Notes under the pieces: generated by a model
Databases searched by the model: none
The model's input: the letters and a program-made list of their open reading frames with translations, nothing else
Told to the model about the DNA's origin: nothing
Program-made: the position numbers and the translations under genes
DNA from: a virus
Virus record (IMG/VR): IMGVR_UViG_3300048687_000051
Location: 1-31,988 of that record
Strand: one strand, 5' to 3'
Length of the DNA: 31,988 nucleotides
In this document: positions 1 through 31,988 of the stretch, piece by piece
Position numbering within the stretch: position 1 is the first letter of the stretch
How the letters are laid out: each line of letters opens with the position of its first letter

Positions 1-54
1 GTGCTGACCCCGGCGGGCGGGGCGGCGACCGGCCCCCCCGCCTCCACTCTGTGA
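1..54 (+). CDS. 3' end of an upstream head gene (partial)
   Basis: The first 17 codons are open in frame 1 and end at TGA 52-54, with G or C in nearly every third position, as expected of coding DNA here. The peptide is Gly/Ala/Pro-rich and carries no domain. Position just before small head proteins suggests the C-terminal tail of a capsid or other head gene, but the gene itself lies outside the window. Confidence 0.45.
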   Translation: MLTPAGGAATGPPASTL

Positions 55-66
55 AGGGAGACACCC

Positions 67-306
67 ATGCGGGTGTGCATGAAGGTGACCGTGTCCGGGA
101 CCCGCGACGGCAAGCCGTGGCCGGACAAGGGCGGCATCGTGGACCTGCCCGACGACGAGGCCAAGCACCTCATCGCCGCGGGCCTGGCCAAGGAACCCGA
201 CGCCGGGCCGCAGGCGGAGCCGGACGTCGAAGAGGCGAGCGCCCCGGCGCCCGAGACGTCCACCCCGGTCGGCCGTAAGCCGACGGCCAAGCCGAAGCAG
301 GGGTGA
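67..306 (+). CDS. Small head-region protein with disordered tail
   Basis: This encodes 79 residues. Residues 5-45 look like a compact fold with the pattern VDLPDDEAKHLIAAGLA; the rest is a Pro/Glu/Ala-rich, probably disordered tail ending in Lys-rich sequence. Small proteins of this pattern commonly sit between the capsid gene and the first connector gene in actinophages, so a minor head or head-completion role is inferred from position. The start at ATG 67 has a good ribosome site (AAGGGAG, 54-60, 6-base gap); an in-frame ATG at 79 is the alternative. It resembles the protein at 1350-1571 in layout, and the two may be distant paralogs. Confidence 0.75.
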   Translation: MRVCMKVTVSGTRDGKPWPDKGGIVDLPDDEAKHLIAAGLAKEPDAGPQAEPDVEEASAPAPETSTPVGRKPTAKPKQG

Positions 307-310
307 GGCC

Positions 311-859
311 GTGGCACTGCTGACGCTGGCCCAGGCCAAGGAGCAGCTGGACATCGAGTCGGACGCCGACGACCTCGAGCTGCAGGCGTTCATCGAAGGG
401 CTGACGGCGCCGGTCGAGCGGTACATCGGGCCGGTACTGACCCGGGAGGTGTCCGAGCACATCGAGGGCCGCAGCGACAGCATGTGCCTGACCCACATTC
501 CCGCGGTCGCCCTGGTGTCCGTGACGCCGATGCTGACGGACGGGCCCGCGCTGGACGTCGCCACCCTGGTGCTGGACGGCCCGAGCGGGATCGTCTGGCG
601 TAAGAGCGGCACGTTCGCCCGCACCCGCTGGACCGTGACGTACACCGCCGGCCGCGGCGACACTGTCCCGCCCACGATCAGCCTCGCGGCCCGGCTGCTG
701 CTCCAGCATCTGTGGCGGACCCAGTACGGTGCCGCACGCGGCCAAGGCGGCGCCGACGACTTCTCCGTATCCGAGCAGATCCCGGGCTTCGGGTACGCGG
801 TGCCCTACCGGGTGCTCGAGCTGCTGGAGCCGTACAAGCTCCCGCCGGGGGTGGCGTGA
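311..859 (+). CDS. Head-tail connector (HK97 gp6-like adaptor)
   Basis: The 182-residue product begins with LTLAQAKEQLDIESDADD, the hallmark opening of gp6-like connector proteins, which form a ring under the portal and join head to tail. The helical N-terminus (to about residue 40), the central beta region and the late RLLLQHLWRTQYG helix fit that fold and the usual length. The start is GTG 311 with GGTGAGG upstream, just after the stop of the preceding gene. The next gene overlaps its stop codon, so the two are translationally coupled. Family assignment is from sequence pattern only. Confidence 0.8.
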   Translation: MALLTLAQAKEQLDIESDADDLELQAFIEGLTAPVERYIGPVLTREVSEHIEGRSDSMCLTHIPAVALVSVTPMLTDGPALDVATLVLDGPSGIVWRKSGTFARTRWTVTYTAGRGDTVPPTISLAARLLLQHLWRTQYGAARGQGGADDFSVSEQIPGFGYAVPYRVLELLEPYKLPPGVA

Positions 860-1323
860 TGGCGACGTCGGCGGTACCCGCCACGATCGATGCGCTCATC
901 GCGGCCCTGCGGAACGCTGACGGCCTGGACGGCGTGCGGGTCATCGACGGGCCGCCTGGCGTGAACTTCACCGAGAAGGACCGCATCTACATCGGGCACT
1001 CTCCGGGCGCCGACCAGGCCACAGAGATGCAGCAGAGCTTCGCGTCTGCCGGCGCCCGCACCCGGGACGAGGACGGCACGATCGCCTGCTACATCGAATC
1101 GCGCCGCGGCGACACCGACATCCGCGCTCGGCGGCAACGCGTCTTCGAGATCCTCGCCGTGGTCGAGAACGCGCTACGTGCCACGAACCAGAGGCCGGAC
1201 GCTCCCACGCTGGGCGGCACTGTGCTGTGGTCCGACCTCACGGCGGGGGCTCTGCTCCAGGTCCAGGAGAACGGGACCCTGGCCGGTCTGTCCTTCACGG
1301 TGCACTTCCGCGCCCGCATCTGA
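859..1323 (+). CDS. Tail terminator / neck protein
   Basis: The 154-residue protein starts at ATG 859, overlapping the TGA of the connector gene by one base. It has an N-terminal helix (ATIDALIAALRNADGL), a central strand region (RIYIGHSP) and a C-terminal stretch ending LSFTVHFRARI. Size, composition and place between connector and tail tube fit a tail terminator (gpU/gp9-like), the ring that stops tail-tube growth and docks to the head. No catalytic motif is expected or seen. The exact neck role (terminator or head closure) cannot be settled by eye. Confidence 0.65.
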   Translation: MATSAVPATIDALIAALRNADGLDGVRVIDGPPGVNFTEKDRIYIGHSPGADQATEMQQSFASAGARTRDEDGTIACYIESRRGDTDIRARRQRVFEILAVVENALRATNQRPDAPTLGGTVLWSDLTAGALLQVQENGTLAGLSFTVHFRARI

Positions 1324-1349
1324 ACACCCCACCCCTTGAGGAGTACGCC

Positions 1350-1571
1350 ATGGCGCGAGTGCGCTACATCGGCGCCGAGCCGGTCACCGTGCCGGAGCTC
1401 GGCAGCAGGACGGTCCAGCCCGACGAGCTGGTCGAGGTACCCGACGAGCGGTACGAGGGCTACGTCTGCCAGATCGCGACATGGGAGGCGGTCGAGGAGC
1501 CCAAGGCCACCGAGCCTGCCCCCAAGAAGACGACGGCGGCAAAGTCCGCTTCCACCTCGAAGGAGGTCTGA
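1350..1571 (+). CDS. Small protein before the tail tube
   Basis: This 73-residue protein starts at ATG 1350 behind GAGGAG (1338-1343). Residues 1-48 form a compact segment with VQPDELVEVPDERYEGYV; residues 49-73 are a Lys/Ala/Thr-rich tail of low complexity. It resembles the protein at 67-306 in layout: a small beta-type head with a charged tail. Its 3' end carries the AGGAGG that serves the tail-tube gene. The function is unknown, but position suggests a tail or neck accessory protein. Confidence 0.65.
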   Translation: MARVRYIGAEPVTVPELGSRTVQPDELVEVPDERYEGYVCQIATWEAVEEPKATEPAPKKTTAAKSASTSKEV

Positions 1572-1574
1572 GTC

Positions 1575-2561
1575 ATGGCGATCGGATCCGGGCTCGGCGC
1601 GCAGATCGGTATCGCTGCCGAGTCGTCCTACGGCACCTATGCGGCGCCGACGAAATTCGTGGAGTTCACCAAGGAGTCGCTGCAGCTGAAGAAGGTGACG
1701 GCCCAGTCGCAGGGCATCGCGGCGAACCGGCTGCTGGCCCTGGCTGACCGTCGTGTGGTGACGCAGCGGTCGGGCTCGGGATCGCTGGAGATGGAGGTCA
1801 CCAACAAGGCCATGGGGGTCTTGCTCCAGAGCCTGATGGGGACGTCGGTGACGCCCGTTCAGCAGGCGACCACGGCGGCCTACCTGCAGACGCATCTGCT
1901 CGCGGACACGGTGGGCAAGAGCCTCACTGTCCAGAAGGGCGTGCCCCTGACCACGGGCGCCGTGACGCGGAAGAACTTCCTGGGCTGCAAGGTCATCAGC
2001 GCTGAGTTCAGCTGCGAGGTCGGCGGCATGCTGACCGCAGTATTCGAGATCGACAGCAAGGACTGCGAGGAGACCAGCGTCCTGGCGGTCGCTACGTATC
2101 CGTCCATGAGTCCGTTCCATTTCGCGCAGATGAGCCTCAAGACGGGCGCCTACGCATCGGAGGTGGCGCGCAACGGTGTCCGCAAGGTCAGCGTGAAGAT
2201 CGAGCGCCCGCAGGCCACGGAGCGGTACTACGCCGGCCAGTCCGGCACGAAGGCCGAGCCGATCGCCAACGACCTCGTCAAGATCACCGGGAGCCTGGAG
2301 GGGGACTACGTCGACACGATCCTCGACGACCTCCACACCTCGGACGCCACGACCTCGCTCATCTGGGACTTCACCGGTCCTGTGATCGCGTCCACGCACT
2401 ACGAGCGGTTCACGGTCAAGCTCCCCGCGATCAAGGTGGACGACGCGCCGCCGACGGTCGAGGGCTACGACATCGTCAAGCCGACGTTCGCGTTCACCGG
2501 CCTGTACGACGGCACGAACCAGCCGAGCATCGAGTACATGTCCACGGACATCACGCTGTAA
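1575..2561 (+). CDS. Major tail tube protein
   Basis: The product (328 residues) starts at ATG 1575 with AGGAGG at 1561-1566. It opens with the typical tail-tube N-terminus GAQIGIAAESSYGTYAAPTK, in which a new strand pattern begins after a Gly-rich lead, and continues as an all-beta protein with many VT/SGS strands (for example SGSLEMEVTNKAMG). Such proteins stack as hexamer rings around the tape measure to build the flexible tail tube. Its place before the chaperone genes and tape measure is canonical for siphoviruses. The length is somewhat above that of lambda-type tubes and may include an extra surface domain. Confidence 0.85.
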   Translation: MAIGSGLGAQIGIAAESSYGTYAAPTKFVEFTKESLQLKKVTAQSQGIAANRLLALADRRVVTQRSGSGSLEMEVTNKAMGVLLQSLMGTSVTPVQQATTAAYLQTHLLADTVGKSLTVQKGVPLTTGAVTRKNFLGCKVISAEFSCEVGGMLTAVFEIDSKDCEETSVLAVATYPSMSPFHFAQMSLKTGAYASEVARNGVRKVSVKIERPQATERYYAGQSGTKAEPIANDLVKITGSLEGDYVDTILDDLHTSDATTSLIWDFTGPVIASTHYERFTVKLPAIKVDDAPPTVEGYDIVKPTFAFTGLYDGTNQPSIEYMSTDITL

Positions 2562-2573
2562 GGGGGTCGCCTC

Positions 2574-3089
2574 ATGGCTGTCTCCTCGGTGCAGATCCTC
2601 GGCACCGGCCAGCTCCTGGTTCTGTCCAGGCAGCTACGCGCGGCGTCCGGGGCGCCGGTGCAGCGCAACATGGCCCGCCGCATCAGGCGGGCCGCCGAGC
2701 CCCTGCACCGCGATCTGCAGAACACGGTGCGCACCCTGCCGATGCGTTCGCAGGGCCGCCGTGCGGGTTCGCGCGGCGGCCCGTCCCCGACGACCCGCCC
2801 GTTCCGGGCCGCGATCGCCGCAGCGATCCGGATCAGCGTCCGTACCAGCAGCGCCCCCGGGGCCCGGGTCTTCCTCGACAAGGGGCTCCTGCCCCGGGAC
2901 ATCTCCGTCGGTGCGGTCCAGCAGATGAACAACGGCAGGCTCCGGCACCCGGTGTTCAACAACCGCAGCCGCTGGACGAACCAGTACACGCCGTCGAACT
3001 GGTGGGACCAGACGGTCCGCTCCCACACCCCCCGTATGACCGCCGAGGTCGCACGCGTCCTGGACGACGTGCACCGCCAACTCAGTTAG
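2574..3089 (+). CDS. HK97 gp10-like neck/tail completion protein
   Basis: The 171-residue basic protein starts at ATG 2574 behind AAGGGGG (2560-2566). It has a long N-terminal helical part (MARRIRRAAEPLHRDLQ), an Arg/Pro/Gly-rich middle and a motif RHPVFNNRSRW...TPSNWWD followed by a C-terminal helix, the pattern found in gp10-like proteins (the R-H-P-x-F motif plus late Trp). These act in head-tail joining. It sits after the tail tube here and not before the terminator as in HK97, which is a mild order change. Confidence 0.65.
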   Translation: MAVSSVQILGTGQLLVLSRQLRAASGAPVQRNMARRIRRAAEPLHRDLQNTVRTLPMRSQGRRAGSRGGPSPTTRPFRAAIAAAIRISVRTSSAPGARVFLDKGLLPRDISVGAVQQMNNGRLRHPVFNNRSRWTNQYTPSNWWDQTVRSHTPRMTAEVARVLDDVHRQLS

Positions 3090-3097
3090 GAACCGCC

Positions 3098-3625
3098 GTG
3101 ATCGTTCAGTACGCACCCGAGGGCGGCGACGCCGAGCGCTACGACGTGCGCAAGCTTCTGACGTCCGAGGCTGCGGCCGTGGGCCGGGTGCTCGGCATGA
3201 AGTGGCCCGAGGTGAAGGAGGCCCTGGGCGACGACGACCCGGAGGCCATGCGCGCCGTGGCGTGGGTCATGCGCAAGCGGCAGGATCCGCAGCTGAAGTT
3301 CGGCGACTTCGACCCCGGCGTCGACGAGGTCTCCTCTCTGTGGGACCGCAAGGAGATCGACAGCTTCGTCACCGAGGCGTTCAAGGTCCAGGGCAAGGAC
3401 GAGGAGCGCGACGTCTTCATGCGGATCCTCGTCCGCAACGCCGCGGACCAGGACCACGCCGAGGCCCTGATCAAGGAGCACGCCGACGAGGCCGCAGCCT
3501 TGGCCGCTGGTGAGGCCCCAAAAGAGCCGTCGCCCGTGAGCCCGACGTCGGAGAACTCCGAGACGAGTACCTCTTCCTCTTCGCTCACCTCCTCCACCTC
3601 GGACCAGCCGCTGTCGACGCCCTGA
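3098..3625 (+). CDS. Tail assembly chaperone, short form (gpG-like)
   Basis: The 0-frame product is 175 residues from GTG 3098, with AGGA at 3087-3090. Residues 1-135 are acidic and helical (DVRKLLTSEAAAVGRVLGMKW), as in gpG-type chaperones that bind the tape measure and recruit tube subunits. After residue 142 the 0-frame turns into a Ser/Thr/Pro-rich low-complexity tail, the usual sign that selection acts on the overlapping -1 frame. The frame upstream of 3098 is open but has no ribosome site and overlaps the preceding gene heavily, so the GTG was preferred. Confidence 0.8.
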   Translation: MIVQYAPEGGDAERYDVRKLLTSEAAAVGRVLGMKWPEVKEALGDDDPEAMRAVAWVMRKRQDPQLKFGDFDPGVDEVSSLWDRKEIDSFVTEAFKVQGKDEERDVFMRILVRNAADQDHAEALIKEHADEAAALAAGEAPKEPSPVSPTSENSETSTSSSSLTSSTSDQPLSTP

Positions 3626-3699
3626 CCGTCGACGACTTTTACCGGCTGGTCAACGCCATCGACGCCCACCAACGGGCTCAGCAGTCCGGAGGTGAGTGA
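3098..3699 (+). CDS. Tail assembly chaperone, frameshifted long form (gpGT-like)
   Basis: A -1 slip at CCCAAAA (3517-3523) joins the first 142 codons to the -1 frame at 3523, which stays open for 58 codons and stops at TGA 3697-3699, giving 200 residues. The extension is real-looking protein: it starts RAVAREPDVGELRDEYLFLF and ends with AVDALTVDDFYRLVNAID, which resembles the T domain of gpGT proteins. Its stop overlaps the ATG of the tape measure gene. The slippery heptamer is in the correct phase (C CCA AAA). The frame logic is read directly; the frequency of slipping is unknown. Confidence 0.85.
3517..3523 (+). other. Programmed -1 frameshift slippery heptamer CCCAAAA
   Basis: The heptamer fits X XXY YYZ in phase with the chaperone frame (codons CCA 3518-3520, AAA 3521-3523). 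A short GTCG/CGAC pairing lies a few bases downstream (about 3529-3546) and might act as a stimulator, but that is weak. Confidence 0.85.
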
Positions 3700-6600
3700 T
3701 GGCCGATCGTCGCCTGTCCTTCCTGCTCGACGGCCGTGACGGTCTCTCCCGCGTCCTGGACCGGGCCGGGGACAACGCGGTCCGTCTGCACCGCCGGTTC
3801 TCCGCGGCGACGACGAACACGACCATCGCGTTCAACCGGCTCACCGGGGCCGCGGACCGCAACGGCCGGCAGATCACCGCGTCCATGCGCAACGGGCAGG
3901 CGGCAACCGCCCGGTTCACCACGGACGCCAACGGCCGGCTGCGTGACCTGCGCGGCCGGTTCGTCGCGGCGGGCGCCGGTGCCCGCCAACTGCAGGGCGA
4001 CATGAACAACCTGCGCGGCCCGATGCGCGGTGCTGCGGCCGCGACCGGCGAGGCCAGCGCGGCGGGCGGGGCACTGGGCCCCGTCTTCGGGGCGGTCGCC
4101 GCGGCGATCGGGCTGTCGCTCCTGCCCGCGCTGGGCGCCCTCGTCCCGATGATGGCCGGTGCAGGCCTGGCCGCGGGCACCCTGAAGCTGGGGTTCTCCG
4201 GCATCGGTGACGCCGTCACCGCGGCAGGCGAGGACAAGAAGAAGTACCGCGAGGAACTGAAGAAGCTGTCGCCGGAGTCCCGCAGCCTCACCAAGGAACT
4301 GGTGAAACTGAAGGACGAGTTCGGCGACGTCGGCAAGGACATCCAGAAGGTCATGCTGCCCGGCTTCACCCGGGCCCTGAAGGACGCGCGACCGGTCGTC
4401 GACATCCTCGGCGACGGCATGGTCCAGCTCGGCCGCGGGTTCGGCGAGGCGGCACGCGGTGCGGGCCGGCTGTTCCGGTCCGGCGGGTTCCAGGCGGACC
4501 TGAAGACGAACCTGAGCTTGGGCATGTCGTTCGTGCGGGAGCTCGGCGGCGGGTTCGGTTCCCTGCTCCGCGGACTGCTCGATTTCGGAGCCAAGTCCAA
4601 GCCCACCCTGAACGCCTTCAGCACCGGGCTGTCCGGTCTGCTCGGCAAGGGCGGCGGCGGCCTGGTCGGCATGTTCCGCGGCCTCGAGGTCGGCATCAGC
4701 GGCAGCGCAAAATTCCTCGACGGCCTCTTCTCGATGATCAACCAGGTGCTGCCTGCGATCGGCCGGTTCGCCGGTGAAGTCGCCCGCGCCACGGGGCCGC
4801 TCCTCGGCGAGGCGTTCAAGCTTGCCGGTGACACCGCAGCCTCCGGGTTCGACACCCTGGGCAAAGCGATGAAGGGGCTCAGCCCCGTCTTCAAGGACCT
4901 CGGCTTCGGGGTCCGCGCCACACGGGAAATCTTCGCCATCATCGCCCCGACCATCCGGGACGTCGGAGCTGCGATCTTCGGCAGCCTGCTGCCCAGCTTC
5001 TCCTCGATCGACCAGGCACAGGGCCCCCTGCAGCGGCTCAACGGGTGGATCCAGGCAAACAAGGGATCCATCCAGGAGATGGCCCGCATCATGGGCAACG
5101 GCTTCGTCGACATGGCCAGCGCCGCAATCCAGCACCTGCCGGGGATGCTCGGCATCTTCAAGGTCGTCACAGGTGGGATGGTCGCCGCGCTCGGCGGTGT
5201 CCTGCACGCCGCGGCGTCCGCGTTCGGCTGGATCCCCGGGATCGGCGACAAGCTGAAGGGCGCCGACAAGGCGTTCGCCAGCTTCCAGACGGACTTCATC
5301 TCCGGACTGGCCGCAGCCCAGCAGTCGGCGCAGACCTTCGCCGACAACGCCCTGCCCAAGCTGCAGGCCGGCAAGCTGAAGATGGACATCAACAGCTGGA
5401 ACACTCAGATCGAGACGGCCAAGGCCAAGCTGAAGACGGTCCCGCCGTCGAAGCAGGCCGCGATCCGGGCGACCATCGCCGACCTGCAGAACAAGGTGGC
5501 CGCAGCGAAGCGGGACCTGTCGACCTTGCAGAACCGCGTCATCACGGTTACGACCAGGTTCGTCACGGTCGGGGACTCCAGCGCCGCCCGCAACGGAGCG
5601 TCGCACGGCTCGGCCCTGAAGTACGCATCGGGTGGTCTGGTCGGCTACCCGGGCGGCGGCATGGTCACCGGCCCCGGTACCGGGACGTCGGACAGCATCC
5701 TGGCCCGCGTCTCCAACGGCGAGTTCGTCATCAAGGCGAAGTCCGTCGCCCGGTACGGTGCCCGGTTCCTCGCCGCGATCAACGAGGGCCGCCTGGGCAT
5801 GGCGGCCACGGTCGGCAACGCGGGCGGCAGCATGGCCGGCGCCGGAGCGGAAGCCGGGCGCGGGCTGCAGGCAGGTCTCCGGGCGTCGGTGTCCGGGGTC
5901 GACGGCGCCGCGCGGGTCATGGCGGCCGGGGTCGAGGCCGGGGTGCGGGCAGAGCTGGAGATCGCGTCTCCGTCGAAGAAGATGAAGGCCCTGATGAAGG
6001 ACGTCGGGAAGGGCCTGATCCTCGGCCTGACCGGCGAGAAGTCGAAGATCGCTGCCACCGCGAAGGACCTGGTCGCAGACATCTGGGCTGCGTGGAAGGG
6101 CGTCAAGACCAGCAAGGACTCCGCCCTGGTCGCGATGGTGAAGCGGGACACGGCCAAGCTCCAGAAGCTGGCGTCCGCCCGGGACAAGCTGGCGGCCACG
6201 TTCGCCGAGGCCGGGCAGTACGCGGTGTCGCTGAAGGCCAACGCCCAGCAAGCCGCAGGGCTCGGCAACCTGGGGATGTCGGACGAGGAGGTGACCGCGG
6301 GCGGCATCCAGGCCGGGCTCCAGCAAAAGCTGGCGCGCGTCAACCAGTTCGCCCGCTACGTCGCCGACTTGGCCAAACGTGGCCTGTCGAAGTCCCTGCT
6401 GCGGCAGGTCATCGAGATGGGCCCGGACGCCGGGTACGCCTACGCGTCGGCCCTGTCCGGGATGAGCAAGAGTGCTCTGGCCGGGGTCACCGCGACGCAG
6501 ACCAAGTTGGACACCGCGGCGAAGAATGTCGGCAACATGGGCGCCGACCTCATGTTCGACAGCGGCGCCAACGCCGGGAAGGGCTTCCTGAAGGGGCTGT

Positions 6601-6998
6601 CCTCCCAGCAGGCCGCCATCGAGAAGCAGATGGTGACAATCGCCAAGGGCATGGACAAGGCGATCCGCAAGGCCCTGGGGATCAAGAGCCCCTCGACCGT
6701 GGCAGCCGAGTCCGGCGGGTTCTTCACCAAGGGCCTGGGCGTCGGAGCCATCAAGCAAATCCCCTTCCTCGACCGCGCGGTCACCAAGGTCACCGACCGA
6801 ATGTCCTCGGCCCGCCCAGCCGTCGGCCGGCCCGCAATCGTCGGGGCTGGAGAGGGAGCGGGACGACAGACCGTCATCGAGAACCACTTCCACATCGAGG
6901 CCATGGACCCGCTCTCCGCAGCTCGCGAAGTACAGAAGGTCCTGGTCAGGCTCGGCCGTAATCAGGGCACAACGATCACCCTCACCCCTGGGAGGTAG
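3699..6998 (+). CDS. Tape measure protein
   Basis: The product has 1099 residues from ATG 3699; GGAGGTGAG lies just upstream, and the in-frame GTG at 3696 is less likely. It is the longest gene here and follows the frameshifted chaperones, as in nearly all siphoviruses. Hydrophobic stretches lie near residues 124-164 and 482-520, often found in tape measures that insert in the host membrane. Near residues 648-697 is the common motif block GTSDSILARVSNGEF, and SPSKKMKALM (about 751) and SPSTVAAESGG (about 992) match the repeated S-P-S motif of Gram-positive phage tape measures. By the usual 1.5 angstrom per residue rule the tail would be about 165 nm. No peptidase or lytic transglycosylase motif was recognised. 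Confidence 0.92.
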   Translation: MADRRLSFLLDGRDGLSRVLDRAGDNAVRLHRRFSAATTNTTIAFNRLTGAADRNGRQITASMRNGQAATARFTTDANGRLRDLRGRFVAAGAGARQLQGDMNNLRGPMRGAAAATGEASAAGGALGPVFGAVAAAIGLSLLPALGALVPMMAGAGLAAGTLKLGFSGIGDAVTAAGEDKKKYREELKKLSPESRSLTKELVKLKDEFGDVGKDIQKVMLPGFTRALKDARPVVDILGDGMVQLGRGFGEAARGAGRLFRSGGFQADLKTNLSLGMSFVRELGGGFGSLLRGLLDFGAKSKPTLNAFSTGLSGLLGKGGGGLVGMFRGLEVGISGSAKFLDGLFSMINQVLPAIGRFAGEVARATGPLLGEAFKLAGDTAASGFDTLGKAMKGLSPVFKDLGFGVRATREIFAIIAPTIRDVGAAIFGSLLPSFSSIDQAQGPLQRLNGWIQANKGSIQEMARIMGNGFVDMASAAIQHLPGMLGIFKVVTGGMVAALGGVLHAAASAFGWIPGIGDKLKGADKAFASFQTDFISGLAAAQQSAQTFADNALPKLQAGKLKMDINSWNTQIETAKAKLKTVPPSKQAAIRATIADLQNKVAAAKRDLSTLQNRVITVTTRFVTVGDSSAARNGASHGSALKYASGGLVGYPGGGMVTGPGTGTSDSILARVSNGEFVIKAKSVARYGARFLAAINEGRLGMAATVGNAGGSMAGAGAEAGRGLQAGLRASVSGVDGAARVMAAGVEAGVRAELEIASPSKKMKALMKDVGKGLILGLTGEKSKIAATAKDLVADIWAAWKGVKTSKDSALVAMVKRDTAKLQKLASARDKLAATFAEAGQYAVSLKANAQQAAGLGNLGMSDEEVTAGGIQAGLQQKLARVNQFARYVADLAKRGLSKSLLRQVIEMGPDAGYAYASALSGMSKSALAGVTATQTKLDTAAKNVGNMGADLMFDSGANAGKGFLKGLSSQQAAIEKQMVTIAKGMDKAIRKALGIKSPSTVAAESGGFFTKGLGVGAIKQIPFLDRAVTKVTDRMSSARPAVGRPAIVGAGEGAGRQTVIENHFHIEAMDPLSAAREVQKVLVRLGRNQGTTITLTPGR

Positions 6999-7001
6999 CG
7001 C

Positions 7002-9455
7002 ATGCCCGTGATGGTGGAGATGGGGTGGGGCGGTCTCGTCCAGTACCCGTGGTCGATCACGTGGACGGACATCACGGACCGCGTCGACCAGGTGCAGGGG
7101 GTGACCATCACCCGGGGCGCGTCCGACGAGCTGTCGGAGACGCAGCCGGGCACAGCCACCATGACCCTGGACAACCAGGACGGGGCGCTCACTCCGGGGA
7201 ATCCGGCCTCGCCGTTCTTTCCCTACGTGCGGAAACTAGCCCCGATCCGGGTGAGCATCGCGCACTACCCGGCCCGGACCGGGGCCAGCCCGTGGCAGGG
7301 CGCCCAGCTTGTCGACGACTTCTCGGCCGCGCTGGACACCGCACTGTGGACCACGCGCACCGGAACGAATGTGACGACGGGTGGACGGCTGCGGACGACC
7401 GACACCCCCGGTGTGTCCGCCGGGGTACGGACCGGGCAGTCGTGGATCCTGAAGGACAACGCCGTCAGTGCGCGGCTGGTGACGCCCCCCACGGCGGGCG
7501 CCTCGTCGGCGGCCACGGCCCGGATGACGGTCCACTCGACGACAGCGGGCACCCGCCTGGTGTGGCTGCTCGACCGGGTGGCCGGGACGCTCCAGGCCCG
7601 CAACGAGGTGGGCGGCGCGGACGGGGCGCCGACCACGATCACGTGGTCGGCGATCGATCACCTGTGGCTACGGATCCGGGAGACATCCGGGGTCACCGTC
7701 TGGGAGACGTCGCCGGACGGGTGGGACTGGACGGTCCGCCGGAGCCTGGCCACACCCGCCTGGGTGGCCACCCCGCAGGCCACGTCCCTGGAGCTGTCCG
7801 CCCAGCGCACAGGGGGCAGCGCCGGGTACGTGGAGTGGGACTCCGTCGGCGCGCAGATCCGCCCCCGCTTCTGGGGCATGGTCAACGAGTTCCCGGTGCA
7901 GTGGGAAGGGCTGGCCAGCACGGTCAGCATCAGCGCGACGGACCTGTTCAAACGCCTCAACCGCGCGCCCGCACTGCGCTCCATGCTGGGCATGGAGGTC
8001 CTGACCGTCGACACGCTGACCGGGGCCTACTCGTTCCCGGCCGCGTACTTCCCGCTGTCCGAGCCTGCCGACTCAACGGCGGCGGGTGACGTCATCGGCC
8101 GCGGGGCCGGGGCCCTGGCCTCCACCCAGGTCGGCGCGGGCGGCAGCCTGACCTTCGGGGACGAGGGAGTCCCGGAGACCGGAGAGACCTGCCTGACGCT
8201 CACCCCCGCCTCGGCCACGGCCGGGCGGTATCTGGTCGGGGACCTCGGCCTGCAGACCGCCGCGGACTTCACCACATGGATCGTGCACACCCAGGTCTGG
8301 ATCAAGACCAGCACCGCGGGCCGGGCCATCCTCGGCATGCACGACGTCATCCTCGACAACCAGTTGGTCCTCGCCCTCAACGGGTCCGGGGTCCTCACGG
8401 TGGAGACAACCCAGGACGGCAGCCCCCTCACCATCGGGACCACCACCAGTGGCAACTTGGCCGACGGAGCGTGGCACCACATCGTCTACGACGGATCTCT
8501 GCACCGGGTCTACGTGGACGGGGTGCCCGTCAGCGGGACGCTCGTCGGGACGTCGACCCAGAACATCCGCACCCTGTACATCGGCGGCTACCGGTCGGCC
8601 AGGCTCTTCTCCGGGCAGATCGCGCACGTCTCCCTGCACCTGGCCAACGGTCCCGTCGGCTCCGTGTACGCGGCCAGCAGTGACGCTCGTACCGGGTTCG
8701 CCGGGGAGTCCGCGGACTGGCGGGTCGAGCGCCTCGCCCGGTACGCGGGCCTGTCCTCGGTGACCATCCACGGGGACACGCACGACCCGATCGCCTCACA
8801 GGGACCCGGCGGCACGGGCGTGGTGGCCCGGCTGCGGGAGGTCGAGGCCACCGAGTCCGGACGCCTGTACGCGGAGCGCGACTACTACGGGCTGGCCTAC
8901 CAGTCCCGCGATGTCCGCTACAACCCGAACAGCGACGAGGAAGTTTTCGCGGTCGCCTACGCGGACCTGGAGCCTGGCACGCAGTTCGCGGACGACGACC
9001 AGAAGTTGTGCAACGAGGTCGAGGCGACGCGCCCGGGCGGAGCAACGCAGACCGTGAACGCGCCCTCGTCGATCTTCGCGTATGGCACGTACCCGCAGCA
9101 GCTGAACATCCTGAAGACCAGCGATAACTCGGTGACCGACGCGGCGTACTGGCTGGTGTCCCGCTACGCCAACCCGCAGCCCGAACTGCGGGAAGTGCCG
9201 ATTGAGGCGTACACGATGCCCGACTACCTGAGCACCCTCGACGCCGATATCTCCTCGTACTTCACCGTGTACGACCTGCCGTCGCAGGCGCCCACCGCAG
9301 AGACCCGGGTCACCGTCGAGGGCTACACCGAGACGATCAAAGAGCAGTCCCACGAGATCCAGTTCCGGACGTCGGCCAGTACCACCGACTCCGTGTGGAT
9401 CCTCGGGGACCCGGACTATTCGCAGCTCGACCAGACCACCCGCCTCGCCTACTGA
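7002..9455 (+). CDS. Minor tail protein / tip hub with LamG-like domain
   Basis: The 817-residue protein starts at ATG 7002 behind GGGAGG (6990-6995). Residues 1-90 (WTDITDRVDQVQGVTITRG... MTLDNQDGALTPG) match the N-terminus of actinophage minor tail proteins that follow the tape measure. Residues about 105-285 form one beta-rich insert (DDFSAALDTALWTTRTG), and residues about 425-550 form a clear LamG/concanavalin-like domain (DGAWHHIVYDGSLHRVYVDG). The C-terminal 250 residues are hub-like. It probably joins the tail tube to the receptor-binding tip, with the lectin-type folds contacting cell-wall sugars. It seems to merge roles that other phages split over two genes. Confidence 0.8.
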   Translation: MPVMVEMGWGGLVQYPWSITWTDITDRVDQVQGVTITRGASDELSETQPGTATMTLDNQDGALTPGNPASPFFPYVRKLAPIRVSIAHYPARTGASPWQGAQLVDDFSAALDTALWTTRTGTNVTTGGRLRTTDTPGVSAGVRTGQSWILKDNAVSARLVTPPTAGASSAATARMTVHSTTAGTRLVWLLDRVAGTLQARNEVGGADGAPTTITWSAIDHLWLRIRETSGVTVWETSPDGWDWTVRRSLATPAWVATPQATSLELSAQRTGGSAGYVEWDSVGAQIRPRFWGMVNEFPVQWEGLASTVSISATDLFKRLNRAPALRSMLGMEVLTVDTLTGAYSFPAAYFPLSEPADSTAAGDVIGRGAGALASTQVGAGGSLTFGDEGVPETGETCLTLTPASATAGRYLVGDLGLQTAADFTTWIVHTQVWIKTSTAGRAILGMHDVILDNQLVLALNGSGVLTVETTQDGSPLTIGTTTSGNLADGAWHHIVYDGSLHRVYVDGVPVSGTLVGTSTQNIRTLYIGGYRSARLFSGQIAHVSLHLANGPVGSVYAASSDARTGFAGESADWRVERLARYAGLSSVTIHGDTHDPIASQGPGGTGVVARLREVEATESGRLYAERDYYGLAYQSRDVRYNPNSDEEVFAVAYADLEPGTQFADDDQKLCNEVEATRPGGATQTVNAPSSIFAYGTYPQQLNILKTSDNSVTDAAYWLVSRYANPQPELREVPIEAYTMPDYLSTLDADISSYFTVYDLPSQAPTAETRVTVEGYTETIKEQSHEIQFRTSASTTDSVWILGDPDYSQLDQTTRLAY

Positions 9456-9466
9456 CCGGAGACCCC

Positions 9467-9937
9467 ATGGCCACCGCTGCTCTGCCCGCCGACGCCATAG
9501 TGCAGGCCGAGACGTACTACCTGCCGCCGACCCCGCGCCGCGGCCAGCCCGTCCAGGACTGGTCACAGGTCCCCGGGGCCGAGTTGGTTTTCAAGTGGGT
9601 GGAGTCGAAGATGGGATGGCGGGTGCCCGTCCCCACCGAGTGGGTCCCCGACGACCCGGGCCTGTATGCCCGCATCGACGACGGCCGGTGGATCGCCGAG
9701 TGCATCTGCGGCGCCGCATGGATGGTGTCGGTCTTGGATCCCCGGTTCGCGTGCGCGCAGTGCCGGCGCGACTGGGTACCGCTCATCGTCCCCGACGACA
9801 TCCCCGCCGCCGAGGCCGAGGCGCTCGCCCTCGTCCGCCGGTTCTGGTTCCACCCGGACGACCCCCGCAACCCAGTCCAGCCCGAGCCGGAACCGGAGAC
9901 CCCGGTCGACCCTGCACCTGAGGAGCCGCAGCCGTGA
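9467..9937 (+). CDS. Small tail-region protein with zinc-ribbon motif
   Basis: The 156-residue product starts at ATG 9467, 11 bases after the previous stop, behind CGGAGA. A pair of knuckles, CICG and CAQC about 20 residues apart (near residues 84-107), suggests a bound zinc. The N-terminus is Pro-rich and the last 30 residues are a Pro/Glu repeat tail (PEPEPETP). Its stop overlaps the next start (GTGA). It is unfamiliar as a named family; location between tail hub and a fibre-like gene suggests a virion or tail-tip accessory role. Confidence 0.6.
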   Translation: MATAALPADAIVQAETYYLPPTPRRGQPVQDWSQVPGAELVFKWVESKMGWRVPVPTEWVPDDPGLYARIDDGRWIAECICGAAWMVSVLDPRFACAQCRRDWVPLIVPDDIPAAEAEALALVRRFWFHPDDPRNPVQPEPEPETPVDPAPEEPQP

Positions 9938-10425
9938 CGTTCGGACCGAAGACGTGGATCGTCGGCGAGACCGTATCCGCGGCCCTGCTGAATCAGGAGA
10001 TCCGCGATCAGTTCGCCAGCATCTTCGACGCGTGGACCCCGTACACCCCGACCTGGACAGCCAGCACCAACCCCAGCATCGGATCCGGCACCATCGCCGG
10101 CCGGTACCTGAAGGTCGGCCGGACCTGCCACGTAGAGATCCGCCAGTCCCACGCGGGGAACACAACCTACGGAGCGGGCGGGTACACCTGGTCGCTGCCG
10201 TTCCCGTCTGCCGCCGGGGTCGACTACCTCGGGGTGGCCCGCCTCGTCGGGGCCGCCGCGTGGAACGGACAGACCATCATGACCGGTGGCAGCAGCGGCT
10301 TCAACGCCACGTTCCCGACCAGCGCGACGGACTCCCGGTCGGCAACCCTCGCGGCCACCGTCCCGGAAACCCTCACCGCGGCCAGCGTCATCCGCCTGTA
10401 CATCACCTACCAGACGGCCAGCTGA
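9934..10425 (+). CDS. Minor tail protein / tail-tip fibre-like protein
   Basis: The 163-residue protein starts at GTG 9934 overlapping the previous TGA. The N-terminus FGPKTWIVGETVSAALLNQE, followed by IRDQF and then WTPYTPTWTAST with GRYLKVGRTCHVEI, is a pattern I know from Streptomyces phage minor tail and fibre proteins, in which a short helical anchor is followed by a beta-rich head domain. It is the last structural gene before a strong terminator. It may contact the host surface; no enzymatic motif is seen. Confidence 0.75.
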   Translation: MTFGPKTWIVGETVSAALLNQEIRDQFASIFDAWTPYTPTWTASTNPSIGSGTIAGRYLKVGRTCHVEIRQSHAGNTTYGAGGYTWSLPFPSAAGVDYLGVARLVGAAAWNGQTIMTGGSSGFNATFPTSATDSRSATLAATVPETLTAASVIRLYITYQTAS

Positions 10426-10443
10426 CCACCCTTCATCCCGCCC

Positions 10444-10471
10444 GCCCCGCGCCCTCTGGCCGGGGCTTTTT
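10444..10471 (+). terminator. Rho-independent terminator after tail genes
   Basis: GCCCCG (10444-10449) pairs with CGGGGC (10461-10466), the inner GCC/GGC pair closes a CTCT loop, and five T follow. One C (10450) is bulged. It separates the tail operon from the lysis genes. Confidence 0.85.
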
Positions 10472-10489
10472 GCATTCCTGGAGACGCAC

Positions 10490-11296
10490 ATGGCCTGGTA
10501 TCCGGGCGCCACGAAGTACGAGCTGCAGCCGGAGAGCGATGCTCAACCGGCGATACGGCCGACGCAGTTCATCGTCCACAGCATCATCGCCCCGTGGACG
10601 GCGCGCCGCGTCTACGAGTACTGGCGGGACAGCACCAACCTGGAGTCCCACTTCGGTCTCGGCTACTCCGGGGACCTCGGCCAGTTCATCGGGACGGAGA
10701 CCCGGGCCGACGCGAACGCCGGCGCGAACCGCCGCTCTGACGGGACGGGCGCGGTGAGCATCGAGACCGCATCGAACCTTCAGGGCTCCGACCCGTGGAC
10801 CGACGAGCAGGTCGAAGAGCTCATCAAGCTCGGCGTGTGGCTCCACCAGAAGCACGGGATCCCGCTGCGGATCTGCCGCACCCACAACGACCCGGGGATG
10901 GGCTGGCACTCGATGTTCCCGCAGTGGTCGACGTCGGGCACCGCCTGCCCGGGGAAGGCCCGCATCGCCCAGTTCAAGACCACCGTGTTCCCGGGGATCG
11001 TCGCGCGAGCCACCGGCAAGACCACACCCCCGATCACCACACCCCCGAAGAAGGACGAGGACAACGTGGCACTGACCACCGCACAGGATGCCCGGCTGGC
11101 CCGGGTCGAGAAGAAGCTCGACGAACTGGCCTCAGGTGCCGCAGTCGCCCCGTGGACGTACCGCAACCCGACGCTGGACGCCGAGTCGAAGAAGGCCGGC
11201 CACCGGATCCCGGACATGCACGGCCGGGTCGAACAGCTCCAGTCCACCCTCGACGGCCTGGTCAAGGCCGTCGCCGAACTGAAGAAGGGAGCCTGA
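10490..11296 (+). CDS. Endolysin, N-acetylmuramoyl-L-alanine amidase
   Basis: The 268-residue protein (ATG 10490) has an Amidase_2/PGRP-type domain over residues 1-170. The likely zinc ligands are H30 (FIVHSI), H140 (GWHSM) and C153 (TACPGK), in the spacing of T7 lysozyme. It cleaves the bond between muramic acid and the stem peptide in peptidoglycan at the end of infection. A Thr/Pro/Lys linker (about 175-192) leads to a C-terminal helical part (RLARVEKKLDELA, then DMHGRVEQLQSTLDGLVKAV) that may bind the wall or form oligomers. There is no signal peptide, so release by a holin is expected; a holin candidate follows two bases later. A possible internal start lies at GTG 11066. Confidence 0.92.
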   Translation: MAWYPGATKYELQPESDAQPAIRPTQFIVHSIIAPWTARRVYEYWRDSTNLESHFGLGYSGDLGQFIGTETRADANAGANRRSDGTGAVSIETASNLQGSDPWTDEQVEELIKLGVWLHQKHGIPLRICRTHNDPGMGWHSMFPQWSTSGTACPGKARIAQFKTTVFPGIVARATGKTTPPITTPPKKDEDNVALTTAQDARLARVEKKLDELASGAAVAPWTYRNPTLDAESKKAGHRIPDMHGRVEQLQSTLDGLVKAVAELKKGA

Positions 11297-11298
11297 CC

Positions 11299-11514
11299 AT
11301 GGCTGCACCCACTGAGGCGAAGGTGAAGGCCGCGACGACCGCCACGTTCCTCGCCGGTCTCGCCATCGCCGTACTCAACGCGGTTGTCGCCGACAACAGC
11401 CTGCTGGGCCCGCTCCCGGTGTGGCTCCAGGCGCCCGTGCTCGCGCTCGTCCCGACGGGGCTGACGTGGCTGGCCGGGTACCAGGCACGGCACACCCCGA
11501 GGAGCATCGCCTGA
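11299..11514 (+). CDS. Holin candidate (two membrane segments)
   Basis: The 71-residue protein starts at ATG 11299 right after the endolysin. Two hydrophobic segments (TATFLAGLAIAVLNAVV near residues 13-30 and LQAPVLALVPTGLTWLAGY near 43-61) and a short charged C-terminus (QARHTPRSIA) fit a class II-type holin, which forms holes in the inner membrane and lets the endolysin reach the wall. Position in the cassette is the main support, since holins share little sequence. The stop overlaps the next ATG. Confidence 0.75.
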   Translation: MAAPTEAKVKAATTATFLAGLAIAVLNAVVADNSLLGPLPVWLQAPVLALVPTGLTWLAGYQARHTPRSIA

Positions 11515-11954
11515 TGCGGGCCGCGTCCGCCCTCTGGGCGCATCTGGGCTGGCGCGGCCTGGCACTCGCCGGCCCCGGCGCCGGATGGATCGTTGTTGGG
11601 CTCGGCCTGGTCATCACCGACCGGCCCGCGGTGAACCGGGCGACGGGGCCGCTGATCTCCCTCATGTGCATCGAGGCGTGGGGCGGGATGTGGATCGCCT
11701 GCGGGATTCTCGGCCTGGCCGCCGGGGTCATGCGCCCGGGACGGGATACCTGGGGCTTCGCCGCGGTGTCCCTGCCTCCGGCGGTGTGGGCCCTGTCCTA
11801 CGCCACGGCTGCGGTCGTCGGCCGGTACTCCCCGGGGTGGGCGACCGTTCCGGTGTACGCGGTCGTGCTGTTGCTGCTGGTCATCATCGCTGCACTGACG
11901 GGGGGTCGCAGGCGTATCTGTACGTGTGAGAGAGGGGGCCACGGTGGGCACTGA
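11514..11954 (+). CDS. Four-segment membrane protein of the lysis cassette
   Basis: The 146-residue product starts at ATG 11514 within the TGA of the holin gene. It has about four hydrophobic segments (near residues 13-34, 47-70, 80-101 and 107-128) and a basic, Cys-containing tail (GGRRRICTCERGG). No known domain is recognised. The tight coupling to the holin gene suggests a second holin, an antiholin or another lysis-timing protein; a role in immunity to other phages is possible. It overlaps the following gene by a few codons. Confidence 0.65.
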   Translation: MRAASALWAHLGWRGLALAGPGAGWIVVGLGLVITDRPAVNRATGPLISLMCIEAWGGMWIACGILGLAAGVMRPGRDTWGFAAVSLPPAVWALSYATAAVVGRYSPGWATVPVYAVVLLLLVIIAALTGGRRRICTCERGGHGGH

Positions 11955-12324
11955 AGGCACCGTGCTGGGTGTGGCGATCGCCGTGGTGGGCGGGATCTGC
12001 TCGGTCCTTGTGGCCAGGATCAGCGCGCCGCGCGCACCTGGTCCTCAGCTTCCGGGTCCGGCCGCCGACGAGGGGGACCCGCCGCCGGGCCTGCAGGTGT
12101 CACCGGAAATCTGGGCGTACATGTCCGGCCGGTTCGAGACCCTGGAAGAGAAGGTCGACCACCTGACCGTCCTCGTCGAGACGAAGAAGGCTGAGGTGTC
12201 CGCGCTGGAGCGGATGCTCCGCCAGGCCATGCGGATCATCCGCCGCGCAAACCGGCGCCTGGCCGCACGCGGCGAGACCCCCGAGGAGATACCGCGGGAG
12301 CTCATCCCCTACAGCATCGAGTGA
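11944..12324 (+). CDS. Membrane-anchored coiled-coil protein, lysis cassette
   Basis: From GTG 11944 this is 126 residues, with AGAGGGGG at 11931-11938 as ribosome site; GTG 11926 is an in-frame alternative. A single N-terminal membrane segment (TVLGVAIAVVGGICSVLVA) is followed by a Pro/Gly linker and a strong coiled coil (RFETLEEKVDHLTVLVETKK to about residue 105) with a basic end. The layout suggests a helper of lysis that spans from membrane towards the wall, or a holin partner. It is not recognisably a Gram-negative spanin. Confidence 0.65.
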   Translation: MGTEGTVLGVAIAVVGGICSVLVARISAPRAPGPQLPGPAADEGDPPPGLQVSPEIWAYMSGRFETLEEKVDHLTVLVETKKAEVSALERMLRQAMRIIRRANRRLAARGETPEEIPRELIPYSIE

Positions 12325-12327
12325 TCA

Positions 12328-12365
12328 CGCCCCCTGTCCTGGCCTCACGGCCGGGGCGGGGGGCG
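12328..12365. terminator. Hairpin between convergent genes
   Basis: CGCCCCC (12328-12334) pairs with GGGGGCG (12359-12365), and an inner GGCC/GGCC pair has a TCAC loop. There is no clear T-run. It lies between the lysis cassette and the oppositely oriented GntR gene, so a two-way terminator is plausible. Confidence 0.5.
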
Positions 12366-12382
12366 CTTCGTCGTGTCCGGGG

Positions 12383-12616
12383 TCAGGCGTCCGTGCGGGT
12401 AACGAAGGTGCCCTTGTTCGGGAGGGTGACGACGAGCCCGCGCTCGCGCAGCTCCTGCACGGCTCGGCGTGCGGTCCCGGGCGCGACACCGTACTGGGCG
12501 CCCATGGCCCGCTCGTTCGGTAGGCGGGCACCGTGGGGCAGACGCCCTTCGCGAATCTCCCGCTCCACCCGGTCAGCGACCTGCACGTACACGTACTGCA
12601 TGGGGTCGTGGTCCAT
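12383..12616 (-). CDS. GntR-type winged-helix regulator without effector domain
   Basis: The 77-residue product is only a GntR winged helix: YVQVADRVEREIREGRLPHGARLPNERAMG with the recognition part GVAPGTARRAVQELRERGLV and wing LPNKGTFVT. Effector domains normally add about 150 residues and are absent. Short GntR proteins act as repressors in actinomycete mobile elements (KorSA of pSAM2 is a GntR protein). On the - strand a TAGCTT box (12623-12628) lies 6 bases before the ATG and no ribosome site is seen, so a leaderless message is likely. Direct repeats of CATGGGG at 12665 and 12676 in the upstream region could be its operator. Confidence 0.8.
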   Translation of the reverse strand: MDHDPMQYVYVQVADRVEREIREGRLPHGARLPNERAMGAQYGVAPGTARRAVQELRERGLVVTLPNKGTFVTRTDA

Positions 12617-12713
12617 GCCCGGAAGCTACGGCTGGGCAGTGCGCCGCGCATCCGCAGGTGGCCGCATGGGGTGCCATGGGGCGGCCTATAGCGGTACGGT
12701 CTGAGCAGGAAGA

Positions 12714-12744
12714 ACCCCCGCGACCGTGTCACCGGTCCGGGGGT
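12714..12744 (+). promoter_or_regulatory. Leader stem-loop in the 12617-12772 gap
   Basis: ACCCCCG (12714-12720) pairs with CGGGGGT (12738-12744) and GACCG (12722-12726) pairs with CGGTC (12733-12737), leaving one bulged C and a TGTCAC loop. It lies between a possible -10 (TACGGT, 12695-12700) and the small gene at 12773, so it would sit in that gene's leader. No T-run follows. The rest of the gap holds the divergent promoter region of the GntR gene. Confidence 0.5.
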
Positions 12745-12772
12745 GCGGACACCAGCCTGAGGAGCTGATGAC

Positions 12773-12961
12773 ATGCCCGAGCCTACTGGGAGAGTGGCAG
12801 CCGAGCACAGGGCCACCGAGGCAACGATGCAGGCGGCGTACACCGCGTTCATCGTCCACGTCCAGAACTGCGCCCCGTGCCGCACAGACGGTGTCGACTG
12901 CACGACGGCCGAGACGCTACGCCAGGATTACCGGGACGCCACCCCGAAGGTGGCCCGCTGA
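12773..12961 (+). CDS. Small Cys-containing protein
   Basis: The 62-residue protein starts at ATG 12773 with GAGGAG about 8 bases upstream. It has a helical N-terminus (AEHRATEATMQAAYTAFIVHV) and a knuckle-like group CAPC...DC (residues about 33-43). Small proteins of this pattern are common in Streptomyces and its phages with no known role. Zinc binding would need more ligands, perhaps in a dimer. Its stop overlaps the next start. Confidence 0.6.
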   Translation: MPEPTGRVAAEHRATEATMQAAYTAFIVHVQNCAPCRTDGVDCTTAETLRQDYRDATPKVAR

Positions 12962-13116
12962 TGCAGACCATCGAGCACCCGCACGGGTACTGCTGGTCCG
13001 AGCACCCCGAAGGCGGGCCGCGCTGCACCCTCGACCCAGGACACGAGGGCAGCCACCACGACTGGTACGCGCGTGGCGCGTGGAGAGACTGGCCAGCGAC
13101 GAAGCCAGTGCACTGA
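12961..13116 (+). CDS. Small His/Cys-rich protein
   Basis: The 51-residue product starts at ATG 12961 overlapping the previous TGA. It is rich in His, Trp and Cys (HPHGYCWSEHPEGGPRC, then DPGHEGSHHDWY), which suggests a small metal-bound fold. Small peptides of the pattern C...H...G.C.L..GH.G.H are often seen in Streptomyces accessory regions. Function is unknown. A tandem terminator follows 3 bases after its stop. Confidence 0.6.
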   Translation: MQTIEHPHGYCWSEHPEGGPRCTLDPGHEGSHHDWYARGAWRDWPATKPVH

Positions 13117-13118
13117 CT

Positions 13119-13160
13119 CCCTGCCCGTACCCGAGGCCGGCGGCCGGGGTGCGGGCAGGG
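13119..13160 (+). terminator. First hairpin of a tandem terminator
   Basis: CCCTGCCCG (13119-13127) pairs with CGGGCAGGG (13152-13160), and the inside is GC-rich and can extend the stem. It directly follows the small gene pair. Confidence 0.65.
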
Positions 13161-13163
13161 TCA

Positions 13164-13192
13164 AGGCCCCGACCTTCGCGCGGTCGGGGCCT
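13164..13192 (+). terminator. Second hairpin of a tandem terminator
   Basis: AGGCCCCGACC (13164-13174) pairs perfectly with GGTCGGGGCCT (13182-13192), followed by the T-containing CTTCGTGT. Together with the preceding hairpin it should stop leftover transcription before the integrase region. Confidence 0.8.
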
Positions 13193-13405
13193 CTTCGTGT
13201 CCGTTTCGTACCTGCCCCTTGGATTCGAAGGCCATGCGCACCCTCCGCCTTCGCCGCCTTTCGCCCCCACAAACCCGCAGGTCAGAGGGCTAATGCGCGC
13301 ACCGTTCGGACCGGTGCCGACCGTTTTCCGGTAGGGGTGTCATAGGCCCTGTTCCGGGTTCCCGAACCTGTGACAAGGCCACCACTGTTGGCGCACACTC
13401 AGGGG
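13193..13405. promoter_or_regulatory. Gap before integrase: likely attP and int promoter
   Basis: This 213-base gap has no gene. It contains an inverted repeat GTTCCGGG/CCCGAAC (13351-13367), a related pair ATGCGCACC and ATGCGCGCACC (near 13234 and 13293), and a possible promoter GTGACA (13370-13375), 18 bases, CACACT (13394-13399) ending 6 bases before the integrase ATG. attP sites of serine integrases are short imperfect palindromes that usually lie beside int, so this is the best place for it, but no core could be identified by eye. Confidence 0.45.
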
Positions 13406-14890
13406 ATGAAGCACACCCGCGCGCAGCACACCGGCCCGACCCGCGCCGTGATCTACGTCCGCATCAGCCAGGACCGCACCGGCGCCCACCTCGGCGTGGA
13501 CAGCCAGCGCGAGGACTGCGAAGAGCTTGCCACCAGGCATGGCTTCGAAGTCGTTGAGGTGTACGTCGACAACGACCTCAGCGCCTACTCCGGCAAGGTC
13601 CGCAAGGGCTACCGGCAGATGCTCGCCGACCTCAACGATGGCCTCGCCACAGCCGTGATCGTGTGGCACAACGACCGGCTGCACCGTTCACCACTGGAGC
13701 TCGAGGAATACATCGACCTCAGCCAGCGCCGAGGCATCGACACGTTCACCTGCGTAGCGGGAGAGGTCGACCTCTCAACGCCCGGCGGGCGAATGAACGC
13801 CCGCATGCACGGCGTGATCGCCCGCCACGAATCCGAGCACAAGGCAGAGCGCGTCGCCCGTGCCCGCCTGCGGAACGCAAAGGCCGGGAAGTTCGCGGGT
13901 GGTCTCCGTCCGTTCGGATGGGGCGTGCCCACCGGGGAGACACGGAAGAAGATCGTGAAGGGCACCGACGAGGAGATCGACGTGCCCGTCCTCGACATGA
14001 ACAAGCTGGTGCCCGAGGAAGGCGCGGCCCTCGAAGCGGGCACAGATCAGATTCTGGCCGGCGGGTCGGTACGCGGGTGGGTGCGGTGGCTCGCCGACAA
14101 GGGGATGACGTCGACGCAGGGCAAGCCGATCGACCACCAGTCGGCACGCGACATGCTGCTGCGCCCGAGGAACGCCGGAATCGCGGTCTACAGGGGCGAG
14201 GAGATCGGCCCCGGGCTCTGGGAACCCGCGATCGACGAGGCGCGCTTCAGGGCCGTTGTGGCAATCCTGACGAACCCGTCACGGATCACGTCGCCGGGGC
14301 CGACGCCGAAGTGGTTCGGGTCCCTGATCTACGAGTGCGGGTATCCGGGGTGCACGGCAAACGTGAAGTGCACCCGGGTGGGTGGGGCGAACCATCCCTC
14401 GTACCGGTGCGACGCCCAGCACGGCGGCGGCAGGAAGGCGGAGACCCTCGACCGGTACATCGAGGACCTCCTCGTCGACCGGCTGTCCGCCGACGATGCG
14501 GGCAGTCTCCTGGCGCCGGCGGCTGACGGGGTGAACGTGGCCGGGCTCCAGGTGGAGAGCGAGCAGATCCGGCGGCGGATGACCGACCTGGCGGGCATGT
14601 TCGGCGCCGGGCAGATCGACATGGCCCAGTTCACCGAGGGCACGGACACGGCGCGCGCCCAGCTCGAAGGCGTCACAGCCCAGCTGGCACGGGCCGCGGT
14701 AAAGGATCCACTCGTCGGCCTGGTCGGCGCGCCCGACGTCCGCAAGGCGTGGGACGCGCTGCCCCTCGACCGCCGGCGCACGGTGCTGCGGTCCCTGCTG
14801 AAGGTGGTCCTGCACAAGCCCCGCCCCGGCCGCATGCCCGACGGCGGGTACTTCGACTACGAAGCCATCGAGACGCGGTGGAAGCGGTAG
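13406..14890 (+). CDS. int: Large serine integrase
   Basis: The 494-residue protein starts at ATG 13406; an in-frame GTG at 13370 would add 12 residues. The resolvase domain (about 13-160) has the catalytic serine S21 in YVRIS, and the motif DNDLSAYSGK and the block VIARHESEHKAERVARARLR are typical of large serine recombinases. It is followed by the recombinase domain (FGWGVP onward), a zinc ribbon near residues 310-340 (CGYPGC...YRC) and a helical region with the coiled-coil motif. It performs site-specific integration between attP and attB, and needs a directionality factor for excision, which is not identified here. No ribosome site fits the ATG; leaderless translation is possible. Confidence 0.95.
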   Translation: MKHTRAQHTGPTRAVIYVRISQDRTGAHLGVDSQREDCEELATRHGFEVVEVYVDNDLSAYSGKVRKGYRQMLADLNDGLATAVIVWHNDRLHRSPLELEEYIDLSQRRGIDTFTCVAGEVDLSTPGGRMNARMHGVIARHESEHKAERVARARLRNAKAGKFAGGLRPFGWGVPTGETRKKIVKGTDEEIDVPVLDMNKLVPEEGAALEAGTDQILAGGSVRGWVRWLADKGMTSTQGKPIDHQSARDMLLRPRNAGIAVYRGEEIGPGLWEPAIDEARFRAVVAILTNPSRITSPGPTPKWFGSLIYECGYPGCTANVKCTRVGGANHPSYRCDAQHGGGRKAETLDRYIEDLLVDRLSADDAGSLLAPAADGVNVAGLQVESEQIRRRMTDLAGMFGAGQIDMAQFTEGTDTARAQLEGVTAQLARAAVKDPLVGLVGAPDVRKAWDALPLDRRRTVLRSLLKVVLHKPRPGRMPDGGYFDYEAIETRWKR

Positions 14891-14916
14891 CGGGACGCCC
14901 GTTGGGGCGCCTCTAT

Positions 14917-15669
14917 CTAATCTCCATCCTCCTCACTTTCTGACTTCACCAACTTCACCCCTCTCCGTCGGATTTCCTTGATGATCGCGTCAGCAAGAAC
15001 GGCTGAATTCTGCTGGATGAACATTCCAATTTCGTCGGAGTCGAGGTTGGAATCATCTTCCGCGCGAGCAGCCCAGTCGATCTCCCCACCAGGGCGCAGG
15101 GGCGTTGGCCTGATCGACATCCCAAGCTCTGGCTGCTTCCAGGTCAGACCTAGCCACTGCAACGTCAGCTCCTGCACACGGAACACCTGAGACGGTGAGA
15201 GCTTTCCGTATGCAAGCGACTGAACGAGATCTTCAGTCGGGACGAGGGCCATCAGGTCATTCCCTGAACTATCCGGATCAAGGTTCGGCTGGCCATCCTT
15301 GAACTCCTTCATGCCCACGTGCTTGGCGGTGTAATTGCCGCCCTCGGGGGGGAGGAAAAAGAACCCTACGGGCTCGTCGAAGATCTGCGCGAGTGCCACA
15401 ATCTCACTCGCGTCAAAACGTCGAGGCCGGCCGCCTTGCCACGATCGCTCAGCGGCGCTGACGCTCGCATTGGACCACGTCCGCCCGGTGTACATGTCGA
15501 GCAGGTCAGCCACCTCCTGCTGTGACCAGCCGCTGGCCTTACGGGCGCGCCACATGTTGAACGCCACTAGCTGATTCGCAGACAGCACCTTCGGGGGTGG
15601 CGGCTGAAGATGCTGGGGCCACCGCTTGGCGTCGAAGGTCTCGGCATCACGTTCCACGTCTCCACTCAT
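14917..15669 (-). CDS. Phage repressor (XRE-type HTH, cI-like)
   Basis: The 250-residue protein on the - strand has an XRE helix-turn-helix over about residues 36-92 (MWRARKASGWSQQEVADLLD, then SNASVSAAERSW) and a C-terminal half of unknown fold that may mediate dimerisation. It sits beside the integrase, is divergent from a small Cro-like HTH gene, and is the only long - strand gene of the region, which is how immunity repressors are usually placed. A TACGGT box (15676-15681 on the - strand) lies 6 bases before its ATG, so the message is probably leaderless. The GC content is lower than that of neighbours, which hints at separate origin. Confidence 0.8.
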   Translation of the reverse strand: MSGDVERDAETFDAKRWPQHLQPPPPKVLSANQLVAFNMWRARKASGWSQQEVADLLDMYTGRTWSNASVSAAERSWQGGRPRRFDASEIVALAQIFDEPVGFFFLPPEGGNYTAKHVGMKEFKDGQPNLDPDSSGNDLMALVPTEDLVQSLAYGKLSPSQVFRVQELTLQWLGLTWKQPELGMSIRPTPLRPGGEIDWAARAEDDSNLDSDEIGMFIQQNSAVLADAIIKEIRRRGVKLVKSESEEDGD

Positions 15670-15690
15670 GGGCCCACCGTAGACCAGGAG

Positions 15691-15787
15691 TCAACGGCAC
15701 GCCACATTCACTCAACGACTCGTTGACCAACTCGCCCTCTTGACCTAGAGTCAACGACATGCAGACCGTTTCAACGTCCGCGTTGAA
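15691..15787. promoter_or_regulatory. Operator array of TCAACG half-sites
   Basis: Six copies of TCAACG or its complement lie at 15691, 15712, 15721 (reverse), 15751, 15771 and 15781 (reverse). Two pairs form palindromes: TCAACGACTCGTTGA (15712-15726) and TTCAACGTCCGCGTTGAA (15770-15787). Starts on the same strand are 21, 39 and 20 bases apart, near whole DNA turns. The first palindrome overlaps the -35 of the rightward promoter and the second lies inside the Cro-like gene. This is the layout of a phage switch. Confidence 0.75.
15723..15751 (+). promoter_or_regulatory. Rightward early promoter (leaderless)
   Basis: TTGACC (15723-15728), a 17-base spacer and TAGAGT (15746-15751) form a housekeeping-type promoter. 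The predicted start falls at about 15758-15759, on the ATG of the Cro-like gene, so the message would have no leader. TCAACG half-sites overlap both boxes, so repressor binding would block it. Confidence 0.7.
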
Positions 15788-16001
15788 CATCTCGCCGCTT
15801 CGCGCCATTCGCGTGGAGCGCGGGATGACTTTGCGGCACACAGCGCAGCTCTCCGGCATCGACCCCGGTTACCTCTCCAAGGTCGAACGCGGACAGAAGC
15901 AGCTCTCCATCGAGTCCCTGTACCGCCTTGCGGTGGTGCTGGAGCTGGCAGACCTGGCCGCGCTTCTGAAGCCATACCTGCACAGCAGGGATGCGGCATG
16001 A
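15759..16001 (+). CDS. Cro-like XRE-family HTH protein
   Basis: The 80-residue product is one HTH_3 domain: SPLRAIRVERGMTLRHTAQLSGIDPGYLSKVERGQKQLS, with recognition helix near residues 34-45. It opens the rightward operon and is divergent from the repressor, so a Cro-type role in choosing growth over lysogeny is the simplest view; activation of early genes is an alternative. The second operator palindrome lies in codons 4-10 of the gene. Its stop overlaps the next ATG. Confidence 0.8.
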   Translation: MQTVSTSALNISPLRAIRVERGMTLRHTAQLSGIDPGYLSKVERGQKQLSIESLYRLAVVLELADLAALLKPYLHSRDAA

Positions 16002-16450
16002 CCAGCGCGGCGGCGTCCAGCGCCGCAAACGACGACAGCGCCCGGGCGGCAACCCACGCGCTGTCTGTCGAGCAATTCAACGGATCTCACCAGATCGGAA
16101 CGCTCGTGAACAAGGAAACCACGACGACAACGACGTCGTCGACCCCGAGCATCACCGTCGAGGAACTCTTCATCACTCCCCTCGACCAGCTGCTCGCCCA
16201 GGCCGGCGCCGAGATAGCAGACGCGAGCATCACCGACCCCAACTTCTACGGGGCCGTCGTCGTCCGCACCGGCCACCCGATCCTTCTCCTCATGCCCGTC
16301 GGCCGTGACGAGTTCGTCCGTGACACGTGCGCCCGGAAGCTCCTCGCCGACGCCCTCGGCCTGAACACCACGGCACTCCCCGACTCGCTGGCAACGCTCA
16401 CCCTCTCCGACTTCACCGCCCAGGTGCGCGAGAAGGCGGCCCGCCCGTGA
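15998..16450 (+). CDS. Unknown early protein
   Basis: The 150-residue product starts at ATG 15998 (ATGA overlap). Residues 1-50 are low complexity with a run of Thr (KETTTTTTSSTPS), and the folded part begins near SITVEELFITPLDQLLAQAG and includes a strand HPILLLMPVGRDEFVRD. No known motif is recognised. Close coupling to the Cro-like gene and the replication genes suggests an early function. It overlaps the next gene by GTGA. Confidence 0.6.
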   Translation: MTSAAASSAANDDSARAATHALSVEQFNGSHQIGTLVNKETTTTTTSSTPSITVEELFITPLDQLLAQAGAEIADASITDPNFYGAVVVRTGHPILLLMPVGRDEFVRDTCARKLLADALGLNTTALPDSLATLTLSDFTAQVREKAARP

Positions 16451-16647
16451 CCGACAAGACCAGCACCGCGGCAGCCGGGGACAACGTCGTCCCCGGCCGC
16501 CCGGCCGGCGTAACCCACGGAGACGCCGCGTACTGGGCGCGCATCCATCGCATCGTCGCGACGGCGCCCCCCTTCTCCGAGCAGCAGAAGAACGTCATCA
16601 GGGCCGCATTCCACGTGCCCACACAGCCGAAGGAGCAGGCGGCATGA
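16447..16647 (+). CDS. Small conserved-looking early protein
   Basis: The 66-residue protein starts at GTG 16447, overlapping the TGA before it. It ends with the motif AAYWARIHRIVATAPPFSEQ followed by NVIRAAFHVP. I recognise this Y-W-x-R-I-H-x-I-V pattern from small genes in Streptomyces integrative elements and plasmids next to replication genes, with no known function. A possible role is as an accessory of the prim-pol two genes downstream. Confidence 0.65.
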   Translation: MTDKTSTAAAGDNVVPGRPAGVTHGDAAYWARIHRIVATAPPFSEQQKNVIRAAFHVPTQPKEQAA

Positions 16648-16898
16648 CCGAGCGCCCTGGCCAGTGGCCCGTCGATGAGCCCGTCGACCTTGACGCCGTC
16701 GAAGGCGACGACCAGGGCGCCCGCCACCTCCAGCTCGTCGCCGAGCAGGCCCGCTTCCACGTCACGCTCGGCGCGATTCGGGCCGACCTCGAAGCCCAGC
16801 CCAGCCAGGTCTGCCGCCACGCAGCGAAGCGCCGCTGGATCAACGCCATCGCTGCCGCCGCCGACGAGCTGGACCAGCAGCTGAAGAACACCGGGTGA
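16644..16898 (+). CDS. Small early protein of unknown function
   Basis: The 84-residue product starts at ATG 16644 in an ATGA overlap. It is acidic at the N-terminus (WPVDEPVDLDAVEGDD) and helical after residue 28 (HLQLVAEQARFHVTLGAIRA, then NAIAAAADELDQQLK). It is linked by overlaps to its neighbours on both sides, so it belongs to the replication operon. No domain is recognised. Confidence 0.6.
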   Translation: MTERPGQWPVDEPVDLDAVEGDDQGARHLQLVAEQARFHVTLGAIRADLEAQPSQVCRHAAKRRWINAIAAAADELDQQLKNTG

Positions 16899-17881
16899 CC
16901 CGCCCGGCCGGGCCGTCGCGGAGACGACCCGGCCCCCACGGACCGTCACCCCAGCTCGCAGAAGAGAGCCCGTTCGTGAACATCACCATCCCGGCGGTCC
17001 CCCTGGACGCAGCCCTGGCCTACGCCGCGCTCGGCATCAAGGTCTTTCGCGTCCGCCAGAACAAGGCGCCCTACGCCAACTGCCCCCGCTGCGACATCAA
17101 GAGCAGCTTGTACGTCAAACACCGCCCCGAAGACTGCAGGTGCCAGGTACCTACCTGCCACGGCTTCTGGGCAGCAACGACCGACCCGGACCTCATCCGC
17201 AAGTGGTGGACTGAAGAGCCCGACGCAAACGTCGGCGCCCCGTGCAAGCTCAACGGCTGGGCCGTCCTCGACGTCGACCCGCGGAACGGCGGCGACACCT
17301 CGCTCCGCGCCCTCGAGGAGCGCGTCGGTGTGCTGCCCGGCACCGTCACCCAGATCACCGGCGGCAACGGCCTCCACATGCTGTACCTGTCCCCCGGATT
17401 CGACCTCCCCGGCGAACCGTTCCCCGGCATCGACTTCAAGCACAACGGATACATCCTCCTCGCCCCGTCCGTGCACTCCTCCGGCAACCGGTACCAGTGG
17501 CCGGGCACCGGCAACACGTTCCACAAGCCGACGACCGCCTGGCCCAACACGCTGCTGCCCCGCAAGGAGAAGCCGCGGGCCCCCGGCCGCCCCCGCACCC
17601 AGCAGTCCCTGTCCGGGATCCGCCGGCCCGGGAAGCAGTGGACCGTCGCCGCCCTGGTCCAGCACGTGATGGACTCGGCCGAAGGCACCCGGAACGCCAG
17701 CCTTTACTTCGCCGCGTGCCGCGCCCACGAGACAGCCGAGCAGGGCGCACTCGACCTGTACGAGGCAGAGAACGCGCTCGTCGCAGCAGGCCAAGCCGTT
17801 GGCCTCGCCGATGGCGAGATCCTCGCAACGATCCAGAGCGCTGCCCGCCGCCCCTCTGACAAGACCTGGGCGGCAGCATGA
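16895..17881 (+). CDS. Bifunctional DNA primase/polymerase (prim-pol)
   Basis: The protein is 328 residues from GTG 16895 (GTGA overlap); GTG 16976 is an equally possible start, since the first 27 residues are Arg/Pro-rich and not part of the domain. The archaeo-eukaryotic primase fold shows in YAALGIKVFRV, the metal-binding pair D126/D128 in VLDVDPRNGG, H161 in GGNGLHM, and the late strand GYILLAPSVHSSG. A CPRC...CRC group (near residues 68-92) is probably a zinc insert. It would prime and extend DNA at the origin, paired with the helicase encoded next. Such prim-pols drive replication of actinomycete integrative elements. Confidence 0.9.
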   Translation: MTRPAGPSRRRPGPHGPSPQLAEESPFVNITIPAVPLDAALAYAALGIKVFRVRQNKAPYANCPRCDIKSSLYVKHRPEDCRCQVPTCHGFWAATTDPDLIRKWWTEEPDANVGAPCKLNGWAVLDVDPRNGGDTSLRALEERVGVLPGTVTQITGGNGLHMLYLSPGFDLPGEPFPGIDFKHNGYILLAPSVHSSGNRYQWPGTGNTFHKPTTAWPNTLLPRKEKPRAPGRPRTQQSLSGIRRPGKQWTVAALVQHVMDSAEGTRNASLYFAACRAHETAEQGALDLYEAENALVAAGQAVGLADGEILATIQSAARRPSDKTWAAA

Positions 17882-19089
17882 CCACCGCATTCGACGAGGC
17901 CGCGGCCCGGTTCTTCGGCGAAGAGGAACCGCCCGACAGCGACATGCCTCTGCCGGAGCAGGCGACCGGTACGCCGCGCCGCCTGACGCTCACTCCCGCC
18001 TCGGCCATCCGCATTCGCCCCGTCCGATGGCTGTGGGACACCACCCCTCAGGACGCACCGCCCACCTCGCACGGGCGGATCCCCCTCAACTCGCTTGCCA
18101 TCGCGGCGGGCGGCCCGGGGCTGGGCAAGTCCCAGTACGCCTGCTGGATCACAGCCAGGGTCACGACCGGCACTCTTCCGGGAGAGCTGTACGGCAAGCC
18201 GCGCGGCGTCATCTACGCGGCGACCGAGGACTCCTGGTCCATGACGATCGCGCCGCGGCTCTTCGCCGCAGGGGCCGACATGGACAGGGTGTTCCGCGTC
18301 GACGTCCAGGACGACGAGGAACTGCATGCCCGGCTCACCCTGCCCAAGGACATCTCCCTCATGGGGAAGGCCGCCGAGGAGTACAGCGTCGCGCTCCTCG
18401 TCGCCGACCCGCTCCTCTCCATGATCGACGCAGGCATCAACGACTACCGGGCAGCCGAACTCCGTTCCGCTCTCGAACCACTGGTGTCCGCCGCCGACCG
18501 GTACAACTTCACGGTCCTCGGTCTGGCCCACTTCACGAAGGCGGGCGGCGCAGACCCGCTCAGCCGCATCGCCGGGTCCGGGGCGTTCGGGCAAGTCATC
18601 CGTGCGCTGATCGCGTTCGCCAAGGAAGAAGGAGAAGACGGCGTGGACGAGTTCGTCATGAGCCTGGAGAAGAACAACCTCGGCCGGCTCGGCCTGCCAT
18701 CACACAACTACACGATCCAGGCGGCCACCGTCGACACCGACGAAGGGCCGTCCTACGTCTCCCGGTTCGTCCTCGGCCCCGAGGCGACTACGTCGGTCCG
18801 AGATGTCATGCGGGCAGAGAACAACGGCGAGAGCAGCGGCTCGGCGAACGAGGTGACCGAGTGGCTGGAGGGGTTCCTCACAGACCTCGGCGGCTCGCAA
18901 GAGGCACGGGAGATCAAGAAGGCCGCTCGGCAGCAGGCGTTCAGCGACTCGTCGGTGGACCGGGCGAAGAAGAAGCTCGGGATCCGCTCGCGTCAGGAGG
19001 GGTTCGGGAAGGACCGGACGTCCCACTGGTTCCTGCCCACCGCGTGGGTCGAGGAGACCTCGAACAGCAGCCCCTCACACACACGCTGA
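17878..19089 (+). CDS. RecA-fold replicative ATPase/helicase (RepA/AAA_25-like)
   Basis: The 403-residue product starts at ATG 17878 in an ATGA overlap with the prim-pol gene. It has Walker A GGPGLGKS (K84), Walker B LLVADPL (D177), and the late motifs VLGLAHFTK and LSRIAGSGAFGQV, as in hexameric RepA-type helicases. The C-terminal 80 residues are HTH-like (EIKKAARQQAFSDSSVDRAKKKLG) and may bind DNA. It is likely to load on and unwind the origin for the prim-pol. A repeat-rich region follows directly. It is a hexameric-type helicase by fold; the actual oligomer is not visible. Confidence 0.88.
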   Translation: MTTAFDEAAARFFGEEEPPDSDMPLPEQATGTPRRLTLTPASAIRIRPVRWLWDTTPQDAPPTSHGRIPLNSLAIAAGGPGLGKSQYACWITARVTTGTLPGELYGKPRGVIYAATEDSWSMTIAPRLFAAGADMDRVFRVDVQDDEELHARLTLPKDISLMGKAAEEYSVALLVADPLLSMIDAGINDYRAAELRSALEPLVSAADRYNFTVLGLAHFTKAGGADPLSRIAGSGAFGQVIRALIAFAKEEGEDGVDEFVMSLEKNNLGRLGLPSHNYTIQAATVDTDEGPSYVSRFVLGPEATTSVRDVMRAENNGESSGSANEVTEWLEGFLTDLGGSQEAREIKKAARQQAFSDSSVDRAKKKLGIRSRQEGFGKDRTSHWFLPTAWVEETSNSSPSHTR

Positions 19090-19101
19090 CGTACATGGTG
19101 C

Positions 19102-19278
19102 GTTTGGTGAGATTGCCCCTGACCTGCGGTTTCTCCCACCCCCACGGCTGACGAGATTGGTGAGATTGGTGACGAACATGGGGCACCCATTCTCACCAAT
19201 CTCGTCAGCCCGAATCTCAATCTCGTCACCATTCTCGTCACTACAAAACAGCAGGTCAGATCCAATCTCACCAATCTT
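19102..19278. repeat. Iteron-like array, candidate replication origin
   Basis: At least seven full or near copies of GAGATTGGT or its complement ACCAATCTC occur: tandem at 19153-19161 and 19162-19170; reversed at 19195-19203, 19228-19236 (one mismatch), 19261-19269 and 19270-19278 (near matches); and a rotated copy TTGGTGAGATTG at 19104-19115. The right edge (19238-19295) is far poorer in GC than the rest of the window. The array lies between the helicase gene and the next operon, so an origin is the favoured reading. Confidence 0.65.
19146..19210. repeat. 20-bp perfect inverted repeat with nested hairpin
   Basis: Bases 19146-19165 (starting GGCTGACGAGATT) are the exact reverse complement of 19191-19210. 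The 25-base loop contains a second inverted repeat ATGGG/CCCAT (19178-19182 and 19186-19190). It is embedded in the iteron-like array and is too long and ordered to be chance. Confidence 0.85.
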
Positions 19279-19312
19279 TTCAATCAACTTTGTGTATGCG
19301 AGGAGACCAGCC

Positions 19313-19564
19313 ATGTACGCCATGCACGCCACGACCTCTCTCGTCGCCGCCGATCCCGGCTGGAGTGTCACCGTCACCGACCTCTCAGACGGTGACCGAA
19401 GCGTCTGCCCGATCATCGCCTGGGCCTCCGTCGTCACCGGCTTCGACGGCGACGGAGCCACACAGACCGAGGTCCACCCGGTCTTCGTTGCCCACGGAAC
19501 GGTCTGGACCGGTCCGCTGTACCCCGTGGGTCCGGCCCCCGTCATCGTCCCGCCCCTCCCGTGA
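19313..19564 (+). CDS. Unknown small protein after the repeat region
   Basis: The 83-residue product starts at ATG 19313 behind GAGGAG. It looks beta-rich (WSVTVTDLSDGD, then CPIIAWASVVTGF and a Pro-rich end VGPAPVIVPPLP). The frame is open upstream across the repeats, but the start is set by the ribosome site. No known domain. Its stop overlaps the next GTG. Confidence 0.6.
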   Translation: MYAMHATTSLVAADPGWSVTVTDLSDGDRSVCPIIAWASVVTGFDGDGATQTEVHPVFVAHGTVWTGPLYPVGPAPVIVPPLP

Positions 19565-19758
19565 ACGTCGACGACGTGGTGGCTGCCCGTATAGAGGCCG
19601 CCCGTGTCCGCATCCAGGCGGCGAAGCAGCGGCGCGAGGAACTGGCCGCCGCCCGCCGACGCGGCTTGGCCGCCCGGCACGCACAGAAGCTCCGGCGCCT
19701 TGCAGCCCAGCAGCGTGACGAAACCCGTGACGAATCCGAAGGAGATCCCCGTGACTGA
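19561..19758 (+). CDS. Small basic helical protein
   Basis: The 65-residue product starts at GTG 19561 overlapping the previous TGA. It is almost wholly helical and rich in Arg/Ala/Gln (RIEAARVRIQAAKQRREELA), with an acidic end ([13 protein letters not shown]). It might bind nucleic acid or a partner through a coiled coil. The next gene overlaps its end. Family unknown. Confidence 0.55.
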   Translation: MNVDDVVAARIEAARVRIQAAKQRREELAAARRRGLAARHAQKLRRLAAQQRDETRDESEGDPRD

Positions 19759-20122
19759 ACGCACCCTCACCCCCGGCGCGCCCTCTGCCCTGACCGACGA
19801 CATCCGCGACCACGGATACGCCATCCTCCAGACACGCGTAGAGCGCATCCCGAAGCTGGCCAAGGGTCTGACCTGCCAGGAACCCGACGGCTGCACCGAG
19901 CCCGCCACCCTCGCGACCCTCGCCATCGAGGAAACCGCCACCGACGACGACAACCTCGGTCTCTACCTGGCGAAGAAGAACGGGCTCCCGCTCTGCATCG
20001 TGACCTGCACCGAGCACCGCAACGAAGCAAGCCACGACCTCTACCGCGAACTGACAGACCGGATGCGACCGGACGGCATCCGGGCGTTCGACCTGCCCGG
20101 CCTGCACCTCGACTGGTCCTGA
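19751..20122 (+). CDS. Unknown early protein
   Basis: The 123-residue protein starts at GTG 19751 with AAGGAGA at 19738-19744, overlapping the end of the previous gene. It has two Cys pairs (LTCQEPDGC and CIVTC) that could bind a metal, and an acidic tail ending DLPGLHLDW. It lies at the end of an operon: a strong hairpin follows at 20132. Nothing about its role is known. Confidence 0.6.
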
Positions 20123-20131
20123 CACGCAGCC

Positions 20132-20160
20132 GGCCGGGCCCGCGCATATCGGGCCCGGCC
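20132..20160 (+). terminator. Perfect 11-bp hairpin before ssb
   Basis: GGCCGGGCCCG (20132-20142) pairs with CGGGCCCGGCC (20150-20160) around a CGCATAT loop. There is no T-run, so it may stop transcription weakly or stabilise message ends. Confidence 0.55.
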
Positions 20161-20192
20161 ATCCACCCAGCACACCACAGAAGGAGAACGCC

Positions 20193-20684
20193 ATGAGTGG
20201 CGAGACCGTCATTACCATCGTGGGCAATCTCGTGGACGACCCCGAGCTCCGCTACACCCCGGCCGGCGCCGCCGTCGCCAAGTTCCGCATCGCGTCCACG
20301 CCCCGCGTCTTCGACCGGCAGAGCAACGAGTGGAAGGACGGCGACGGCCTGTTCCTCACCTGCTCCGTGTGGCGGCAGGCCGCCGAGAACGTGGCCGAGA
20401 CCCTGACCCGCGGCATGCGCGTAGTCGTCCAGGGCCAGCTGAAGCAGCGGTCCTACGAGGACCGCGACCAGGTGAAGCGCACCGTGTATGAGCTCGACGT
20501 CCACGAGGTCGGCGTCAGCCTGGCCCGCGCCTCGGCGAAGGTCACGAAGAACCCTGCCGGTGGTGGGCAGGCAACGCCTGGTGCCCCGCCCGCACAGCAG
20601 CAGTCCCCGCAGCAGGCTGGCGGCTGGGGCGGGGGCCAGCCCGCGGCTGCAGCTGCCGGCCACTCCTCGAACCCGCCCTTCTGA
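20193..20684 (+). CDS. ssb: Single-stranded DNA-binding protein
   Basis: The 163-residue protein begins [20 protein letters not shown] and contains [13 protein letters not shown] and [16 protein letters not shown], the OB-fold pattern of bacterial SSB (residues 1-110). The remaining part is a Gly/Gln/Ala-rich linker and a tip NPPF, like the acidic DDxPF tip that binds partner proteins, though the acidic residues are lacking. The start at ATG 20193 follows AAGGAGA. It coats single strands during phage or element replication. A weaker acidic tip may limit contact with host repair proteins. Confidence 0.93.
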
Positions 20685-20697
20685 TCGGAGACCACCG

Positions 20698-20910
20698 ATG
20701 TCCAACGAGATGGCGTGGCTGCTGCACGGGGTGCTCCTCGGCATGATGCTGGCCGCGATGGTGCGGCTGGTGTTCGACGCCGTGATCGCCCAGCGTGCGG
20801 CGGAGACTGCCCGTGCCGCCTCGGCCCTGGCGCTGAAGTCGGTCCGCGGTGACGGCTACCTGCTCAGCTTCCGCCAGTACCGACTCGACCAGAAGCGGGA
20901 GGCCGCGTGA
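20698..20910 (+). CDS. Small membrane protein
   Basis: The 70-residue product starts at ATG 20698 with CGGAGA nearby, soon after ssb. One membrane segment (WLLHGVLLGMMLAAMVRLVF, residues 7-26) is followed by a helical, basic cytoplasmic part (AVIAQRAAETARAASALALK). The next gene overlaps its stop (GTGA). No known family. Confidence 0.6.
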   Translation: MSNEMAWLLHGVLLGMMLAAMVRLVFDAVIAQRAAETARAASALALKSVRGDGYLLSFRQYRLDQKREAA

Positions 20911-21203
20911 ACCACGACGACGAGAAGGGGGTGGAGCTAGTCCCTACCCCTGGCGGTGACCAGCAGGGTTTCGCTCAGACCGAAACCCCTGGGGGTGACC
21001 TGTGTGGGGCAGCGGGCAACGCAGGCCCGGCCAACCGTGGCGGTACCGAAACGGTTGGCCTGCGGGACCGGCTGCGCGCGGTATTGCGCCGGCACATCGA
21101 CCCGGACGACGACACCATGCCCGCCCTCGATAACGGCGGCTTCGTATGGGTGCCCACCGACAGCGTCCTCGACGACCTGATCAAGGCGGTGGAGCAGCCG
21201 TGA
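20907..21203 (+). CDS. Unknown protein with repeat-rich N-terminus
   Basis: The 98-residue product starts at GTG 20907. Residues 1-45 are Gly/Pro-rich and encoded by the repeated and inverted segments at 20946-21060; the C-terminal half is a folded part (RDRLRAVLRRHIDPDDD, then WVPTDSVLDDLIKAVE). Overlaps on both sides put it in an operon with the gene that follows. Function unknown. Confidence 0.55.
   Translation: MNHDDEKGVELVPTPGGDQQGFAQTETPGGDLCGAAGNAGPANRGGTETVGLRDRLRAVLRRHIDPDDDTMPALDNGGFVWVPTDSVLDDLIKAVEQP
20946..21060. repeat. Direct and inverted repeats inside a small gene
   Basis: ACCCCTGGCGGTGACC (20946-20961) recurs with one change at 20985-21000. Between them GGGTTTCG (20966-20973) is the inverse of CGAAACCC (20981-20988). 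Further on GGCCAACCGT (21029-21038) is the inverse of ACGGTTGGCC (21051-21060), with GGTACC in the loop. Confidence 0.7.
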
Positions 21204-21838
21204 ACCTGTGCCTGCTGTGCGACGAGCACGACGCCATGGGCGGCCAGCTCTGCCCTGGCTGCACGAAGGCGACCGTCGTGCGCCTTGAGGCCATGCCCAC
21301 CCTGTACGAAGGGCTCCGCCCGTTCCTCACCCCGTCCGCCGCTGTCGCCCAGGGCCGCGGCGGGAAGGGCGGGCCCGCCCCGCTCCCCGTCGTCGAGGGC
21401 ATCCTCGACCTGCGCGGGCTGGTGGTCGGCGCCCTCGAGGACTGGCTGTCCGCCGTCCGCCAGGAGCGCGGCATGAGGCAGTTGGCGTCGCGCCCGGGTG
21501 TCGACGGGCGCCTGGCCGCCGCCGTGTCCGGGCTGATCGGCAACATGCCGTGGATCGCGTCCGCGTGGCCGACTGCCGGCACGTTCGCCGGGGAGATCCG
21601 GGACCTGGCCCGGTCGGTGTCGTCGACGATCGGCCCGCCGGCCACGGCCCGCGGAACCCGGATCGGGAACTGCCCGGCCGTCGACCCGTCGGGGGCTCTG
21701 TGTGGTGCGGTGCTGCGGCTGGCGCCCGGGGAGAAGGCGGTGCGCTGCGAGTGGTGCGGGAACCAGTACCCGCCGTACACGTGGGCCCAGTTGAAGACGT
21801 GGATCGACGAGGACACGGCGGCGAACGATGCGGCATGA
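21200..21838 (+). CDS. Protein with two zinc-ribbon-like ends
   Basis: The 212-residue product starts at GTG 21200 in a GTGA overlap. It has CLLC and CPGC near residues 3-23 and a second group CPAV...C and CEWC near residues 156-190, with a helical middle (VVEGILDLRGLVVGALEDWL). Such a paired-knuckle protein is common in Streptomyces phages and prophages, and I cannot name its role. DNA or RNA binding is plausible. A promoter for the next gene lies after its stop. Confidence 0.65.
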   Translation: MNLCLLCDEHDAMGGQLCPGCTKATVVRLEAMPTLYEGLRPFLTPSAAVAQGRGGKGGPAPLPVVEGILDLRGLVVGALEDWLSAVRQERGMRQLASRPGVDGRLAAAVSGLIGNMPWIASAWPTAGTFAGEIRDLARSVSSTIGPPATARGTRIGNCPAVDPSGALCGAVLRLAPGEKAVRCEWCGNQYPPYTWAQLKTWIDEDTAANDAA

Positions 21839-21858
21839 CACGCGTGTCGCCACCCCCC

Positions 21859-21887
21859 TTGACGTTGTCGCCACCCCTGGTTACATT
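21859..21887 (+). promoter_or_regulatory. Housekeeping-type promoter with direct repeats
   Basis: TTGACG (21859-21864), a 17-base spacer and TACATT (21882-21887) form a strong promoter match. TGTCGCCACCCC occurs at 21845-21856 and again at 21866-21877, a 21-base step, so one repeat abuts the -35 and the other lies in the spacer. A regulator could bind both. Confidence 0.7.
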
Positions 21888-21923
21888 TGTGGGGCAGGCA
21901 CCGCTTCCGGTACTAGGAGGGAC

Positions 21924-22133
21924 GTGACTACGTGGAGAGAGCGCCATGACGCAGCCGTCCGTAAACAGGAAGCCGCACAGCAGGCCTACCGGGAAGCGAC
22001 CGACGAACGGGCGCAAGCCCTGATCGACGGCGAGACCGAACTCGGCAGCCAAGCGGCAGTAGCACGAGAACTCGGGGTCACCCGAGCCGGCATCAGCAGG
22101 GCCATCAACGCCCGCAAGCACAAGCAGGCGTAG
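21924..22133 (+). CDS. Small HTH regulator
   Basis: The 69-residue protein starts at GTG 21924 behind a perfect AGGAGG (21915-21920). An upstream in-frame ATG at 21828 was rejected because it overlaps the prior gene and lacks a ribosome site. The C-terminal part has an HTH: GSQAAVARELGVTRAGISRAI; the N-terminal part is a charged helix (RHDAAVRKQEAAQQAYREA). It has its own promoter and a hairpin after it, so it seems to be a separate unit, perhaps controlling the next operon or itself. Confidence 0.75.
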   Translation: MTTWRERHDAAVRKQEAAQQAYREATDERAQALIDGETELGSQAAVARELGVTRAGISRAINARKHKQA

Positions 22134-22154
22134 CTACACCCCACAACCGAATAC

Positions 22155-22190
22155 GGCCCAAGGCCGGGATTGCAGTCCCGGCCAAGGGCC
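22155..22190 (+). terminator. Nested hairpin before the sigma-like gene
   Basis: GGCCGGGA (22162-22169) pairs with TCCCGGCC (22176-22183) around TTGCAG; an outer GGCCC/GGGCC pair (22155-22159, 22186-22190) extends the stem. No T-run follows. It closes the unit of the HTH gene. Confidence 0.6.
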
Positions 22191-22226
22191 TGACCGAAAC
22201 TCCCTGATCAGAGCAAGGAGACGGCT

Positions 22227-22706
22227 ATGGCTAACTCTGCCATGCCCGCGGCCACCACCGCGATGCCCCCCGCGCAGCAGCTCAATGAGCGCTTCGCCAC
22301 CATCTACGCCGCCTACCTGCCGCGCATCACCGCGCTCGTCGGCAGCCGCATCTTCAACGCCGAGGACAAGCACCTCACCGACGACCTCACCGCCGAAGCG
22401 TTCACCCAGGTATGGCTCCACCTCCACAAGTGCGAGGCCACCACCGACGCGAAGACCTTCAGCTGGGTCGCCACCATCGCCCGCCGCACCGTCGCCCAGC
22501 ACTTCCGCACCAAGAAGAACCTCATGGAGCGGCCCACCGACCTCGGCGACTGGCAGTACGCCAACCGCCCCATGGACCAGGCCGCCGGCTACTACACCCC
22601 CGCCGCTGGCGGCTTCCGCACCGCGGCCCTCGGCAACAGCGTCGACTCAGGCCCGGACATGGACGAGGCCCTGCGCCGCGCCCGCCAGACCGGCGGCGCC
22701 CGATGA
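22227..22706 (+). CDS. Sigma-70-like protein with region 2 only
   Basis: The 159-residue product starts at ATG 22227 behind AAGGAGA. Residues about 20-98 match sigma region 2: LPRITALVGSRIF, then DDLTAEAFTQVWLHL (2.1-2.2) and TFSWVATIARRTVAQHFR (2.3-2.4). After residue 100 no region 4 helix-turn-helix follows; the tail is Gly/Ala-rich. ECF sigma factors need region 4 to read -35 boxes, so this one may act with a partner, at extended -10 promoters, or as an anti-host factor. It starts the operon that leads into the transfer-like block, and its stop overlaps the next ATG. Confidence 0.78.
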   Translation: MANSAMPAATTAMPPAQQLNERFATIYAAYLPRITALVGSRIFNAEDKHLTDDLTAEAFTQVWLHLHKCEATTDAKTFSWVATIARRTVAQHFRTKKNLMERPTDLGDWQYANRPMDQAAGYYTPAAGGFRTAALGNSVDSGPDMDEALRRARQTGGAR

Positions 22707-22957
22707 ACGACATGCGCCTCCTCCTCGAGGTCGTCCTCGAAGCGATCGACTTCCCCCACCACCCGGCGACGACGGCGGACCCCGCCGCGTGCTGGTCCCT
22801 CATGGAGCAGCGAGCCAGCCTCGCCGTCATCATCGCCCGCGCCTCGCTGGCCGAGAACCCGGACGACGTCGGATGGGACGCCGACTACCTCCGCGCGAGG
22901 CTGGCCGAGCTGCCCATCCCCGGCCCCGTAGACCAGGACGCGGAGGCCAGCCGATGA
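22703..22957 (+). CDS. Small acidic protein of unknown function
   Basis: The 84-residue product starts at ATG 22703 in an ATGA overlap with the sigma-like gene. It is acidic and helical (MRLLLEVVLEAIDFPHHPAT, then SLMEQRASLAVIIARASLAE) and has a Pro-rich acidic tail. Overlaps on both sides suggest it works with the sigma-like and DUF6907-like proteins. No family is known to me. Confidence 0.6.
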   Translation: MNDMRLLLEVVLEAIDFPHHPATTADPAACWSLMEQRASLAVIIARASLAENPDDVGWDADYLRARLAELPIPGPVDQDAEASR

Positions 22958-23328
22958 GCGCCCCCCGCACGGTCACCATCCAGACCGCCGACCACGGTGA
23001 CGTCACCGTCCCCGAACCCGACTGGTGCACCGCAGACCACGCCTACGAGCAGTACCGCGAGGACATCGAACACTCCGGGGCCATCACCCACCTCGTCATC
23101 ACCACCGAGTGCCACGGCCCCGCCGCCACCCTGCCCGTCGGCTTCGTGTGGCGCCCCTTCAGCCCGACCGACAACCAGATCACCGCCGCCATCGAGCTGG
23201 ACGCGTGGCACGAGTTCGACCCGGCCGGCCTCGACCGTGCCGCCGCCGCCCTCGTCGAACACGCCGCCACCCTCCGCGTCTACGCCCGCCAGCTCTCCAC
23301 CCTCCGCGCGAAGGGAGCAGGCCGATGA
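22954..23328 (+). CDS. DUF6907-like protein
   Basis: The 124-residue product starts at ATG 22954 (ATGA overlap). The pattern PEPDWCTADHAYEQYREDIEH, followed by paired strands and a C-terminal helix with the late segment DAWHEFDPAGLDRAAAALVE, fits DUF6907 proteins of Streptomyces integrative elements, which occur beside transfer genes. Their role is not known. This position beside the SpdB-like gene repeats the order in such elements. The family name is from memory of the pattern. Confidence 0.65.
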   Translation: MSAPRTVTIQTADHGDVTVPEPDWCTADHAYEQYREDIEHSGAITHLVITTECHGPAATLPVGFVWRPFSPTDNQITAAIELDAWHEFDPAGLDRAAAALVEHAATLRVYARQLSTLRAKGAGR

Positions 23329-24842
23329 ACATCACGAAGCCCCTCAACGGGGTACCCGCCATCCCCGTTCCGGGAGCGGCGCCCGCCGCTTCGGGGACAC
23401 CGGCCCTCGTTACGGGTGCCACCGTTCCCGTTCCGGGAGCAGCCTCGAAGGAGGCGACCAGGACGCTTCGGTTCCTCACCGCCCTGGCCGTCGCCGGCGG
23501 TGTCGTCCTCGCCGCGATCGGCTTCACCGGCTCCTACTCCGGGCTCGTCAAGCTGGGCGAGCAGCACCACTTCGGCTGGTTCTCCCACGTCTTCCCGGTC
23601 GGGATCGACGCCGGGATCGTGGTGCTCCTCGCCCTCGACCTGCACATGATCCGCAAGCGGACACCGTGGCCCCTCATCCGGGTGATCGCCCACGTCCTGA
23701 CCGTCCTGACGATCGCGTTCAACGCCGCTGCGGCACCCGGCCCGGTCCGCTCCGACCTCGTCGGTGCGGCCATGCACGGGGTCCTGCCCGTCCTGTTCAT
23801 CGCCGCTGTCGAGGCCGCCCGCAGGCTCCTCATCAAGGCCGCCCGCATCGAAGCCGGGATCGACTCGGACGGAGTGCCGCTGCACCGCTGGGCCCTTGCC
23901 CCCTGGTCGTCATGGGCCATGTTCCGGCGGATGAAGCTGTACGGGCTGACCTCATACACGCAGGCCGTGGCCATGGAGCAGACCCGTGTGGTGTACGGGC
24001 AGATGCTGAAGCAGCAGACGGCGAAGGAGGGCCGCAAGGCGACGCCGGCGGAGCTCCTGCCGTTGACGATGGCCCGCTTCGGTCTGTCCGTCGACGAAGC
24101 CCTGGCCCTACCCCAGGAGGCCGAGGAGGCTGCCCGGCTGCGCGACGAGCAGGAGGAGCAGCGCAAGGCTGACGCCGAGTCCCGTGCCGTGCAGCGCGCC
24201 AAGCGCGCCGAGATCGAGCGGTTGCAGAGCGCTGGTGAGATCGAGGCCGCACGGCATCAGGTGGCGGCACAGACCGGGGTGGCCGCGGCGGAGTCCAAGG
24301 CATCCCGGGCCGAGGCCGAGGCGCTTGCCGCAGCCCGCACGGAGGCCGCAGCGAAGGGCGCGGCGGCGATCGAGTCCGCAGACGAAGCGGATGCGAACAA
24401 GCGTGCGGCCGAAGCGGATCGGGCCGCAGCCGAAACGCGACGGCGCGCAGCCGAAACGAACCGGGCCGCAGCCGAAGCGGAGCAGGCGGCGGCAGAGGCG
24501 CGGCGTATCGCAGCCGAGAACAGGCAGGCCGAGGCCGAGGCTCACAGGCTCACCGAGGCGGCTTCCAAGGCTGCGGCTGAAGCGCAACGGCGTGCAGTCG
24601 AAACGAGGGCGGCCGCGGCTGAACTGGAGCTGCAGGCGGTCGAAGCGGAGGACCAGGCCCGCCTCACCCCGAAGGAGCGCGGCGCCCGGAAGGTCGCCCG
24701 GATGATCCTCGCGGCAGGCGGCCAGGACGCCGAGCAGGTGGAACTGACGGCCATCGCCGATGCCCTCGGAGTGTCCGTCAGCACAGCATCGGAACGCCGG
24801 CGTGAGGCCATGGATCTCCTGCGCGAGGGGTACCGGCCGTGA
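23325..24842 (+). CDS. DUF2637/SpdB2-type membrane protein with coiled-coil tail and HTH
   Basis: The 505-residue protein starts at ATG 23325. Residues 45-170 hold four membrane segments with the DUF2637 pattern (FLTALAVAGGVVLAAIGFTG, then VFPVGIDAGIVVLLALDLHM). Plasmid SpdB2 proteins of this kind bind DNA and TraB and aid spreading of plasmids through septal walls of the mycelium. Residues about 260-445 form a long Ala/Glu/Arg coiled coil with seven-residue repeats. The last 65 residues (ERGARKVARMILAAGGQ, then ALGVSVSTASERRREAMDLL) look like a DNA-binding HTH. The coiled coil and HTH are larger than in the classic SpdB2, so it may link membrane to DNA. Confidence 0.85.
   Translation: MNITKPLNGVPAIPVPGAAPAASGTPALVTGATVPVPGAASKEATRTLRFLTALAVAGGVVLAAIGFTGSYSGLVKLGEQHHFGWFSHVFPVGIDAGIVVLLALDLHMIRKRTPWPLIRVIAHVLTVLTIAFNAAAAPGPVRSDLVGAAMHGVLPVLFIAAVEAARRLLIKAARIEAGIDSDGVPLHRWALAPWSSWAMFRRMKLYGLTSYTQAVAMEQTRVVYGQMLKQQTAKEGRKATPAELLPLTMARFGLSVDEALALPQEAEEAARLRDEQEEQRKADAESRAVQRAKRAEIERLQSAGEIEAARHQVAAQTGVAAAESKASRAEAEALAAARTEAAAKGAAAIESADEADANKRAAEADRAAAETRRRAAETNRAAAEAEQAAAEARRIAAENRQAEAEAHRLTEAASKAAAEAQRRAVETRAAAAELELQAVEAEDQARLTPKERGARKVARMILAAGGQDAEQVELTAIADALGVSVSTASERRREAMDLLREGYRP
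24399..24545 (+). repeat. Seven tandem 21-bp units encoding heptads
   Basis: Each unit encodes a heptad close to RAAAEA plus one residue (RAAAETR, RRAAETN, RAAAEAE, QAAAEAR and others). The regular heptad step supports a long coiled coil in the SpdB2-type protein and points to growth by unit duplication. Confidence 0.8.
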
Positions 24843-25144
24843 GCGACTTCGAGAAAGCGGCCCGTGACGCCACGGACGCCGCCGCGAACAGCGAGCAGGT
24901 CGCCCTGATCCTCGCCCTCCTCCAGGCGCAGCAGCTCACACAGCAGCCGGTCACCCCGCCCGCACCGGCGCCCGCCGCCCGGGCATCCGGCGGCACGGCC
25001 AAGTGGGTGGGTATCGGGGCCGGCGGGTCCGTGTTCCTCCTCGCCCTGGCCGTGTCCGCGGTCGCCGTCGCGATCAGCGCGGTCGCCCTCACCATCTGCG
25101 TCCTCGTCCTGCGCGCCGTCTGGCAGGACATCCGCAAGGGCTGA
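24839..25144 (+). CDS. Small membrane protein of the spread block
   Basis: The 101-residue product starts at GTG 24839 in a GTGA overlap with the SpdB2-type gene. Residues 1-50 are soluble and end in a Pro/Ala-rich linker (TPPAPAPAARA), then two close hydrophobic segments span 54-92 (WVGIGAGGSVFLLALAVSAV, then AISAVALTICVLVLRAV). Streptomyces plasmids carry a similar small membrane protein next to spdB. A role in the transfer complex is inferred from position. Confidence 0.65.
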   Translation: MSDFEKAARDATDAAANSEQVALILALLQAQQLTQQPVTPPAPAPAARASGGTAKWVGIGAGGSVFLLALAVSAVAVAISAVALTICVLVLRAVWQDIRKG

Positions 25145-25155
25145 CGACTGCCCGC

Positions 25156-25180
25156 GGCGCCCGGAGTGTGACCGGGCGCC
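25156..25180 (+). terminator. 9-bp hairpin between transfer-block genes
   Basis: GGCGCCCGG (25156-25164) pairs with CCGGGCGCC (25172-25180) around AGTGTGA. No T-run follows, so it might reduce downstream transcription or protect messages. Confidence 0.5.
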
Positions 25181-25226
25181 AAGGGGAGCCGGGACAGTCC
25201 GGCACCCACACATCAAGGAGGACCCC

Positions 25227-25391
25227 ATGACCGAACAGACCCCCGAGTTCGACCTTGCCGAGCTCGCCGCCGAGGCCGCCCAGCGGGATGCCGCCGCACG
25301 GGCCGAATACCTGGCCGCCCACGGGCCCACCGACCGCCAGGAGGCCTTCTACGGGTGCCACGGCAGCCACGGCAGCCGAAGCGTCCGCTGA
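25227..25391 (+). CDS. Small acidic protein with His/Cys tail
   Basis: The 54-residue product starts at ATG 25227 behind AAGGAGGA (25215-25222), one of the best ribosome sites in the window. The sequence has an acidic, Ala-rich helix (EFDLAELAAEAAQRDAAARA), then GCHGSHGSRSVR at the end. It lies in the series of very small genes before traB-like. The role is unknown; similar short genes occur at this place in Streptomyces plasmids. Confidence 0.7.
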   Translation: MTEQTPEFDLAELAAEAAQRDAAARAEYLAAHGPTDRQEAFYGCHGSHGSRSVR

Positions 25392-25491
25392 CAAGACAAC
25401 TCAGCCCCGGCATCCAAGCCGCGAGGGCGCCCGATCGAAACGGGCCCGGGGCGCCACCGACCATCAGGTCGGTCATACCGAAGGAGACGTC

Positions 25492-25668
25492 ATGTTCGGA
25501 CGCAAGAACAGCACCAGCGCAGCTGAGGTCGCCACCCGCAGCGCCCAGGTCGTCGGTCGGACCGTCGCCGGAGACCGGGGCGGCGAGGTCGCCAACAAGG
25601 TCACTGGAGCCCTTGGCCTCGGACGCGTCGAGAAGTGCAGCGACCCGAAGTGCGACTGCTGCAACTGA
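25492..25668 (+). CDS. 58-residue protein with Cys-rich tail
   Basis: The product starts at ATG 25492 behind AAGGAGA. Residues 1-48 are Gly/Ala-rich and basic (FGRKNSTSAAEVATRSAQVV), and the last nine residues carry four Cys (KCSDPKCDCCN), a possible metal site. Upstream bases 25456-25473 form a hairpin (ACCGACC/GGTCGGT). It resembles no family I can name but sits in the small-gene run typical of spd regions. Confidence 0.65.
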   Translation: MFGRKNSTSAAEVATRSAQVVGRTVAGDRGGEVANKVTGALGLGRVEKCSDPKCDCCN

Positions 25669-25684
25669 CCCCCGAGAGGACACC

Positions 25685-25744
25685 GTGCACCCGTACCTGA
25701 TCACCGCGAAGCCGGGCTGGTTCCCGCCGGGCACTGACCACTGA
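25685..25744 (+). CDS. Possible 19-residue peptide
   Basis: GTG 25685 opens a 19-codon frame ending at TGA 25744, with GAGAGGA just upstream and its stop shortly before the next ribosome site. The peptide is HPYLITAKPGWFPPGTDH after the start, aromatic and Pro-rich. A lone short frame could be chance, but the spacing and ribosome site fit a real gene in a run of small genes. Confidence 0.4.
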   Translation: MHPYLITAKPGWFPPGTDH

Positions 25745-25763
25745 CGACCAGGAAGGACACCCC

Positions 25764-26090
25764 ATGTACAGCTACACCCGAGCCGAGTCCCGCGAGCGCC
25801 GCCGCCTCTTCCTCAGGGGCGCCCACCAGGCCCTCGGCAACAACCTCGACCCCGCGGTGACCCGCCGCATGCACGAGATCGACGCCAAGGCCGCCGAGCG
25901 CGGCGCCCGGGAGCTCGCCGCCCTGCAGTCCAAGACCGACGCCGACCGCCAGGCCGTCGCCGACGCCAAGGCCCAGGTCAAGACCAGCAAGTGGGGTGCC
26001 GACCGGGCCGCCGCCCGCGACGCCCTGCGCGCTGCGGAGAAGCAGCTGCGGCGCTCCGAGAACGTCCTGCACCGCGCCGAACAGTCCTAG
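25764..26090 (+). CDS. Coiled-coil protein before the translocase gene
   Basis: The 108-residue product starts at ATG 25764 with GGAAGGA upstream. It is highly charged and helical almost throughout (KAAERGARELAALQSKTDAD, then AARDALRAAEKQLRRSENVL), with a likely coiled coil from residue 40 onwards. It may bind or recruit the translocase, but that is only position-based. A large hairpin separates it from the next gene. Confidence 0.65.
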   Translation: MYSYTRAESRERRRLFLRGAHQALGNNLDPAVTRRMHEIDAKAAERGARELAALQSKTDADRQAVADAKAQVKTSKWGADRAAARDALRAAEKQLRRSENVLHRAEQS

Positions 26091-26096
26091 CCACGC

Positions 26097-26140
26097 CACG
26101 GGGCGGCCGCGAATCCGCCAAGACCACCGGCCGCCCCGTG
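26097..26140. terminator. Perfect 13-bp inverted repeat before traB-like gene
   Basis: CACGGGGCGGCCG (26097-26109) pairs with CGGCCGCCCCGTG (26128-26140) around an 18-base loop. No T-run follows. It may stop the spd unit, set relative expression of the translocase gene, or bind a protein. Confidence 0.6.
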
Positions 26141-26176
26141 CCCCTGACCACCCAACGAGCAGCAGGAGAACCCATC

Positions 26177-28315
26177 ATGACGGACACCATCCCCGGCCCG
26201 GTCAACGGGCACACCATCGAGAAGCTGCACCCCGTCCCCCCGGAGGCCGTCACCGAGCCCCGCAGCGAGCAGCCGCCCCCGGCGCCCGAGGACGCGACCG
26301 GCACGGCCGCCCCGGTCATGGTCGACAACAAGAACCTGCCCTCACCTGGGGTGACGCAGGAGAAGCGGCGACCCATCCTCGCCGGATGGCTGAAGAACCG
26401 GTCCGACTTCCTGGCCACCACCCGGCACGCCGGGGCGAACGCCGGATACGCCGCCCTGTTCCACGGGCTGCGCCTGCCCGTCTACTCCGCACGGCTCACC
26501 CTGATGGCCCCGCGGGGCGCCTGCCGGTTCATCGCCGACACCAACCGGTGGGTGTGGGACCGCGAGGCCGCGCCACTGCGGGAGGCCGCCGTGCGTGCCG
26601 AGGACGCCGCCGAATACATGACCCTGTCCAGGCTGCGCGCCAACCGGGTACGGCTCCGCGGCCTGGTCACCGTGGTCGCCGCCGTGTTCGGTACCGGGTT
26701 CGCCCTGTGGCTGTACGTCATGGCCCCCGGCTTCCTGTACGCCTTCGCCACCGGCGGTGTGCTGCTGTGCGGGCTGGCCGGCCAGGAGAAGGACGCCCCG
26801 GTCATTGGCCCCGCCGTGCTGAAGACCGAGGTCCAGAAGCTCACCGGCTCGATCGTGCTCCGCGGCCTGGACGCCGTCGGCAACGCGAAGATCTCCGCCG
26901 CGATCAAGAAGGGCGGCGACATGAACGGCATGCGGTTCGTCTCCGAGATCGTCCGCGACGGACCCGGATACCGCGCTGACCTGGACCTTCCCTACGGTGT
27001 GACGCCCGAGGACATCATGGAAGCCCGCCGCCCGCTCGCCTCCGGGCTGCGCCGCAAGCTCGGCTGCGTGTGGCCCGCCCCCGACCCTGACGAGCACGAA
27101 GGCCGTCTCATCCTGTGGGTTGGCGACAAGCCGATGAACGAGACGACGAAGCCGGCGTGGCCGCTCCTTAAGGACGGGCAGGTCGACCTGTTCCGCCCCG
27201 TCGTGTTCGGCAACGACCAGCGCATGCGCGAGATGGCCGTGACGCTGATGTTCGCCTCCGTCGTTGTCGGCTCCATCCCCCGCATGGGCAAGACGTTCCT
27301 GATGCGGCTGCTGCTCCTGATCGCCGCCCTAGACCCGCGGGCCGAGATCCACGCGTTCGACTTCAAGGGCACCGGCGACTTCAAGGCCCTGGAGCCCGTG
27401 TGCCACCGCTACCGGGCCGGTGAGGAGCCCGAGGACGTCGAGTACGTCGTCCAGGCGCTGCGGGAGCTCAAAGCCGAGCTGCGGCGCCGCGCCAAGGTCA
27501 TCAAGGGCCTGCCCAGCAGCATCTGCCCGGAATCGAAGGTGACCAGTGCCCTGGCCAGCGACAAGCGGTACGGGCTCCACCCGATCGTCGCCGGGTTCGA
27601 CGAGTGCCAGGTGCCCTTCGAGGACGAGAAGTACGGGGCCGAGATCGAGGCGATCTGCACCGACCTCACGAAGCGCGGCCCGGCGCTGGGCATCGTCGCC
27701 ATGTTCGGCACCCAGCGGCCCGACGCGAAGTCCCTGCCGCCGGGCATCAGCGCCAACGCCGTCCTGCGGTTCGCCCTGAAGGTCATGGGGCACACCGCGA
27801 ACGACATGGTGCTGGGCACCGGTGCGTACAAGGCCGGGATCCGGGCCACGATGTTCTCCCGCTCCGACCGGGGCATCTGCTGGATGTCCGGTGAGGGCGA
27901 CGACCCGCGCATCGTCGCCTCCGCGTTCGTCGACGCCCCCGCCGCGGAGAAGGTCGCCGCCCGGGCCCGGCAGCTGCGCGAGGCCTACGGCAACATCACC
28001 GGGCACGCCATCGGGCAGGGCCCCGAAGCGTCGGTCGGCATGGACGTCCTCGGCGACGTCCTGAAGGTCATCGCCGCCGACGAGAAGACCATGTGGTGCG
28101 AGCGGATCGCCGCCCGCCTGGCCGCGCTCCGGCCCGACACCTACGCCGGGTGGAAGGCCGAGAACGTCACCACCGCACTCAAGCCGTGGGGCGTGAAGAC
28201 CGACCAGGTGTGGGGGCAGACCGACGAAGGCGAAGGCAAGAACCGGCGAGGCATCAAGCGCGCCGACGTGGCCGCCGCGATCACCCGCCGCGACGCCGAC
28301 CGGGCCGCCACCTAG
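26177..28315 (+). CDS. TraB/FtsK-type DNA translocase
   Basis: The 712-residue protein starts at ATG 26177 behind AGGAGA. Residues about 160-203 hold two membrane segments. The motor domain has Walker A GSIPRMGKT (K372), Walker B VAGFDECQ (D475, E476) and a late motif GTQRPDAKSLPPGISANAV. The C-terminal part (TWCERIAARLAAL-like segment and beyond) looks like a winged helix for reading DNA. Proteins of this type move double-stranded DNA through septa: TraB in Streptomyces conjugation and FtsK in segregation. Its context (SpdB-like gene, small genes, nearby repeats) supports transfer over chromosome segregation. The AR-rich end and lack of a long linker separate it from host FtsK. Confidence 0.9.
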   Translation: MTDTIPGPVNGHTIEKLHPVPPEAVTEPRSEQPPPAPEDATGTAAPVMVDNKNLPSPGVTQEKRRPILAGWLKNRSDFLATTRHAGANAGYAALFHGLRLPVYSARLTLMAPRGACRFIADTNRWVWDREAAPLREAAVRAEDAAEYMTLSRLRANRVRLRGLVTVVAAVFGTGFALWLYVMAPGFLYAFATGGVLLCGLAGQEKDAPVIGPAVLKTEVQKLTGSIVLRGLDAVGNAKISAAIKKGGDMNGMRFVSEIVRDGPGYRADLDLPYGVTPEDIMEARRPLASGLRRKLGCVWPAPDPDEHEGRLILWVGDKPMNETTKPAWPLLKDGQVDLFRPVVFGNDQRMREMAVTLMFASVVVGSIPRMGKTFLMRLLLLIAALDPRAEIHAFDFKGTGDFKALEPVCHRYRAGEEPEDVEYVVQALRELKAELRRRAKVIKGLPSSICPESKVTSALASDKRYGLHPIVAGFDECQVPFEDEKYGAEIEAICTDLTKRGPALGIVAMFGTQRPDAKSLPPGISANAVLRFALKVMGHTANDMVLGTGAYKAGIRATMFSRSDRGICWMSGEGDDPRIVASAFVDAPAAEKVAARARQLREAYGNITGHAIGQGPEASVGMDVLGDVLKVIAADEKTMWCERIAARLAALRPDTYAGWKAENVTTALKPWGVKTDQVWGQTDEGEGKNRRGIKRADVAAAITRRDADRAAT

Positions 28316-28412
28316 GCCCGAGCAGGGCCGCTAGACCTAGCACCCCCACCCGCTAGGTCTAGCAGGCCCGCTAGCACCGAATAGGGCCCCTGAGCAGGCA
28401 TCTAACGCCTAG
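28312..28412. repeat. CTAG-rich repeat cluster, candidate clt/transfer site
   Basis: CTAG, a rare tetramer in Streptomyces DNA, occurs seven times: 28312, 28331, 28337, 28353, 28359, 28371 and 28409. GCTAGACCTAGC (28330-28341) and GCTAGGTCTAGC (28352-28363) are a perfect 12-bp inverted pair with a 10-base C-rich loop. Further units share GCAGG and CCGCTAG (28322-28334 and 28363-28374). It directly follows the translocase gene. TraB proteins bind 8-bp repeats in the clt locus at this place in plasmids such as pSVH1. Confidence 0.7.
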
Positions 28413-28465
28413 CGGGGCCCCTCACCACACCAGGAATCACCCGCATCCGGGAGGAGAACAACCCC

Positions 28466-28708
28466 GTGGTCATCACTAGCGCCGCCCTGCTCGCCGCCAC
28501 CCTCTACTACGCCGCTGTGTGCGCTCTGCGGCCGTTCACCCCGTGCCGAAGGTGCCGCGGCCTCGGCCAGATCGAACGCTTCAAGAAGCCCCGCCTGTGC
28601 CCCCGCTGCCACGGCAACAAGCTCCGGCTGCGCGTCGGCCGGCGCGCCTTCAACGCCTGGCAGCGCACCCGCCAGGCAGGCACCCGCCCCACCCCTGGAG
28701 GTCTGTAA
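28466..28708 (+). CDS. Half-DnaJ zinc protein with membrane segment
   Basis: The 80-residue protein starts at GTG 28466 behind GGGAGGAG. Residues 1-22 are hydrophobic (VITSAALLAATLYYAAVCAL). They are followed by CRRCRGLGQ and CPRCHGNK, two of the four CxxCxGxG motifs of DnaJ, so one zinc site can form. Arg-rich residues follow. It is a known type of small gene next to translocase genes in Streptomyces elements, with no known role. It may sit on the membrane near the transfer complex. Confidence 0.7.
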   Translation: MVITSAALLAATLYYAAVCALRPFTPCRRCRGLGQIERFKKPRLCPRCHGNKLRLRVGRRAFNAWQRTRQAGTRPTPGGL

Positions 28709-28741
28709 GGTCCCCCAGTTCCTGGAGATGTAGCTACACCC

Positions 28742-28776
28742 GAGGCCCCGGCCGTCACCACGGCGACCGGGGCCTC
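28742..28776. terminator. 10-bp hairpin after half-DnaJ gene
   Basis: GAGGCCCCGG (28742-28751) pairs with CCGGGGCCTC (28767-28776); an inner CCGT/ACGG pair adds to the stem. No T-run follows. Confidence 0.65.
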
Positions 28777-28826
28777 CGCAGAAGCAGCCTGCGCTGTCAG
28801 ACCCCACTGGAACCATGAACGTTAAA

Positions 28827-28857
28827 GCCCCGGCGGCTGCGTCAACAGCCCCGGGGC
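28827..28857 (+). promoter_or_regulatory. Leader stem-loop before GIY-YIG gene
   Basis: GCCCCGG (28827-28833) pairs with CCGGGGC (28851-28857) and GGCTG (28835-28839) with CAGCC (28846-28850), with one bulged C and a CGTCAA loop. It lies between the previous hairpin and the AGAGGAG of the next gene. It would be coding if the gene began at ATG 28815. Confidence 0.6.
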
Positions 28858-28883
28858 GCGGCCGATCGTCAGAGGAGATCGAC

Positions 28884-29462
28884 TTGTACGAGGATAACCG
28901 CGTCCACATCTGGGGCCCCGACACCCAGGCCCGTCCATTGGACCCCGAGAACCTCACTGCCGCCGGGCGTCTGATCGACAGGGACGACCCCGCCCTGACC
29001 GAGATCCTTCAGGCGTTTGGCAGCATCGCCGGCCAGTTGGGGAATCTCGCCGAACCCGACGAAGACACGGTGCGCATGGCCATCCGACTCGGCCGAGCCC
29101 GCTACCTGCGCATGCAGGAGGGCACCGAACCGCCACGAGGCACCTCTGCCCGCGAACGCACCAACGGCTGGATCTACTACATCCGCCGCGGCGCCATGGT
29201 CAAGATCGGCACGACCGTAGACCTGTACAAGCGCATGGCGGCTCTCCTGCCGGAAGAAGTGCTCGCCATCGAGCCAGGAAGCCACGCCAAGGAAGCAGAG
29301 CTCCACCGCAGTTTCCGTACTCTCCGCGTCCCTGGACAGCGCGAGTGGTTCTACGCTGGCAGCGAGCTCCAAGCGCACATTAAGCGCGTCCGCGACTGCA
29401 ACGTGCCTCCGCCGGCCGATCTGCCGACCCTCCCGTCTGCAGCTGGCATCCTGGACGAGTGA
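28884..29462 (+). CDS. GIY-YIG superfamily (T5orf172-like) protein
   Basis: From TTG 28884 the protein has 192 residues, with AGAGGAG (28871-28877) 6 bases upstream. ATG 28815 would add 23 residues but has no ribosome site and runs through a hairpin, so it was not chosen. Residues about 95-165 show GWIYYIRRGAMVKIGTTVDL, RMAALLP, E..LHRSFRTLRV and WFYAGSEL, the T5orf172/MUG113 form of GIY-YIG. Such domains are nucleases or DNA-interacting parts of mobile elements. The N-terminal half has a helical segment (LTEILQAFGSIAGQLGNL) of unknown use. The nuclease function is inferred, not shown. The stop overlaps the next start. Confidence 0.75.
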   Translation: MYEDNRVHIWGPDTQARPLDPENLTAAGRLIDRDDPALTEILQAFGSIAGQLGNLAEPDEDTVRMAIRLGRARYLRMQEGTEPPRGTSARERTNGWIYYIRRGAMVKIGTTVDLYKRMAALLPEEVLAIEPGSHAKEAELHRSFRTLRVPGQREWFYAGSELQAHIKRVRDCNVPPPADLPTLPSAAGILDE

Positions 29463-29635
29463 GCAGACTCGTTGACACCGCCGCCGCCCAGCTCGGCATG
29501 AACGTGAAGCCCGCGACCATGCGGAAGTGGCTGGAGCGCGGCAAGCTGACGAAACACGGCCACGACTACTACGGGCGGGCCATCGTCGACCTCGACGAAA
29601 TCGAGAAGATCCTCGCCGCATGCCAGGCCGCTTGA
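29459..29635 (+). CDS. Excisionase-like MerR/HTH_17 protein
   Basis: The 58-residue product starts at GTG 29459 in a GTGA overlap with the previous gene. The pattern DTAAAQLGMNVKPATMRKWLERGKL, then GRAIVDLDEIEKILAA, is the winged-helix form of excisionase and HTH_17 proteins, with an N-terminal recognition helix around residues 18-26. In Streptomyces integrative elements Xis of this type binds near attP and steers excision, but there with tyrosine integrases. With a serine integrase it could be a directionality factor or a plain regulator. It is the last + strand gene of this block. Confidence 0.7.
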   Translation: MSRLVDTAAAQLGMNVKPATMRKWLERGKLTKHGHDYYGRAIVDLDEIEKILAACQAA

Positions 29636-29671
29636 ATGATCAACGAGGCCGTGTCACACTGACTCCGAACC

Positions 29672-29689
29672 CGTATGTCCAGACATACG
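29672..29689. promoter_or_regulatory. Perfect 18-bp palindrome
   Basis: CGTATGTC (29672-29679) and GACATACG (29682-29689) are exact inverses around CA. It lies between the excisionase-like gene and the following terminator, so it could be a protein-binding site. The DNA here is less GC-rich than average. Confidence 0.65.
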
Positions 29690-29704
29690 CACAAGAGCTT
29701 AGAA

Positions 29705-29729
29705 GGCCCCAGCCGATTCGGCTGGGGCC
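29705..29729. terminator. Two-way terminator
   Basis: GGCCCCAGCCG (29705-29715) pairs with CGGCTGGGGCC (29719-29729) around ATT. It lies between the + strand excisionase-like gene and the - strand membrane gene, whose stop is only 12 bases away. Confidence 0.8.
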
Positions 29730-29741
29730 CCGTACTCGAAG

Positions 29742-30350
29742 TCAGCTGGTCTCTGACACCTTCCCCGGCCGGAAGTGCTCCAAGTTAGAGCGGGCAGCCT
29801 TGGCCCACTCCTGAATGCCCTTCTCAAGCTCAGACGTCCGTCTCCTCGCCTCCGTGAAGTACTCGGACTGGCCAGGAGCCGGCGCAAAGACCGTATCCAG
29901 GTACAGCGCGGCGTCGTCGGCAGCGAAACGAGCTTGCTTCATCAAGGCGAACGCCGCAGTAACCTCCACCTCCTCAAGGTGCAGGTGCCAGGCAGACCCC
30001 TGGTTCCACACCGCCTTGACGCTCTCCTTCATGGCCAAGTCTGCGTCCTGTAGTTCCGCACCCGCCACGCTCCCGGTGGATTCCTCCGCCATGGCACCCA
30101 CGATCAAAGCGTTATCGATGGTCATGTGCGCTGCGCCAATGAGGGCGAGGAAGGCAGAGTAGGCGTCACTCTTGGCCTGCCAGACGGACACCCCCACCTG
30201 CATCTCCGTCTCAGCCTTCACGCCTGCGAGGGCAGCATCAACGAGCCCCCGACTCGCCCTGTGCGATGAGTAGAGGCCCGCCAACGCGGTAACAACAACG
30301 CCGCAAACCCCAATTCCAGCAGCCCAGACGGCCGCATCCCCCTGATTCAT
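29742..30350 (-). CDS. Membrane-anchored accessory protein
   Basis: The 202-residue product starts at an ATG at 30350 (- strand) with AGGA upstream. It has one membrane segment (VWAAGIGVCGVVVTALAGLY, residues about 8-27) and a long helical soluble part (QAKSDAYSAFLALIGAAHM to the end), rich in Ala/Glu. It is transcribed opposite to all neighbours and has lower GC than most of the window, both common in moron genes carried by prophages. Superinfection exclusion or a lysogen trait is possible. No domain is recognised. An upstream in-frame start would add 50 residues of poor quality and was not chosen. Confidence 0.65.
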   Translation of the reverse strand: MNQGDAAVWAAGIGVCGVVVTALAGLYSSHRASRGLVDAALAGVKAETEMQVGVSVWQAKSDAYSAFLALIGAAHMTIDNALIVGAMAEESTGSVAGAELQDADLAMKESVKAVWNQGSAWHLHLEEVEVTAAFALMKQARFAADDAALYLDTVFAPAPGQSEYFTEARRRTSELEKGIQEWAKAARSNLEHFRPGKVSETS

Positions 30351-30472
30351 AGCCGGATCCTGCCACCCAACCCCCACCCTGGGTAGACCGCCGGGGCCTT
30401 CGCCATATCCCGGACGCGAACACCCCTCCTGCCCGATGATGTCCCCTTCACCACTCAGTCCCAGGGGGGACC
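30351..30472. promoter_or_regulatory. Divergent promoter gap
   Basis: This 122-base gap lies between two divergent accessory genes and must hold promoters for both. No convincing -35/-10 pair was seen. A CCCAGGGG-type ribosome site for the rightward gene lies at 30461-30470. Confidence 0.5.
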
Positions 30473-31057
30473 ATGCGCACCCGCACCACCACCGCCGCAC
30501 TCATCACCGCCGGCCTGCTCGCCACGCTCACCGCATGCGGCAGCAGCGACGACGCCAAGGTGACGAAGAGCGACGCCACACCCGAAGCAGCGGCCACCAG
30601 CGCGGCACCCGAGCCGACACCGACGCAGCAAACGACCTTCGCTGTCGGCGAGACCGCAGACGTCGACGACACCGAGAACGGCGTCAAGTTCAGCGCAACA
30701 GTGATCGCCTACACCCAGCCGGTGAAGGGCCCGCAGCCGCCCACTCCTGAGCTCGGCGGTAACGCCTGGGCAACCGCCGAGATCAAGGTCTGCAACGTAG
30801 AGGGCGCCACCTTCACCGTCAGCCAGTTCCCGTGGTCACTCGCCTACGAGGACGGCACCCGAATGGAAGTCACCGGCCTCAACGGGGGCGACCTCCCGAA
30901 GCCCGAGTTCCCCACGAACGACGCCTCCGTGAAGGCCGGCGACTGCGTGCGCGGCAAGATCCCGTACCCGGTCACGGGAGACACACGGCCCGAACGGATC
31001 GTGTACGCGCCCCAGTCGATGGCCGAGCCGCTGGAGTGGACCGTGCCAGCCCAGTGA
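30473..31057 (+). CDS. Lipoprotein with DUF4352-like domain
   Basis: The 194-residue product starts at ATG 30473 behind AGGGGGG. It has a lipoprotein signal: a basic start (MRTRTTTAALITAGLLATL) and lipobox LTAC with C22 as the lipid site. After an Ala/Thr/Pro-rich spacer (about 23-54) lies a beta-rich domain (VKFSATVIAYTQPVKG, then WATAEIKVCNVEGATFTVSQ) like DUF4352 folds of extracellular lipoproteins. It is surface-exposed on the host. Phage lipoproteins often block infection by related phages or alter the cell surface. This gene has a separate promoter from the - strand gene, so it may be expressed in lysogens. Confidence 0.75.
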   Translation: MRTRTTTAALITAGLLATLTACGSSDDAKVTKSDATPEAAATSAAPEPTPTQQTTFAVGETADVDDTENGVKFSATVIAYTQPVKGPQPPTPELGGNAWATAEIKVCNVEGATFTVSQFPWSLAYEDGTRMEVTGLNGGDLPKPEFPTNDASVKAGDCVRGKIPYPVTGDTRPERIVYAPQSMAEPLEWTVPAQ

Positions 31058-31072
31058 CAGGAGGTGGCGCCC

Positions 31073-31348
31073 GTGGCCGGCAACCCCCGCAACGGGCGCC
31101 CCTACCGCCGCCTCGTCACCCAGCAACGCGGCTACGGCCTCCCCTGCTGGCTCTGCGGCCACGCCATCGGCTACCAGCTCGACGCCCGACACCCGCTCAG
31201 CTTCACCCTCGACCACCTCGTCCCCCTCAGCCGCGGCGGCAGCCTCCTCGACCCCGCCAACGCCCGCTCAGCGCACCGCCGGTGCAACAGCGCCCGAGGC
31301 AACCGCACCGAGCGCAGAGCCGCCACCAAGACCTCATGGAAGTGGTGA
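31073..31348 (+). CDS. HNH endonuclease near the packaging end
   Basis: The 91-residue product starts at GTG 31073 with GGAGG (31060-31064); GTG 31064 would overlap the ribosome site. It has CWLCG, then LDHLVPLSRGG, N in DPANARSAH and HRRCNSARGNR, the full HNH motif with two zinc knuckles. Small HNH proteins beside terminase genes aid cos cleavage in HK97-type packaging. That fits the location at the end of the window, before terS. The enzyme cuts DNA with a single metal ion. Confidence 0.9.
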   Translation: MAGNPRNGRPYRRLVTQQRGYGLPCWLCGHAIGYQLDARHPLSFTLDHLVPLSRGGSLLDPANARSAHRRCNSARGNRTERRAATKTSWKW

Positions 31349-31350
31349 CC

Positions 31351-31434
31351 ATGACGCAGAAGACCACGCTCACGCCCAGGCGGACGCCCGTCCCGCCACC
31401 GCCACCGCCACCGAAGTGCCCATGCTGTACGTAA
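31351..31434 (+). CDS. Possible 27-residue Pro-rich peptide
   Basis: ATG 31351 opens 27 codons that end at TAA 31434, overlapping the kinase start. The product has a run of seven Pro and ends PKCPCCT. The only ribosome-like sequence is GGAAG. It may be a real leader peptide coupling HNH and kinase translation, or chance. Confidence 0.25.
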   Translation: MTQKTTLTPRRTPVPPPPPPPKCPCCT

Positions 31435-31859
31435 TCACCGGCCCCCCGGCCGCCGGGAAGTCCTCGTACATCAAGGCGCGCGCCAAGGCGTCGGACATCG
31501 TCATCGACCTCGACCTCATGGCCCAAGCCATGGCCGGCCCCGGAGCAGACCACCACGCGCACGGCGACGTCCTCATGAAGGTCGTGCACCGAGCCCGGTT
31601 CGCCGCCCTCACCGAGGCCTACCAGCACCTCGACACCACCGACGTCTACGTCATCCACACCCAGCCCAGCACCAAGGCCATGGCCAAGTACAAGCGACTC
31701 AAGGCACGCATCGTGGTCGTCGACCCAGGCCAGGCCATCGTGATGAAGCGCATCGAGACCATGCGGCAGCCCGGCATGAAGGCCGTGGCCACCCGCTGGT
31801 ACCGGGCACGCCGGCAGCAGCCACACGGAGCGATGCCCCAGGGCTCGTGGGAGTGGTGA
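31416..31859 (+). CDS. P-loop kinase / AAA-type ATPase
   Basis: The 147-residue product starts at GTG 31416 or ATG 31422; neither has a clear ribosome site, so it may depend on translation from upstream. Walker A is GPPAAGKSSY near residues 9-18; a second acidic group VIDLDLMAQAM may bind metal; a late basic helix (TRWYRARRQQ) follows. The pattern fits polynucleotide or zeta-toxin-like P-loop kinases. Similar genes lie beside HNH and terminase genes in Streptomyces phages and may work on DNA ends or nucleotides. The exact substrate is unknown. Confidence 0.75.
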   Translation: MPMLYVITGPPAAGKSSYIKARAKASDIVIDLDLMAQAMAGPGADHHAHGDVLMKVVHRARFAALTEAYQHLDTTDVYVIHTQPSTKAMAKYKRLKARIVVVDPGQAIVMKRIETMRQPGMKAVATRWYRARRQQPHGAMPQGSWEW

Positions 31860-31988
31860 CCCGACGGCACCCCAGGTGAGCACCCCCGGCGCCCCCCCCT
31901 GGCGGGCGTCCGCCGGCGCCGACCGACCGGCCCCGATCATGATCGATCCGGGTGGTCGACCCATTCTTTTCGTGGAGGACCGGGCGAC
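31860..31988. other. Gap before terminase, possible cos region
   Basis: This 129-base end contains a C8 run, GGCGCC twice (near 31888 and 31915), an inverted GATCATGATC (about 31936-31945) and a final ribosome-like GTGGAGGA (about 31972-31979) just before the window ends, so a gene, likely terS, starts past the end. cos sites of HNH phages lie here. The exact cut cannot be told. Confidence 0.45.

Follow-up and report, generated by a model that had tools for sequence, protein, structure and literature searches.

A probable AICE/plasmid-type transfer cassette and an adjoining conserved CTAG element in a temperate Streptomyces siphophage

Results

Genome context of the putative transfer cassette

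A temperate Streptomyces siphophage probably carries within its genome an AICE/plasmid-type cassette for the transfer of double-stranded DNA, the motor of which would drive spread of the DNA. Besides a DUF2637 SpdB2-like protein, a TraB/FtsK motor and a DnaJ-Zn protein, the proposed cassette comprises small accessory proteins and a CTAG element that would act in cis (Table 1). The window, i.e., the whole stretch of DNA analyzed, is the complete IMG/VR record IMGVR_UViG_3300048687_000051 (linear, incomplete, 31,988 nt), which appears to come from the genome of a temperate Streptomyces siphophage and encodes a serine integrase.

Table 1. Features of the phage record in and around the putative transfer cassette
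Feature	Position	Strand	Evidence
Large serine integrase	13370..14890	+	PHROG integrase 3e-77
Repressor-like HTH protein	14917..15669	-	PHROG repressor 2e-3; HTH_31 1e-3
XRE-type HTH regulator	15759..16001	+	HTH_3 5e-11
Prim-Pol primase/polymerase	16895..17881	+	Pfam 7e-31
RecA-fold AAA_25 helicase	17878..19089	+	Pfam 4e-20; PHROG DNA polymerase/primase 4e-50
SSB	20193..20684	+	Pfam 5e-29
Sigma-70 region 2-only protein	22227..22706	+	Pfam 3e-8
DUF6907 protein	22954..23328	+	Pfam 9e-25
DUF2637 (SpdB2-like) membrane protein	23325..24842	+	Pfam 5e-34
Small membrane protein	24839..25144	+	homologues upstream of motor in other phages
58-aa protein	25492..25668	+	common to pFP4 and an AICE (52%)
108-aa protein, before motor gene	25764..26090	+	43% homologue in L047
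TraB/FtsK-type dsDNA translocase, 712 aa	26177..28315	+	PHROG FtsK-like 3e-22; Pfam FtsK/SpoIIIE 1e-3, below cut-off
Motor C-terminal winged-helix domain	28031..28312	+	AlphaFold2 pLDDT 93; covariation
CTAG element, candidate TraB loading site (clt-like)	28330..28416	+	locus comparison; pattern search
Small protein, hydrophobic N-terminus, DnaJ CXXCXGXG zinc motif	28466..28708	+	Pfam 4e-5, below cut-off
T5orf172/MUG113 (GIY-YIG-like) protein	28815..29462	+	Pfam 1e-5 to 2e-5, over cut-off
HTH_17 (Xis-like) protein	29498..29635	+	Pfam 2e-3, below cut-off
HNH endonuclease	31064..31348	+	PHROG 1e-24
P-loop kinase/TerS-like protein	31416..31859	+	PHROG 6e-35

A sequence-only reading of this record had listed a series of replication and transfer genes in one direction, flanked by phage genes. 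The listed genes were all recovered on the plus strand by Pfam, together with PHROG for the FtsK-like protein, the Pfam scores of FtsK, DnaJ and HTH_17 being below the cut-off. The flanks were also as described, with tail, tape measure, endolysin and serine integrase genes upstream of the cassette, and HNH and P-loop kinase/TerS-like genes downstream. The proposed AICE-like gene order holds for the cassette only (SpdB2-like gene, small ORFs, TraB, DnaJ-Zn); the replication genes, including Prim-Pol, are the phage's own and lie outside the AICE-type cassette, showing weak matches at best to those of AICEs, in which Prim-Pol and rep are located downstream of TraB.

The DUF2637 protein (505 aa) has a long, charged, coiled-coil-like tail, and its homologues were found in 337 plasmid records, including pFP4 (52-53%). 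Small membrane and very small ORFs fill the space between the DUF2637 and FtsK genes. Beyond the motor, the DnaJ-Zn gene adjoins the CTAG element in most relatives, a 49% homologue of the HTH_17 protein occupies the same place in phage L016, and the kinase/TerS-like gene precedes terL in L016, L017 and L051.

Tail, lysis, integrase and repressor genes of the temperate-siphophage set are present in the record; terL, portal and capsid genes were not found in this incomplete linear fragment, and the head genes are present in sister contigs of the same layout and in a chromosomal prophage. The head module was identified in contig L016 and in the prophage of Streptomyces sp. NBC_00620, both with a gene run of tail, head, terL, kinase, HNH and motor, showing that the cassette resides in bona fide phages. 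As the Pfam TerL model PF03354 misses the actinophage terminases here, tblastn with the head proteins of L016, VWB, pFP4 and pPaSha2 was used instead. The CTAG element was detected on 16 IMG/VR contigs, with the motor on 15 of them and terL or portal on many. Neither ParA nor ParB was detected among the proteins of this fragment scanned with Pfam and PHROGs, in which the small ORFs were partly covered. Two loci, L018 and L047, were not assigned to any class, as the sequence around them is ambiguous or truncated.

The record being a linear fragment, its gene arrangement could in principle come from a metagenomic chimera or a decayed prophage with an AICE lying beside a phage. This is hardly credible, because the same junctions recur across independent contigs as well as in the chromosome of an isolate, on which ground an assembly chimera was rejected, and because the motor gene contains no stops and has a dN/dS below 1. 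The ratio was between 0.07 and 0.34 in all pairs except one (0.59, with the divergent L016), and the motor is thus under purifying selection.

Relatives of the translocase

None of the 50,697 phage records searched matched the translocase, while matches were found in 35 plasmids. A total of 48 relatives (66-81%) were found in Streptomyces phages and AICEs. In a tree built on the motor part only, the motor of this record groups with 12 AICE motors (97% SH-aLRT), apart from a clade of 17 phage motors, with the L016 motor in a third place. On these grounds of sequence the translocase is classified as an AICE/plasmid-type TraB. For this phage, both results stand against a phage-only lineage, the outcome that the sequence-only reading had named as refuting its transfer hypothesis. 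The sequences imply that the motor family joined phages on at least three separate occasions.

The Walker A (GKT, residues 371-373) and Walker B (DE, residues 475-476) motifs are intact and invariant in 22-24 homologues. Long hydrophobic helices are predicted around residues 144-202 from the sequence and the model secondary structure. The predicted fold matches the FtsK motor and TcpA, in a full-length AlphaFold model of low overall confidence that is too weak for reading outside the C-terminal domain.

In the relatives, the cassette is immediately followed by the HNH, kinase and terL genes, as might be expected of a motor with a virion role in packaging or head assembly beside the terminase genes. 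Such a role is very improbable: the relatives retain their own TerL and portal, and the same motor family is present in an 18-kb integrative plasmid and in AICEs, in which no virion genes were detected. A packaging role was rejected for these reasons.

The CTAG element

Directly after the translocase gene, a CTAG element of about 90 nt is conserved in phages and AICEs. The element consists of an inverted pair, GCTAGACCTAGC-N10-GCTAGGTCTAGC, a GCTAGC, and a distal CTAG half; it is alignable in 30 loci, with the CTAG blocks invariant. Six of the 16 CTAG sequences of the whole record are located inside the 150-bp gap after the motor gene (P ~8e-11). The inverted CTAG pair, which emerged from comparison between loci, is a real signal. 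Clustered direct 7-9-mers in the style of known TRS and clt sites were rejected as coding-repeat noise, mainly in the DUF2637 tail. The element at 28330-28416 is absent from the sequence-only reading.

A search with the DNA pattern of the element alone gave hits in 37 of 296 Streptomyces genomes, and the reversed pattern, used as a control, gave none. In the loci examined from this pattern search, the motor was adjacent to the element in 26 of 30; the element was also found on integrative elements without a detected motor. Since pFP4 carries no CTAG element after ftsK, not every Streptomyces Tra system has the element. From its sequence and position, we consider the CTAG element as a candidate loading site of the motor.

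The inverted repeat includes two compensatory pairs, and the element sits between the motor and DnaJ-Zn genes, both as expected if it regulated the motor operon as an operator or an RNA attenuator, the cargo site then being elsewhere or the cassette idle. We regard this as improbable, given that the core variants follow the recognition helix of the motor (see below), that the element occurs on the integrative elements without a detected motor, and that the motor is maintained by purifying selection. Rfam likewise contains no family for the element at the gathering threshold, the sole sub-threshold match being of a miRNA model to the inverted repeat only.

Covariation between the element and the motor

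The C-terminal domain of the motor is predicted to have a winged-helix layout with its recognition helix at residues 661-671, structural matches to wHTH regulators being weak. The element has three natural core variants, AC/GT, GT/AC and GC/GC, which track residues of this helix. R669 is present in 10/10 motors with the GT/AC core versus 0/45 elsewhere, and A662 in 7/8 motors with the GC/GC core. Among the top 20 motor columns informative for core class, 16 lie within residues 620-712 (3.8 expected), and R669 and A662 map onto the recognition helix. The core-class changes needed are 10-11 on the motor trees versus 3 on the C-terminal tree. In an independent-pairs sign test, which is underpowered, the ratio was 4:0 of 5 pairs (p=0.125). 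Block recombination alone could be a source of the association, because the element adjoins the coding region of the DNA-binding domain. If the cassette is functional, the covarying helix positions would make it possible to predict the elements that a given motor moves.

Discussion

Proposed mode of transfer

A DNA-transfer role of the motor is likely from these sequence comparisons, because a conserved element is located at the position of a known clt and its variants track the DNA-binding domain. The serine integrase would excise the phage DNA as a circle, whose CTAG element would be bound by the C-terminal winged helix of TraB. The putatively membrane-anchored TraB may then assemble as a ring at the hyphal tip or septum, and could pump the phage DNA in double-stranded form into the adjacent compartment or a recipient hypha, with the SpdB2-like protein possibly assisting the crossing of septa. 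The cassette suggests that the phage may spread from hypha to hypha without particles or lysis, as the sequence-only reading had proposed.

The motor might instead move phage or chromosomal DNA inside one mycelium only, for septa crossing or genome segregation, and not between individuals. SpdB-type proteins are linked to intramycelial spread (PMC4170104), and the cassette is on the same strand as the replication and packaging genes. This restricted role is unlikely, though less so than that of an operator, because the nearest motors belong to AICEs and plasmids, where they are used for transfer between individuals, and because a cis site beside the motor fits the transfer of a defined molecule.

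If TraB pumps DNA in addition to the formation of particles, the phage would have two forms of spread, particles and naked DNA. More tentatively, and with the odds slightly against it, this two-way transmission by particles and TraB-dependent conjugation of double-stranded DNA may be a property of a family of integrating Streptomyces phages and may use one recognition code shared with AICEs and motorless integrative elements. If the CTAG element and the winged helix form such a code, a phage motor could therefore mobilize AICE-like elements, and vice versa.

A functional cassette would add a lysis-free route from cell to cell to the lysogeny of mycelial bacteria, and would mean that the border between phages and integrative conjugative elements in Streptomyces is repeatedly crossed. 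The CTAG element would offer a short recognition code, open to testing, for a family of conjugative motors, and its DNA signature can be used to locate elements of this kind with or without a motor, the motorless ones being possible hitchhikers.

Comparison with known systems

The AICE criteria are Int, Rep and Tra modules (PMC3218068), and the record contains all three in the form of the serine integrase, Prim-Pol and FtsK-type Tra. Tail, tape measure and endolysin genes are present, and therefore the record is a phage, not an AICE. The TraB motors of AICEs and integrative plasmids (e.g., the 18.4-kb plasmid of NBC_00562 and AICE loci L019-L026) are 56-81% identical to that of the record, and as in the record, a DUF2637/SpdB-like gene is located upstream of the motor, with a CTAG-type element and a DnaJ-Zn gene directly downstream. 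These elements, however, carry a tyrosine integrase with no virion genes detected, in contrast to the serine integrase and phage modules of the record.

The position of the CTAG element agrees with that of the pWTY27 clt, which consists of the last 16 bp of traA and the next 159 bp and is bound by TraA (PMC3583192). TraA of pWTY27 and TraB of pSVH1 are FtsK-like motors as in the record, and pSVH1 TraB recognizes TRS through a C-terminal winged helix, the same type of domain as predicted here. The pWTY27 clt and pSVH1 TRS are composed of direct repeats of 7-8 bp, whereas the CTAG element is chiefly an inverted 12-bp pair.

FtsK-like translocases of cultured phages (Mycobacterium phages Thibault and Bobby, Streptomyces phage Gilgamesh) share the FtsK-fold ATPase, but are about 27-28% identical to plasmid motors over partial length, with no detectable match to the motor of this record. 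The phage-like plasmid pPaSha2 of Pseudonocardia carries terminase, portal, capsid and DUF2637 genes and a motor 43% identical to that of the record, but is a circular plasmid record without a CTAG element after the motor. A worked-out transfer role of TraB in an integrating Streptomyces phage was not found in the open-access literature, and the Samy prophage paper makes no mention of FtsK or TraB.

According to Chen 2012, as cited in PMC4170104, Streptomyces plasmid-phages conjugate as episomes and can in addition form infective particles; the transfer of pZL12 is cited in PMC3583192. Virion genes (head and tail in pFP4), DUF2637 and FtsK transfer genes lie on one molecule in both pFP4 and the record, and the plasmid-phage trait of virion and transfer genes on one replicon is present in the record. 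The pFP4 FtsK was not recovered by BLAST or by an HMM of the motor family of the record. With conjugative plasmid-phages such as pZL12 and pFP4 already known, the concept of a Streptomyces phage that conjugates has precedents. While pFP4 and pZL12 are maintained in the plasmid state with ParA, the record is an integrating phage with a serine integrase and an AICE-type motor; what is new here is the presence in integrating phages of an exchangeable cassette of motor plus site.

Gene content and phage backbone

The genes named in the sequence-only reading were recovered in place by Pfam, PHROG and ORF scans of the entire IMG/VR virus record (31,988 bases, class linear). Tail genes and an endolysin occupy the left part of the window, and terL, portal and capsid genes are absent from the record. 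The sigma-70 region 2-only protein has a 30% homologue near tra on an S. decoyicus plasmid (L004, NZ_CP107886.1; 29,140 bp), whose annotation repeats the full gene series once, unchanged in order, which points to a dimer or to duplication in the assembly.

Features of the window and three integrative elements that carry a CTAG element
Feature	Location	Position	Remark
Serine integrase	window	13370-14890	
Repressor-like HTH gene	window		opposite strand
Prim-Pol	window	16895-17881	
AAA_25 helicase	window	17878-19089	
SSB	window		
Sigma-70 region 2-only protein	window	22227-22706	upstream of cassette
DUF6907 protein	window		
DUF2637 protein	window		long charged tail
Small ORFs	window		
FtsK-type motor	window	26177-28315	
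GCTAGACCTAGC	window	28330-28341	motor/DnaJ-Zn gap
GCTAGGTCTAGC	window	28352-28363	motor/DnaJ-Zn gap
DnaJ-type zinc protein (DnaJ-Zn)	window		
T5orf172/MUG113 (GIY-YIG-like) protein	window	28815-29462	between DnaJ-Zn and Xis-like genes
HTH_17 Xis-like protein	window		
HNH	window		
Kinase/TerS-like gene	window		
Integrative element L109	Streptomyces genome	12204	next to phosphoglycerate mutase gene
Integrative element L110	Streptomyces genome	9933	next to phosphoglycerate mutase gene
Integrative element L111	Streptomyces genome	10473	next to phosphoglycerate mutase gene

The phage contig L016 shares a backbone with the window (MTP 68%, HNH 73%, kinase 59%) and runs motor, Xis-like, HNH, kinase, terL, portal, protease, capsid, head-tail adaptor and MTP. 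A prophage in the Streptomyces sp. NBC_00620 chromosome has a collinear tail, MTP (65%), portal, terL, kinase, HNH, DnaJ-Zn and motor. By this comparison the window comes from a real phage. The absent head module is therefore most simply explained by a gap in the record, flanked by the kinase at the right end of the window and by the head-tail adaptor at the left end.

A CTAG element follows the motor gene

Past the stop codon of the motor gene, and ahead of DnaJ-Zn, a 150-bp gap contains GCTAGACCTAGC, GCTAGGTCTAGC, a distal CTAG half and an extra GCTAGC. The CTAG motif is rare, with 16 occurrences in the window, and six of these fall inside the gap (P about 8e-11). The element, for which Rfam has no entry, lies at the matching position in nearly all relatives, both phages and Streptomyces integrative-conjugative elements (AICEs), and its CTAG blocks are invariant in 30 aligned loci.

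The DNA pattern alone matched 37 of 296 Streptomyces genomes (reversed-pattern control, 0/296), and a motor adjoined the element in 26 of 30 loci found in this way, including two whose motors are just 35-36% identical to that of the window. Among 2.9 million IMG/VR contigs, 16 matched and 15 showed the motor; the sixteenth (L123) carries DnaJ-Zn and terL, and its motor would lie past the contig end. Three of the four exceptions (L109-L111) are integrative elements with a tyrosine integrase and Xis, for which the motor-family HMM gave no match across the 20 kb extracted; they are candidate hitchhiking (mobilizable) elements. L112, with the element near a phosphoglycerate mutase gene and without an integrase match, looks like a remnant. 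In Nonomuraea gerenzanensis (NZ_LT559118.1), a 39% identical motor is followed by a related CTAGCGCTAG/CTATCGCTAG element; this 11.85-Mb replicon is in PLSDB as a plasmid, and its size suggests a chromosome.

The element varies together with the winged helix

A winged helix is predicted with high confidence (pLDDT 93) for the C-terminal 94 residues of the motor, residues 661-671 being its recognition helix. Half-site centres of the element fall into three classes, AC/GT, GT/AC and GC/GC. R669 was present in all 10 GT/AC motors and K at that position in all 45 others, while A662 and P666 occurred in seven of eight GC/GC motors. Residues 620-712 hold 16 of the 20 most informative columns (3.8 expected). 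Block recombination can yield such an association by linkage alone, and the winged-helix coding region and the element do adjoin on the DNA; an independent-pairs test, underpowered at this size, gave 4:0 of 5 pairs (p=0.125). Motor-only trees require 10-11 changes of core class and the C-terminal tree three, so the winged helix and the element appear to stay paired when the motor is replaced.

Origin of the motor

Among 50,697 phage records, tblastn with the window motor found nothing (E 1e-3); 35 plasmids matched, the best (56%) being an 18.4-kb integrative plasmid that carries DUF2637, the motor, DnaJ-Zn, Prim-Pol, Xis and a tyrosine integrase. Another 48 nearer relatives (66-81%) came from viral contigs and Streptomyces genomes. 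Phage contexts show motor, DnaJ-Zn, HNH/kinase, terL and portal, or a convergent tail module; AICE contexts show DUF2637, RRQRL protein, motor, DnaJ-Zn, Prim-Pol, Xis and integrase. Most relatives examined encode DUF2637 or another polytopic SpdB-like protein at a distance of 1.5-3 kb upstream of their motor. The Walker motifs do not vary, and dN/dS was 0.07-0.34 in 10 of 11 compared pairs (0.59 against the divergent L016).

Membership of a phage-only lineage, which the sequence-only reading had considered, was not found: in a tree built from just the motor part, the window motor grouped with 12 AICE motors (97% SH-aLRT), 17 phage motors formed a separate clade (99%), and the L016 motor fell in neither. 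Since the nearest phage backbones (L016, NBC_00620) bear motors from other clades, the cassette has been exchanged.

Comparison with known transfer systems

The clt of pWTY27, bound by TraA, spans the final 16 bp of traA plus the 159 bp that follow (PMC3583192), a position relative to the motor gene matching that of the CTAG element. For pSVH1 TraB, helix alpha-3 of the winged helix is cited as recognizing 8-bp repeats (in PMC3583192 and PMC4170104); the partner domain predicted here is of the same kind. The element is best read as a TraB loading site and the phage as able to move its own DNA by conjugation: the motor would bind the element and pump phage DNA, and the phage would spread by the transferred DNA.

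Plasmid-phages are described as conjugating as episomes and also making infective particles (PMC4170104, citing Chen 2012), and pZL12 transfer is cited in PMC3583192. Conjugative plasmid-phages are already known. The plasmid-phage pFP4, reportedly the subject of Chen 2012, carries virion genes (head, tail), DUF2637 and FtsK on one molecule; its ftsK gene is not followed by a CTAG element, and its motor was missed by BLAST and HMM searches with the window's motor family. Two Pseudonocardia plasmids, pPaSha2 (CP052773.1) and NZ_CP053567.1, combine DUF2637 and FtsK with a phage terminase, pPaSha2 additionally having portal and capsid; they are probably phage-plasmids of a second genus that bear transfer genes. 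Judged by these tools and by the open-access literature, two things are new: the presence of an AICE-type cassette of motor plus site in Streptomyces phages that integrate, apparently acquired on at least three separate occasions, and a covarying recognition element common to phages, AICEs and motorless elements.

Follow-up and report, generated by a model that had tools for sequence, protein, structure and literature searches.

The window (the whole 31,988-base stretch of DNA analysed here, a virus record) carries genes for a tail tube, a tape measure and a serine integrase, together with genes for a Prim-Pol, an AAA protein, a DUF2637 protein and an FtsK/TraB-like translocase. The Prim-Pol, AAA_25 protein, DUF2637 protein and translocase make up an AICE-like replication and transfer set in this phage (16895-19089, 23025-24842). 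Among INPHARED phages we detected neither a protein match to the translocase nor a match to the array described below, and the sole DNA-search match to phages was a stretch of 77 bases (82%) in Mycobacterium phage LilSpotty, which concerns a gene other than the translocase, namely the start of a T5orf172/MUG113 protein gene at 28815-29462. The features of the locus are as follows:

26177..28315, plus strand: gene for an FtsK/SpoIIIE/TraB-type DNA translocase of 712 aa (PHROG 1358; sub-threshold Pfam FtsK_SpoIIIE)
28094..28312, plus strand: predicted C-terminal winged-helix domain, approximately residues 640-712 (AlphaFold2 model)
28211..28213, plus strand: codon of Trp679, in the first wing strand; by co-variation, the residue tracks the centre of the DNA palindromes
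28247..28249, plus strand: codon of Arg691 (arginine in 125/125 TAGC-type translocases, isoleucine in both TAGAG-type ones)
28330..28413, plus strand: translocase-linked array of seven half-site positions, about 84 bp, very probably a clt-type site
28330..28341, no strand assigned: unit 1, GCTAGACCTAGC, an inverted pair of TAGC half-sites (sites 1 and 2)
28352..28363, no strand assigned: unit 2, GCTAGGTCTAGC, the reverse complement of unit 1 (sites 3 and 4), 10 bp behind it
28370..28375, plus strand: site 5, GCTAGC
28402..28406, plus strand: site 6, CTAAC, where relatives mostly have CTAGC
28409..28413, plus strand: site 7, CTAGC
28466..28708, plus strand: gene for a small membrane/zinc-ribbon-like protein of the kind usually found behind the array (weak Pfam DnaJ_CXXCXGXG match)

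The translocase matches PHROG 1358 (FtsK/SpoIIIE-like) with an E-value of 3.4e-22 and Pfam FtsK_SpoIIIE only weakly (E 0.001, 19.0 bits, under the 24-bit cut-off), and no family match was obtained for it in NCBIfam. According to an AlphaFold2 model of residues 615-712 (mean pLDDT 87.6), in which helices are followed by a two-strand wing, the C-terminus is a winged helix with a wing hairpin. A fold search against solved chains returned mixed nearest matches, many of them winged-helix proteins and none clearly the nearest; the best was 2dt5 (Z 7.2, rmsd 3.2, 76 aligned), and FtsK gamma was not among the matches listed.

Attention was drawn to this locus by a sequence-only reading, which noted seven CTAG in about 100 bases behind the translocase gene, regarded the tetramer as one that is strongly avoided in Streptomyces, and proposed that the repeats are the DNA target of the translocase. 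The cluster is real: CTAG starts at 28312, 28331, 28337, 28353, 28359, 28371 and 28409, and these seven occurrences within 101 bp form the densest 101 bp of the window. Neither 300 first-order Markov sequences nor 20,000 random placements of 16 CTAG exceeded four per 101 bp, and the cluster is therefore far above chance. Avoidance is likewise borne out, given that the whole window contains 16 CTAG against 38.9 expected from dinucleotide shuffles, indicating that the tetramer is avoided outside the cluster. The 12-bp inverted pair (28330-28341 and 28352-28363) is perfect, as had been described, and no further copy of GCTA-N4-TAGC occurs anywhere in the window. However, while the count of seven was correct, the seven do not belong to a single array: the CTAG at 28312 overlaps the stop codon of the translocase and lies outside the conserved array, whereas the remaining six are part of an array common to relatives, of which site 6 (28402) reads CTAA in the window, so that 6/7 conserved sites are kept.

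The extent of this conservation was apparent in a search of viral contigs with the window translocase protein, which returned 11 relatives. Counting CTAG in related phages, a check that the sequence-only reading had itself put forward, we observed seven at fixed offsets in 10/11 of these relatives, all found by protein alone; in the ten, the array starts 18-46 nt past the point where the translocase alignment ends, and the eleventh (L013) has a degenerate version. The conserved plan places the seven CTAG at offsets 0, 6, 22, 28, 40, 71 and 78. A scan of a genome collection with a pattern of the two 12-mers yielded at least 115 loci, nearly all from actinomycetes; three from other phyla (L036, L040, L058) lack the later sites and, for both reasons, look like chance matches. 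At 82 of the 115 loci listed the array immediately follows a translocase gene (81 in the orientation used by our search script, and L124 in the opposite one), 10 bp separate the 12-mers in 112, seven CTAG stand at the fixed offsets in 73, and a protein cluster of the small membrane/zinc-ribbon kind is present at 61. Read backwards, the pattern had no matches in the 24 genomes scanned. The same array and translocase family are also found without structural phage genes, as in NZ_CP107792.1, an 18.4-kb circular record with an integrase, a Prim-Pol and a DUF2637 protein.

The link between array and translocase family is also observed when the array plays no part in the search. In a protein-only sample of 61 genomes, comprising 30 translocase places, the array was present at 20/21 places with at least 37% identity (19 from fetched regions and one from the earlier 24-genome set), the single miss, L212, being a partial protein match; a TAGC array was found at 0/9 places with 29-33% identity, several of which bear other repeats (GGTAGAGGGG-like words in L204-L209, CCGGACA in L213). 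In a pooled tally, which allowed up to two mismatches to the plan and includes translocases found via the array pattern, the plan was met by 57/60 translocases with at least 60% identity, 21/21 at 50-60%, 20/21 at 43-50%, 24/27 at 37-43%, 3/5 at 33-37% and 0/11 below that, while 0/2,900 shuffled downstream sequences came within two mismatches. At two loci (L025, L062) the array overlaps the stop codon and fails the plan matcher though present. Translocases without a clear array at 37-50% identity are L174, L212 and L217, to which a held-out set, with identity measured against another query, adds L226, L230 and L231. With the exception of these six, the case that would have refuted the proposed target, namely the same translocase without the repeats, was not found at identities of at least 37%. 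L217 is the Pseudonocardia plasmid pPaSha2 (CP052773.1), which has a 43%-identical translocase and a holin gene but no TAGC array, and in which the next gene begins 24 bases behind the translocase. Behind distant ftsK-like genes (L204-L213 and L216, 25-39% identity) the corresponding place holds other repeats (GGTAGAGGGG, GTTTCG, CCGGACA and others), and each distant translocase clade may have its own address.

What is constant across translocases is GCTA-N4-TAGC, 10 bp, a second GCTA-N4-TAGC and then single TAGC sites, with the N4 varying from clade to clade. More distant translocases from the same genomes keep this plan but not CTAG (GCTAACGTTAGC, GCTACCGGTAGC, GCTATCGATAGC). Consequently, the 8-bp unit GACCTAGC favoured by the sequence-only reading is not the conserved element in relatives, this role falling to the TAGC half-sites; we rejected both GACCTAGC and CTAG as the unit, since in relatives of 35-56% identity their letters are altered and TAGC is retained. 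A short word, ACCTGC or similar, recurs in or just behind the repeat region in L215 (pSVH1) and L185-L203.

The variation at the centres of the palindromes follows that of the protein. Arrays were classed as CG or non-CG from the central dinucleotide of both palindromes, and the class was set against every usable protein column in translocases matched from before residue 110 to beyond 690 and with no more than two mismatches in 16 core letters (105, or 104 aligned translocases after removal of one duplicate). Trp679 ranked top of 678 columns with 0.84 of 0.90 bits, and the next four (681, 687, 682, 688) are all its neighbours in the wing. Tryptophan occupies position 679 in 0/33 proteins with CG-type arrays and in 70/71 others, a concordance of 103/104, the exception (L118) having a wing tryptophan that is displaced by the alignment. 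On a tree of 206 branches, built from the protein alignment cut before residue 600, the array class changes 11 times, and 10/10 changes of Trp679 coincide with such a branch (8/10 under another tie rule), making it the best of 1,751 residue splits (hypergeometric p 3.6e-16). In the held-out sample (71 genomes from another family, with 29 places found and 19 translocase regions fetched) the rule was obeyed by 8/9 clean arrays, while L237 is mixed; L230, with a wing N and a non-CG centre, goes against it, and there the gene has an internal stop and the array a single 12-mer. The proposed check, whether the motif co-varies with the recognition domain, thus gave a strongly positive answer, with the co-varying residues lying in the wing and not shown to be in helix 3. 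These patterns show a translocase and an array evolving as lock and key. Two further comparisons were set aside: for the order of the array (AC-first or GT-first) the best columns lie outside the winged helix, which looks like shared descent, and for GC/GC versus AC/GT centres, columns 677 and 689 were among the best, but seven cases are too few.

A second dialect is found in L176 and L222, where the arrays consist of TAGAG-type units in place of TAGC-type ones. The wing of these translocases reads NRIG, with Arg691Ile in 2/2, position 691 being arginine in every one of the 125 TAGC-type translocases. L241 contains a TAGAG array without a translocase.

Array copies without a translocase are not confined to this case. 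No translocase match was found at 33 of the 115 loci listed, some of which are cut by the end of the locus (e.g. L054, L133), and in 26 wider regions that we fetched, one of which (L154) lacks the later sites, an HMM search detected a translocase within 9 kb in 0/26. A tyrosine integrase is nearby in 19/26, and five of the regions (L148, L149, L153, L156, L166) lie inside 8-11 kb elements bounded by 45-51 bp repeats of tRNA genes (att). Integrase, att repeats and absence of an own translocase thus coincide in 5/26 regions, and these five meet the criteria of a mobilizable integrative element on all three counts, although there are no data on movement in trans by a helper. Some translocase relative is present elsewhere in 22/24 genomes with such arrays and none in 2/24. 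In two genomes (G005, G021) the translocase-less copies are CG-centred but the translocase that adjoins an array has a non-CG one, and local hijacking is therefore not evident in them. The element in L153 spans 10.4 kb between its att sites (-7880..2545 around the array) and carries an integrase, a Prim-Pol and the array; a gene for an HK97-type major capsid protein lies at L153:6189-7313, and the element looks like a phage satellite bearing a transfer address. In L166 (G021:C16:78971-79248) a single translocase-less element holds two arrays, separated by 244 bp. Arrays that lack a translocase and have an identical 33-bp core are found four times in the assembly G007 (C13, C16, C23, C44) and twice in G002 (C75, C94), mostly near contig ends, which suggests multi-copy elements.

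We interpret the array as a cis-acting recognition and loading site of the clt type for the translocase encoded upstream of it, a reading to which we assign a probability of roughly 0.86 in the absence of binding or transfer data. Given that array and motor change together, and that the address is also present in small mobile elements lacking a motor, the array is very probably the address of the motor, and binding by the winged helix is the simplest account of their lock-and-key evolution. The proposal that the array is the DNA target of the translocase is in this way supported by co-variation (Trp679, and 8/9 in the held-out set) and by the place behind the gene, while binding itself remains an inference. 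Under this reading, C-terminal winged helices would bind TAGC half-sites in double-stranded DNA, the wing (Trp679 and its neighbours) reading the middle of each GCTA-N4-TAGC pair and Arg691 recognising the C of TAGC, although such single-residue contacts are likewise inferred. The two inverted pairs and three single sites may then position several subunits in a defined geometry, and a hexamer would subsequently pump the double-stranded circle along the mycelium or into a recipient hypha. That a double-stranded DNA pump is loaded in this way for conjugative transfer is inferred by analogy with TraB and clt, where repeats are found at the same place: in the available portions of the sources, TraB-type transfer requires a single protein and moves double-stranded DNA (PMC12857230), and clt is recognised by the C-terminal winged helix of TraB (PMC3583192).

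A potential alternative is that the translocase reads the array for a task other than conjugation, such as steering or spreading phage DNA in the mycelium, segregation, or self-regulation of the operon. The window is, after all, a virus record with genes for a serine integrase, a tail tube and a tape measure; a phage can do without conjugation, and the array sits within an apparent operon, close behind the translocase in the ten viral relatives. However, elements that lack structural phage genes, such as NZ_CP107792.1, share this plan and translocase family, and self-regulation fails to explain why the array is retained in translocase-less elements; we consider this alternative unlikely, but not negligible. 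It is also conceivable that another protein of the element reads the array, as a replication origin or an integrase or regulator site, given that elements with the array often have integrases and Prim-Pol, DUF3987 or AAA proteins. Yet these replication genes and integrases differ among elements and lie at variable distances, whereas the translocase adjoins the array at 82 of the 115 loci listed, and the window integrase is about 13 kb away. Co-variation was examined for the translocase only and for no other protein, but we regard a reader of this kind as highly improbable.

The array might instead act in mRNA between the translocase gene and the one that follows, whether as a terminator, an attenuator or a processing site. 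The window segment has a stable fold (z -5.8), the 12-mers complement each other (as they do in nearly all translocase-bearing loci listed) and have co-varying centres, and the next gene is on the same strand in 76/81 translocase-bearing genome loci listed. Nevertheless, pairing beyond the 12-mers does not clearly exceed that in shuffles save at a few positions (the clearest pairs being -2/35 and 13/20), which led us to reject a long hairpin, and in CG-type arrays the outer N4 bases vary so as to break pairing; both observations fit double-stranded half-sites better than an RNA stem. A known RNA family was also rejected, all Rfam matches falling below the gathering score, and no hairpin followed by a T run was found in 28150-28700, in agreement with the earlier view that a simple terminator is the less likely explanation. 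Moreover, the array centres track the protein wing, and in 12/25 translocase-less copies the nearest gene downstream lies on the opposite strand, making a role in mRNA unlikely in those. An RNA function therefore retains very little credibility beside that of a loading site for the translocase.

We recognised no published description of the array in the literature searched, which is weak evidence, since subscription journals were mostly outside the search. The clt is already known as a kind of site; those parts of the literature that were examined contained no mention of this plan or motif, of the wing code, or of an extension to phages and translocase-less elements. In its available text, a 2022 paper on elements of Streptomyces asks if TraB encoded by one element may be hijacked by a different one, and notes that even for the archetypal AICE pSAM2 a clt motif had not been described (PMC9513070). 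For one large translocase family, the array provides an address at the level of sequence, together with a first code linking residues to bases and with candidate hitch-hikers; the question of TraB hijacking thereby becomes directly testable, and the address is also placed in temperate phages. More speculatively, and with somewhat less than even confidence, we propose that, throughout the actinobacteria, temperate phages, integrative conjugative elements and satellites without a translocase have in common one portable address for the transfer of double-stranded DNA, namely the array. The seven-site plan would exist in dialects, one per translocase clade, determined by a small number of wing residues (679, 681, 687, 688, 691), so that who moves whom could be read from sequence; translocase-less elements, including the one with a phage capsid gene, would borrow a helper translocase, and the window phage would move by conjugation as well as in particles.

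Among known systems, the clt of the Streptomyces venezuelae plasmid pSVH1 consists of 8-bp TRS repeats, which the sequence-only reading gives as GACCCGGA. In its sequence (NC_007431.1) GACCCGG repeats lie directly behind traB, the place that the array occupies in the window, so that the likeness to clt proposed by the sequence-only reading holds with respect to position. It does not hold for the 8-bp direct repeat: GACCCGG is absent from the window array, which does not have the pSVH1 TRS motif and consists instead of TAGC half-sites, both inverted and direct, at fixed spacing (inverted pairs with 10-bp spacing, plus three single sites). The two translocases themselves share only approximately 28% identity, and this in a part of the protein. 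Motors of the same family are also known to read short DNA words with a winged-helix gamma domain, namely KOPS for E. coli FtsK and SRS for SpoIIIE; these are polar words scattered over the chromosome, whereas the window site is one compact array. As far as the accessible part of the source describes them, the clt loci of pWTY27 (TGACACC, CCCGCCC), pIJ101 and pJV1 resemble the array in being cis sites at or near the transfer gene with direct and inverted repeats, but their motifs are unrelated and no fixed seven-site plan is described there (PMC3583192). Finally, the translocase-less elements are similar to IMEs, which, in the portion of the source available, have an integrase and att bounds and lack transfer machinery of their own; however, the IMEs described there use relaxases and single-stranded transfer (PMC5704250), whereas the translocase-less elements would use a double-stranded, TraB-type address.
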